This document shows positions 1 to 64,000 of a stretch of 64,000 bases of DNA, in pieces. The notes beneath the pieces were generated by a model, which was not told the DNA's origin, made no database searches, and was given only the letters and a program-made list of their open reading frames with translations. The stretch is from contig CASHSZ010000041.1 of the NCBI GenBank assembly GCA_949358305.1, forward strand, positions 1 through 64,000. Direction: 5' to 3'. The position numbers and the translations under genes were made by a program. This stretch comes from Strigamia acuminata (taxonomy: Eukaryota > Arthropoda > Chilopoda > Geophilomorpha > Linotaeniidae). Position 1 is the stretch's first letter. Each line of letters starts with the position of its first letter.

Positions 1-670
1 TGACAATATTTGACCCAACAACTGCGCCACGTTCCAGGCGCCGGTTTAGGCATTTTAGACCCGTTTTAGACCGTTTTAGATGGCGAAAACGTTCTCTCCA
101 TCATTTTCTACCCCTGGGTGAGGTTTTCAGCGTTCATAATTGATGAAAAAGCTGTTTTCTAACTAGCTGTCCCATTGCTAGTTTTGGCGTCAGGTTTTAG
201 CAACCTTCCGATCCGACTCTGTCGTCTGCACGACCTCCAAGACTGTTTTAGGGTTAATTTGAGTCAAATAATTCATTCTGGGTGTTGTTTTGGGTTTTTT
301 ACAAGTGTGTTTTTGTAGTTTTTATTGGTTTCAAACATTGTCAATTCTTTATACAAGTGTAACTTTCATTTCTCTGTATTTTGAGAACTTTGCATTGCAG
401 CAAAGTTCATTTCTTGCCCCTTAATTATTGTGTAATTGTTGGTTTTCAAGCCCGTTTTTTAACAATAACTTTATTTGAAGTGCCTATTGTTTCAGGCACG
501 TGCTTCCACGTGCCTTTTATTGTTGAGCAATTTCTTGGGCAGTTGCGCTCCTGTTGCTAGCATTGCCGCGCGTTCTCCGCGCGCGTACTCGCGCGTTTCG
601 CATCACACACATTCGGGTTCAATGGCCTATCGCGGCGGCACATTGTGTGGCATAGCGCGGCACGTTGCAA
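1..670 (-). repeat. Inverted partial copy of the 1676-bp unit (left arm of palindrome 1)
   Basis: This stretch is the reverse complement of 3907-4576: coordinates of matching bases sum to 4577. It is the outer part of the left arm of a palindrome centred at 2288.5, and the arm probably continues left of the window. It holds no gene. Small hairpins include GGCACGTG-CTTC-CACGTGCC at 495-514 and AACTTTGC/GCAAAGTT near 389-410. The same sequence recurs at 54189-54858. Confidence 0.93.
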
Positions 671-721
671 TTACGTGACGTGGCACGTTGCTGTTACGTG
701 ACGCGATAGCCAGTATTTAAG
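671..721 (+). promoter_or_regulatory. Candidate inward-facing promoter in the left palindrome arm
   Basis: TTACGTGACG occurs twice (671-680 and 694-703); the first copy extends into TGACGTGG, a bZIP-like core. A TATA-like TATTTAAG follows at 714-721. Everything downstream is the hairpin array. The inverted copy at 3856-3906 points the other way, toward the same centre. The call rests on motifs only. Confidence 0.35.
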
Positions 722-792
722 CAGGGGATTCCATCATCGTTTACACAAATGCGCATTGCAACGTGGAGGCGCATTCGAGTCCTTTTCCCAAG

Positions 793-862
793 CGTTGAAA
801 AAGGACAAAACTCGTATTCGATTCGAAAGCGAATCGAATACGATTTTTGTCCTTTTTCAACG
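793..862. repeat. 70-bp inverted repeat at the outer end of the hairpin array
   Basis: It begins CGTTGAAAAAGGAC and ends GTCCTTTTTCAACG. Inside is ATTCGATTCG / CGAATCGAAT around a short AAAG loop, so the segment can fold into one long, near-perfect hairpin. The mirror copy is at 3715-3784. Confidence 0.85.
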
Positions 863-1464
863 CAAAATTGTATTCGATTCGCTTTCGAATCGAATACGAG
901 TTTTGCCCTTCTTCAACGCGAAATCGTATTCGACTCGCTTTCGAGTCGAATGCGAATTTTTCCCTTCTTCAACGCGAAATCGTATTCGACTCGTTTTCGA
1001 GTCGAGTACGAGTTTTGCCCTTCTTCAACGCGAAATCGTATTCGACTCGTTTTCGAGTCGAATACGAGTTTTGCCCTTCTTCAACGCGAAATCGTATTCG
1101 ACTCGTTTTCGAGTCGAGTACGAGTTTTGCCCTTCTTCAACGCGAAATCGTATTCGACTCGTTTTCGAGTCGAGTACGAGTTTTGCCCTTCTTCAACGCG
1201 AAATCGTATTCGACTCGTTTTCGAGTCGAATACGAGTTTTGCCCTTCTTCAACGCGAAATCGTATTCGACTCGTTTTCGAGTCGAGTACGAGTTTTGCCC
1301 TTCTTCAACGCGAAATCGTATTCGACTCGTTTTCGAGTCGAATACGAGTTTTGCCCTTCTTCAACGCGAAATCGTATTCGACTCGTTTTCGAGTCGAGTA
1401 CGAGTTTTGCCCTTCTTCAACGCGAAATCGTATTCGACTCGTTTTCGAGTCGAATACGAGATAG
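863..1464 (+). repeat. 56-bp tandem hairpin repeat array, left arm
   Basis: About ten copies of a 56-bp unit (units start near 905, 961, 1017, 1073, 1129, 1185, 1241, 1297, 1353 and 1409). Each carries CGTATTCGACTCG-TTTT-CGAGTCGAATACG, a 13-bp stem with a TTTT loop. Some copies have GAGTACG in place of GAATACG, which leaves one mismatch in the stem. Because 56 is not a multiple of 3 and the unit has no stop codon, all three frames stay open; this explains the long overlapping open frames. Confidence 0.92.
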
Positions 1465-1562
1465 TCGATGACCCGTTCCCGGACTTTGACTCGTACGACT
1501 CGTATTCGAGATGTATTCGAGATGTATTCGAGATGTATTCGAATCGTATTCGAGTCGCATTC

Positions 1563-1919
1563 GAGATGGTCGATGATTTCCACTCGCTCGTATACGCGTT
1601 GTATACGAGCTCGTATTTTGATCGTAATCGTAAACGAATCGTTTACAAGTCGTATACAAGTTGTATACGACGTGTATACACCTCGTATACGAACGAAGTT
1701 TGTGAAAACACAATTTCCAAATAAGACGTATGTGACTACTATGTGTTTTCATGTCGTAGTAAGTATCCGGTGGATTTTCCAAACTTCGTTCGTATACGAG
1801 GTGTATACACGTCGTATACAACTTGTATACGACTTGTAAACGATTCGTTTACGATTACGATCAAAATACGAGCTCGTATACAACGCGTATACGAGCGAGT
1901 GGAAATCATCGACCATCTC
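1563..1919 (+). repeat. 357-bp palindromic module S, copy 1
   Basis: Arms of about 138 bp, from GAGATGGTCGATGATTTCC to GGAAATCATCGACCATCTC, surround a loop of about 80 bp. The loop has its own GAAAACACA/TGTGTTTTC pair. The arms are rich in GTATAC, TCGA and CGTATACGAG motifs. Two more copies follow at 2116 and 2658 with the loop in the same orientation. Confidence 0.9.
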
Positions 1920-2115
1920 GAATGCGACTCGAATACGATTCGAATACATCTCGAATACATCTCGAATACGAGTCGTATACGAGATGGTCGATTTTTGTTT
2001 CCCGGACTTTGATTCGTATTCGAGTTGTTACGAGTTCGTATTTTGATCGTATTCGTATTCGAATCGAATTCGAATCGTATTCGAATCGAATACGAATCGA
2101 ATTCGAGTCGTATTC

Positions 2116-2472
2116 GAGATGGTCGATGATTTCCACTCGCTCGTATACGCGTTGTATACGAGCTCGTATTTTGATCGTAATCGTAAACGAATCGTTTACA
2201 AGTCGTATACAAGTTGTATACGACGTGTATACACCTCGTATACGAACGAAGTTTGTGAAAACACAATTTCCAAATAAGACGTATGTGACTACTATGTGTT
2301 TTCATGTCGTAGTAAGTATCCGGTGGATTTTCCAAACTTCGTTCGTATACGAGGTGTATACACGTCGTATACAACTTGTATACGACTTGTAAACGATTCG
2401 TTTACGATTACGATCAAAATACGAGCTCGTATACAACGCGTATACGAGCGAGTGGAAATCATCGACCATCTC
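2116..2472 (+). repeat. 357-bp palindromic module S, copy 2 (centre of palindrome 1)
   Basis: Same module as at 1563. Its loop straddles the symmetry point of the whole 4.6-kb palindrome (2288.5), so the centre is an asymmetric spacer of about 80 bp. Confidence 0.9.
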
Positions 2473-2657
2473 GAATGCGACTCGAATACGATTCGAATAC
2501 ATCCCGAATACATCTCGAATACGAGTCGTATACGAGATGGTCGATTTTTGTTTCCCGGACTTTGATTCGTATTCGAGTTGTTACGAGTTCGTATTTTGAT
2601 CGTATTCGTATTCGAATCGAATTCGAATCGAATACGAATCGAATTCGAGTCGTATTC

Positions 2658-3014
2658 GAGATGGTCGATGATTTCCACTCGCTCGTATACGCGTTGTATA
2701 CGAGCTCGTATTTTGATCGTAATCGTAAACGAATCGTTTACAAGTCGTATACAAGTTGTATACGACGTGTATACACCTCGTATACGAACGAAGTTTGTGA
2801 AAACACAATTTCCAAATAAGACGTATGTGACTACTATGTGTTTTCATGTCGTAGTAAGTATCCGGTGGATTTTCCAAACTTCGTTCGTATACGAGGTGTA
2901 TACACGTCGTATACAACTTGTATACGACTTGTAAACGATTCGTTTACGATTACGATCAAAATACGAGCTCGTATACAACGCGTATACGAGCGAGTGGAAA
3001 TCATCGACCATCTC
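2658..3014 (+). repeat. 357-bp palindromic module S, copy 3
   Basis: Same module as at 1563. The arms obey the large mirror symmetry but the loop does not: it reads in the same direction as copies 1 and 2. The spacing between equivalent loop points is 553 bp (copies 1-2) and 542 bp (copies 2-3), because the intermodule spacer of the second interval is about 11 bp shorter. Confidence 0.9.
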
Positions 3015-3112
3015 GAATGCGACTCGAATACGATTCGAATACATCTCGAATACATCTCGAATACATCTCGAATACGAGTCGTACGAGTCAAAGTCCGGGA
3101 ACGGGTCATCGA

Positions 3113-3714
3113 CTATCTCGTATTCGACTCGAAAACGAGTCGAATACGATTTCGCGTTGAAGAAGGGCAAAACTCGTACTCGACTCGAAAACGAGTCGAA
3201 TACGATTTCGCGTTGAAGAAGGGCAAAACTCGTATTCGACTCGAAAACGAGTCGAATACGATTTCGCGTTGAAGAAGGGCAAAACTCGTACTCGACTCGA
3301 AAACGAGTCGAATACGATTTCGCGTTGAAGAAGGGCAAAACTCGTATTCGACTCGAAAACGAGTCGAATACGATTTCGCGTTGAAGAAGGGCAAAACTCG
3401 TACTCGACTCGAAAACGAGTCGAATACGATTTCGCGTTGAAGAAGGGCAAAACTCGTACTCGACTCGAAAACGAGTCGAATACGATTTCGCGTTGAAGAA
3501 GGGCAAAACTCGTATTCGACTCGAAAACGAGTCGAATACGATTTCGCGTTGAAGAAGGGCAAAACTCGTACTCGACTCGAAAACGAGTCGAATACGATTT
3601 CGCGTTGAAGAAGGGAAAAATTCGCATTCGACTCGAAAGCGAGTCGAATACGATTTCGCGTTGAAGAAGGGCAAAACTCGTATTCGATTCGAAAGCGAAT
3701 CGAATACAATTTTG
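3113..3714 (-). repeat. 56-bp tandem hairpin repeat array, right arm
   Basis: Mirror image of 863-1464, with the same number of units and the same order of stem variants. It holds no gene. Confidence 0.92.
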
Positions 3715-3855
3715 CGTTGAAAAAGGACAAAAATCGTATTCGATTCGCTTTCGAATCGAATACGAGTTTTGTCCTTTTTCAACGCTTGGGAAAAGGACTC
3801 GAATGCGCCTCCACGTTGCAATGCGCATTTGTGTAAACGATGATGGAATCCCCTG

Positions 3856-3906
3856 CTTAAATACTGGCTATCGCGTCACGTAACAGCAACGTGCCACGTC
3901 ACGTAA
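3856..3906 (-). promoter_or_regulatory. Candidate inward-facing promoter in the right palindrome arm
   Basis: Exact mirror of 671-721: CTTAAATA (TATTTAAG on the minus strand) followed by two CGTCACGTAA motifs. It points left into the hairpin array, convergent with the copy at 671-721. The call rests on motifs only. Confidence 0.35.
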
Positions 3907-6900
3907 TTGCAACGTGCCGCGCTATGCCACACAATGTGCCGCCGCGATAGGCCATTGAACCCGAATGTGTGTGATGCGAAACGCGCGAGTACGCGCGCGG
4001 AGAACGCGCGGCAATGCTAGCAACAGGAGCGCAACTGCCCAAGAAATTGCTCAACAATAAAAGGCACGTGGAAGCACGTGCCTGAAACAATAGGCACTTC
4101 AAATAAAGTTATTGTTAAAAAACGGGCTTGAAAACCAACAATTACACAATAATTAAGGGGCAAGAAATGAACTTTGCTGCAATGCAAAGTTCTCAAAATA
4201 CAGAGAAATGAAAGTTACACTTGTATAAAGAATTGACAATGTTTGAAACCAATAAAAACTACAAAAACACACTTGTAAAAAACCCAAAACAACACCCAGA
4301 ATGAATTATTTGACTCAAATTAACCCTAAAACAGTCTTGGAGGTCGTGCAGACGACAGAGTCGGATCGGAAGGTTGCTAAAACCTGACGCCAAAACTAGC
4401 AATGGGACAGCTAGTTAGAAAACAGCTTTTTCATCAATTATGAACGCTGAAAACCTCACCCAGGGGTAGAAAATGATGGAGAGAACGTTTTCGCCATCTA
4501 AAACGGTCTAAAACGGGTCTAAAATGCCTAAACCGGCGCCTGGAACGTGGCGCAGTTGTTGGGTCAAATATTGTCAAAAATCAGTGGAAATTTGTCAAAT
4601 ACTGGCAAAAATCTGCTGAAATTTGTCAAAAATTGCCAAATTTTGGCGCAAGTTACGTGAGGTTTGCGCGCATCCAACTATGACAAAAAATCCATGCGTG
4701 TGCACGCGCGATTTACTGGCGCGTTGGAAGCGTTAAAATAAATTTTTCCAATATCTAACACAATTTGCACCGAATTATGGCAATTTTTGACAAATTTACA
4801 TGGATTTTTGCCAGTATTTGACAAATTTCCACGGATTTTTGACAATATTTGACAAATTCCAGACAAATTTCAGACAAATTTCAATTAATTTTAGAAATTT
4901 TATGAGAAATTTCAGCAAATGTTTGAGGATTGAGGAAATCTTCTGAAATTTGTCAAATATAGGCAAAAATCTTCTGAAATTTGTCAAATACAGGCAAAAA
5001 TCTGCTGAAATTTGTCAAAAATTGCCCAAATTCCGTGCAAGTTTTGCAAGTTTTGCGCGCATCAAATCGTATGCGCGCCTATACTATTGCACGAGCGCAT
5101 TGACGCGTGATGAACACCGACCACGTTTACGAAGTGAATTCGAGCTACAAAAGTATCGAGTCGCCATTCTATGATGGAAAAAAAAAATTAAGTGTAAACA
5201 AACAAAATAAAAACTTTAATATACAAGAAACGTACAATTCCACTCAACTTTGTTTCAAATTTTATTTATTGGATCATTGAAAATAAACAGTAGTGTTGTG
5301 CACTGTACGCTTAAGTGTATACCGGCGATGCGTTGTTTTGTGGTGGGGATTTGCCTCGATAATTGATCTTTTCTCTTTGTTTGCAATATTTTTTTGGCCT
5401 TTTTTGTTGATTTTTCGGTTTGAAATTGTTTTTTTCCGGTGTAATTTAAGTGGTGGAAGGTTGTTGGCGTGTGTTGAGGGTAATTTTGGCGGTTTTTGGG
5501 TCGGGATTAGTGTTTTCTGCGATTTTTTATCGGTATTTGGGGTTTGATGCAGCGGATAGCGCATGCGAATCGCCGTCGACCGTAGCATTAGCAATTGCAA
5601 CGTGCCGCGCTATGCCACACAATGTGCCGCTGCGATATGCCATCGAATCCGAATGTGTGTGATGCGAAACGCGAGTACGCGCGCGGAGAACGCGCGGCAA
5701 TGCTAGCAACAGGAGCGCAACTGCCCAAGAAATTGCTCAACAATAAAAGGCACGTGCCTGAAACAATAGGCACTTCAAATAAAGTTATTGTTAAAAAACG
5801 GGCTTGAAAACCAACAATTACACAATAATTAAGGGGCAAGAAATGAACTTTGCTGCAATGCAAAGTTCTCAAAATACAGAGAAATGAAAGTTACACTTGT
5901 ATAAAGAATTGACAATGTTTGAAACCAATAAAAACTACAAAAACACACTTGTAAAAAACCCAAAACAACCCCCAGAATGAATTATTTGACTCAAATTAAC
6001 CCTAAAACGGTCTTGGAGGTCGTGCAGACGACAGAGTCGGATCGGAAGGTTGCTAAAACCTGACGCCAAAACTAGCAATGGGACAGCTAGTTAGAAAACA
6101 GCTTTTTCATCAATCATGAACGCTGAAAACCTCACCCAGGGGTAGAAAATGATGGAGAGAACGTTTTCGCCATCTAAAACGGTCTAAAACGGGTCTAAAA
6201 TGCCTAAACCGGCGCCTGGAACGTGGCGCAGTTGTTGGGTCAAATATTGTCAAAAATCAGTGGAAATTTGTCAAATACTGGCAAAAATCTGCTGAAATTT
6301 GTCAAAAATTGCCAAATTTTGGCGCAAGTTACGTGAGGTTTGCGCGCATCCAACTATGACGAAAAATCCATGCGTGTGCACGCGCGATTTACTGGCGCGT
6401 TGGAAGCGTTAAAATAAATTTTTCCAATATCTAACACAATTTGCACCGAATTATGGCAATTTTTGACAAATTTACATGGATTTTTGCCAGTATTTGACAA
6501 ATTTCCACGGATTTTTGACAATATTTGACAAATTCCAGACAAATTTCAGACAAATTTCAATTAATTTTTGAAATTTTATGAGAAATTTCAGCAAATGTTT
6601 GAGGATTGAGGAAATCTTCTGAAATTTGTCAAATATAGGCAAAAATCTTCTGAAATTTGTCAAATACAGGCAAAAATCTGCTGAAATTTGTCAAAAATTG
6701 CCCAAATTCCGTGCAAGTTTTGCAAGTTTTGCGCGCATCAAATCGTATGCGCGCCTATACTATTGCACGAGCGCATTGACGCGTGATGAACACCGACCAC
6801 GTTTACGAAGTGAATTCGAGCTACAAAAGTATCGAGTCGCCATTCTATGATGGAAAAAAAAAATTAAGTGTAAACAAACAAAATAAAAACTTTAATATAC

Positions 6901-9900
6901 AAGAAACGTACAATTCCACTCAACTTTGTTTCAAATTTTATTTATTGGATCATTGAAAATAAACAGTAGTGTTGTGCACTGTACGCTTAAGTGTATACCG
7001 GCGATGCGTTGTTTTGTGGTGGGGATTTGCCTCGATAATTGATCTTTTCTCTTTGTTTGCAATATTTTTTTGGCCTTTTTTGTTGATTTTTCGGTTTGAA
7101 ATTGTTTTTTTCCGGTGTAATTTAAGTGGTGGAAGGTTGTTGGCGTGTGTTGAGGGTAATTTTGGCGGTTTTTGGGTCGGGATTAGTGTTTTCTGCGATT
7201 TTTTATCGGTATTTGGGGTTTGATGCAGCGGATAGCGCATGCGAATCGCCGTCGACCGTAGCATTAGCAATTGCAACGTGCCGCGCTATGCCACACAATG
7301 TGCCGCCGCGATATGCCATCGAATCCGAATGTGTGTGATGCGAAACGCGAGTACGCGCGCGGAGAACGCGCGGCAATGCTAGCAACAGGAGCGCAACTGC
7401 CCAAGAAATTGCTCAACAATAAAAGGCACGTGCCTGAAACAATAGGCACTTCAAATAAAGTTATTGTTAAAAAACGGGCTTGAAAACCAACAATTACACA
7501 ATAATTAAGGGGCAAGAAATGAACTTTGCTGCAATGCAAAGTTCTCAAAATACAGAGAAATGAAAGTTACACTTGTATAAAGAATTGACAATGTTTGAAA
7601 CCAATAAAAACTACAAAAACACACTTGTAAAAAACCCAAAACAACCCCCAGAATGAATTATTTGACTCAAATTAACCCTAAAACGGTCTTGGAGGTCGTG
7701 CAGACGACAGAGTCGGATCGGAAGGTTGCTAAAACCTGACGCCAAAACTAGCAATGGGACAGCTAGTTAGAAAACAGCTTTTTCATCAATCATGAACGCT
7801 GAAAACCTCACCCAGGGGTAGAAAATGATGGAGAGAACGTTTTCGCCATCTAAAACGGTCTAAAACGGGTCTAAAATGCCTAAACCGGCACCTGGAACGT
7901 GGCGCAGTTGTTGGGTCAAATATTGTCAAAAATCAGTGGAAATTTGTCAAATACTGGCAAAAATCTGCTGAAATTTGTCAAAAATTGCCAAATTTTGGCG
8001 CAAGTTACGTGAGGTTTGCGCGCATCCAACTATGACGAAAAATCCATGCGTGTGCACGCGCGATTTACTGGCGCGTTGGAAGCGTTAAAATAAATTTTTC
8101 CAATATCTAACACAATTTGCACCGAATTATGGCAATTTTTGACAAATTTACATGGATTTTTGCCAGTATTTGACAAATTTCCACGGATTTTTGACAATAT
8201 TTGACAAATTCCAGACAAATTTCAGACAAATTTCAATTAATTTTTGAAATTTTATGAGAAATTTCAGCAAATGTTTGAGGATTGAGGAAATCTTCTGAAA
8301 TTTGTCAAATATAGGCAAAAATCTTCTGAAATTTGTCAAATACAGGCAAAAATCTGCTGAAATTTGTCAAAAATTGCCCAAATTCCGTGCAAGTTTTGCA
8401 AGTTTTGCGCGCATCAAATCGTATGCGCGCCTATACTATTGCACGAGCGCATTGACGCGTGATGAACACCGACCACGTTTACGAAGTGAATTCGAGCTAC
8501 AAAAGTATCGAGTCGCCATTCTATGATGGAAAAAAAAAATTAAGTGTAAACAAACAAAATAAAAACTTTAATATACAAGAAACGTACAATTCCACTCAAC
8601 TTTGTTTCAAATTTTATTTATTGGATCATTGAAAATAAACAGTAGTGTTGTGCACTGTACGCTTAAGTGTATACCGGCGATGCGTTGTTTTGTGGTGGGG
8701 ATTTGCCTCGATAATTGATCTTTTCTCTTTGTTTGCAATATTTTTTTGGCCTTTTTTGTTGATTTTTCGGTTTGAAATTGTTTTTTTCCGGTGTAATTTA
8801 AGTGGTGGAAGGTTGTTGGCGTGTGTTGAGGGTAATTTTGGCGGTTTTTGGGTCGGGATTAGTGTTTTCTGCGATTTTTTATCGGTATTTGGGGTTTGAT
8901 GCAGCGGATAGCGCATGCGAAACGCCGTCGACCGTAGCATTAGCAATTGCAACGTGCCGCGCTATGCCACACAATGTGCCGCCGCGATATGCCATCGAAT
9001 CCGAATGTGTGTGATGCGAAACGCGAGTACGCGCGCGGAGAACGCGCGGCAATGCTAGCAACAGGAGCGCAACTGCCCAAGAAATTGCTCAACAATAAAA
9101 GGCACGTGCCTGAAACAATAGGCACTTCAAATAAAGTTATTGTTAAAAAATGGGCCTGAAAACCAACAATTACACAATAATTAAGGGGCAAGAAATGAAC
9201 TTTGCTGCAATGCAAAGTTCTCAAAATACAGAGAAATGAAAGTTACACTTGTATAAAGAATTGACAATGTTTGAAACCAATAAAAACTACAAAAACACAC
9301 TTGTAAAAAACCCAAAACAACCCCCAGAATGAATTATTTGACTCAAATTAACCCTAAAACGGTCTTGGAGGTCGTGCAGACGACAGAGTCGGATCGGAAG
9401 GTTGCTAAAACCTGACGCCAAAACTAGCAATGGGACAGCTAGTTAGAAAACAGCTTTTTCATCAATCATGAACGCTGAAAACCTCACCCAGGGGTAGAAA
9501 ATGATGGAGAGAACGTTTTCGCCATCTAAAACGGTCTAAAACGGGTCTAAAATGCCTAAACCGGCGCCTGGAACGTGGCGCAGTTGTTGGGTCAAATATT
9601 GTCAAAAATCAGTGGAAATTTGTCAAATACTGGCAAAAATCTGCTGAAATTTGTCAAAAATTGCCAAATTTTGGCGCAAGTTACGTGAGGTTTGCGCGCA
9701 TCCAACTATGACGAAAAATCCATGCGTGTGCACGCGCGATTTACTGGCGCGTTGGAAGCGTTAAAATAAATTTTTCCAATATCTAACACAATTTGCACCG
9801 AATTATGGCAATTTTTGACAAATTTACATGGATTTTTGCCAGTATTTGACAAATTTCCACGGATTTTTGACAATATTTGACAAATTCCAGACAAATTTCA

Positions 9901-12298
9901 GACAAATTTCAATTAATTTTTGAAATTTTATGAGAAATTTCAGCAAATGTTTGAGGATTGAGGAAATCTTCTGAAATTTGTCAAATATAGGCAAAAATCT
10001 TCTGAAATTTGTCAAATACAGGCAAAAATCTGCTGAAATTTGTCAAAAATTGCCCAAATTCCGTGCAAGTTTTGCAAGTTTTGCGCGCATCAAATCGTAT
10101 GCGCGCCTATACTATTGCACGAGCGCATTGACGCGTGATGAACACCGACCACGTTTACGAAGTGAATTCGAGCTACAAAAGTATCGAGTCGCCATTCTAT
10201 GATGGAAAAAAAAAATTAAGTGTAAACAAACAAAATAAAAACTTTAATATACAAGAAACGTACAATTCCACTCAACTTTGTTTCAAATTTTATTTATTGG
10301 ATCATTGAAAATAAACAGTAGTGTTGTGCACTGTACGCTTAAGTGTATACCGGCGATGCGTTGTTTTGTGGTGGGGATTTGCCTCGATAATTGATCTTTT
10401 CTCTTTGTTTGCAATATTTTTTTGGCCTTTTTTGTTGATTTTTCGGTTTGAAATTGTTTTTTTCCGGTGTAATTTAAGTGGTGGAAGGTTGTTGGCGTGT
10501 GTTGAGGGTAATTTTGGCGGTTTTTGGGTCGGGATTAGTGTTTTCTGCGATTTTTTATCGGTATTTGGGGTTTGATGCAGCGGATAGCGCATGCGAATCG
10601 CCGTCGACCGTAGCATTAGCAATTGCAACGTGCCGCGCTATGCCACACAATGTGCCGCCGCGATATGCCATCGAATCCGAATGTGTGTGATGCGAAACGC
10701 GAGTACGCGCGCGGAGAACGCGCGGCAATGCTAGCAACAGGAGCGCAACTGCCCAAGAAATTGCTCAACAATAAAAGGCACGTGCCTGAAACAATAGGCA
10801 CTTCAAATAAAGTTATTGTTAAAAAACGGGCTTGAAAACCAACAATTACACAATAATTAAGGGGCAAGAAATGAACTTTGCTGCAATGCAAAGTTCTCAA
10901 AATACAGAGAAATGAAAGTTACACTTGTATAAAGAATTGACAATGTTTGAAACCAATAAAAACTACAAAAACACACTTGTAAAAAACCCAAAACAACCCC
11001 CAGAATGAATTATTTGACTCAAATTAACCCTAAAACGGTCTTGGAGGTCGTGCAGACGACAGAGTCGGATCGGAAGGTTGCTAAAACCTGACGCCAAAAC
11101 TAGCAATGGGACAGCTAGTTAGAAAACAGCTTTTTCATCAATCATGAACGCTGAAAACCTCACCCAGGGGTAGAAAATGATGGAGAGAACGTTTTCGCCA
11201 TCTAAAACGGTCTAAAACGGGTCTAAAATGCCTAAACCGGCGCCTGGAACGTGGCGCAGTTGTTGGGTCAAATATTGTCAAAAATCAGTGGAAATTTGTC
11301 AAATACTGGCAAAAATCTGCTGAAATTTGTCAAAAATTGCCAAATTTTGGCGCAAGTTACGTGAGGTTTGCGCGCATCCAACTATGACGAAAAATCCATG
11401 CGTGTGCACGCGCGATTTACTGGCGCGTTGGAAGCGTTAAAATAAATTTTTCCAATATCTAACACAATTTGCACCGAATTATGGCAATTTTTGACAAATT
11501 TACATGGATTTTTGCCAGTATTTGACAAATTTCCACGGATTTTTGACAATATTTGACAAATTCCAGACAAATTTCAGACAAATTTCAATTAATTTTTGAA
11601 ATTTTATGAGAAATTTCAGCAAATGTTTGAGGATTGAGGAAATCTTCTGAAATTTGTCAAATATAGGCAAAAATCTTCTGAAATTTGTCAAATACAGGCA
11701 AAAATCTGCTGAAATTTGTCAAAAATTGCCCAAATTCCGTGCAAGTTTTGCAAGTTTTGCGCGCATCAAATCGTATGCGCGCCTATACTATTGCACGAGC
11801 GCATTGACGCGTGATGAACACCGACCACGTTTACGAAGTGAATTCGAGCTACAAAAGTATCGAGTCGCCATTCTATGATGGAAAAAAAAAATTAAGTGTA
11901 AACAAACAAAATAAAAACTTTAATATACAAGAAACGTACAATTCCACTCAACTTTGTTTCAAATTTTATTTATTGGATCATTGAAAATAAACAGTAGTGT
12001 TGTGCACTGTACGCTTAAGTGTATACCGGCGATGCGTTGTTTTGTGGTGGGGATTTGCCTCGATAATTGATCTTTTCTCTTTGTTTGCAATATTTTTTTG
12101 GCCTTTTTTGTTGATTTTTCGGTTTGAAATTGTTTTTTTCCGGTGTAATTTAAGTGGTGGAAGGTTGTTGGCGTGTGTTGAGGGTAATTTTGGCGGTTTT
12201 TGGGTCGGGATTAGTGTTTTCTGCGATTTTTGATCGGTATTTGGGGTTTGATGCAGCGGATAGCGCATGCGAATCGCCGTCGACCGTAGCATTAGCAA
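3907..12298 (+). repeat. Tandem array of five 1676-bp units
   Basis: The units begin at TTGCAACGTGCC and end at GTAGCATTAGCAA: 3907-5594 (1688 bp), then four of exactly 1676 bp (5595-7270, 7271-8946, 8947-10622, 10623-12298). The first is longer by a 10-bp hairpin insert and one extra CG. Units differ by scattered single bases, for example A at 7890. Each contains a stretch of about 31-bp repeats on the theme GAAATTTGTCAAATA..GGCAAAAATC, a GCGCGC-rich block, an A9 run and several small hairpins. All open frames are short, lack known motifs and occur on both strands; I see no gene. The array ends abruptly at 12298 at the same TTAGCAA position where the palindrome core joins the unit. Confidence 0.95.
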
Positions 12299-12783
12299 GT
12301 GCGCGCGCAAGTTAAATGTGTACAGGACTGTGAGAAAATAAAACGTGTGTGGAAAAGTAAATGTTCTTTGGTGATCGCCATGAGTTCGTACTTTGTCGTG
12401 GGCGCGAAATGTGTGTGATATATATGCTACTATGCGTGATGTAGCGCCGTCAGCGCGTTTCAGCACGCGATGTAGCGCCTTGAGCGCGTCCAAATGCGTA
12501 CAGGTGTTCGACAGATGTGCCAGGGCTTCACGTGCATACACGAAACATAAACATGAAGAAAACAGAAAAAACCGTTGTGTGTGATGTGTATAAAGACACA
12601 TTACACAAAGAATACTACTCTTCATACAAAAAGCAATAAACTTTATACATATTGCAATAAACTTACAAAATGGTAAAAATAAAATACTGGAAAACATGGC
12701 CTTGAATAATAGTGGAAAACATGGCATACTGCCTTGAATAATAGTGAAAAACATGGCGTACTGCCTTGAATACCCCCTTGAAT
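12299..12783. other. Non-coding stretch with a short direct repeat
   Basis: No gene is recognised. Between about 12680 and 12775 a roughly 33-bp phrase with CATGGC(A/G)TACTGCCTTGAATA is repeated two to three times. The left side starts at the broken end of the 1676-bp array. Confidence 0.6.
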
Positions 12784-13818
12784 ACGTCGCACCGCATCAT
12801 CTCGCCTCACTTCCCGTCTTGGAAATAAATAAATGCCCCGGCGTTTATTCGAGGCAATGTCCAACTTGGGCTTTCATTCGCGCCTCACATCCCGCCTTGG
12901 TAATAAATAAACGCCCCGGCGTTTATTCGAGGCACATCACCCACACCTCCCCGGCGTTCAAACGAGTAGCTGCGCGTATTTGACCCCGGTTTTTATTTTT
13001 TCAAATTGTCGTGTGTTTTCAAAGTTCTTAATTTGTTCAAAAACAAACAAAATGGCTATTTGTTGATTTTTAATTGATTTTATCGATTTCTGTTCGTTTT
13101 TTGCTGGTTTTTAATCGATTTTTCTGTATTTTTGATCAATTTTTGCCAATTGTAATCGTTATTTGTCATTCTGAATTGATTATTGTCAGGTTTCAGTCGA
13201 TTTTTGTCGATTTCTGATCAATGTTTATACATTTTTTATCATTTTGTGTAGATTTCTGTTGAATTTTAATCATATTTCTTCGTTTTTATTCAATTTTTGT
13301 CCCATGCTCCGCGATCAGTTCGAATAATTGACACCATACTGTGCTTTTACTCATATTCAAGATGGCGTCGCAAACTCAAGGTCGAATTCCGCTGAATTCA
13401 TTTATTGCGACTGTTTGCGCTCCATACATGCGAAAAGGATTATGGGAAAAATCCTCAATGCAGGTCATTTTGGTGTCAAATGAGCGAGGAAAGCTGGAGA
13501 TAAGGAAAATTGGTGAAATTTCAAAAAAAAGCTAAACAATCAAAATTTACATGAAGCTCAATTTTTCTAACTGGAAATGCATGTATCGTCAATTTCGGGA
13601 TATTTTAGGGGTGAAATTGACTGGGAAGGGACCCCCACATTCCCCATGCGTCAACGCGCGCGTTGACGAAATTCAAATCCAGGTTTTCACACAGCCCCAC
13701 GTTATTTTCGGGTTCCAATTGCCGTATTGCCGTATTGCCTCAAATAAACGCCGGGGCGTTTATTAATTTTCATTAATTTTCCAGACCGGAAATGAGGCGA
13801 GGTGATGCGGTACGATGC
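12784..13818. mobile_element. Non-autonomous TIR/MITE-like element of about 1.03 kb
   Basis: The ends are imperfect inverted repeats: the left has ACCGCATCATCTCGCCTCA, the right has TGAGGCGAGGTGATGCGGT. Next to each end is a hairpin palindrome of the form AATAAACGCC-NN-GGCGTTTATT at 12828-12849 (one mismatch), 12906-12927 and 13743-13764. The interior is AT-rich with TTTTTGATCAATTTTTG-like text and no transposase. I did not find a clear target-site duplication. I infer a MITE-like or foldback transposon remnant. Confidence 0.6.
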
Positions 13819-14400
13819 AAAATTGCGAGATGTAGTTTGCTTTATTTGTTAAAACAAATTAGGCGTCACTAATTCACCTGTATTAGGGTTTCAATGTGTG
13901 AAATTTCAAAATTTATCGGTTCCGTCAAAACGCCATTGAAAAGTTACATTTTTATAACGTTTCAATGATGAAAACGGCCATTTTTGATGAAAAACAGCCA
14001 TTTTTTATAGAAAAAACGACGAAGAAAGCCATTTTCACTATGAAAAATGGCTGAAAATGACCATTTTGACGAAAAACGGCCATTTTTACTACGAAAAATG
14101 GCTAAAAATGCCACTTGAGTGAGTGCAAGTACATTTGGTGATGTACTATCGCGAGCGCGCGCGTTTTTGTGCAGTACAATGTGCTGATTAAACCAACAGC
14201 ATTATAGAGTGATTACATTGTTCATTTGTGTTTTTAAGTTACAAAATGGTACAAAATCATAAAATAAACTTGTAAAGTGCAATTTCTGCGGATTGATCAA
14301 AATCCGCAAAATCCGCCGCAAAATTGCGAACAGGGGATCAGCATATAGGCAGCCGTAATGTTAAAAATGGGGTCCCTTTCGCACTCCGCAAAATCCGCAT
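13819..14400. other. Non-coding stretch with small inverted repeats
   Basis: Between 13970 and 14110, GGCCATTTTT and AAAAATGGCT phrases alternate and can form several small hairpins. Near 14295-14325 and 14385-14400 there are CCGCAAAATCCGC repeats, which also appear in altered form near 50575-50600. No gene is recognised. Confidence 0.55.
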
Positions 14401-14899
14401 GCGCGCCATAAGGTTAAAACTCGCGCAATATAGTTTTGTTCAGTGTAATTCTTTGACATTGGGAAAACTTCTTGTTGTTTATCTTTTGGCCCTACAAAGA
14501 TCTTCTGTTGGTCATAGTCGAGCTGGCACCTTGCAGATCTCAAAAAATTATCTCCAAGCAGTAAATGGTTGCCAAATCCGCTGACAATCAGCACTTCAAT
14601 AGTATGTTGTTGTTGTCCAACGTCAATGGTAATCTTGGTTTTTCCTACTGGGGTTATCAATGAACCATCTACAACTCTAAGTCGAACATGTGGACATGGT
14701 TGGTATTTGAGCTGCAGAGTTCTTACCAAATCTTCATTAATGATGTTGCGATAACCTCCGGAATCCAAGACACCAGTGACTTCCAAACCATTCACTACTA
14801 CTGGAATCTGCAAAAGTTCATCTGTGGCGTTCAGCTCAATGATTTCTAATTTTTTCTTTTTGAATTTCTTCTTGTTTTTCCGTCTTTGTGGCCATTCTA
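14361..14899 (-). pseudogene. Retroviral-type aspartic protease frame of a gypsy-like element, truncated
   Basis: This frame lies in -1 register to gag and is open from the gag stop onward. It begins with a basic stretch (about 35 residues, Lys/Arg rich) and then a retropepsin fold: active-site GVLDSGG, with Gly where Ala or Thr is usual, and the later LLLGDNFLR that closes the pepsin-like lobe. By family knowledge it would cleave Gag-Pol during particle maturation. No ATG is needed if it is made by frameshifting (site at 14900-14906). The last 20 or so codons read into CCGCAAAATCCGC-type repeat, and reverse transcriptase, RNase H and integrase are all absent, so the element is cut off at about 14430. 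Retropepsin identity is clear; gypsy assignment comes from protease and gag style. Confidence 0.8.
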
Positions 14900-16402
14900 G
14901 TTTCCCGATTGATTAGCTGGTCCACCACGTGGGGCTCCTCGTTGACCTCGGCCTCCTTGGTAATTTTCAATGAAATTTTTACCTTTATAGTTTGGATTTC
15001 GTGGGTGACCTTGGTTATTTGGATTCCCCTGTCTTTGACCTTGTTGTTGTTGTTGCGGTGGATTCCATTGCTGTTGTGGCTGTTGTTGTTGTTGGAATCC
15101 TTGGCCAGAATTATTCCACTGATTATTCCAATTGCCTCTGTTTTGACCTTTATTATTATTCCATCCTCTACCTTGGTTCCAATTACTGTTGTTATTCCAC
15201 CATCCACGTTGTTGTCCAGGTCGCCCTCTAAAGTTTCCTCTATTATAGAACTGGGCCTGGTTTGGATGTGGCGTATACCATTGATTTTGGTAGAAGACTG
15301 GAGTGACCTCTGCATATTGAACGTCCCCAAACTGCTGCTGTTGTCTTAGCACTTTGACCTCTGCTAACAACTCGTCTTTTGTTTTATTGACGTCGCTCGG
15401 TTCTACCAAGCAACTCGGTGTCACCTCACCTGTTGTATCAACAGCTTTTTGCAGTAGGGTTAGTAAAACTTCTGCAGGATCCTCATTGAATGCGTGGGCT
15501 TCCAACAATCCAAGTTGTGATGTTAATTGGTCCAACGTCTTTGGGTAATTGGCTACTAATTTATCTCTGATCACCTTCTTCAGTCCTTGAAACACGTGAA
15601 ATATCTTTTGATCTTCCGTGAACGACGGTCTTGCATAAGAGCATTCCTTTAATATTTTCTGCATGTGTTCCAAAGCTGTTCCGTCCTTGTGCTGCATTGC
15701 TTGTAATTTCGCCAAAATTGCTGTTATTTGTCGTCGAAATTTTGTTTTCAACGCATCTTTCCATTCAGTCCAAGTTCTAGTCGGATGTAATGGAAGTTGG
15801 TCTAAATACCACGATGATGCAGAATGTTTCAGCACAATTGACAGATGTTTAATTCTTTCAGTATCATCGGCAATCGTATCTTCGTATCCAATTAACCATG
15901 TGTCGATATTTCCAGTGGCTGGATCAAAATCAACTGGATTTCTTCTATTAACCACTAAATTTTGTAATACTGTTTGTATTGCCAACATTTCTGGTGATGG
16001 CGAAGCATTAGCCATCTTAATTGGAGATTGTTCTTTATTAATACACAAATATGAAAGTTCTAAATTTGGTTGCTCCTCAACGTCTTGGAAAATGTCCTTC
16101 TCGTCTGCGTCGTCTAGATCACTCTGTTCCCGTATCAATAGTTCTCCTAATTGCTCCACCTCGTGTGGAAACAATTCAGCTTGAAGATCAGCACTAACAA
16201 CTCGTATAAGGTGCTGTTGCGGGGTTTCACCTTCCCTTTTTTGAGTTTTAAGTTCCTCTTTGGGTTTTGGCTTCCTCTTTCGCTCAGTCACCTTGACGCT
16301 CAATGCTGTCTCTTCTTCCAACTCCTCTTCTTTCTTAACACCTGAGAGCAGGTAATCCGTTACGTATTTTGAAAACGCGTAACGTCTAGAGTCCGCAATG
16401 AT
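14897..16402 (-). CDS. gag: Gag of a gypsy-like retrotransposon (fragmentary element)
   Basis: The frame is open from the stop at 16403-16405 to TAG at 14897-14899. There is no ATG at its 5' end; the first in-frame ATG is at 16015-16013 in good context (AAG ATG G), so translation may start there, or an upstream exon may supply the start. After a charged Lys/Glu-rich leader comes a Retrotrans_gag-like capsid region (about 15270-15960) with the spaced Trp pattern of that family (TWLIGYE, SSWYLDQLP, TWTEWKDAL). No CCHC zinc knuckle is present. Instead, roughly the last 130 residues are Asn/Gln-rich with RG motifs, a likely RNA-binding low-complexity tail. Gag would form the cytoplasmic particle that packages element RNA. 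The protease follows in -1 frame. Codon structure is uninterrupted, so decay is recent or the function is kept. Confidence 0.8.
   Translation of the reverse strand: MIADSRRYAFSKYVTDYLLSGVKKEEELEEETALSVKVTERKRKPKPKEELKTQKREGETPQQHLIRVVSADLQAELFPHEVEQLGELLIREQSDLDDADEKDIFQDVEEQPNLELSYLCINKEQSPIKMANASPSPEMLAIQTVLQNLVVNRRNPVDFDPATGNIDTWLIGYEDTIADDTERIKHLSIVLKHSASSWYLDQLPLHPTRTWTEWKDALKTKFRRQITAILAKLQAMQHKDGTALEHMQKILKECSYARPSFTEDQKIFHVFQGLKKVIRDKLVANYPKTLDQLTSQLGLLEAHAFNEDPAEVLLTLLQKAVDTTGEVTPSCLVEPSDVNKTKDELLAEVKVLRQQQQFGDVQYAEVTPVFYQNQWYTPHPNQAQFYNRGNFRGRPGQQRGWWNNNSNWNQGRGWNNNKGQNRGNWNNQWNNSGQGFQQQQQPQQQWNPPQQQQQGQRQGNPNNQGHPRNPNYKGKNFIENYQGGRGQRGAPRGGPANQSGN
14900..14906 (-). promoter_or_regulatory. 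-1 ribosomal frameshift slippery heptamer GGGAAAC
   Basis: On the minus strand the gag frame reads ..TCG GGA AAC TAG. The heptamer G GGA AAC fits the X XXY YYZ rule exactly and lies directly before the stop. A one-base backward slip gives CTA GAA TGG.., the open frame that carries the protease. The frame arithmetic agrees with a -1 shift. I did not model the downstream stimulatory structure. Confidence 0.82.
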
Positions 16403-17433
16403 TTATTAAATGTAGAGAAGACACAATCCTTTGGGTCGAAGCAATTCCTTTTTATTGATAAACACTTTTCACAAAACACTTTCACTTTCTGAAACAAATT
16501 CAATAATTAAACAATTCAATTTTCACGGTCATTTATAAAAAACACTAAATAACTATCAGTAAATATTCAACAAAATATCCTGAAAAACAATCAATTATCA
16601 AACAATCCACTTCAAAACAATTCAATTTTCATAGTCATTATCTTTATATAATTCAAAATATCAAAACAATCAAATTTTCACGGTCATTTTTCAAAATTGT
16701 CAAAATTTTCATTAGTAAATATTCAAGAAAACTCTCTATTAGTAATTCTTTACAAAATCCCCCGAAAAAGAAACAAATTCACTAATAAATCTGAACAATA
16801 TATCTTATTAATATTCAATTCCATCAAAACACTTTATCAATGAACAATTTACAAAATATTCTGAAATTCAAAACTATTCATTAGCAAATTCAGGTAATTT
16901 CTCTCTATTAATTCTCAATTTTATCAAAAACACCATGAATAAATTCTTTATCAAATAAACAATTTCATCATAAACAATTCACAAATTCAAATTTCATTCA
17001 ATTATTAAATCAAACAACACCAACTGTAAAGTCATCCAATTAAATATTCAATTGCTTTTTTCAGCTTTTCTAATTTTAACTTCATTAACTCTAATTGACT
17101 CTATTTACAATGAGTCACTCTTATTTTTCCTATCATTTCTTACAGTGAGTCATGCATATTCAAATTAGGTTGGGCTCTTTCTAAATTTTATAAGATTTTC
17201 AATCAATTTTAAAGCTAATTTTCACCAATTTTAAAGCTAATTTTCACCAATTTTAACTCTAATTTTGCCAATTTTTGAGTTTTTCAACTCTAGATTTTGA
17301 TTTCTTAACCTAATTTTGCAAATTTTTAATGAATTTTCACAAATTTTGACTATTTTTTATTAAATTTTCAAATTTGGGTTTTTCTATTTTAATTTTGGGG
17401 CAGTGTTTGGGGAAACCGCAATCTCCACCACTT
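16403..17433 (-). other. AT-rich untranslated leader of the gypsy-like element
   Basis: About 1 kb between the putative primer site and gag. It is built from loose repeats: AATTCAATTTTCACGGTCATTT phrases (16500-16700) and AATTTTAAAGCTAATTTTCACC phrases (17200-17290). No stable open frame is present. I interpret it as the 5' leader; an intron ending near CTCTCAG just upstream of the gag body is possible. Confidence 0.45.
17416..17430 (-). promoter_or_regulatory. Putative primer-binding site of the gypsy-like element
   Basis: On the minus strand TGGTGGAGATTGCGG begins three bases after the proposed LTR end (..ATAACA). A TGG start is expected for pairing with a tRNA CCA tail. I cannot assign the tRNA. 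Confidence 0.4.
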
Positions 17434-17763
17434 TGTTATGTGGGATTTAGGCCCACTTGAGGCTACCCACACAACTGGGATTTGATAGGAAATAAAGAGT
17501 CATTTTAATTAGGTTTAAATTCAATCTAGTTTTTATTTAACCAGACAGCAAAGCTGTTTGATTATTCTTTCAAATGGATGAGTTTACTCTGTTTACATTG
17601 GCACAATTCTTAAACTCAAATAATGAACTACATAAATTATATAAATTATATAAACTCTAATTATAAATCATAAGTGACACTCTGAATTGAGATGCAATCT
17701 GAAACTATTAAATAGTGATTAAATTAATAACAATTTCTGCAGCCAGCCAAGAACAGGCTGACA
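17434..17763 (-). mobile_element. Putative 5' LTR of the gypsy-like element (330 bp)
   Basis: On the minus strand the segment begins TGTCAGCCTG and ends CCCACATAACA, so it has TGT..ACA ends. It contains AATAAA in its 3' half and is followed by a TGG-starting primer-site candidate, a leader and gag. The partner LTR is not in the window because the element is truncated, so the boundaries are inferred. Confidence 0.45.
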
Positions 17764-17902
17764 TTGGATAGGAGGGATTTGAGTTCACTCTCAAGTGAGA
17801 GCCAAAAGAGAACTGTCAAACTTGGGCGGATTCACTTCACAGGAAAGCTCCTGTTACCCCCTTTAACTAATTGATAAGTCCAGTGACGAGGCAATGATGT
17901 AA
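17764..17902. other. Short unassigned junction between gypsy-like LTR and BEL pol
   Basis: It has small inverted repeats, such as TCTCAAGTGAGA and ACAGGA-AAGC-TCCTGT, and no open frame. It separates two oppositely oriented retroelement fragments and probably marks a breakpoint. Confidence 0.4.
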
Positions 17903-20900
17903 TCGATTGCCAACGCCATCTATGGACGAAATTTAGCAACTTTTATCCGAATTATAGCCGAATTACGCGATACGGGTCGTCCGTTGATCGGGACGGCCTG
18001 TACGCGTAGCAATATAAATGAGAAGTTGGACAAGCTTTGGAATTTGGAGGCAATCGGGATAGATTCGGGAGAAAAGGATTCCGACTTTATTCGAGATCGA
18101 TTCGAATCCACGACAACACGTTTGGAGGACGGAAGATATGAAGTGATGCTTCCCTTTAATGGACAAGAAACTGACTTAGATTCCAACTGGGAACTCGCCA
18201 TGAACCAATTAGCCAACACGCTTAAACGAATCGATTCTAACGAGGACTATAAAAAACGTTACGACGACTCAATGTGGCAGTACATCGAGGAAAATCACGC
18301 GGAGGAAGTCCCAAAGGAAGAACGTTTTCTCAAGAAGGGGATATATAATATACCTCACCACCCCGTTATAAAAGAGGATCGGGATACTTCTAAATTTAGA
18401 GTAGTGTTTAACGCGTCTTCATCCAAGAAGGGAAAACTTTCCCTCAATGACTGTTTATTTCCGGGACCTTCCCTCAACCCTGACTTAATTCTTGTAATTG
18501 TGAGATTTCGTCTCTATTGCATCCCGATAATAGCGGATATCAAGCAGGCATTCCTGCAGGTTATGATCAACCCGACTCAAAGAAACTTTTTACGCTTTCT
18601 GTGGGTGGCTCGTGATTATTTTAAGCAGCCTTATTCGTGGCAAAACCTGTGGAACAACATTATGATCCTGAGAATGATCGTCGTGCCCTTTGGTGTTATT
18701 TCTTCACCATTCCTCCTATGCGCAACCATTCGAAAACATGCAAAACAATTTGAGAAAACACACGCAAAAGAAGTTGATGCGCTTGATGATGGAATTTTTA
18801 TGGATGACTTAACATCTGGAGGAGATTTTCCAGCCGACACGACGACACATTGCGAGAGGTTAAAAATGATTTTGGACAGCGGAAAACTTCCCCTTGTGAA
18901 GTGGGCGACTTGCAGTAAAGACGTCTTCGAGAACTTGAAAAAAGAGGGATTCCACATGCGGGGAGAGGAGTTTTCTAGTCTTGGAATCATTAAAATGCTC
19001 GGCATACTGTGGGACACAGAAAAGGACATTATAATGTTTAAAATACCGAAAATTGAAAAAATTCCGATTACAAAGCGAGAAGTTGTCTCATTTTTAGCAT
19101 CAATTTTCGACCCCATGGGATTCTTAGCTCCTGTGATTCTGCAAATGAAATTGCTCATCCAAGCGATCTGGGCTCGGACGAAAAAATGGGATGAAAAGAT
19201 TCTTGATTCGGAGAAAAAAGAAATTGAAGAATGGAATTCCGACATCCAACAACTCAAGGAACTAAAAGTTCAACGTTGGTTAACTACTTATTCAGGTCAG
19301 GAAATAACCCTAGAAGTTTTTTGTGACGCCAGCACAAAAGCATTTGGCTGCACGATTTTTGTCGTCAACGTGGAGGGCAAAAGAACATTGTTGTTGAGTA
19401 AATGCCGCATTGCGCCGGCCAAAAAAGTTACTCTTCCTCGACTCGAATTAACAGCAGCAGTAGTTGGAGTCAGAATGACAAAATATCTGCTCGAGAACTT
19501 TCTTCCTGGATACCCCGTCACTGAAGTTCGTTACTACTCGGACTCCACTATCACACTCGCCTGGATTAATTCAGACAAAAATGTTTGGAAACCGTATGTC
19601 TCAAACCGAGTTCAGGAAATTATTTCCTTTTCCAAGCCTGAGCAATGGTCTCATGTGCCAACCGAATTCAACCCAGCTGACCTATTGACCCGTCCCCACA
19701 ACTCAAAAACATTGATGAACAATAAACTTTGGTGGGACGGAGTTGATGTTTCAAAACTGGAAAAGAAAGAAGTTATACAGGAAAACCCACCCGATGAAGA
19801 GAGAAAATTAATTGTTATGACTATTCAAGTAAAAGAGAATTTTATTTACAAATTTTTCCGACGTTTTAGCAATTACAACCGACTTTTGAGAGTGTTTTCC
19901 TACATAATGAGATGGAAAAGTCAACTTGTTCGCGGTGAGCCCCTCTCGCCACTCGAGTTGGAGGCAAACCAACTGAAGATCCTAAAACTTTCGCAGAAAT
20001 TACATTTTTTGGAGGAAGTTGAGGATGTGAAAAACAAAAGGGAATTAAGCAAACATTCCACTTTAAAGAATTTCGAGCTCTTTATTGACGAAAATGGATT
20101 ACTTAGACTTCATAGCCGTTTGAAAAAATCTTTATTGACATTTGATGAAGTCTATCCGATTATTTTACATTACGATAGTTGGATAACACGACTGTTGATC
20201 AGAAAGGCACATCTAGAACTACTTCACGGTGATATTAGTGAAACCCTTTATCACTTACGTGAACAATTTTGGATCATAAGAGGAAGGAAAACAATTCAGA
20301 CAGTGATTCGAGAGTGTGCAATTTGCAGACGTGCTAAACTTGCAAGAAATAACCCTTCTACTGGTGACCTTCCCACTGAACGTGTAACTCCAGCGGCTCC
20401 ATTCCAACACACTGGAATTGATCATCTTGGACCCATTTATGTTGGCAACAACAAGAAGGAACGGAAAAAGGTTTATATTCTTTTATTCACGTGTATGGTG
20501 ACGAGAAGCCTACACTTAGAAGTGTCCGAAGACCTTTCTGTTCCCAAGTTTTTGTTAGCAATACGACGATTTGGAGCTCGCTTTGGATATCCTGCCAAAA
20601 TATTCTCAGATAATAGCAAAACATTTGAACGCGGTAGTGTGGAGTTACAATCATGGGGCAAGCTCATTGGTCACAAGGACATACAGACTTTCTTATCTGA
20701 AAAAAGAGTGATATGGACTTTTATTCCACCACTGTCCCCCTGGATGGGAGGGGCATGGGAGCGCCTTGTCCGTTCAGTTAAAGATAAACTTCGAAAAACT
20801 TTGCTTCGATATACCGTTGATTTGGAGACTCTTCAAACCTTAGCTTTGGAAATTAGTTCCGTATTAAATTCAAGACCTTTGTCCTACGTTCCCGACAGTG

Positions 20901-21307
20901 TTGATGGAGGCAGAATTTTGGCGCCTGAAAATTTTTTAACCGGTGGTTTACCAAAATACCTTATAAACAAAAAATTGAGTGCCATCAAAAAGACAGATTT
21001 AAGAAAATTAGACATTAAACGAAGACAGTTCATTTGGGAATTTTGGAGAGTGTGGAGAAAAAGTTACCTTATGCAATTGCGAAATTTTTACGAGACCAAA
21101 GGCGATAAAAATTTCAAAAACCCCAAAGTGAATCAGATCGTGTTGTTAGAAAAAATAGGAACAAATCCCTATTTTTGGCCACTTGCCCGGATAAAGGAGA
21201 TTTTTCCAGGTGAGGATGGTTTTACTCGAGTCATTAAAGTAGTGCTACCAGATGGACGTGAACTGAAAAGATCAGTTAAGCATGTGAGAGCTCTTGAACT
21301 GGACTGA
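17903..21307 (+). CDS. pol: BEL/Pao retrotransposon Pol (5'-truncated element): RT, RNase H, integrase
   Basis: The frame is open from 17903; no ATG marks a true start, and gag and most of the protease region are missing. Residues below count from the codon at 17984. The region around LDKLWNLEAIGI (35-46) is the typical BEL linker before RT. RT follows with FRVVFNASS, IPIIADIKQAFLQV and the catalytic FMDD at 272-275 (YVDD is more usual). RNase H has VFCDAS (about 447), LPRLELTAA and YYSDST. Integrase has a zinc region H..H..CAICRR (about 730-785), then catalytic Asp in GIDHLGP (about 813), Asp in FSDNSKTF (about 876) and Glu in GGAWERLV (about 926). The C-terminus matches the DUF5641-type tail (PYFWPLARI, GRELKRSVKHV). 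It would copy and integrate element RNA. No stop interrupts about 1100 residues, so the enzyme part may be recent, but the element cannot be autonomous here. Confidence 0.92.
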   Translation, partial: SIANAIYGRNLATFIRIIAELRDTGRPLIGTACTRSNINEKLDKLWNLEAIGIDSGEKDSDFIRDRFESTTTRLEDGRYEVMLPFNGQETDLDSNWELAMNQLANTLKRIDSNEDYKKRYDDSMWQYIEENHAEEVPKEERFLKKGIYNIPHHPVIKEDRDTSKFRVVFNASSSKKGKLSLNDCLFPGPSLNPDLILVIVRFRLYCIPIIADIKQAFLQVMINPTQRNFLRFLWVARDYFKQPYSWQNLWNNIMILRMIVVPFGVISSPFLLCATIRKHAKQFEKTHAKEVDALDDGIFMDDLTSGGDFPADTTTHCERLKMILDSGKLPLVKWATCSKDVFENLKKEGFHMRGEEFSSLGIIKMLGILWDTEKDIIMFKIPKIEKIPITKREVVSFLASIFDPMGFLAPVILQMKLLIQAIWARTKKWDEKILDSEKKEIEEWNSDIQQLKELKVQRWLTTYSGQEITLEVFCDASTKAFGCTIFVVNVEGKRTLLLSKCRIAPAKKVTLPRLELTAAVVGVRMTKYLLENFLPGYPVTEVRYYSDSTITLAWINSDKNVWKPYVSNRVQEIISFSKPEQWSHVPTEFNPADLLTRPHNSKTLMNNKLWWDGVDVSKLEKKEVIQENPPDEERKLIVMTIQVKENFIYKFFRRFSNYNRLLRVFSYIMRWKSQLVRGEPLSPLELEANQLKILKLSQKLHFLEEVEDVKNKRELSKHSTLKNFELFIDENGLLRLHSRLKKSLLTFDEVYPIILHYDSWITRLLIRKAHLELLHGDISETLYHLREQFWIIRGRKTIQTVIRECAICRRAKLARNNPSTGDLPTERVTPAAPFQHTGIDHLGPIYVGNNKKERKKVYILLFTCMVTRSLHLEVSEDLSVPKFLLAIRRFGARFGYPAKIFSDNSKTFERGSVELQSWGKLIGHKDIQTFLSEKRVIWTFIPPLSPWMGGAWERLVRSVKDKLRKTLLRYTVDLETLQTLALEISSVLNSRPLSYVPDSVDGGRILAPENFLTGGLPKYLINKKLSAIKKTDLRKLDIKRRQFIWEFWRVWRKSYLMQLRNFYETKGDKNFKNPKVNQIVLLEKIGTNPYFWPLARIKEIFPGEDGFTRVIKVVLPDGRELKRSVKHVRALELD

Positions 21308-21360
21308 TTTGTTTGAGCTCGTTGTGTTTTCTCTTCTCTGTTCTCTCGCCGGCAATTCGC

Positions 21361-22929
21361 TGTTGCAAGACAGCGTGGAAGAATTGTTGTGCTGAGATTT
21401 TGTCAATAAATATTACTAATTGCTTTGATTTGTTTAATTTTCCTTTAGTGTTTTATTTTTCATAATTAACTGATATTTTTCACTTTGCAGGAATTTTGAC
21501 TTATTAAAATGTTTTTCACTGATTTTTATTGTCACTTTTCGATTTAATGTAGTGTTAATACCTTGCTATTATTTTATTCGTGTCCTTTTGAGTGCATTTT
21601 TGAACCTTTCTATTAATTTTCCCTGATTTTGTGTTTATTGCGTGCAGTTCTAATGTTTTCTTCGTTTTCTGGCATACATTTGCGATGCTCGATACGTCAT
21701 TTTTCGGTTCCTAGCGGACTTTTGCTTCCGTCTTCTAACCTTTCGTTTTGTGCTTTAGAATTCATTTGGATTTCTTTTTACTTTTGTTTCTGACTATTTC
21801 GAGTATGATCTTTCTTTCTGGATGCATTAGAACTGCCCAAATTGCTTCGATCGGTTGTTTCGAACGTTCGTTGTCGGCTGCCGTAAAAGCGTAGCCGAGA
21901 ATGTTCGGTTCGATCAACAATTTCGTATTTATTAAACTTGTGTGTATTCATTCAGTATTTTGTGATGAGAATTAATAATTATTCTTGTATTTTAATAGAT
22001 ACTTTATTCGTTATTTAAATTAAGTGCTTTTTATTCCAATTTCGAATTGTTTTGACGCTTTTGCAATGTTCGCCGGACGCCATGTTTGATCCAATACCTT
22101 TGTTATGTTCGCCGGTCACCATGTTTGTCCCAAGCGACGATTTCACATTGTAACCGTTATTTTTGTATTTTATATTCTTATAATCTGCATTTACTATTTC
22201 ATTTCGAAGTGTTTTCACCTGTATTCTTTGCTATTTTTGCATTTTTATTCCGTTCGGAATTCAAATGTTTTGATTGCATCATTTTTGCTTGACGCTGATT
22301 GGCTGTCTCGATCGTCTGCTTGACGATCATTGTTTTCGCTCCGTTTGCACTGTTTTACTTTTTTGATCTTATTGTTGTGATTGGATGTATTGTTCCTGGT
22401 ATTCTTGTGATCATTTTGGTATATCACAATCTTTATTTCGTGCAGTTTTTATGTAACTACAACTTTGCTGTGATTTCGTTTCCTCCGTTGCTATGACAAC
22501 GGAGTTTCTTGTGTATCTGTATTTCGCCGCTATCGGCTTGGCGCGTGCCGTAATTGGGTACTGCGCATGTGCGGTTCCTCAGGAGCCAATGTAATCAGTG
22601 TATTTTGTTCAGTTCTCAACCAACTTTTTAATAAACAAGTTGTTTTTTGTTAACTCCCGTGTTTTCTATTTTCAACCTTAGTTTTCAATGTGTTGTGAGT
22701 AGTTAAGCCTTTCCCTGGATTAGTCATTGATTCAGCACTCCATTGGATATTAATCAACGGTGTTCCCATCAATGCTCCATGCATTCAACAATAGTTTTCA
22801 GTGCGGGTTTGTGTTCTCAGCGCGGTTTTCGTACGAATTTAACAATACGATCACTTGAGTTTTTAGAGGCGGGAAATTCAAATAGCCCCAACCCCATTCC
22901 TAGCTGTTTGGTGTTGACAGACCGCAACA
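21361..22929 (+). mobile_element. 3' LTR of the BEL/Pao element (1569 bp)
   Basis: It starts TGTTGCAAGACAG 53 bp after the pol stop and ends GACCGCAACA where satellite DNA begins. Both ends are confirmed by the two solo LTRs at 26837 and 33448, whose reverse complements start and end alike and are diverged but clearly homologous throughout. An AATAAA at about 22630 fits the R region. Two direct repeats of ATGTTCGCCGG..CCATGTTTG lie at 22066-22135. I see no purine tract just upstream; the tract there is pyrimidine-rich instead. Confidence 0.82.
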
Positions 22930-25900
22930 CAGTTGACTTAGCACAAACACCACAAGACCAATGTCTCTAAATGTTCTGAAATAGTGTTTAAACCTTAGTA
23001 GACGGCTTCAATGTAAGTTTTAGCAACATCCAAGCAATGATTTGGGAGAATAGACTTTTGATCTCATCACAGTTGACTTAGCACAAACACCACAAGACCA
23101 ATGTCTCTGAATGTTTAGAAATAGTGTTTAAACCTTAGTAGAAGGCTTCAATGTAAGTGTTAGCAACATCCAAGCAATAATTTGAAAGAATAAACTTTTG
23201 ATCTCATTTGACATCACAGTTGACTTAGCACAAACACCACAAGACCAATGTCTCTGAATGTTCTGAAATAGTGTTTAAACTTTAGTAGAAAGCTTTAATG
23301 TAAGTTTTAGCAACATCCAAGCAATGATTTGAAAGAATAAACTTTTGATCTCATTTGACATCACAGTTGACTTAGCACAAACATCACAAGACCAATGTCT
23401 CTGAATGTTCTGAAATAGTGTTTAAACCTTAGTAGAAGGCTTCAATGTAAGTTTTAGCAACATCCAAGCAATGATTTGGAAGAATAAACTTTTGATCCCA
23501 TTTGACATCACAGTTGACTTAGCACAAACATCACAAGACCAATGTTTCTGAATGTTCTGAAATAGTGTTTAAACCTTAGTAGAAAGCTTCAATGTAAGTT
23601 TTAGCAACATCCAAGCAATAATTTGAAAGAATAAACTTTTGATCTCATTTGACGTCACAGTTGACTTAGCACAAACACCACAAGACCAATGTCTCTGAAT
23701 GTTTAGAAATAGTGTTTAAACCTTAGTAGAAGGCTTCAATGTAAGTGTTAGCAACATCCAAGCAATAATTTGAAAGAATAAACTTTTGATCTCATTTGAC
23801 ATCACAGTTGACTTAGCACAAACACCACAAACCAATGTCTCTGAATGTTCTGAAATAGTGTTTAAACCTTAGTAGAAGGCTTCAATGTAAGTTTTAGCAA
23901 CATCCAAGCAATGATTTGGGAGAATAGACTTTTGATCTCATCACAGTTGACTTAGCACAAACACCACAAGACCAATGTCTCTGAATGTTTAGAAATAGTG
24001 TTTAAACCTTAGTAGAAGGCTTCAATGTAAGTGTTAGCAACATCCAAGCAATAATTTGAAAGAATAAACTTTTGATCTCATTTGACATCACAGTTGACTT
24101 AGCACAAACACCACAAACCAATGTCTCTGAATGTTCTGAAATAGTGTTTAAACCTTAGTAGAAGGCTTCAATGTAAGTTTTAGCAACATCCAAGCAATGA
24201 TTTGGGAGAATAGACTTTTGATTTCATCACAGTTGACTTAGCACAAACATCACAAGACCAATGTCTCTGAATGTTTTGAAATAGTGTTTAAACCTTAGTA
24301 GAAAGCTTTAATGTAAGTTTTAGCAACATCCAAGCAATGATTTGGGAGAATAGACTTTTGATCTCATCACAGTTGACTTAGCACAAACATCACAAGACCA
24401 ATGTCTCTGAATGTTCTGAAATAGTGTTTAAACCTTAGTAGAAAGCTTTAATGTAAGTTTTAGCAACATCCAAGAAATGATTTTGGAAAATAGACTTTTG
24501 ATCTCATCACAGTTGACTTAGCACAAACACCACAAGACCAATGTCTCTAAATGTTCTGAAATAGTGTTTAAACCTTAGTAGACGGCTTCAATGTAAGTTT
24601 TAGCAACATCCAAGCAATGATTTGGGAGAATAGACTTTTGATCTCATCACAGTTGACTTAGCACAAACACCACAAGACCAATGTCTCTGAATGTTTAGAA
24701 ATAGTGTTTAAACCTTAGTAGAAGGCTTCAATGTAAGTGTTAGCAACATCCAAGCAATAATTTGAAAGAATAAACTTTTGATCTCATTTGACATCACAGT
24801 TGACTTAGCACAAACACCACAAGACCAATGTCTCTGAATGTTCTGAAATAGTGTTTAAACTTTAGTAGAAAGCTTTAATGTAAGTTTTAGCAACATCCAA
24901 GCAATGATTTGAAAGAATAAACTTTTGATCTCATTTGACATCACAGTTGACTTAGCACAAACATCACAAGACCAATGTCTCTGAATGTTCTGAAATAGTG
25001 TTTAAACCTTAGTAGAAGGCTTCAATGTAAGTTTTAGCAACATCCAAGCAATGATTTGGAAGAATAAACTTTTGATCCCATTTGACATCACAGTTGACTT
25101 AGCACAAACATCACAAGACCAATGTTTCTGAATGTTCTGAAATAGTGTTTAAACCTTAGTAGAAAGCTTCAATGTAAGTTTTAGCAACATCCAAGCAATA
25201 ATTTGAAAGAATAAACTTTTGATCTCATTTGACGTCACAGTTGACTTAGCCCAAACACCACAAACCAATGTCTCTGAATGTTCTGAAATAGTGTTTAAAC
25301 CTTAGTAGAAGGCTTCAATGTAAGTTTTAGCAACATCCAAGCAATGATTTGGGAGAATAGACTTTTGATTTCATCACAGTTGACTTAGCACAAACATCAC
25401 AAGACCAATGTCTCTGAATGTTTTGAAATAGTGTTTAAACCTTAGTAGAAAGCTTTAATGTAAGTTTTAGCAACATCCAAGCAATGATTTGGGAGAATAG
25501 ACTTTTGATCTCATCACAGTTGACTTAGCACAAACATCACAAGACCAATGTCTCTGAATGTTCTGAAATAGTGTTTAAACCTTAGTAGAAAGCTTTAATG
25601 TAAGTTTTAGCAACATCCAAGAAATGATTTGGGAAAATAGACTTTTGATCTCATCACAGTTGACTTAGCACAAACACCACAAGACCAATGTCTCTAAATG
25701 TTCTGAAATAGTGTTTAAACCTTAGTAGACGGCTTCAATGTAAGTTTTAGCAACATCCAAGCAATGATTTGGGAGAATAGACTTTTGATCTCATCACAGT
25801 TGACTTAGCACAAACACCACAAGACCAATGTCTCTGAATGTTTAGAAATAGTGTTTAAACCTTAGTAGAAGGCTTCAATGTAAGTGTTAGCAACATCCAA

Positions 25901-26836
25901 GCAATAATTTGAAAGAATAAACTTTTGATCTCATTTGACATCACAGTTGACTTAGCACAAACACCACAAGACCAATGTCTCTGAATGTTCTGAAATAGTG
26001 TTTAAACTTTAGTAGAAAGCTTTAATGTAAGTTTTAGCAACATCCAAGCAATGATTTGAAAGAATAAACTTTTGATCTCATTTGACATCACAGTTGACTT
26101 AGCACAAACATCACAAGACCAATGTCTCTGAATGTTCTGAAATAGTGTTTAAACCTTAGTAGAAGGCTTCAATGTAAGTTTTAGCAACATCCAAGCAATG
26201 ATTTGGAAGAATAAACTTTTGATCCCATTTGACATCACAGTTGACTTAGCACAAACATCACAAGACCAATGTTTCTGAATGTTCTGAAATAGTGTTTAAA
26301 CCTTAGTAGAAAGCTTCAATGTAAGTTTTAGCAACATCCAAGCAATAATTTGAAAGAATAAACTTTTGATCTCATTTGACGTCACAGTTGACTTAGCCCA
26401 AACACCACAAGACCAATGTCTCTGAATGTTTAGAAATAGTGTTTAAACCTTAGTAGAAGGCTTCAATGTAAGTGTTAGCAACATCCAAGCAATAATTTGA
26501 AAGAATAAACTTTTGATCTCATTTGACATCACAGTTGACTTAGCACAAACATCACAAGACCAATGTCTCTGAATGTTCTGAAATAGTGTTTAAACCTTAG
26601 TAGAAGGCTTCAATGTAAGTTTTAGCAACATCCAAGCAATGATTTGGAAGAATAAACTTTTGATCCCATTTGACATCACAGTTGACTTAGCACAAACATC
26701 ACAAGACCAATGTTTCTGAATGTTCTGAAATAGTGTTTAAACCTTAGTAGAAAGCTTCAATGTAAGTTTTAGCAACATCCAAGCAATAATTTGAAAGAAT
26801 AAACTTTTGATCTCATTTGACGTCACAGTTGACTTA
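22930..26836 (+). repeat. Satellite array, block 1 (about 27 monomers of 140/147 bp)
   Basis: The monomer starts CAGTTGACTTAGCACAAACA and contains ATAGTGTTTAAACC, TTAGCAACATCCAAGCAAT and ACTTTTGATC. Full monomers are 147 bp. A shorter class of 140 bp lacks TTTGACA before the next CAC, and another lacks AG in CACAAGACC. Subtypes recur in fixed order, for example the TCTCTAAATG..AGACGG type at 22931, 24511 and 25658. There is no coding potential. The last 5 bp (ACTTA, 26832-26836) are the target duplication of the next element. Confidence 0.96.
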
Positions 26837-28398
26837 TGTTGCAGGTCAACAAGACAGACAGAAAGGAATGGCGATGCGTATCCAAATTCAAGACACTTGA
26901 GCTCGCCCAAGGTCGTATGGCGTGGTTAGTACGAAAATCGCACTGGAAAGCAATAAATCCGCAACAAATGGCATTGTTGAACCGCTGGAACAATGTGGAG
27001 AACACCTGCACCAAGTATCCAATAGGTGGCGGAAACATAAGTTGGCCTGAGAATTTTTAAACTACTCACTACACATTGAATGTGTTTGAAAATAAGCCTA
27101 AAACAAGAGCTAATAAAACACAACACATTTATTCAAAGGTTGGTTAATAACTGAAGAAATTACAGCAATTAGATTGGTTCTTAGAGAACCGCACATGCGC
27201 AGTACCGAATATGGCACGCGCCAGGCCGATAGCGGCGAAATACAGATACACGAAAGATTCCATTACCATGGTAACGGAGGAAACAAGATTACGGCAAAGT
27301 TGGCATTTGCTTAAAAATGCACTAAAAATACATTGAATTACATTGAAATGACCACAAGAATGCGGTGAACAAAAAAGCTAATCACAACAATGTCCAAAAA
27401 CACGTTAAACAATGAGATATTTGCAATAAACCGATCTCGGAATGAAAGGATTGAAAATAGCCAATCACAGGCTTCGAAAATTACATAACGATCACATTTG
27501 AATTTCGATCGGTACAAAAGCACAAAATTATCAAAGAATACATACTGAATAATAACGCAATGTAATAGTAAATGCAAATTATGTGATATAAAATACATAA
27601 ACAACGATTACTAAATGTAAACAGTCGCTTGGGACAAACATGGCGACCGGCGAACATAACAAAGGTGTTGGATCAAACATGGCGTCCGGCGAACATTACA
27701 AAAGCTTCAAAACAACACGAAAATGGAATAAAAAGCACTAAATGTAATTATGCAATAAAGAATAGATTAAATAATAAGAATATTTGTTCATTCTCTTCAC
27801 AAAACACCGAGTGATTACACACAAGTTGAATAAATACGAATTTATCGGCCAAATGAACATTCCCGGCTGCGCTTTTATGGCAGACGGAAACGAACGTTCA
27901 AACCAATCAAACGGAACTTCCAAAGCAGTTTTGATGCATCTAGATAGAAAGAGCATGCTTGAATTAGTCTAAACGAATGCTTAATAAAAATCCAAGTGAT
28001 TTGAAAAGTACTAAACAAAAGGTTAGAAGGCGGAACCGTAACTTTACGGGAAACAGAAAAATGACGTCACTAGCATCGCAATTGTATGCTAGGTAACGAA
28101 ATTTGCACCAAAACAGTTCGAAATCAATACAAACTCTCAAAAAACAAGTGAATAAGTCAATAAATGCACGGAATAAGATATTTGAAATCAATACAAAGCA
28201 TAAACATTACTGAATATTGAAAAGTATGAATAAAAATCAAGTCAAAACACTTTAATAAGCAATAAAAAAATCTGAAAAGTGAAAAATACCAATTAGGCAA
28301 AGGAAATTAAAACACTTAAAGATTTTAATCAACTCAAAGTAAATGGTAAAAATATTGACAATAAAATAGCACAACAATTTCTACGCTGTCTTGCAACA
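26837..28398 (-). mobile_element. Solo BEL/Pao LTR, copy 1 (1562 bp), inserted in satellite
   Basis: The element has TGTTGCAGG..CTTGCAACA ends and is flanked by a perfect 5-bp duplication ACTTA (26832-26836 and 28399-28403) of the satellite sequence GACTTAGC. It is the reverse complement of an LTR related to 21361-22929 but visibly diverged, so it comes from another subfamily. There are no internal genes, so it is a solo LTR left by LTR-LTR recombination. The short open frames inside are not genes. Confidence 0.9.
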
Positions 28399-31300
28399 AC
28401 TTAGCACAAACACCACAAGACCAATGTCTCTGAATGTTTAGAAATAGTGTTTAAACCTTAGTAGAAGGCTTCAATGTAAGTGTTAGCAACATCCAAGCAA
28501 TAATTTGAAAGAATAAACTTTTGATCTCATTTGACATCACAGTTGACTTAGCACAAACACCACAAACCAATGTCTCTGAATGTTCTGAAATAGTGTTTAA
28601 ACCTTAGTAGAAGGCTTCAATGTAAGTTTTAGCAACATCCAAGCAATGATTTGGGAGAATAGACTTTTGATCTCATCACAGTTGACTTAGCACAAACATC
28701 ACAAGACCAATGTCTCTGAATGTTTTGAAATAGTGTTTAAACCTTAGTAGAAAGCTTTAATGTAAGTTTTAGCAACATCCAAGCAATGATTTGGGAGAAT
28801 AGACTTTTGATCTCATCACAGTTGACTTAGCACAAACATCACAAGACCAATGTCTCTGAATGTTCTGAAATAGTGTTTAAACCTTAGTAGAAAGCTTTAA
28901 TGTAAGTTTTAGCAACATCCAAGAAATGATTTGGGAAAATAGACTTTTGATCTCATCACAGTTGACTTAGCACAAACACCACAAGACCAATGTCTCTAAA
29001 TGTTCTGAAATAGTGTTTAAACCTTAGTAGACGGCTTCAATGTAAGTTTTAGCAACATCCAAGCAATGATTTGGGAGAATAGACTTTTGATCTCATCACA
29101 GTTGACTTAGCACAAACACCACAAGACCAATGTCTCTGAATGTTTAGAAATAGTGTTTAAACCTTAGTAGAAGGCTTCAATGTAAGTGTTAGCAACATCC
29201 AAGCAATAATTTGAAAGAATAAACTTTTGATCTCATTTGACATCACAGTTGACTTAGCACAAACACCACAAGACCAATGTCTCTGAATGTTCTGAAATAG
29301 TGTTTAAACTTTAGTAGAAAGCTTTAATGTAAGTTTTAGCAACATCCAAGCAATGATTTGAAAGAATAAACTTTTGATCTCATTTGACATCACAGTTGAC
29401 TTAGCACAAACATCACAAGACCAATGTCTCTGAATGTTCTGAAATAGTGTTTAAACCTTAGTAGAAGGCTTCAATGTAAGTTTTAGCAACATCCAAGCAA
29501 TGATTTGGAAGAATAAACTTTTGATCCCATTTGACATCACAGTTGACTTAGCACAAACACCACAAACCAATGTCTCTGAATGTTCTGAAATAGTGTTTAA
29601 ACCTTAGTAGAAGGCTTCAATGTAAGTTTTAGCAACATCCAAGCAATGATTTGGGAGAATAGACTTTTGATCTCATCACAGTTGACTTAGCACAAACACC
29701 ACAAGACCAATGTCTCTGAATGTTTAGAAATAGTGTTTAAACCTTAGTAGAAGGCTTCAATGTAAGTGTTAGCAACATCCAAGCAATAATTTGAAAGAAT
29801 AAACTTTTGATCTCATTTGACATCACAGTTGACTTAGCACAAACATCACAAGACCAATGTCTCTGAATGTTTTGAAATAGTGTTTAAACCTTAGTAAAAA
29901 GCTTTAATGTAAGTTTTAGCAACATCCAAGCAATGATTTGGGAGAATAGACTTTTGATCTCATCACAGTTGACTTAGCACAAACACCACAAGACCAATGT
30001 CTCTAAATGTTCTGAAATAGTGTTTAAACCTTAGTAGACGGCTTCAATGTAAGTTTTAGCAACATCCAAGCAATGATTTGGGAGAATAGACTTTTGATCT
30101 CATCACAGTTGACTTAGCACAAACACCACAAGACCAATGTCTCTGAATGTTCTGAAATAGTGTTTAAACCTTAGTAGAAGGCTTCAATGTAAGTTTTAGC
30201 AACATCCAAGCAATGATTTGGAAGAATAAACTTTTGATCCCATTTGACATCACAGTTGACTTAGCACAAACATCACAAGACCAATGTTTCTGAATGTTCT
30301 GAAATAGTGTTTAAACCTTAGTAGAAGGCTTCAATGTAAGTTTTAGCAACATCCAAGCAATGATTTGGAAGAATAAACTTTTGATCCCATTTGACATCAC
30401 AGTTGACTTAGCACAAACATCACAAGACCAATGTTTCTGAATGTTCTGAAATAGTGTTTAAACCTTAGTAGAAAGCTTCAATGTAAGTTTTAGCAACATC
30501 CAAGCAATAATTTGAAAGAATAAACTTTTGATCTCATTTGACGTCACAGTTGACTTAGCACAAACACCACAAGACCAATGTGTCTGAATGTTCTGAAATA
30601 GTGTTTAAACCTTAGTAGAAGGCTTCAATGTAAGTTTTAGCAACATCCAAGCAATGATTTTGGAGAATAGACTTTTGATCTCATCACAGTTGACTTAGCA
30701 CAAACATCACAAGACCAATGTCTCTGAATGTTCTGAAATAGTGTTTAAACCTTAGTAGAAAGCTTTAATGTAAGTTTTAGCAACATCCAAGCAATGATTT
30801 GAAAGAATAAACTTTTGATCTCATTTGACATCACAGTTGACTTAGCACAAACATCACAAGACCAATGTCTCTGAATGTTCTGAAATAGTGTTTAAACCTT
30901 AGTAGAAGGCTTCAATGTAAGTTTTAGCAACATCCAAGCAATGATTTGGAAGAATAAACTTTTGATCCCATTTGACATCACAGTTGACTTAGCACAAACA
31001 TCACAAGACCAATGTTTCTGAATGTTCTGAAATAGTGTTTAAACCTTAGTAGAAAGCTTCAATGTAAGTTTTAGCAACATCCAAGCAATAATTTGAAAGA
31101 ATAAACTTTTGATCTCATTTGACGTCACAGTTGACTTAGCACAAACACCACAAGACCAATGTCTCTGAATGTTTAGAAATAGTGTTTAAACCTTAGTAGA
31201 AGGCTTCAATGTAAGTGTTAGCAACATCCAAGCAATAATTTGAAATAATAAACTTTTGATCTCATTTGACATCACAGTTGACTTAGCACAAACACCACAA

Positions 31301-33447
31301 ACCAATGTCTCTGAATGTTCTGAAATAGTGTTTAAACCTTAGTAGAAGGCTTCAATGTAAGTTTTAGCAACATCCAAGCAATGATTTGGGAGAATAGACT
31401 TTTGATCTCATCACAGTTGACTTAGCACAAACATCACAAGACCAATGTCTCTGAATGTTTTGAAATAGTGTTTAAACCTTAGTAGAAAGCTTTAATGTAA
31501 GTTTTAGCAACATCCAAGCAATGATTTGGGAGAATAGACTTTTGATCTCATCACAGTTGACTTAGCACAAACATCACAAGACCAATGTCTCTGAATGTTC
31601 TGAAATAGTGTTTAAACCTTAGTAGAAAGCTTTAATGTAAGTTTTAGCAACATCCAAGAAATGATTTGGGAAAATAGACTTTTGATCTCATCACAGTTGA
31701 CTTAGCACAAACACCACAAGACCAATGTCTCTAAATGTTCTGAAATAGTGTTTAAACCTTAGTAGACGGCTTCAATGTAAGTTTTAGCAACATCCAAGCA
31801 ATGATTTGGGAGAATAGACTTTTGATCTCATCACAGTTGACTTAGCACAAACACCACAAGACCAATGTCTCTAAATGTTCTGAAATAGTGTTTAAACCTT
31901 AGTAGACGGCTTCAATGTAAGTTTTAGCAACATCCAAGCAATGATTTGGGAGAATAGACTTTTGATCTCATCACAGTTGACTTAGCACAAACACCACAAG
32001 ACCAATGTCTCTGAATGTTCTGAAATAGTGTTTAAACCTTAGTAGAAGGCTTCAATGTAAGTTTTAGCAACATCCAAGCAATGATTTGGAAGAATAAACT
32101 TTTGATCCCATTTGACATCACAGTTGACTTAGCACAAACATCACAAGACCAATGTTTCTGAATGTTCTGAAATAGTGTTTAAACCTTAGTAGAAGGCTTC
32201 AATGTAAGTTTTAGCAACATCCAAGCAATGATTTGGAAGAATAAACTTTTGATCCCATTTGACATCACAGTTGACTTAGCACAAACATCACAAGACCAAT
32301 GTTTCTGAATGTTCTGAAATAGTGTTTAAACCTTAGTAGAAAGCTTCAATGTAAGTTTTAGCAACATCCAAGCAATAATTTGAAAGAATAAACTTTTGAT
32401 CTCATTTGACGTCACAGTTGACTTAGCACAAACACCACAAGACCAATGTGTCTGAATGTTCTGAAATAGTGTTTAAACCTTAGTAGAAGGCTTCAATGTA
32501 AGTTTTAGCAACATCCAAGCAATGATTTGGGAGAATAGACTTTTGATCTCATCACAGTTGACTTAGCACAAACACCACAAGACCAATGTCTCTGAATGTT
32601 CTGAAATAGTGTTTAAACCTTAGTAGAAGGCTTCAATGTAAGTTTTAGCAACATCCAAGCAATGATTTGGAAGAATAAACTTTTGATCTCATTTGACATC
32701 ACAGTTGACTTAGCACAAACATCACAAGACCAATGTCTCTGAATGTTCTGAAATAGTGTTTAAACCTTAGTAGAAGGCTTCAATGTAAGTTTTAGCAACA
32801 TCCAAGCAATGATTTGGAAGAATAAACTTTTGATCCCATTTGACATCACAGTTGACTTAGCACAAACATCACAAGACCAATGTTTCTGAATGTTCTGAAA
32901 TAGTGTTTAAACCTTAGTAGAAAGCTTCAATGTAAGTTTTAGCAACATCCAAGCAATAATTTGAAAGAATAAACTTTTGATCTCATTTGACGTCACAGTT
33001 GACTTAGCCCAAACACCACAAGACCAATGTCTCTGAATGTTTAGAAATAGTGTTTAAACCTTAGTAGAAGGCTTCAATGTAAGTGTTAGCAACATCCAAG
33101 CAATAATTTGAAAGAATAAACTTTTGATCTCATTTGACATCACAGTTGACTTAGCACAAACATCACAAGACCAATGTCTCTGAATGTTCTGAAATAGTGT
33201 TTAAACCTTAGTAGAAGGCTTCAATGTAAGTTTTAGCAACATCCAAGCAATGATTTGGAAGAATAAACTTTTGATCCCATTTGACATCACAGTTGACTTA
33301 GCACAAACATCACAAGACCAATGTTTCTGAATGTTCTGAAATAGTGTTTAAACCTTAGTAGAAAGCTTCAATGTAAGTTTTAGCAACATCCAAGCAATAA
33401 TTTGAAAGAATAAACTTTTGATCTCATTTGACGTCACAGTTGACTTA
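28399..33447 (+). repeat. Satellite array, block 2 (about 35 monomers)
   Basis: Same satellite as block 1. Diagnostic variants (GTGTCTGAATG at 30580 and 32448; TTAGTAAAAAGC near 29893; GAAATAATAAAC near 31242) recur in block 3 about 6897 bp further on. This shows that blocks 2 and 3 descend from one duplicated segment. Confidence 0.95.
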
Positions 33448-35009
33448 TGTTGCAGGTCAACAAGACAGACAGAAAGGAATGGCGATGCGTATCCAAATTC
33501 AAGACACTTGAGCTCGCCCAAGGTCGTATGGCGTGGTTAGTACGAAAATCGCACTGGAAAGCAATAAATCCGCAACAAATGGCATTGTTGAACCGCTGGA
33601 ACAATGTGGAGAACACCTGCACCAAGTATCCAATAGGTGGCGGAAACATAAGTTGGCCTGAGAATTTTTAAACTACTCACTACACATTGAATGTGTTTGA
33701 AAATAAGCCTAAAACAAGAGCTAATAAAACACAACACATTTATTCAAAGGTTGGTTAATAACTGAAGAAATTACAGCAATTAGATTGGTTCTTAGAGAAC
33801 CGCACATGCGCAGTACCGAATATGGCACGCGCCAGGCCGATAGCGGCGAAATACAGATACACGAAAGATTCCATTACCATGGTAACGGAGGAAACAAGAT
33901 TACGGCAAAGTTGGCATTTGCTTAAAAATGCACTAAAAATACATTGAATTACATTGAAATGACCACAAGAATGCGGTGAACAAAAAAGCTAATCACAACA
34001 ATGTCCAAAAACACGTTAAACAATGAGATATTTGCAATAAACCGATCTCGGAATGAAAGGATTGAAAATAGCCAATCACAGGCTTCGAAAATTACATAAC
34101 GATCACATTTGAATTTCGATCGGTACAAAAGCACAAAATTATCAAAGAATACATACTGAATAATAACGCAATGTAATAGTAAATGCAAATTATGTGATAT
34201 AAAATACATAAACAACGATTACTAAATGTAAACAGTCGCTTGGGACAAACATGGCGACCGGCGAACATAACAAAGGTGTTGGATCAAACATGGCGTCCGG
34301 CGAACATTACAAAAGCTTCAAAACAACACGAAAATGGAATAAAAAGCACTAAATGTAATTATGCAATAAAGAATAGATTAAATAATAAGAATATTTGTTC
34401 ATTCTCTTCACAAAACACCGAGTGATTACACACAAGTTGAATAAATACGAATTTATCGGCCAAATGAACATTCCCGGCTGCGCTTTTATGGCAGACGGAA
34501 ACGAACGTTCAAACCAATCAAACGGAACTTCCAAAGCAGTTTTGATGCATCTAGATAGAAAGAGCATGCTTGAATTAGTCTAAACGAATGCTTAATAAAA
34601 ATCCAAGTGATTTGAAAAGTACTAAACAAAAGGTTAGAAGGCGGAACCGTAACTTTACGGGAAACAGAAAAATGACGTCACTAGCATCGCAATTGTATGC
34701 TAGGTAACGAAATTTGCACCAAAACAGTTCGAAATCAATACAAACTCTCAAAAAACAAGTGAATAAGTCAATAAATGCACGGAATAAGATATTTGAAATC
34801 AATACAAAGCATAAACATTACTGAATATTGAAAAGTATGAATAAAAATCAAGTCAAAACACTTTAATAAGCAATAAAAAAATCTGAAAAGTGAAAAATAC
34901 CAATTAGGCAAAGGAAATTAAAACACTTAAAGATTTTAATCAACTCAAAGTAAATGGTAAAAATATTGACAATAAAATAGCACAACAATTTCTACGCTGT
35001 CTTGCAACA
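33448..35009 (-). mobile_element. Solo BEL/Pao LTR, copy 2 (duplicate of copy 1)
   Basis: It appears identical to 26837-28398, at an offset of exactly 6611 bp, with the same ACTTA flanks (33443-33447 and 35010-35014) and the same preceding satellite variants (AGCCCAAAC at 26397 and 33008). It is therefore a segmental copy, not a second insertion. Confidence 0.92.
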
Positions 35010-38000
35010 ACTTAGCACAAACACCACAAGACCAATGTCTCTGAATGTTTAGAAATAGTGTTTAAACCTTAGTAGAAGGCTTCAATGTAAGTGTTAGCAA
35101 CATCCAAGCAATAATTTGAAAGAATAAACTTTTGATCTCATTTGACATCACAGTTGACTTAGCACAAACACCACAAACCAATGTCTCTGAATGTTCTGAA
35201 ATAGTGTTTAAACCTTAGTAGAAGGCTTCAATGTAAGTTTTAGCAACATCCAAGCAATGATTTGGGAGAATAGACTTTTGATCTCATCACAGTTGACTTA
35301 GCACAAACACCACAAGACCAATGTCTCTGAATGTTTAGAAATAGTGTTTAAACCTTAGTAGAAGGCTTCAATGTAAGTGTTAGCAACATCCAAGCAATAA
35401 TTTGAAAGAATAAACTTTTGATCTCATTTGACATCACAGTTGACTTAGCACAAACACCACAAACCAATGTCTCTGAATGTTCTGAAATAGTGTTTAAACC
35501 TTAGTAGAAGGCTTCAATGTAAGTTTTAGCAACATCCAAGCAATGATTTGGGAGAATAGACTTTTGATCTCATCACAGTTGACTTAGCACAAACATCACA
35601 AGACCAATGTCTCTGAATGTTTTGAAATAGTGTTTAAACCTTAGTAGAAAGCTTTAATGTAAGTTTTAGCAACATCCAAGCAATGATTTGGGAGAATAGA
35701 CTTTTGATCTCATCACAGTTGACTTAGCACAAACATCACAAGACCAATGTCTCTGAATGTTCTGAAATAGTGTTTAAACCTTAGTAGAAAGCTTTAATGT
35801 AAGTTTTAGCAACATCCAAGAAATGATTTGGGAAAATAGACTTTTGATCTCATCACAGTTGACTTAGCACAAACACCACAAGACCAATGTCTCTAAATGT
35901 TCTGAAATAGTGTTTAAACCTTAGTAGACGGCTTCAATGTAAGTTTTAGCAACATCCAAGCAATGATTTGGGAGAATAGACTTTTGATCTCATCACAGTT
36001 GACTTAGCACAAACACCACAAGACCAATGTCTCTGAATGTTTAGAAATAGTGTTTAAACCTTAGTAGAAGGCTTCAATGTAAGTGTTAGCAACATCCAAG
36101 CAATAATTTGAAAGAATAAACTTTTGATCTCATTTGACATCACAGTTGACTTAGCACAAACACCACAAGACCAATGTCTCTGAATGTTCTGAAATAGTGT
36201 TTAAACTTTAGTAGAAAGCTTTAATGTAAGTTTTAGCAACATCCAAGCAATGATTTGAAAGAATAAACTTTTGATCTCATTTGACATCACAGTTGACTTA
36301 GCACAAACATCACAAGACCAATGTCTCTGAATGTTCTGAAATAGTGTTTAAACCTTAGTAGAAGGCTTCAATGTAAGTTTTAGCAACATCCAAGCAATGA
36401 TTTGGAAGAATAAACTTTTGATCCCATTTGACATCACAGTTGACTTAGCACAAACACCACAAACCAATGTCTCTGAATGTTCTGAAATAGTGTTTAAACC
36501 TTAGTAGAAGGCTTCAATGTAAGTTTTAGCAACATCCAAGCAATGATTTGGGAGAATAGACTTTTGATCTCATCACAGTTGACTTAGCACAAACACCACA
36601 AGACCAATGTCTCTGAATGTTTAGAAATAGTGTTTAAACCTTAGTAGAAGGCTTCAATGTAAGTGTTAGCAACATCCAAGCAATAATTTGAAAGAATAAA
36701 CTTTTGATCTCATTTGACATCACAGTTGACTTAGCACAAACATCACAAGACCAATGTCTCTGAATGTTTTGAAATAGTGTTTAAACCTTAGTAAAAAGCT
36801 TTAATGTAAGTTTTAGCAACATCCAAGCAATGATTTGGGAGAATAGACTTTTGATCTCATCACAGTTGACTTAGCACAAACACCACAAGACCAATGTCTC
36901 TAAATGTTCTGAAATAGTGTTTAAACCTTAGTAGACGGCTTCAATGTAAGTTTTAGCAACATCCAAGCAATGATTTGGGAGAATAGACTTTTGATCTCAT
37001 CACAGTTGACTTAGCACAAACACCACAAGACCAATGTCTCTGAATGTTCTGAAATAGTGTTTAAACCTTAGTAGAAGGCTTCAATGTAAGTTTTAGCAAC
37101 ATCCAAGCAATGATTTGGAAGAATAAACTTTTGATCCCATTTGACATCACAGTTGACTTAGCACAAACATCACAAGACCAATGTTTCTGAATGTTCTGAA
37201 ATAGTGTTTAAACCTTAGTAGAAGGCTTCAATGTAAGTTTTAGCAACATCCAAGCAATGATTTGGAAGAATAAACTTTTGATCCCATTTGACATCACAGT
37301 TGACTTAGCACAAACATCACAAGACCAATGTTTCTGAATGTTCTGAAATAGTGTTTAAACCTTAGTAGAAAGCTTCAATGTAAGTTTTAGCAACATCCAA
37401 GCAATAATTTGAAAGAATAAACTTTTGATCTCATTTGACGTCACAGTTGACTTAGCACAAACACCACAAGACCAATGTGTCTGAATGTTCTGAAATAGTG
37501 TTTAAACCTTAGTAGAAGGCTTCAATGTAAGTTTTAGCAACATCCAAGCAATGATTTTGGAGAATAGACTTTTGATCTCATCACAGTTGACTTAGCACAA
37601 ACATCACAAGACCAATGTCTCTGAATGTTCTGAAATAGTGTTTAAACCTTAGTAGAAAGCTTTAATGTAAGTTTTAGCAACATCCAAGCAATGATTTGAA
37701 AGAATAAACTTTTGATCTCATTTGACATCACAGTTGACTTAGCACAAACATCACAAGACCAATGTCTCTGAATGTTCTGAAATAGTGTTTAAACCTTAGT
37801 AGAAGGCTTCAATGTAAGTTTTAGCAACATCCAAGCAATGATTTGGAAGAATAAACTTTTGATCCCATTTGACATCACAGTTGACTTAGCACAAACATCA
37901 CAAGACCAATGTTTCTGAATGTTCTGAAATAGTGTTTAAACCTTAGTAGAAAGCTTCAATGTAAGTTTTAGCAACATCCAAGCAATAATTTGAAAGAATA

Positions 38001-41000
38001 AACTTTTGATCTCATTTGACGTCACAGTTGACTTAGCACAAACACCACAAGACCAATGTCTCTGAATGTTTAGAAATAGTGTTTAAACCTTAGTAGAAGG
38101 CTTCAATGTAAGTGTTAGCAACATCCAAGCAATAATTTGAAATAATAAACTTTTGATCTCATTTGACATCACAGTTGACTTAGCACAAACACCACAAACC
38201 AATGTCTCTGAATGTTCTGAAATAGTGTTTAAACCTTAGTAGAAGGCTTCAATGTAAGTTTTAGCAACATCCAAGCAATGATTTGGGAGAATAGACTTTT
38301 GATCTCATCACAGTTGACTTAGCACAAACATCACAAGACCAATGTCTCTGAATGTTTTGAAATAGTGTTTAAACCTTAGTAGAAAGCTTTAATGTAAGTT
38401 TTAGCAACATCCAAGCAATGATTTGGGAGAATAGACTTTTGATCTCATCACAGTTGACTTAGCACAAACATCACAAGACCAATGTCTCTGAATGTTCTGA
38501 AATAGTGTTTAAACCTTAGTAGAAAGCTTTAATGTAAGTTTTAGCAACATCCAAGAAATGATTTGGGAAAATAGACTTTTGATCTCATCACAGTTGACTT
38601 AGCACAAACACCACAAGACCAATGTCTCTAAATGTTCTGAAATAGTGTTTAAACCTTAGTAGACGGCTTCAATGTAAGTTTTAGCAACATCCAAGCAATG
38701 ATTTGGGAGAATAGACTTTTGATCTCATCACAGTTGACTTAGCACAAACACCACAAGACCAATGTCTCTAAATGTTCTGAAATAGTGTTTAAACCTTAGT
38801 AGAAGGCTTCAATGTAAGTTTTAGCAACATCCAAGCAATGATTTGGAAGAATAAACTTTTGATCCCATTTGACATCACAGTTGACTTAGCACAAACATCA
38901 CAAGACCAATGTTTCTGAATGTTCTGAAATAGTGTTTAAACCTTAGTAGAAGGCTTCAATGTAAGTTTTAGCAACATCCAAGCAATGATTTGGAAGAATA
39001 AACTTTTGATCCCATTTGACATCACAGTTGACTTAGCACAAACATCACAAGACCAATGTTTCTGAATGTTCTGAAATAGTGTTTAAACCTTAGTAGAAAG
39101 CTTCAATGTAAGTTTTAGCAACATCCAAGCAATAATTTGAAAGAATAAACTTTTGATCTCATTTGACGTCACAGTTGACTTAGCACAAACACCACAAGAC
39201 CAATGTGTCTGAATGTTCTGAAATAGTGTTTAAACCTTAGTAGAAGGCTTCAATGTAAGTTTTAGCAACATCCAAGCAATGATTTTGGAGAATAGACTTT
39301 TGATCTCATCACAGTTGACTTAGCACAAACATCACAAGACCAATGTCTCTGAATGTTCTGAAATAGTGTTTAAACCTTAGTAGAAAGCTTTAATGTAAGT
39401 TTTAGCAACATCCAAGCAATGATTTGAAAGAATAAACTTTTGATCTCATTTGACATCACAGTTGACTTAGCACAAACATCACAAGACCAATGTCTCTGAA
39501 TGTTCTGAAATAGTGTTTAAACCTTAGTAGAAGGCTTCAATGTAAGTTTTAGCAACATCCAAGCAATGATTTGGAAGAATAAACTTTTGATCCCATTTGA
39601 CATCACAGTTGACTTAGCACAAACATCACAAGACCAATGTTTCTGAATGTTCTGAAATAGTGTTTAAACCTTAGTAGAAAGCTTCAATGTAAGTTTTAGC
39701 AACATCCAAGCAATAATTTGAAAGAATAAACTTTTGATCTCATTTGACGTCACAGTTGACTTAGCACAAACACCACAAGACCAATGTCTCTGAATGTTTA
39801 GAAATAGTGTTTAAACCTTAGTAGAAGGCTTCAATGTAAGTGTTAGCAACATCCAAGCAATAATTTGAAATAATAAACTTTTGATCTCATTTGACATCAC
39901 AGTTGACTTAGCACAAACACCACAAACCAATGTCTCTGAATGTTCTGAAATAGTGTTTAAACCTTAGTAGAAGGCTTCAATGTAAGTTTTAGCAACATCC
40001 AAGCAATGATTTGGGAGAATAGACTTTTGATCTCATCACAGTTGACTTAGCACAAACATCACAAGACCAATGTCTCTGAATGTTTTGAAATAGTGTTTAA
40101 ACCTTAGTAGAAAGCTTTAATGTAAGTTTTAGCAACATCCAAGCAATGATTTGGGAGAATAGACTTTTGATCTCATCACAGTTGACTTAGCACAAACACC
40201 ACAAGACCAATGTCTCTAAATGTTCTGAAATAGTGTTTAAACCTTAGTAGACGGCTTCAATGTAAGTTTTAGCAACATCCAAGCAATGATTTGGGAGAAT
40301 AGACTTTTGATCTCATCACAGTTGACTTAGCACAAACACCACAAGACCAATGTCTCTAAATGTTCTGAAATAGTGTTTAAACCTTAGTAGACGGCTTCAA
40401 TGTAAGTTTTAGCAACATCCAAGCAATGATTTGGGAGAATAGACTTTTGATCTCATCACAGTTGACTTAGCACAAACACCACAAGACCAATGTCTCTGAA
40501 TGTTCTGAAATAGTGTTTAAACCTTAGTAGAAGGCTTCAATGTAAGTTTTAGCAACATCCAAGCAATGATTTGGAAGAATAAACTTTTGATCCCATTTGA
40601 CATCACAGTTGACTTAGCACAAACATCACAAGACCAATGTTTCTGAATGTTCTGAAATAGTGTTTAAACCTTAGTAGAAGGCTTCAATGTAAGTTTTAGC
40701 AACATCCAAGCAATGATTTGGAAGAATAAACTTTTGATCCCATTTGACATCACAGTTGACTTAGCACAAACATCACAAGACCAATGTTTCTGAATGTTCT
40801 GAAATAGTGTTTAAACCTTAGTAGAAAGCTTCAATGTAAGTTTTAGCAACATCCAAGCAATAATTTGAAAGAATAAACTTTTGATCTCATTTGACGTCAC
40901 AGTTGACTTAGCACAAACACCACAAGACCAATGTGTCTGAATGTTCTGAAATAGTGTTTAAACCTTAGTAGAAGGCTTCAATGTAAGTTTTAGCAACATC

Positions 41001-41830
41001 CAAGCAATGATTTTGGAGAATAGACTTTTGATCTCATCACAGTTGACTTAGCACAAACATCACAAGACCAATGTCTCTGAATGTTCTGAAATAGTGTTTA
41101 AACCTTAGTAGAAAGCTTTAATGTAAGTTTTAGCAACATCCAAGCAATGATTTGAAAGAATAAACTTTTGATCTCATTTGACATCACAGTTGACTTAGCA
41201 CAAACATCACAAGACCAATGTCTCTGAATGTTCTGAAATAGTGTTTAAACCTTAGTAGAAGGCTTCAATGTAAGTTTTAGCAACATCCAAGCAATGATTT
41301 GGAAGAATAAACTTTTGATCCCATTTGACATCACAGTTGACTTAGCACAAACATCACAAGACCAATGTTTCTGAATGTTCTGAAATAGTGTTTAAACCTT
41401 AGTAGAAAGCTTCAATGTAAGTTTTAGCAACATCCAAGCAATAATTTGAAAGAATAAACTTTTGATCTCATTTGACGTCACAGTTGACTTAGCACAAACA
41501 CCACAAGACCAATGTCTCTGAATGTTTAGAAATAGTGTTTAAACCTTAGTAGAAGGCTTCAATGTAAGTGTTAGCAACATCCAAGCAATAATTTGAAATA
41601 ATAAACTTTTGATCTCATTTGACATCACAGTTGACTTAGCACAAACACCACAAACCAATGTCTCTGAATGTTCTGAAATAGTGTTTAAACCTTAGTAGAA
41701 GGCTTCAATGTAAGTTTTAGCAACATCCAAGCAATGATTTGGGAGAATAGACTTTTGATCTCATCACAGTTGACTTAGCACAAACATCACAAGACCAATG
41801 TCTCTGAATGTTTTGAAATAGTGTTTAAAC
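35010..41830 (+). repeat. Satellite array, block 3 (about 47 monomers, 1728-bp higher-order repeat)
   Basis: Same satellite. The variant GTGTCTGAATG occurs at 37477, 39205 and 40933, giving two exact intervals of 1728 bp, a higher-order unit of about 12 monomers. The last 5 bp (TAAAC, 41826-41830) are the left target duplication of the copia element. Confidence 0.95.
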
Positions 41831-42376
41831 TGTTGGCCTATTGGACCGCCAGTTGTGTCGATGTGACATAAAATCACATTCTTATTGTTTAATTATCTAA
41901 TCTCGATGTATTTTCCCATTTTTATCAATATTCGATATTGTTTATTTTTTCCTCGCATTTATATGCATTTGTTACGTTTTTGCATGGGGTACCATGCTAT
42001 TCCTAGTGCTTTTGTTAAGCTTTACGGAATTTCTCAATTCCGTAACGCCAATTCACGACACCAGGTGTCGTTAGTGTTCTTATCACCTTCCAAGATGGCG
42101 GCGACCATCGTTTTGGCTCTCGCCCATCCATTTTCACTCTGTAAACCCTTTAGTTGTAAGTATTTTTGCTTTAGTAAATTCGTTTTATGCTTTTAAGCAT
42201 TCGTACATTGATTTCGCGGCATATAAGCGCGTTTGCGCGGCCGTTCAATTCGTTTTCCGTCGTCGACGTCGCCCACACGTTCGCACGAGTAGTGCGACGC
42301 CTTTGCGACGTTTTTGCCGTGTTTCACTCGACGTTTCGAGTGATTCTTGGTCGTTTTCCTCTGCTACCGACCTACA
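41831..42376 (+). repeat. 5' LTR of the copia element
   Basis: TGTTGG..CTACA, 546 bp. It has a TATA-like ATATAAGC at 42221-42228 and an upstream CAAGATGGCGGC (42091-42102) that resembles a YY1/Pho-type site. A GTAAGT at about 42155 could be a splice donor for the leader. It ends with CCTCTGCTACC-GACCTACA, which is self-complementary to the primer site that follows. Confidence 0.96.
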
Positions 42377-42378
42377 AT

Positions 42379-42390
42379 TGGTAGCAGAGG
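42379..42390 (+). promoter_or_regulatory. Primer-binding site, complementary to initiator Met tRNA 3' end
   Basis: TGGTAGCAGAGG starts two bases after the LTR. The animal initiator tRNA-Met 3' end reads ..CTCTGCTACCA by general knowledge, so the match is 11 to 12 bases. Initiator tRNA is a usual primer in this superfamily. Confidence 0.8.
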
Positions 42391-42414
42391 GTGGTTCTCA
42401 TCCTTTGCACGCTA

Positions 42415-42680
42415 TTTTTCCACTAACCATTGCCGAAAATTCCGCGAATTTCGCGAATTTCGCGGCAATTTTGTATTTTTAGGTTTCCGCGACGATTTTC
42501 GGCATTTTTCGGATGTTTCACGACGTGAGACGACGCCTACATCCTCACAACGCCTTGGCGACGTTGTGCACCAGTTATTTTCATTAATTATCGCCGAAAA
42601 TTCCGCGGGTTTCGCGAATTTTGCGGCGATTTTGTCTTTTGCAGATTCCCGACGTTTCGGCGACGTTCTTCGATTCGACG
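42415..42680 (+). repeat. Duplicated leader segment of the copia element
   Basis: Two imperfect copies, offset by about 161 bp, of a GCCGAAAATTCCGCG..TTTCGCG..GC(A/G)ATTTTGT stretch (42432 and 42593). Each is followed by a splice-acceptor-like end (TTTTTAG at about 42481, TTTTGCAG at about 42643). With the GTAAGT in the LTR this could allow alternative leader splicing; that is inference. Confidence 0.5.
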
Positions 42681-43038
42681 ACGTCGAGCAGACGTCCGCC
42701 ATCGAGAAACGAGATTAATTCTCGCTGTGTCACACCCCGGCGTGTGCACAGTATCGCCGAACTTAAAAAACGACGATTTTCAACGCTTTAAGTGAAGAGC
42801 CTCGATTTAAATCGAGAAGAATTTGGATTTTCGAATCCAAATTGCGTTTTTCTCAGTTCTTCGAGAGAACTGTGCCGTGTTATCTGATTGCACGAGGCTG
42901 TGTGACAATCCACAGCGATTCATCTATTTCTCCTTCATTTCGTGAAACTTTGTTAATTTTAAGTGGGTATTTTGGAGTGGGACACTATTAGTATCGGCAC
43001 TGCCCTACGGACAAGTCTGTCCAAGCGGTGTTTGTATT

Positions 43039-43133
43039 CTAAAGCAAGGCTGAGCCCTGCGCCACCTAGCACTCCCGCAGCCCCAGGTGGCTATAAAGGA
43101 AGCTAGGGGGACACTTGCTTTAGGTTCTCAGCC
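43039..43133 (+). promoter_or_regulatory. Folded RNA element in the copia leader (pseudoknot-like)
   Basis: CTAAAGCAAG (43039-43048) pairs perfectly with CTTGCTTTAG (43114-43123). Inside, GCCACCT (43061-43067) pairs with AGGTGGC (43085-43091). GCTGAG (43049-43054), inside the loop, can pair with CTCAGC (43127-43132), outside it, giving a pseudoknot. It sits about 200 bases before the start codon, so packaging, dimerisation or translation control is possible. Confidence 0.5.
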
Positions 43134-43294
43134 GATTGTAGCATCGGCTCCCCTTCTGGTGATATCCGCTTTGAACCACGTGGGAGGTGATTTAGTGAAT
43201 AGTGCAACGATTTTGTGTGAACAAACATTCGTCCACACCTTCTGTGCCTTAGTGAAGTGCTTCGATCGCCGTTATACCATTCTCCTGAGTCCGT

Positions 43295-46200
43295 GTGCTT
43301 TGTGCGGTGCGCCGAGTCTTCGCAACGATGCAAAAGACAACGGAAACGACGGTCAGCAGAATTCCCATCCTCTCTGTCGGGAATTACGAGCCCTGGCAGA
43401 GGGCGATGCGGATGCTTTTGAAATCCGAGGGCCTTTGGAGGCATGTAACGGAGGAGAAGGAGGCCGATCATCTTTTGACTCTAACGGACAAAGAAAAAGA
43501 ACGTTACATGGTTAAAAAGGACAAAGCTCTCGGGCATATCTACATGTATGTCAGCGAACCGAAACGTTCAGCCCTGGACAATTGTGATACTCCTAAACAG
43601 GCATGGGACGTCCTGGCAAAAGCGTACGCGCCTAGCTCGCGGGCGCGACGAGCAGCATTACGGTCGGAATTCTTGACTTTACATCTCGAAGCCAACGAGG
43701 AAATGCAAGATTTCATCAATCGAGTGGATCATTTTGTCCGTCAATTAGCCGACATCAAAGAGGTTACGACAGATGATCACCATGCATACCAGTACCTCAA
43801 CCGACTACCGCCCGAATACGCTCAAGCAACGTTCGCGATATATCACTGGCCTGATCAGGATTTTACACCGACCAAAGTCGCTGAACAATTGATTTCCGAA
43901 TATCTACGGTTAAAACCGATGGGATTGCACAATGTACACTCATCTTCTGTGCATTCGTCTGTAAAAGGCCAACAATCCCGAAAGAATTCTCGCTCTCGTC
44001 GACCGTTATCGGAAATTAAATGTTTCAACTGTAATGAGATGGGCCACTATGCGAACAAGTGTCCCCATCCACGACGGGAGGATCGCAATCAACCCTCGGC
44101 ATCGGCTTCTTTCCAACGCTCTCGAAGCAAGAGCAAGAAGCGCAACAAAAACGCCGTGCCCAAACCCGACGATACGCGTCCGCGAGGCTGTTCTCGTCCG
44201 ACACGAGAAGGGACATTCTTCGCCAGTGCCCCACAAGCCCCGGCGCGCCCAGTTGCTCATTTCATGCAATCCAACGAATGGATTGTCGACTGTGGCGCGA
44301 CGGACCACGTTTCATATGTTCGAGCTTGGTTTACGGATTTTGTGGACATCGTGCCTTTCGACATCGAGCTCGGACAAGGCAAGTCCAAGGTGACTGGAAA
44401 AGGGAATGTCCGACTGCTCACCAGAATAGATGACTGCAATTGTATTGTGAATTTGACGAATGTACTTTTTGCACCGAATTTCGAGGCCAATTTGATTTCG
44501 GTTTCCAAAATTGACAAAACACGTCATCACATACACTTTTACAACGGTGAAGTCAACATCTATCAATCGGACATTCGGAGCTCTATTCTACGAGCAAAGG
44601 AGAAGGCAGGATTGTATTATGTGGACGGTTTATGTTCGACTCCTTCTGTGTCTGCGGCGATTTCGACCCCAGTGTCGACGATAATTCCGACACCCGTTCA
44701 GCAAACGCCGGCGCTGACTTATGTCACCACAGAAGTGGATTTTGAGAACATTCCGAAACCGAAGAAGGGGAAATTGAGACAAGGAGACATTACGGATTTT
44801 CGCATAGAAATGCCACCAATTCCGAAGCAAATTCCGAATCAAATCGCCAATCCTATCCAGTCTCAAACCGCTCCCAAATCCACCAATGTCCAGCCTGATC
44901 CTCCTACCCAATCCTATTCCAACGTCCTCCAATCCATTCCGACAACACCTTTGCCCAATGCACCTCCTGCCATACCTCCTCCCCCGAGCAATCCTTCTAA
45001 GTCACCAAAGAAGGCAATTGCTAACCCTGCAAACGTAAAGGATGCTACGGGTCTATGGCATAGCAGATTAGGGCATTTGCACACAAATGCAATGCGCCTG
45101 TTGGCGAATAACGACCAAGTTTATGGAATGGAACCGGGAGAAGTAAAACAAGAACTTGCTTGCAACGACTGTCGTCTTGCAAAATCAATTAAAATTTCGC
45201 ACAAACCGGACCTTCACCCGAGTACTACCAAAGCACTCGACCTCCTGCATATGGACGTGTGGGGGCCGGCTCCTGCAACATCTTTCGGTGGAGCTCGTTT
45301 CGTCCTAACGATCATTGATGACGCTACACGATATACTTGGATCACCCCATTGGCGCAGAAGTCCCAAGTCTTCGCATGCTTTAAGGACTTCGCCGCGAGA
45401 GTCGAACGGGTTGCGAATACAACAATCAAAGCCATTCGCACAGACCGTGGCGGGGAATTCATGTCAAATGAATTCGAGCGCTATTTGAAGGACAAAGGGA
45501 TCCAAGGGCAGCGAACGAACCCATCGAGCCCACAGATGAATGGAACGGCCGAACGCATTAACAGAACGATGGCAGACAACATCCGCGCGATTCATGAAGA
45601 AACCAAACTTCCGGCCGGTCTATGGGCAGAGCTTGCTGTAACTTTCGCTTATATCAAGAACAGAAGCCCTCATTCACGCTTGAAAAATCAAGTTCCATAC
45701 ATACTTTGGCGTGAACGGGCATTATCTTTACGACACTTACGAAAGATCGGATCAAAATGTTGGGTCCACTACACAGCGCCAGGCCGTAAAAAGCTTGAGC
45801 CACGCGCATGGGAAGGATACCTCGTTGGGTACGCGGTCGCGACACGTGGCTACAGGATTTGGAATCCCATCGACAATAAAGTCACCGAATCAGCCCACGT
45901 TCGCATAGACGAACATCAATCGTATCGCAAGTTTCTACGAAGCGTACCAAATGGCAACAACGAATCCTTCTATGAACCCAACAATGAACAACAAAGAGTG
46001 TCATTCAACGACACTGTCCAATATGCGGACTGGTCGATCAAGCCAGCATCAGATGATGAGCATTCGATATCCGAAGAAAAATCTGTATCCAAGTCGGCTT
46101 CTAAATCAAAGACGCCACCTATGCAGATCGTTCATATTCCCCCGCCAACTACACCGGAACGACAATTATTGGAACTTTGCGCATCGACATTGCCAACTCC

Positions 46201-48346
46201 AATTCGTCATTCCATATCACATCCGATCACTAACGAAGAAAATGAAGAGGCCGCTGCAGGACCAATTGGGGACGACACCGACGATGACGCTGAGCAGATT
46301 GAAGAATTTGCGGTTCAACCGGACGCGGAAGAATTGCGACCGAATCAGTCTGCACATGCGTCACCGGAAACGTCCAATGCCAGTTCTCCCGGCCTTTCAC
46401 CACCGACTTCCCCAAATCGTTTCATCACGTTACGTAGGAAAGCCGGTCCGAACATTTTACAGCATACAATGCCTATCTTTGATCAGGGGCAAATGTCTCC
46501 ATTGCCTCCTGGCGCAACACATGTTGCAGCTCCTTCTGCCGGCAAGACATCATTCTATTGGCGTTATGTTGGCGGAAACACAGTATTCCGTAAATGGATT
46601 CGCGAAGAACATCTACGCAAAGATCAACAGCCAGGTTCGATAGACATCGATGTCTACTACTTCCCGGAACCCGGCCTCCGACTTCGATCTCGCAGAGACG
46701 TCGAAGAGTTCTGTGTTATGAACAATCTCCCTTACGACCCCGAGTTATTCTTTTTCGGCAATATGGAGCATACACTACCATTGATTCCTCCAGCTCGACA
46801 TGCCGCTCATCTCTGTCGCACCGAACCGTCATCGTATGCGGAAATTCCCAAATTCGACGACGCTCCAAAGTGGCATGAAGCCATCGGTGAAGAGTTAGGA
46901 ACTTTTAAGGAGCGGGAAATTTATGTCGAAGTGCCGAAACCGCCTAACACGACAATCCTGGGTTGTAAATGGATTTTTAAACTCAAATCAGACGCGACCG
47001 GCAAGATTACTCGATATCGTGCTCGACTTGTCGCCCAAGGCTTTCGCCAAACTTTCGGAATCGATTACGACGAGGTCTTCAGCCCAGTAGTGAACTTCGT
47101 CCTCATTCGTCTATTCTTTTGCCTTTTGGTAGTGCTACGAGGATGGAAAGATGCACACCTCGACGTCAAATGTGCATACCTGTACGGGGACCTCGAGCAC
47201 AAGGTCTACATGCGCATCCCGGCAGGTGCCACCTGTAATCACCCCGACAACGTTTGGTTACTCGTGAAATCTCTTTACGGACTCCACCAGTCTGGCCGAC
47301 AGTGGTATTTAAAACTGGACGAAGCACTTCGAGCTCTTGGATTCCGAAAAATGCCTGCTTGCAACTGCGTGTACATCTACGGCAATTGCGCAGTCATGTT
47401 AGTCTACGTCGATGATATTGTACTTTTCTATGCAGCCGACAGTGTCTTGGACCGGATTATTCGACTTATTACTTCGAAATTCGACATAGTCAACCTCGGC
47501 CCAATCACCAAACTGCTAGGAGTCGAGTTTATCCGCGAGATGGGACGCACTTACATCTCCCAACGTGCGTATATCGCGAAACTCATCACGAAGTACGGTA
47601 CATCGACAAATCGACTCGTGAAGGTGCCAGTCACACCCGGAACAACATTAGTTCGAGCATCGACCGAGGACCTGATCGATTTTCCCTACCGCTCGCTTAT
47701 CGGGTCACTGCTTTTTCTGGCATCACGAACACGCCCCGACATCTTATTTTCCGTCATATCGCTTTCGCAATTCAACACTTGCTACGATAACACCCACATC
47801 CGTGCACTCCTTCAAGTTCTCCAGTACGTAGCGAATACTATTGATTATCGTATCGAACTTTCGAATTGTGCGTCAAGCCAATTATGGGCGTATACGGATG
47901 CATCGTGGGCTAGCGATTTGGCGACATCTTTAAGTTTCGGTGGCTACATTACATATATCGGGAATGTGCCAATTGGCTGGTCGTGTCGAAAACAATCGAC
48001 TGTCGCGTGTTCAACTATGGAAGCCGAATTCCTCGCCCTAGTTGAATGCGTGAAGGAAACCTTTTGGCTCGATAACATCTTCACCGAATTCCCGATTTTG
48101 AACCGCCTGTCTCGTCCGATTATTTACTCCGATGCCTTAGCCAGCATACAATTCACATCTAACGACGTGGAAAACTCGAAGACGAAGCATATCCGCGTCA
48201 AGTATCACTGGCTTAGGGAATGGTATACGGCAGGCTGTTTCGATCTCCGCAAAGTGTCCAGCGAGCACAACGTCGCAGACATCTTTACCAAATGGCTCAG
48301 TTCAGAGCGTCTTCAGTCGTTGATCTCTCGTGTGTTCCGACTTTAG
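43295..48346 (+). CDS. gag-pol: Copia Gag-Pol polyprotein with MBD-like domain (1683 codons)
   Basis: The true start is probably the ATG at 43328, in better context than 43295. Residues here count from 43295. Gag (about 12-230) is UBN2/DUF4219-like and is followed by a CX2CX4HX4C knuckle (C243, C246, H251, C256). The protease has WIVDCGATDH (Asp about 332), with Cys in place of the usual Ser or Thr after the catalytic Asp. The integrase has LWHSRLGHLH..CNDCRLAK zinc binding, then D654, D717 and E753, a perfect D,D35E. A Pro/Ser-rich linker leads to an MBD-like domain at about 1089-1155. RT starts near 1191 and has YVDD at 1371-1374. RNase H has D1535, E1576 and D1613 and ends with KHIRVKYHW. 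All catalytic residues are present and no stop or frameshift occurs. It would assemble cytoplasmic particles, reverse transcribe the RNA and integrate the cDNA in the nucleus. Confidence 0.96.
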   Translation: MLCAVRRVFATMQKTTETTVSRIPILSVGNYEPWQRAMRMLLKSEGLWRHVTEEKEADHLLTLTDKEKERYMVKKDKALGHIYMYVSEPKRSALDNCDTPKQAWDVLAKAYAPSSRARRAALRSEFLTLHLEANEEMQDFINRVDHFVRQLADIKEVTTDDHHAYQYLNRLPPEYAQATFAIYHWPDQDFTPTKVAEQLISEYLRLKPMGLHNVHSSSVHSSVKGQQSRKNSRSRRPLSEIKCFNCNEMGHYANKCPHPRREDRNQPSASASFQRSRSKSKKRNKNAVPKPDDTRPRGCSRPTREGTFFASAPQAPARPVAHFMQSNEWIVDCGATDHVSYVRAWFTDFVDIVPFDIELGQGKSKVTGKGNVRLLTRIDDCNCIVNLTNVLFAPNFEANLISVSKIDKTRHHIHFYNGEVNIYQSDIRSSILRAKEKAGLYYVDGLCSTPSVSAAISTPVSTIIPTPVQQTPALTYVTTEVDFENIPKPKKGKLRQGDITDFRIEMPPIPKQIPNQIANPIQSQTAPKSTNVQPDPPTQSYSNVLQSIPTTPLPNAPPAIPPPPSNPSKSPKKAIANPANVKDATGLWHSRLGHLHTNAMRLLANNDQVYGMEPGEVKQELACNDCRLAKSIKISHKPDLHPSTTKALDLLHMDVWGPAPATSFGGARFVLTIIDDATRYTWITPLAQKSQVFACFKDFAARVERVANTTIKAIRTDRGGEFMSNEFERYLKDKGIQGQRTNPSSPQMNGTAERINRTMADNIRAIHEETKLPAGLWAELAVTFAYIKNRSPHSRLKNQVPYILWRERALSLRHLRKIGSKCWVHYTAPGRKKLEPRAWEGYLVGYAVATRGYRIWNPIDNKVTESAHVRIDEHQSYRKFLRSVPNGNNESFYEPNNEQQRVSFNDTVQYADWSIKPASDDEHSISEEKSVSKSASKSKTPPMQIVHIPPPTTPERQLLELCASTLPTPIRHSISHPITNEENEEAAAGPIGDDTDDDAEQIEEFAVQPDAEELRPNQSAHASPETSNASSPGLSPPTSPNRFITLRRKAGPNILQHTMPIFDQGQMSPLPPGATHVAAPSAGKTSFYWRYVGGNTVFRKWIREEHLRKDQQPGSIDIDVYYFPEPGLRLRSRRDVEEFCVMNNLPYDPELFFFGNMEHTLPLIPPARHAAHLCRTEPSSYAEIPKFDDAPKWHEAIGEELGTFKEREIYVEVPKPPNTTILGCKWIFKLKSDATGKITRYRARLVAQGFRQTFGIDYDEVFSPVVNFVLIRLFFCLLVVLRGWKDAHLDVKCAYLYGDLEHKVYMRIPAGATCNHPDNVWLLVKSLYGLHQSGRQWYLKLDEALRALGFRKMPACNCVYIYGNCAVMLVYVDDIVLFYAADSVLDRIIRLITSKFDIVNLGPITKLLGVEFIREMGRTYISQRAYIAKLITKYGTSTNRLVKVPVTPGTTLVRASTEDLIDFPYRSLIGSLLFLASRTRPDILFSVISLSQFNTCYDNTHIRALLQVLQYVANTIDYRIELSNCASSQLWAYTDASWASDLATSLSFGGYITYIGNVPIGWSCRKQSTVACSTMEAEFLALVECVKETFWLDNIFTEFPILNRLSRPIIYSDALASIQFTSNDVENSKTKHIRVKYHWLREWYTAGCFDLRKVSSEHNVADIFTKWLSSERLQSLISRVFRL
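46559..46757 (+). other. MBD-like (methyl-CpG-binding) domain inside copia Pol
   Basis: Residues 1089-1155 of the polyprotein. The core reads DVYYFPEPGLRLRSRRDVEEF (D1119 to F1139) followed by FFFG at 1152-1155, with a W-x-R (1101-1103) and a Gly loop (1114) before it. That order is the MBD signature: W.R, basic loop, DVYY, P.G, RS, E..., then F.F. By family knowledge of MeCP2, an Asp, a Tyr and two Arg contact methyl-CpG; D1119, Y1121 and R1131 line up, and R1108 or K1109 could be the other Arg. It lies just after integrase and directly before RT. Domain identity is by eye, not by profile search. Confidence 0.75.
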
Positions 48347-48544
48347 AATTTATCGTGACATTCTTTTGTTATTTACCCGACTTCGAGGATCACCGAGTTT
48401 CTGTGGGAATTTTCGGGCTTACGTAGCGTTTTCAATGACAGTACCCGGCTCGGCGATTCGACCTTATTGCTTATTTTCGTTTATTACTTATATCTACTGT
48501 AATTCCAGTAACTGTATTTCATTTCCCCTGATTCTATCTCCATC

Positions 48545-48555
48545 GAAAGGGGGAA
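48545..48555 (+). promoter_or_regulatory. Polypurine tract of the copia element
   Basis: GAAAGGGGGAA ends one base before the 3' LTR (48557). It is the expected plus-strand primer for LTR elements. Confidence 0.88.
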
Positions 48556-48556
48556 T

Positions 48557-49102
48557 TGTTGGCCTATTGGACCGCCAGTTGTGTCGATGTGACATAAAAT
48601 CACATTCTTATTGTTTAATTATCTAATCTCGATGTATTTTCCCATTTTTATCAATATTCGATATTGTTTATTTTTTCCTCGCATTTATATGCATTTGTTA
48701 CGTTTTTGCATGGGGTACCATGCTATTCCTAGTGCTTTTGTTAAGCTTTACGGAATTTCTCAATTCCGTAACGCCAATTCACGACACCAGGTGTCGTTAG
48801 TGTTCTTATCACCTTCCAAGATGGCGGCGACCATCGTTTTGGCTCTCGCCCATCCATTTTCACTCTGTAAACCCTTTAGTTGTAAGTATTTTTGCTTTAG
48901 TAAATTCGTTTTATGCTTTTAAGCATTCGTACATTGATTTCGCGGCATATAAGCGCGTTTGCGCGGCCGTTCAATTCGTTTTCCGTCGTCGACGTCGCCC
49001 ACACGTTCGCACGAGTAGTGCGACGCCTTTGCGACGTTTTTGCCGTGTTTCATTCGACGTTTCGAGTGATTCTTGGTCGTTTTCCTCTGCTACCGACCTA
49101 CA
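48557..49102 (+). repeat. 3' LTR of the copia element
   Basis: 546 bp, the same as the 5' LTR apart from T at 49053. It is followed by the right target duplication TAAAC (49103-49107). Confidence 0.97.
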
Positions 49103-50564
49103 TAAACCTTAGTAGAAAGCTTTAATGTAAGTTTTAGCAACATCCAAGCAATGATTTGGGAGAATAGACTTTTGATCTCATCACAGTTGACTTAGCACAA
49201 ACACCACAAGACCAATGTCTCTAAATGTTCTGAAATAGTGTTTAAACCTTAGTAGACGGCTTCAATGTAAGTTTTAGCAACATCCAAGCAATGATTTGGG
49301 AGAATAGACTTTTGATCTCATCACAGTTGACTTAGCACAAACACCACAAGACCAATGTCTCTGAATGTTTAGAAATAGTGTTTAAACCTTAGTAGAAGGC
49401 TTCAATGTAAGTGTTAGCAACATCCAAGCAATAATTTGAAAGAATAAACTTTTGATCTCATTTGACATCACAGTTGACTTAGCACAAACACCACAAGACC
49501 AATGTCTCTGAATGTTCTGAAATAGTGTTTAAACTTTAGTAGAAAGCTTTAATGTAAGTTTTAGCAACATCCAAGCAATGATTTGAAAGAATAAACTTTT
49601 GATCTCATTTGACATCACAGTTGACTTAGCACAAACATCACAAGACCAATGTCTCTGAATGTTCTGAAATAGTGTTTAAACCTTAGTAGAAGGCTTCAAT
49701 GTAAGTTTTAGCAACATCCAAGCAATGATTTAAAAGAAGAAACTTTTGATCCCATTTGACATCACAGTTGACTTAGCACAAACATCACAAGACCAATGTT
49801 TCTGAATGTTCTGAAATAGTGTTTAAACCTTAGTAGAAAGCTTCAATGTAAGTTTTAGCAACATCCAAGCAATAATTTGAAAGAATAAACTTTTGATCTC
49901 ATTTGACGTCACAGTTGACTTAGCACAAACACCACAAGACCAATGTCTCTGAATGTTTAGAAATAGTGTTTAAACCTTAGTAGAAGGCTTCAATGTAAGT
50001 GTTAGCAACATCCAAGCAATAATTTGAAAGAATAAACTTTTGATCTCATTTGACATCACAGTTGACTTAGCACAAACACCACAAACCAATGTCTCTGAAT
50101 GTTCTGAAATAGTGTTTAAACCTTAGTAGAAGGCTTCAATGTAAGTTTTAGCAACATCCAAGCAATGATTTGGGAGAATAGACTTTTGATCTCATCACAG
50201 TTGACTTAGCACAAACACCACAAGACCAATGTCTCTGAATGTTTAGAAATAGTGTTTAAACCTTAGTAGAAGGCTTCAATGTAAGTGTTAGCAACATCCA
50301 AGCAATAATTTGAAAGAATAAACTTTTGATCTCATTTGACATCACAGTTGACTTAGCACAAACACCACAAACCAATGTCTCTGAATGTTCTGAAATAGTG
50401 TTTAAACCTTAGTAGAAGGCTTCAATGTAAGTTTTAGCAACATCCAAGCAATGATTTGGGAGAATAGACTTTTGATTTCATCACAGTTGACTTAGCACAA
50501 ACATCACAAGACCAATGTCTCTGAATGTTTTGAAATAGTGTTTAAACCTTAGTAGAAAGCTTTA
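49103..50564 (+). repeat. Satellite array, block 4 (about 10 monomers)
   Basis: Continuation of block 3 after the copia insertion. The array ends inside a monomer at AGTAGAAAGCTTTAA, where unrelated CCTTTTCGCGGATT sequence starts. Confidence 0.94.
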
Positions 50565-50934
50565 ACCTTTTCGCGGATTGGCTTCCGCGAAATCCGCATT
50601 TTGGGGGTGACTATTCTGGGAATTCCGGGTGGACCATACTCTTCCGAAAAATGTCCGGGGTGGTGTTGGGAGTGTCGATAGACTGTTTTGTGTCAAGGTT
50701 GCCAATTTTCATGTAAGTATTGGAAGGTTCATTTCTGTGCATTCTCATATATTTTTTTCACAGGAGCAACGAGGCGCGATGAAGGGGGATCAAGCGAGAG
50801 TGAATAAAATAAACTCGTTTTTGTCTCAAATGCGCGTTTGCGTTTGTAAATTTGGTTGTCTTGCAACGCGGTGGCGCGTTTGAGTTTCGTGTTGCGATAC
50901 AAACACGCACGGGTGCGTATTGGAGTCGTAAACG
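50565..50934 (+). other. Unique DNA with a candidate 51-bp intron
   Basis: GTAAGT at 50713 and TTTTTTTCACAG ending at 50763 frame a 51-bp segment that would be a typical small invertebrate intron. Flanking short open frames (for example 50629-50712) match nothing I recognise. It may be a gene fragment or a splice-like coincidence. Confidence 0.35.
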
Positions 50935-51255
50935 ACTTTCTGTCGCAATGCGATCGCGTATTTGACAAATTTCTGCAGATTTTTGCCAATATTTGACAAT
51001 TTTCAGACAAATTTCAATTAATTTTAGAAATTTTTGAGAGATTTCAATAAAAGTTTGAGGAATTTCTTATGCTGACGCTAAAATGCCAAAAGGAGTCTTA
51101 ACTCAGAAGAGCACTTTTCCGACCACTTAGGTGTCGGAAAAGCACTTCCAAAGGTCGCAAAATGTGCTCTACGCGTTTTTTGACACTAGAACGGTCGAAA
51201 ACGAGTCTAAAACTGCTAAGCTGGCGCCTGTAACTTGGCGCATTCGCTGGGTCGC
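50935..51255 (+). repeat. Degenerate copies of parts of the 1676-bp unit
   Basis: 50935-51062 resembles 4805-4950 (TTTTTGCCAATATTTGAC, CAGACAAATTTCAATTAATTTTAG). 51175-51255 resembles 4490-4565 (CTAAAACTGCTAAGCTGGCGCCTGTAACTTGGCGCA). Both are in array orientation and clearly older than the tandem units. Confidence 0.7.
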
Positions 51256-52019
51256 TCAAAAATGAGATTCGAGCGAACCGAAACCTATGAGAGAAACGCG
51301 CCGGCGGAAATATTCGTTTTTACCAATGAATACTTAATAAATCTTCATGGGAATTTAATCCCAATCTACTGTAGGCTTAGGAACCTTGAATACCAAATAA
51401 AAACAAAGGAGCAAAGGCGGGAAACAAAGAACAAGGGCCCGACGCCCGTAAATCACCAAAATGGCTATCTGCCAGACACGCTAGTGGCCTTGAGCCACTT
51501 CTAACTTCGTTTTCGAGGTTGTGGGTCTCGAAAACGACTAAACCGAGTGGTGGGAACGATTCCCGAGGTCTTTTTAGTCAATGTCGCCCAAAACCCGAAT
51601 CAACAAGCTAACTTTCAACGAGAAACGAAGACTGGAGCCGAATGCGGTGATAAGCGCTCATTCCAGACTCGTGTAAGCGATCTCCGCTTAAAGCCAGTTG
51701 CTCTGAGCAGACGACGCAATCGCTTACCAAGGAAAAAGACGGGTTTATGGGCTCAAAACCCGACGAAACACTTAAACAGGATCCAGAAATTACCAAGCGA
51801 GTTGGTAAGCTAAACTAAAACTGTAAAATAAGTTGGGGACTTGGTAAAATGCGAGTCTCTCAAACTTTTGTTGCGTCCTGCTCGCAACACGCGCGATGTA
51901 CGCGCGTGGCCGCGTGTTGAACGTGCGCACTACGCGCAAGAACCGTACAAACCGAGGTAAAACGAATTAAACACATATCTAATGCAAAAACAATTATTAA
52001 ATACATCATTCTTGTTGCT
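51256..52019. other. Unassigned stretch without a recognised gene
   Basis: Only short open frames, none starting with a convincing ATG or matching a family I know. It includes a hairpin CGTTTTCGAG / CTCGAAAACG (about 51510-51537). Low-copy DNA of unknown origin. Confidence 0.5.
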
Positions 52020-53170
52020 GTTTGCAAACTTGCAAAACTTGCACCGAATTTGGGCAATTTTTTACAAATTTCAGCAGATTTTTGTCTATATTTGACAAAT
52101 TTCAGCAGATTTTTGTCTATATTTGACAAATTTCAGCAGATTTCCTCAATCCTCAAACATTTGCTGATATTTCTCAAACATTTTCTAAAATTAATTGAAA
52201 TCTGTCTGAAATTTGTCTTGAATGTGTCAAATATTGTCAAAAATCCGTGGAAATTTGTCAAATACTGGCAAAAATCCATGTAAATTTGTCAAAAATTGCC
52301 ATAATTCGGTGCAAATTGTGTTAGATATTGGAAAAATTTATTTTAACGCTTCCAACGCGCCAGTAAATCGCGCGTGCACACGCGTGGATTTTTCGTCATA
52401 GTTGGATGCGCGCAAACCTCACGTAACTTGCGCCAAAATTTGGCAATTTTTGACAAATTTCAGCAGATTTTTGCCAGTATTTGACAAATTTCCACTGATT
52501 TTTGACAATATTTGACCCAACAACTGCGCCACGTTCCAGGCGCCGGTTTAGGCATTTTAGACCCGTTTTAGACCGTTTTAGATGGCGAAAACGTTCTCTC
52601 CATCATTTTCTACCCCTGGGTGAGGTTTTCAGCGTTCATGATTGATGAAAAAGCTGTTTTCTAACTAGCTGTCCCATTGCTAGTTTTGGCGTCAGGTTTT
52701 AGCAACCTTCCGATCCGACTCTGTCGTCTGCACGACCTCCAAGACCGTTTTAGGGTTAATTTGAGTCAAATAATTCATTCTGGGGGTTGTTTTGGGTTTT
52801 TTACAAGTGTGTTTTTGTAGTTTTTATTGGTTTCAAACATTGTCAATTCTTTATACAAGTGTAACTTTCATTTCTCTGTATTTTGAGAACTTTGCATTGC
52901 AGCAAAGTTCATTTCTTGCCCCTTAATTATTGTGTAATTGTTGGTTTTCAAGCCCGTTTTTTAACAATAACTTTATTTGAAGTGCCTATTGTTTCAGGCA
53001 CGTGCTTCCACGTGCCTTTTATTGTTGAGCAATTTCTTGGGCAGTTGCGCTCCTGTTGCTAGCATTGCCGCGCGTTCTCCGCGCGCGTACTCGCGTTTCG
53101 CATCACACACATTCGGATTCGATGGCCTATCGCGGCGGCACATTGTGTGGCATAGCGCGGCAGGTTGCAA
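52020..53170 (-). repeat. Inverted 1676-bp unit, truncated and partly diverged
   Basis: Reverse orientation of the array unit. Its outer end (52020-52500) is more diverged, for example TTTTTGTCTATATTTGAC in place of TTTTTGCCTGTATTTGAC. Homology stops near 52020. It keeps the hairpin form CACGTGCTTCCACGTG at about 53000. Confidence 0.88.
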
Positions 53171-54858
53171 TTGCTAATGCTACGGTCGACGGCGATTCGC
53201 ATGCGCTATCCGCTGCATCAAACCCCAAATACCGATCAAAAATCGCAGAAAACACTAATCCCGACCCAAAAACCGCCAAAATTACCCTCAACACACGCCA
53301 ACAACCTTCCACCACTTAAATTACACCGGAAAAAAACAATTTCAAACCGAAAAATCAACAAAAAAGGCCAAAAAAATATTGCAAACAAAGAGAAAAGATC
53401 AATTATCGAGGCAAATCCCCACCACAAAACAACGCATCGCCGGTATACACTTAAGCGTACAGTGCACAACACTACTGTTTATTTTCAATGATCCAATAAA
53501 TAAAATTTGAAACAAAGTTGAGTGGAATTGTACGTTTCTTGTATATTAAAGTTTTTATTTTGTTTGTTTACACTTAATTTTTTTTTTCCATCATAGAATG
53601 GCGACTCGATACTTTTGTAGCTCGAATTCACTTCGTAAACGTGGTCGGTGTTCATCACGCGTCAATGCGCTCGTGCAATAGTATAGGCGCGCATACGATT
53701 TGATGCGCGCAAAACTTGCAAAACTTGCACGGAATTTGGGCAATTTTTGACAAATTTCAGCAGATTTTTGCCTGTATTTGACAAATTTCAGAAGATTTTT
53801 GCCTATATTTGACAAATTTCAGAAGATTTCCTCAATCCTCAAACATTTGCTGAAATTTCTCATAAAATTTCTAAAATTAATTGAAATTTGTCTGAAATTT
53901 GTCTGGAATTTGTCAAATATTGTCAAAAATCCGTGGAAATTTGTCAAATACTGGCAAAAATCCATGTAAATTTGTCAAAAATTGCCATAATTCGGTGCAA
54001 ATTGTGTTAGATATTGGAAAAATTTATTTTAACGCTTCCAACGCGCCAGTAAATCGCGCGTGCACACGCATGGATTTTTTGTCATAGTTGGATGCGCGCA
54101 AACCTCACGTAACTTGCGCCAAAATTTGGCAATTTTTGACAAATTTCAGCAGATTTTTGCCAGTATTTGACAAATTTCCACTGATTTTTGACAATATTTG
54201 ACCCAACAACTGCGCCACGTTCCAGGCGCCGGTTTAGGCATTTTAGACCCGTTTTAGACCGTTTTAGATGGCGAAAACGTTCTCTCCATCATTTTCTACC
54301 CCTGGGTGAGGTTTTCAGCGTTCATAATTGATGAAAAAGCTGTTTTCTAACTAGCTGTCCCATTGCTAGTTTTGGCGTCAGGTTTTAGCAACCTTCCGAT
54401 CCGACTCTGTCGTCTGCACGACCTCCAAGACTGTTTTAGGGTTAATTTGAGTCAAATAATTCATTCTGGGTGTTGTTTTGGGTTTTTTACAAGTGTGTTT
54501 TTGTAGTTTTTATTGGTTTCAAACATTGTCAATTCTTTATACAAGTGTAACTTTCATTTCTCTGTATTTTGAGAACTTTGCATTGCAGCAAAGTTCATTT
54601 CTTGCCCCTTAATTATTGTGTAATTGTTGGTTTTCAAGCCCGTTTTTTAACAATAACTTTATTTGAAGTGCCTATTGTTTCAGGCACGTGCTTCCACGTG
54701 CCTTTTATTGTTGAGCAATTTCTTGGGCAGTTGCGCTCCTGTTGCTAGCATTGCCGCGCGTTCTCCGCGCGCGTACTCGCGCGTTTCGCATCACACACAT
54801 TCGGGTTCAATGGCCTATCGCGGCGGCACATTGTGTGGCATAGCGCGGCACGTTGCAA
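53171..54858 (-). repeat. Inverted 1688-bp unit, left arm of palindrome 2
   Basis: Mirror image of 58095-59782 (coordinates sum to 112953). From 54189 it is also the copy of window bases 1-670. It holds no gene. Confidence 0.93.
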
Positions 54859-57800
54859 TTACGTGACGTGGCACGTTGCTGTTACGTGACGCGATAGCCA
54901 GTATTTAAGCAGGGGATTCCATCATCGTTTACACAAATGCGCATTGCAACGTGGAGGCGCATTCGAGTCCTTTTCCCAAGCGTTGAAAAAGGACAAAACT
55001 CGTATTCGATTCGAAAGCGAATCGAATACGATTTTTGTCCTTTTTCAACGCAAAATTGTATTCGATTCGCTTTCGAATCGAATACGAGTTTTGCCCTTCT
55101 TCAACGCGAAATCGTATTCGACTCGCTTTCGAGTCGAATGCGAATTTTTCCCTTCTTCAACGCGAAATCGTATTCGACTCGTTTTCGAGTCGAGTACGAG
55201 TTTTGCCCTTCTTCAACGCGAAATCGTATTCGACTCGTTTTCGAGTCGAATACGAGTTTTGCCCTTCTTCAACGCGAAATCGTATTCGACTCGTTTTCGA
55301 GTCGAGTACGAGTTTTGCCCTTCTTCAACGCGAAATCGTATTCGACTCGTTTTCGAGTCGAGTACGAGTTTTGCCCTTCTTCAACGCGAAATCGTATTCG
55401 ACTCGTTTTCGAGTCGAATACGAGTTTTGCCCTTCTTCAACGCGAAATCGTATTCGACTCGTTTTCGAGTCGAGTACGAGTTTTGCCCTTCTTCAACGCG
55501 AAATCGTATTCGACTCGTTTTCGAGTCGAATACGAGTTTTGCCCTTCTTCAACGCGAAATCGTATTCGACTCGTTTTCGAGTCGAGTACGAGTTTTGCCC
55601 TTCTTCAACGCGAAATCGTATTCGACTCGTTTTCGAGTCGAATACGAGATAGTCGATGACCCGTTCCCGGACTTTGACTCGTACGACTCGTATTCGAGAT
55701 GTATTCGAGATGTATTCGAGATGTATTCGAATCGTATTCGAGTCGCATTCGAGATGGTCGATGATTTCCACTCGCTCGTATACGCGTTGTATACGAGCTC
55801 GTATTTTGATCGTAATCGTAAACGAATCGTTTACAAGTCGTATACAAGTTGTATACGACGTGTATACACCTCGTATACGAACGAAGTTTGTGAAAACACA
55901 ATTTCCAAATAAGACGTATGTGACTACTATGTGTTTTCATGTCGTAGTAAGTATCCGGTGGATTTTCCAAACTTCGTTCGTATACGAGGTGTATACACGT
56001 CGTATACAACTTGTATACGACTTGTAAACGATTCGTTTACGATTACGATCAAAATACGAGCTCGTATACAACGCGTATACGAGCGAGTGGAAATCATCGA
56101 CCATCTCGAATGCGACTCGAATACGATTCGAATACATCTCGAATACATCTCGAATACGAGTCGTATACGAGATGGTCGATTTTTGTTTCCCGGACTTTGA
56201 TTCGTATTCGAGTTGTTACGAGTTCGTATTTTGATCGTATTCGTATTCGAATCGAATTCGAATCGTATTCGAATCGAATACGAATCGAATTCGAGTCGTA
56301 TTCGAGATGGTCGATGATTTCCACTCGCTCGTATACGCGTTGTATACGAGCTCGTATTTTGATCGTAATCGTAAACGAATCGTTTACAAGTCGTATACAA
56401 GTTGTATACGACGTGTATACACCTCGTATACGAACGAAGTTTGTGAAAACACAATTTCCAAATAAGACGTATGTGACTACTATGTGTTTTCATGTCGTAG
56501 TAAGTATCCGGTGGATTTTCCAAACTTCGTTCGTATACGAGGTGTATACACGTCGTATACAACTTGTATACGACTTGTAAACGATTCGTTTACGATTACG
56601 ATCAAAATACGAGCTCGTATACAACGCGTATACGAGCGAGTGGAAATCATCGACCATCTCGAATGCGACTCGAATACGATTCGAATACATCCCGAATACA
56701 TCTCGAATACGAGTCGTATACGAGATGGTCGATTTTTGTTTCCCGGACTTTGATTCGTATTCGAGTTGTTACGAGTTCGTATTTTGATCGTATTCGTATT
56801 CGAATCGAATTCGAATCGAATACGAATCGAATTCGAGTCGTATTCGAGATGGTCGATGATTTCCACTCGCTCGTATACGCGTTGTATACGAGCTCGTATT
56901 TTGATCGTAATCGTAAACGAATCGTTTACAAGTCGTATACAAGTTGTATACGACGTGTATACACCTCGTATACGAACGAAGTTTGTGAAAACACAATTTC
57001 CAAATAAGACGTATGTGACTACTATGTGTTTTCATGTCGTAGTAAGTATCCGGTGGATTTTCCAAACTTCGTTCGTATACGAGGTGTATACACGTCGTAT
57101 ACAACTTGTATACGACTTGTAAACGATTCGTTTACGATTACGATCAAAATACGAGCTCGTATACAACGCGTATACGAGCGAGTGGAAATCATCGACCATC
57201 TCGAATGCGACTCGAATACGATTCGAATACATCTCGAATACATCTCGAATACATCTCGAATACGAGTCGTACGAGTCAAAGTCCGGGAACGGGTCATCGA
57301 CTATCTCGTATTCGACTCGAAAACGAGTCGAATACGATTTCGCGTTGAAGAAGGGCAAAACTCGTACTCGACTCGAAAACGAGTCGAATACGATTTCGCG
57401 TTGAAGAAGGGCAAAACTCGTATTCGACTCGAAAACGAGTCGAATACGATTTCGCGTTGAAGAAGGGCAAAACTCGTACTCGACTCGAAAACGAGTCGAA
57501 TACGATTTCGCGTTGAAGAAGGGCAAAACTCGTATTCGACTCGAAAACGAGTCGAATACGATTTCGCGTTGAAGAAGGGCAAAACTCGTACTCGACTCGA
57601 AAACGAGTCGAATACGATTTCGCGTTGAAGAAGGGCAAAACTCGTACTCGACTCGAAAACGAGTCGAATACGATTTCGCGTTGAAGAAGGGCAAAACTCG
57701 TATTCGACTCGAAAACGAGTCGAATACGATTTCGCGTTGAAGAAGGGCAAAACTCGTACTCGACTCGAAAACGAGTCGAATACGATTTCGCGTTGAAGAA

Positions 57801-58094
57801 GGGAAAAATTCGCATTCGACTCGAAAGCGAGTCGAATACGATTTCGCGTTGAAGAAGGGCAAAACTCGTATTCGATTCGAAAGCGAATCGAATACAATTT
57901 TGCGTTGAAAAAGGACAAAAATCGTATTCGATTCGCTTTCGAATCGAATACGAGTTTTGTCCTTTTTCAACGCTTGGGAAAAGGACTCGAATGCGCCTCC
58001 ACGTTGCAATGCGCATTTGTGTAAACGATGATGGAATCCCCTGCTTAAATACTGGCTATCGCGTCACGTAACAGCAACGTGCCACGTCACGTAA
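54859..58094. repeat. Core of giant palindrome 2
   Basis: Copy of 671-3906 at an offset of exactly 54188, with the same 56-bp hairpin arrays (55051-55652 and 57301-57902), inward promoter-like ends (54859-54909 and 58044-58094) and three S modules (55751, 56304, 56846) with loops all in one orientation. The sequence appears unchanged between the two copies. Confidence 0.93.
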
Positions 58095-61000
58095 TTGCAA
58101 CGTGCCGCGCTATGCCACACAATGTGCCGCCGCGATAGGCCATTGAACCCGAATGTGTGTGATGCGAAACGCGCGAGTACGCGCGCGGAGAACGCGCGGC
58201 AATGCTAGCAACAGGAGCGCAACTGCCCAAGAAATTGCTCAACAATAAAAGGCACGTGGAAGCACGTGCCTGAAACAATAGGCACTTCAAATAAAGTTAT
58301 TGTTAAAAAACGGGCTTGAAAACCAACAATTACACAATAATTAAGGGGCAAGAAATGAACTTTGCTGCAATGCAAAGTTCTCAAAATACAGAGAAATGAA
58401 AGTTACACTTGTATAAAGAATTGACAATGTTTGAAACCAATAAAAACTACAAAAACACACTTGTAAAAAACCCAAAACAACACCCAGAATGAATTATTTG
58501 ACTCAAATTAACCCTAAAACAGTCTTGGAGGTCGTGCAGACGACAGAGTCGGATCGGAAGGTTGCTAAAACCTGACGCCAAAACTAGCAATGGGACAGCT
58601 AGTTAGAAAACAGCTTTTTCATCAATTATGAACGCTGAAAACCTCACCCAGGGGTAGAAAATGATGGAGAGAACGTTTTCGCCATCTAAAACGGTCTAAA
58701 ACGGGTCTAAAATGCCTAAACCGGCGCCTGGAACGTGGCGCAGTTGTTGGGTCAAATATTGTCAAAAATCAGTGGAAATTTGTCAAATACTGGCAAAAAT
58801 CTGCTGAAATTTGTCAAAAATTGCCAAATTTTGGCGCAAGTTACGTGAGGTTTGCGCGCATCCAACTATGACAAAAAATCCATGCGTGTGCACGCGCGAT
58901 TTACTGGCGCGTTGGAAGCGTTAAAATAAATTTTTCCAATATCTAACACAATTTGCACCGAATTATGGCAATTTTTGACAAATTTACATGGATTTTTGCC
59001 AGTATTTGACAAATTTCCACGGATTTTTGACAATATTTGACAAATTCCAGACAAATTTCAGACAAATTTCAATTAATTTTAGAAATTTTATGAGAAATTT
59101 CAGCAAATGTTTGAGGATTGAGGAAATCTTCTGAAATTTGTCAAATATAGGCAAAAATCTTCTGAAATTTGTCAAATACAGGCAAAAATCTGCTGAAATT
59201 TGTCAAAAATTGCCCAAATTCCGTGCAAGTTTTGCAAGTTTTGCGCGCATCAAATCGTATGCGCGCCTATACTATTGCACGAGCGCATTGACGCGTGATG
59301 AACACCGACCACGTTTACGAAGTGAATTCGAGCTACAAAAGTATCGAGTCGCCATTCTATGATGGAAAAAAAAAATTAAGTGTAAACAAACAAAATAAAA
59401 ACTTTAATATACAAGAAACGTACAATTCCACTCAACTTTGTTTCAAATTTTATTTATTGGATCATTGAAAATAAACAGTAGTGTTGTGCACTGTACGCTT
59501 AAGTGTATACCGGCGATGCGTTGTTTTGTGGTGGGGATTTGCCTCGATAATTGATCTTTTCTCTTTGTTTGCAATATTTTTTTGGCCTTTTTTGTTGATT
59601 TTTCGGTTTGAAATTGTTTTTTTCCGGTGTAATTTAAGTGGTGGAAGGTTGTTGGCGTGTGTTGAGGGTAATTTTGGCGGTTTTTGGGTCGGGATTAGTG
59701 TTTTCTGCGATTTTTTATCGGTATTTGGGGTTTGATGCAGCGGATAGCGCATGCGAATCGCCGTCGACCGTAGCATTAGCAATTGCAACGTGCCGCGCTA
59801 TGCCACACAATGTGCCGCCGCGATATGCCATCGAATCCGAATGTGTGTGATGCGAAACGCGAGTACGCGCGCGGAGAACGCGCGGCAATGCTAGCAACAG
59901 GAGCGCAACTGCCCAAGAAATTGCTCAACAATAAAAGGCACGTGCCTGAAACAATAGGCACTTCAAATAAAGTTATTGTTAAAAAACGGGCTTGAAAACC
60001 AACAATTACACAATAATTAAGGGGCAAGAAATGAACTTTGCTGCAATGCAAAGTTCTCAAAATACAGAGAAATGAAAGTTACACTTGTATAAAGAATTGA
60101 CAATGTTTGAAACCAATAAAAACTACAAAAACACACTTGTAAAAAACCCAAAACAACCCCCAGAATGAATTATTTGACTCAAATTAACCCTAAAACGGTC
60201 TTGGAGGTCGTGCAGACGACAGAGTCGGATCGGAAGGTTGCTAAAACCTGACGCCAAAACTAGCAATGGGACAGCTAGTTAGAAAACAGCTTTTTCATCA
60301 ATCATGAACGCTGAAAACCTCACCCAGGGGTAGAAAATGATGGAGAGAACGTTTTCGCCATCTAAAACGGTCTAAAACGGGTCTAAAATGCCTAAACCGG
60401 CGCCTGGAACGTGGCGCAGTTGTTGGGTCAAATATTGTCAAAAATCAGTGGAAATTTGTCAAATACTGGCAAAAATCTGCTGAAATTTGTCAAAAATTGC
60501 CAAATTTTGGCGCAAGTTACGTGAGGTTTGCGCGCATCCAACTATGACGAAAAATCCATGCGTGTGCACGCGCGATTTACTGGCGCGTTGGAAGCGTTAA
60601 AATAAATTTTTCCAATATCTAACACAATTTGCACCGAATTATGGCAATTTTTGACAAATTTACATGGATTTTTGCCAGTATTTGACAAATTTCCACGGAT
60701 TTTTGACAATATTTGACAAATTCCAGACAAATTTCAGACAAATTTCAATTAATTTTTGAAATTTTATGAGAAATTTCAGCAAATGTTTGAGGATTGAGGA
60801 AATCTTCTGAAATTTGTCAAATATAGGCAAAAATCTTCTGAAATTTGTCAAATACAGGCAAAAATCTGCTGAAATTTGTCAAAAATTGCCCAAATTCCGT
60901 GCAAGTTTTGCAAGTTTTGCGCGCATCAAATCGTATGCGCGCCTATACTATTGCACGAGCGCATTGACGCGTGATGAACACCGACCACGTTTACGAAGTG

Positions 61001-64000
61001 AATTCGAGCTACAAAAGTATCGAGTCGCCATTCTATGATGGAAAAAAAAAATTAAGTGTAAACAAACAAAATAAAAACTTTAATATACAAGAAACGTACA
61101 ATTCCACTCAACTTTGTTTCAAATTTTATTTATTGGATCATTGAAAATAAACAGTAGTGTTGTGCACTGTACGCTTAAGTGTATACCGGCGATGCGTTGT
61201 TTTGTGGTGGGGATTTGCCTCGATAATTGATCTTTTCTCTTTGTTTGCAATATTTTTTTGGCCTTTTTTGTTGATTTTTCGGTTTGAAATTGTTTTTTTC
61301 CGGTGTAATTTAAGTGGTGGAAGGTTGTTGGCGTGTGTTGAGGGTAATTTTGGCGGTTTTTGGGTCGGGATTAGTGTTTTCTGCGATTTTTTATCGGTAT
61401 TTGGGGTTTGATGCAGCGGATAGCGCATGCGAATCGCCGTCGACCGTAGCATTAGCAATTGCAACGTGCCGCGCTATGCCACACAATGTGCCGCCGCGAT
61501 ATGCCATCGAATCCGAATGTGTGTGATGCGAAACGCGAGTACGCGCGCGGAGAACGCGCGGCAATGCTAGCAACAGGAGCGCAACTGCCCAAGAAATTGC
61601 TCAACAATAAAAGGCACGTGCCTGAAACAATAGGCACTTCAAATAAAGTTATTGTTAAAAAACGGGCTTGAAAACCAACAATTACACAATAATTAAGGGG
61701 CAAGAAATGAACTTTGCTGCAATGCAAAGTTCTCAAAATACAGAGAAATGAAAGTTACACTTGTATAAAGAATTGACAATGTTTGAAACCAATAAAAACT
61801 ACAAAAACACACTTGTAAAAAACCCAAAACAACCCCCAGAATGAATTATTTGACTCAAATTAACCCTAAAACGGTCTTGGAGGTCGTGCAGACGACAGAG
61901 TCGGATCGGAAGGTTGCTAAAACCTGACGCCAAAACTAGCAATGGGACAGCTAGTTAGAAAACAGCTTTTTCATCAATCATGAACGCTGAAAACCTCACC
62001 CAGGGGTAGAAAATGATGGAGAGAACGTTTTCGCCATCTAAAACGGTCTAAAACGGGTCTAAAATGCCTAAACCGGCGCCTGGAACGTGGCGCAGTTGTT
62101 GGGTCAAATATTGTCAAAAATCAGTGGAAATTTGTCAAATACTGGCAAAAATCTGCTGAAATTTGTCAAAAATTGCCAAATTTTGGCGCAAGTTACGTGA
62201 GGTTTGCGCGCATCCAACTATGACGAAAAATCCATGCGTGTGCACGCGCGATTTACTGGCGCGTTGGAAGCGTTAAAATAAATTTTTCCAATATCTAACA
62301 CAATTTGCACCGAATTATGGCAATTTTTGACAAATTTACATGGATTTTTGCCAGTATTTGACAAATTTCCACGGATTTTTGACAATATTTGACAAATTCC
62401 AGACAAATTTCAGACAAATTTCAATTAATTTTTGAAATTTTATGAGAAATTTCAGCAAATGTTTGAGGATTGAGGAAATCTTCTGAAATTTGTCAAATAT
62501 AGGCAAAAATCTTCTGAAATTTGTCAAATACAGGCAAAAATCTGCTGAAATTTGTCAAAAATTGCCCAAATTCCGTGCAAGTTTTGCAAGTTTTGCGCGC
62601 ATCAAATCGTATGCGCGCCTATACTATTGCACGAGCGCATTGACGCGTGATGAACACCGACCACGTTTACGAAGTGAATTCGAGCTACAAAAGTATCGAG
62701 TCGCCATTCTATGATGGAAAAAAAAAATTAAGTGTAAACAAACAAAATAAAAACTTTAATATACAAGAAACGTACAATTCCACTCAACTTTGTTTCAAAT
62801 TTTATTTATTGGATCATTGAAAATAAACAGTAGTGTTGTGCACTGTACGCTTAAGTGTATACCGGCGATGCGTTGTTTTGTGGTGGGGATTTGCCTCGAT
62901 AATTGATCTTTTCTCTTTGTTTGCAATATTTTTTTGGCCTTTTTTGTTGATTTTTCGGTTTGAAATTGTTTTTTTCCGGTGTAATTTAAGTGGTGGAAGG
63001 TTGTTGGCGTGTGTTGAGGGTAATTTTGGCGGTTTTTGGGTCGGGATTAGTGTTTTCTGCGATTTTTTATCGGTATTTGGGGTTTGATGCAGCGGATAGC
63101 GCATGCGAATCGCCGTCGACCGTAGCATTAGCAATTGCAACGTGCCGCGCTATGCCGCACAATGTGCCGCCGCGATATGCCATCGAATCCGAATGTGTGT
63201 GATGCGAAACGCGAGTACGCGCGCGGAGAACGCGCGGCAATGCTAGCAACAGGAGCGCAACTGCCCAAGAAATTGCTCAACAATAAAAGGCACGTGCCTG
63301 AAACAATAGGCACTTCAAATAAAGTTATTGTTAAAAAACGGGCTTGAAAACCAACAATTACACAATAATTAAGGGGCAAGAAATGAACTTTGCTGCAATG
63401 CAAAGTTCTCAAAATACAGAGAAATGAAAGTTACACTTGTATAAAGAATTGACAATGTTTGAAACCAATAAAAACTACAAAAACACACTTGTAAAAAACC
63501 CAAAACAACCCCCAGAATGAATTATTTGACTCAAATTAACCCTAAAACGGTCTTGGAGGTCGTGCAGACGACAGAGTCGGATCGGAAGGTTGCTAAAACC
63601 TGACGCCAAAACTAGCAATGGGACAGCTAGTTAGAAAACAGCTTTTTCATCAATCATGAACGCTGAAAACCTCACCCAGGGGTAGAAAATGATGGAGAGA
63701 ACGTTTTCGCCATCTAAAACGGTCTAAAACGGGTCTAAAATGCCTAAACCGGCGCCTGGAACGTGGCGCAGTTGTTGGGTCAAATATTGTCAAAAATCAG
63801 TGGAAATTTGTCAAATACTGGCAAAAATCTGCTGAAATTTGTCAAAAATTGCCAAATTTTGGCGCAAGTTACGTGAGGTTTGCGCGCATCCAACTATGAC
63901 GAAAAATCCATGCGTGTGCACGCGCGATTTACTGGCGCGTTGGAAGCGTTAAAATAAATTTTTCCAATATCTAACACAATTTGCACCGAATTATGGCAAT
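58095..64000 (+). repeat. Second tandem array of 1676-bp units, running off the window
   Basis: Units at 58095-59782 (1688 bp), 59783-61458, 61459-63134 and 63135 onward. It matches 3907-9812 with a few substitutions, for example C at 59819 against T at 5631, and G at 62078 against A at 7890. It holds no gene. Confidence 0.95.

What the first reader, a model, noticed from the sequence alone, without database searches (positions are those of the whole stretch)
46559..46757. Methyl-CpG-binding domain carried by an intact copia retrotransposon
Seen: a W-x-R, Gly loop, DVYY, P-G, RLRSRR, FFFG series in order inside the gag-pol frame, between the D,D35E integrase and the RT. Established: MBD domains read methylated CpG through Asp, Tyr and Arg residues in these places, and chromodomains at the integrase C-terminus of Ty3/gypsy chromoviruses steer integration to marked chromatin. 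Inference: this element uses a captured MBD to steer integration, or to bind or mask methylated DNA. I know of no described copia element with this layout. A non-methyl-binding MBD-like fold is also possible, since the first Arg is displaced.
Basis: partly seen in the sequence, partly recalled or inferred. Interest (0 to 1): 0.9.

Follow-up and report, generated by a model that had tools for sequence, protein, structure and literature searches.

The report
Retrotransposons carrying a methyl-DNA-reading domain
An insect-like genome holds a large, old family of copia "jumping genes" with a captured methyl-CpG-binding domain next to their integrase, probably a handle on chromatin, which would make them a copia counterpart of the gypsy elements that carry chromodomains.

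Summary
The window holds a young copia element (LTRs 41831-42376 and 48557-49102, TSD TAAAC, ORF 43295-48346) with an MBD at 46595-46762, between integrase and RT. Alone it scores 18.7 bits on Pfam MBD (cut-off 21). But in this genome all 150 scored MBD matches exceed the cut-off, 124 of 149 in frames of 1300 aa or more. A profile of 11 copies hits MBD2 in the PDB at 8.5e-15; VIA ranks 1-28 of its AlphaFold model are MBD/TAM domains. The four methyl-CpG contact residues are present; RF1 is not displaced. Spider (Araneus) and unnamed metagenome proteins share the fusion. The RT tree fits one capture, later lost or decayed in places. The MBD is under purifying selection. Two MBD lineages share chromosome bins (intact copies 38/72) that other copia (5/94) and BEL (10/122) do not, as expected of an integrase tether. 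Methyl reading is unproven and partly contradicted: no CpG hypermutation, a nearly CpG-free site for this copy, and Tyr-less lineages that cluster alike. Host DNMT searches did not complete. Six literature searches listed no title or abstract that describes it.

The parts
41826..41830 (.). target-site duplication TAAAC, 5' copy
41831..42376 (+). 5' LTR, 546 bp, TG...CA, one difference from the 3' LTR
42379..42396 (+). primer binding site, TGGTAGCAGAG...; looks complementary to the 3' end of initiator-Met tRNA (tRNA match recalled, not from a call)
   Evidence: sequence
43295..48346 (+). gag-pol ORF, 1683 aa, start codon as listed mechanically
43406..43912 (+). copia-type gag (PF14223)
   Evidence: E 4e-29
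44015..44068 (+). CCHC zinc knuckle
44279..44494 (+). Pol_BBD domain (PF22936)
45014..45187 (+). GAG-pre-integrase domain
45230..45532 (+). integrase core (rve); both matches below Pfam's cut-off, the query having been cut within the domain
45716..45925 (+). integrase C-terminal SH3_retrovirus domain (PF25597)
   Evidence: E 4.3e-24
46595..46762 (+). methyl-CpG-binding domain; RF1 R1108 at 46616-46618, Asp 1119 at 46649-46651, Tyr 1121 at 46655-46657, RF2 R1131 at 46685-46687, acid D1135 at 46697-46699
46958..47635 (+). reverse transcriptase (RVT_2)
   Evidence: E 4.8e-55
48546..48553 (+). polypurine tract AAAGGGGG
   Evidence: sequence
48557..49102 (+). 3' LTR
49103..49107 (.). target-site duplication TAAAC, 3' copy

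Best explanation
This is one young copy of a large clade of Ty1/copia retrotransposons of arthropods (at least) that captured a methyl-CpG-binding domain once, at the C-terminal end of integrase (between its SH3 domain and RT), and has kept it under purifying selection. Shown: the domain, its predicted fold, its recognition residues, its spread and its conservation. Inferred: after polyprotein cleavage the MBD stays on integrase and acts as a DNA/chromatin tether that biases insertion to a particular compartment (repeat-rich, perhaps pericentromeric), as chromodomains do in chromoviruses. Whether it senses methylated CpG, or binds DNA or a chromatin protein without regard to methylation, is open; in this host the evidence leans to the second.
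For: Domain and fold. Six columns (Trp, Arg, RF1, Asp, RF2, Ser) are invariant in 11 of 11 aligned copies, which are 28-37% identical to the window copy except two of its own lineage at 75%; roles of RF1, RF2, Asp and Tyr from PMC8811898 (passages). 10 of 16 aligned public proteins keep all four contacts. Selection: in 11 of 11 pairs dN in the MBD (0.06-0.35) is below that of the adjoining linker (0.23-0.68); pairs share members, so they are not independent. One gain: MBD-bearing and degenerate rows sit in one branch of 25 of 42 rows, support 99/97, with one MBD-less row inside; the nearest outer rows P0076, P0049 and P0121 have none. Other hosts: Pfam MBD in 7 of 120 listed proteins, two of them Araneus ventricosus; order rve-SH3-MBD-RT rescanned in P0081 and P0107. 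Placement: set B lies in 1-Mb bins rich in set A in 60 of 128 cases, against 13 of 147 other copia and 13 of 145 BEL; frames of 1300 aa or more 38/72, 5/94, 10/122; held-out MBD set C 35/112.
Against: Placement can arise from selection after insertion or from any other difference between the clades, since the MBD copies are one clade. Set C is weaker than B, and its 1647-aa subfamily is near background (4 of 15 in A- or B-rich bins, which are 45 of about 229 bins). Only 12 of the 150 copia controls were read for lack of an MBD; the rest are judged by RT group and frame length (none over 1465 aa). The compartment was not identified directly: the satellite search hit mostly C5 at 12.1-13.3 Mb, and gene-density searches did not complete. 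No cleavage site between integrase and RT was mapped, so attachment of the MBD to integrase is assumed. Some relatives do without it: P0010 lacks it and P0112, P0002, P0006 and P0007 have lost contact residues.
Confidence: 0.6

Rival explanations
1. The MBD reads 5-methylcytosine and steers integration to methylated DNA.
For: All four residues known to contact methyl-CpG are present in the window lineage and in L001/L002, L003/L004, L043 and L006; profile and fold match MBD2, MBD4, MBD1 and MeCP2 best.
Against: CpG transitions per site equal non-CpG (31 in 110 sites against 69 in 253, 33 partial copies; 12 against 30 without the oldest copy); CpG o/e 0.88-1.51 in 11 element loci, decayed ones included, and 1.78 in the LTR; the window copy lies in DNA with 1 CpG within 500 bp on each side; 20 of 26 set-A copies read have V, I or W for the Tyr yet set A shares compartments with set B. 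Arthropods mostly methylate gene bodies (recalled).
Confidence: 0.2
2. The MBD does not steer integration. It is a general DNA- or protein-binding aid (for example in the pre-integration complex, or shielding against silencing), and the shared compartments reflect selective retention in gene-poor DNA.
For: One clade only, so placement is confounded with everything else in the clade; clusters such as C6 15.3-16.1 Mb may be nested or duplicated; one MBD subfamily is near background.
Against: The bias is present in long-frame, recent copies, survives thinning to one hit per 50 kb (B 34/66, other copia 5/87, BEL 10/117), and recent other copia and BEL copies in the same genome do not show it.
Confidence: 0.3
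3. The similarity is a chance linker, not a domain.
For: The window copy alone is below the Pfam cut-off, its lone PDB sequence hits are weak (E 0.39-0.9) and its lone-sequence AlphaFold model is poor (pLDDT 45.5).
Confidence: 0.01

Closest known systems
Chromoviruses (Ty3/gypsy elements with a chromodomain at the integrase C-terminus; recalled, topic seen only in the listing)
   Same: Chromatin-reader module at the end of integrase in a long-lived element clade; here too a shared insertion compartment.
   Different: Copia domain order (integrase before RT), MBD fold instead of chromodomain, ligand unknown.
Ty5 (yeast copia element whose integrase C-terminal targeting domain binds Sir4; recalled)
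   Same: Copia element with the targeting part between integrase and RT.
   Different: Ty5 uses a short peptide motif (recalled); here a folded domain.
MBD2, MBD4, MBD1 and MeCP2 methyl-CpG-binding domains
   Same: Fold, RF1, RF2, Asp and Tyr (window lineage), acid after RF2.
   Different: In a retrotransposon polyprotein; one extra loop residue in the window lineage; Tyr lost in several other lineages.
GalEa and other described metazoan copia clades (PMC3587641, passages)
   Same: Animal Ty1/copia elements.
   Different: No occurrence of words beginning methyl or MBD in that text or in PMC8556966; clade membership of these elements was not tested.

Membership tests
Ty1/copia LTR retrotransposon | LTRs ending TG...CA with short target duplication | tested here: met
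   546-bp LTRs, 1 difference, TSD TAAAC
Ty1/copia LTR retrotransposon | copia gag, integrase before an RVT_2 reverse transcriptase | tested here: met
   the rve matches themselves are below Pfam's cut-off, SH3_retrovirus and pre-integrase are above
Ty1/copia LTR retrotransposon | RNase H and aspartic protease | tested here: inconclusive
   no Pfam hit in the five pieces scanned; no DTG or DSG triplet in the ORF
MBD domain | Pfam PF01429 over its cut-off | tested here: inconclusive
   window copy 18.7 bits against 21; all 150 scored genome matches over the cut-off
MBD domain | MBD fold | tested here: met
MBD domain | RF1, Asp, Tyr and RF2 for methyl-CpG recognition | tested here: met
   window copy; roles from PMC8811898 (passages)
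MBD domain | binds methylated CpG | not testable with these tools
   needs a binding assay
Chromovirus | Ty3/gypsy-type polyprotein with integrase after RT | tested here: not met
   integrase domains precede RVT_2
Chromovirus | chromodomain at integrase C-terminus | tested here: not met
   no chromodomain among Pfam families at E up to 1 in 5 pieces
Ty5-like targeted copia | targeting part between integrase and RT that directs insertion | tested here: inconclusive
   position met; direction only correlated

The most novel reading that the evidence does not exclude
A whole arthropod copia clade uses a captured methyl-CpG-binding domain as an integrase tether to a heterochromatin compartment, and does so largely without DNA methylation, so that the MBD has been re-purposed as a chromatin address reader and has diverged in its methyl-sensing residue between element lineages.
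Probability: 0.4. Interest if true: 0.88.

Novelty: new variant of a known kind. Interest (0 to 1): 0.8.

Why it matters
Chromodomain capture made chromoviruses the standard example of an element steering itself by reading chromatin (recalled). This would be a second, independent capture of an epigenetic reader, in another LTR superfamily, kept through a deep radiation and lost or decayed in side branches. It offers natural comparisons (Tyr and Tyr-less lineages, degenerate and MBD-less relatives) to ask what MBD domains read in animals whose transposons show no sign of CpG methylation.

Tried and rejected
Rejected: chance linker; displaced first Arg; simple reading of the elements' own methylated DNA. 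Led nowhere: lone-sequence AlphaFold; a search with MBD plus RT start found no homolog (0 of 117 candidates), while a search with the RT part did; a second MBD-centred search found only itself (1 of 82 candidates); CpG counts in flanks of other copies were mixed and uninformative, and not every LTR end was placed. A first RT tree had rows broken by frame breaks and was replaced by a cleaned one, in which 5 of 20 MBD rows (L001, L066, L003, L007, L060) were dropped for early stops. Host DNA methyltransferase (PF00145), COX1 (PF00115) and kinase (PF00069) searches did not complete, so host methylation machinery, host name and gene density are untested. From one hit (C3:20309085, probable host MBD exon, L052) and the window itself were left out of the position sets; the query locus was left out. 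Position counts use large contigs only; hits on small contigs are given apart. One search stopped midway by a script error and was rerun.

Full report
What is there. The window contig lies in a 237.5-Mb genome of 157 contigs. At 41831-49102 a copia element sits in a 140/147-bp satellite array. Its LTRs are 546 bp with one difference, and the target duplication is TAAAC on both sides, so the insertion is recent. The ORF 43295-48346 is 1683 aa. Pfam on five pieces gives gag, CCHC, Pol_BBD, pre-integrase, rve (below cut-off), SH3_retrovirus, MBD (below cut-off) and RVT_2 in that order.

Is it an MBD. For this copy alone Pfam is just below its cut-off (18.7 of 21 bits) and the PDB search is weak (E 0.39 to 0.9, all four hits MBD4 or MBD2). 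The family settles it. In the own genome PF01429 has 150 scored matches of 1092 candidates, all over the cut-off; of 149 (one probable host exon set aside) 124 lie in frames of 1300 aa or more and 119 in 1500 or more. The window's MBD has 150 scored matches, itself included, of 1242 candidates at 71-100% identity. Eleven copies from eight sequence groups were aligned (window, L057 and L061 are one group, L003 and L004 another). Six columns are invariant: Trp, Arg, RF1 Arg, Asp, RF2 Arg and Ser. PMC8811898 (passages) gives R111 (RF1), R133 (RF2), D121 and Y123 as the methyl-CpG contacts in MeCP2, with E137 holding RF2; the matching position is acidic in 11 of 11 copies, and the Tyr is kept in 8 of 11. 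The profile finds 31 PDB sequences, all MBD-type or BAZ2 domains, best MBD2 at 8.5e-15. AlphaFold on a window piece with 16 public relatives gives block means of 85-96 over residues 31-80 (overall 73.2). VIA-align ranks 1-28 of 50 shown are MBD or TAM domains; rank 29 and the rows from 36 on are unrelated folds, with six more MBD/TAM rows at ranks 30-35. Without an alignment the model was poor (45.5).

How widespread. Nine further copies, picked from RT relatives for different frame lengths (about five sequence groups), all carry the domain (9 of 9). Twelve other copia copies of the same genome, read from integrase to RT, do not: the only one listed by my MBD profile has domain E 2.0. Seven of those twelve have basic GRP motifs, by eye like AT-hooks, in the same linker (AT-hook motif recalled). 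In public proteins, 7 of the 120 listed RT relatives (5050 passed the threshold, the rest not shown) carry a precomputed Pfam MBD. Two are annotated as Araneus ventricosus; one of those stands for 217 sequences. Of 32 listed proteins with 100 aa or more before RT, 15 have the domain by a profile I built and 17 do not; 11 of the 17 are the plant Tanacetum. Six of the 15 were in the profile's own training set. The 15 include two truncated or broken ones (P0013, P0021). Among 16 aligned public proteins 10 keep all four contacts; P0112 has lost RF1, Asp and RF2; P0002, P0006 and P0007 have lost Asp and Tyr, and P0002 and P0006 RF2 as well. P0006 was counted as none because the profile missed it.

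One capture. In an RT tree of 27 rows the 15 MBD rows are one side of a branch (100/100). In a tree of 42 rows with public proteins, 21 MBD rows (P0112 and the partial P0013 and P0021 among them) and 3 degenerate rows lie in one branch of 25 (99/97) with a single MBD-less row (P0010, next to the broken P0021, hence a likely loss); the nearest outer rows have no MBD. The three degenerate rows form one clade (100/99). So the rows chosen need one gain and one loss, two changes in all. Only listed proteins and the copies fetched were in the tree.

Kept by selection. Between diverged copies the MBD changes slowly in amino acids: dN 0.06-0.35 in 11 pairs, lower than the linker just before it in every pair (0.23-0.68), against 0.009-0.28 in RT. 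Synonymous sites are at dS about 1 or saturated, except RT of one pair (0.47). The pairs share members, so they are not independent.

Where the copies lie. Set A (149 hits) and set B (149 hits, window lineage) share no locus within 2 kb. B falls in A-rich 1-Mb bins (30 bins of about 229) in 60 of 128 cases on large contigs; other copia in 13 of 147; BEL/Pao in 13 of 145. Of the 150 other-copia hits 12 were read and lack the MBD; none of the 150 has a frame over 1465 aa and none lies within 2.5 kb of an MBD hit. For open frames of 1300 aa or more the figures are 38 of 72, 5 of 94 and 10 of 122 (Fisher p 2e-12 and 9e-12). Thinned to one per 50 kb: 34 of 66, 5 of 87, 10 of 117. Circularly shifting one set gives a mean overlap of 24.7 against 60 observed, not reached in 20,000 draws over 228 distinct shifts; the overlap of A with other copia is below its shifted mean (30 against 38.9), and BEL with either MBD set is near its mean. 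A held-out MBD set C gives 35 of 112 in A-rich bins for long frames, weaker but above both controls (p 2e-6 and 1e-5); one subfamily (1647 aa, 4 of 15 in A- or B-rich bins) is near background. Unplaced small contigs hold 16, 21 and 22 of 149 in A, B and C, against 3 and 5 of 150 for the controls. Telomere repeats TTAGG stand at three of 20 contig ends read (C1 start, C8 end, C11 start); this repeat is typical of insects and other arthropods (recalled). On C1 and C8 the MBD-rich end is the other, non-telomeric one, which would fit pericentromeric sequence; C11 is not informative. All counts use only the 150 best-scoring hits of each search.

Does it read methylation. Against: CpG C-to-T changes per site are 0.28 (31 in 110 sites), non-CpG 0.27 (69 in 253), in 33 partial copies; 0.11 and 0.12 without the oldest. 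Eleven element loci keep CpG o/e of 0.88-1.51, decayed ones too. The window copy has 1 CpG within 500 bp on each side of its site, though most other copies looked at lie in CpG-bearing DNA. The Tyr is V, I or W in 20 of the 26 set-A copies read, yet A shares B's compartments. For: the window lineage and several others keep every contact residue. Host DNMT genes could not be searched.

Reading. Most likely the MBD is a tether at the end of integrase that biases insertion, in the place where Ty5 has its targeting part and chromoviruses their chromodomain (both recalled). Steps shown: domain, position, conservation, shared placement. Steps inferred: that it stays on integrase, that it causes the placement, what it binds.

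Literature. Six answered searches of the held library listed no paper whose title or abstract describes an MBD in a copia element (listings only). PMC3587641 and PMC8556966 were searched for words beginning methyl and MBD and have none. Subscription papers and preprints are not held, so this does not prove that none exists.

Noticed in passing
29906-41825 and 49108-50560: Satellite array of 140/147-bp units with copies repeating every 1728 bp, almost without CpG next to the element (o/e 0.07 at 38-41.8 kb, 0.05 at 49.1-50.6 kb); the same satellite is on C5 at 12.1-12.4 and 13.27 Mb, C8 11.67 Mb and C65.
   Followed up: partly
17903-21304: Long BEL/Pao retrotransposon frame, + strand (Peptidase_A17, DUF5641, Integrase_H2C2).
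   Followed up: partly
14364-16402: Ty3/gypsy-like frames on the - strand: aspartyl protease over the Pfam cut-off, capsid/gag matches below it.
   Followed up: no
702-3875 and 54890-58063: Block with open frames on both strands present twice, 54188 bp apart, CpG o/e 2.4 in 1-4 kb and 1.7-2.2 in 52-60 kb; 56-bp repeats at 54.9-55.7 kb; frames spaced 1676 bp after each block suggest tandem units.
   Followed up: no
L079, L080, L081, L082, L084, L088, L089: Seven of 12 MBD-less copia copies read have basic GRP (AT-hook-like, by eye) motifs where the others carry the MBD: perhaps different DNA tethers at one site.
   Followed up: no
L052: Probable host MBD exon with an RGTVTYFSPCGKKF series, perhaps BAZ2-like (resemblance recalled); 110-aa open frame.
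   Followed up: no
P0002, P0006, P0007, P0112: Public copia proteins whose MBD-like region has lost contact residues: Asp and Tyr in the first three (one clade), RF1, Asp and RF2 in P0112.
   Followed up: partly
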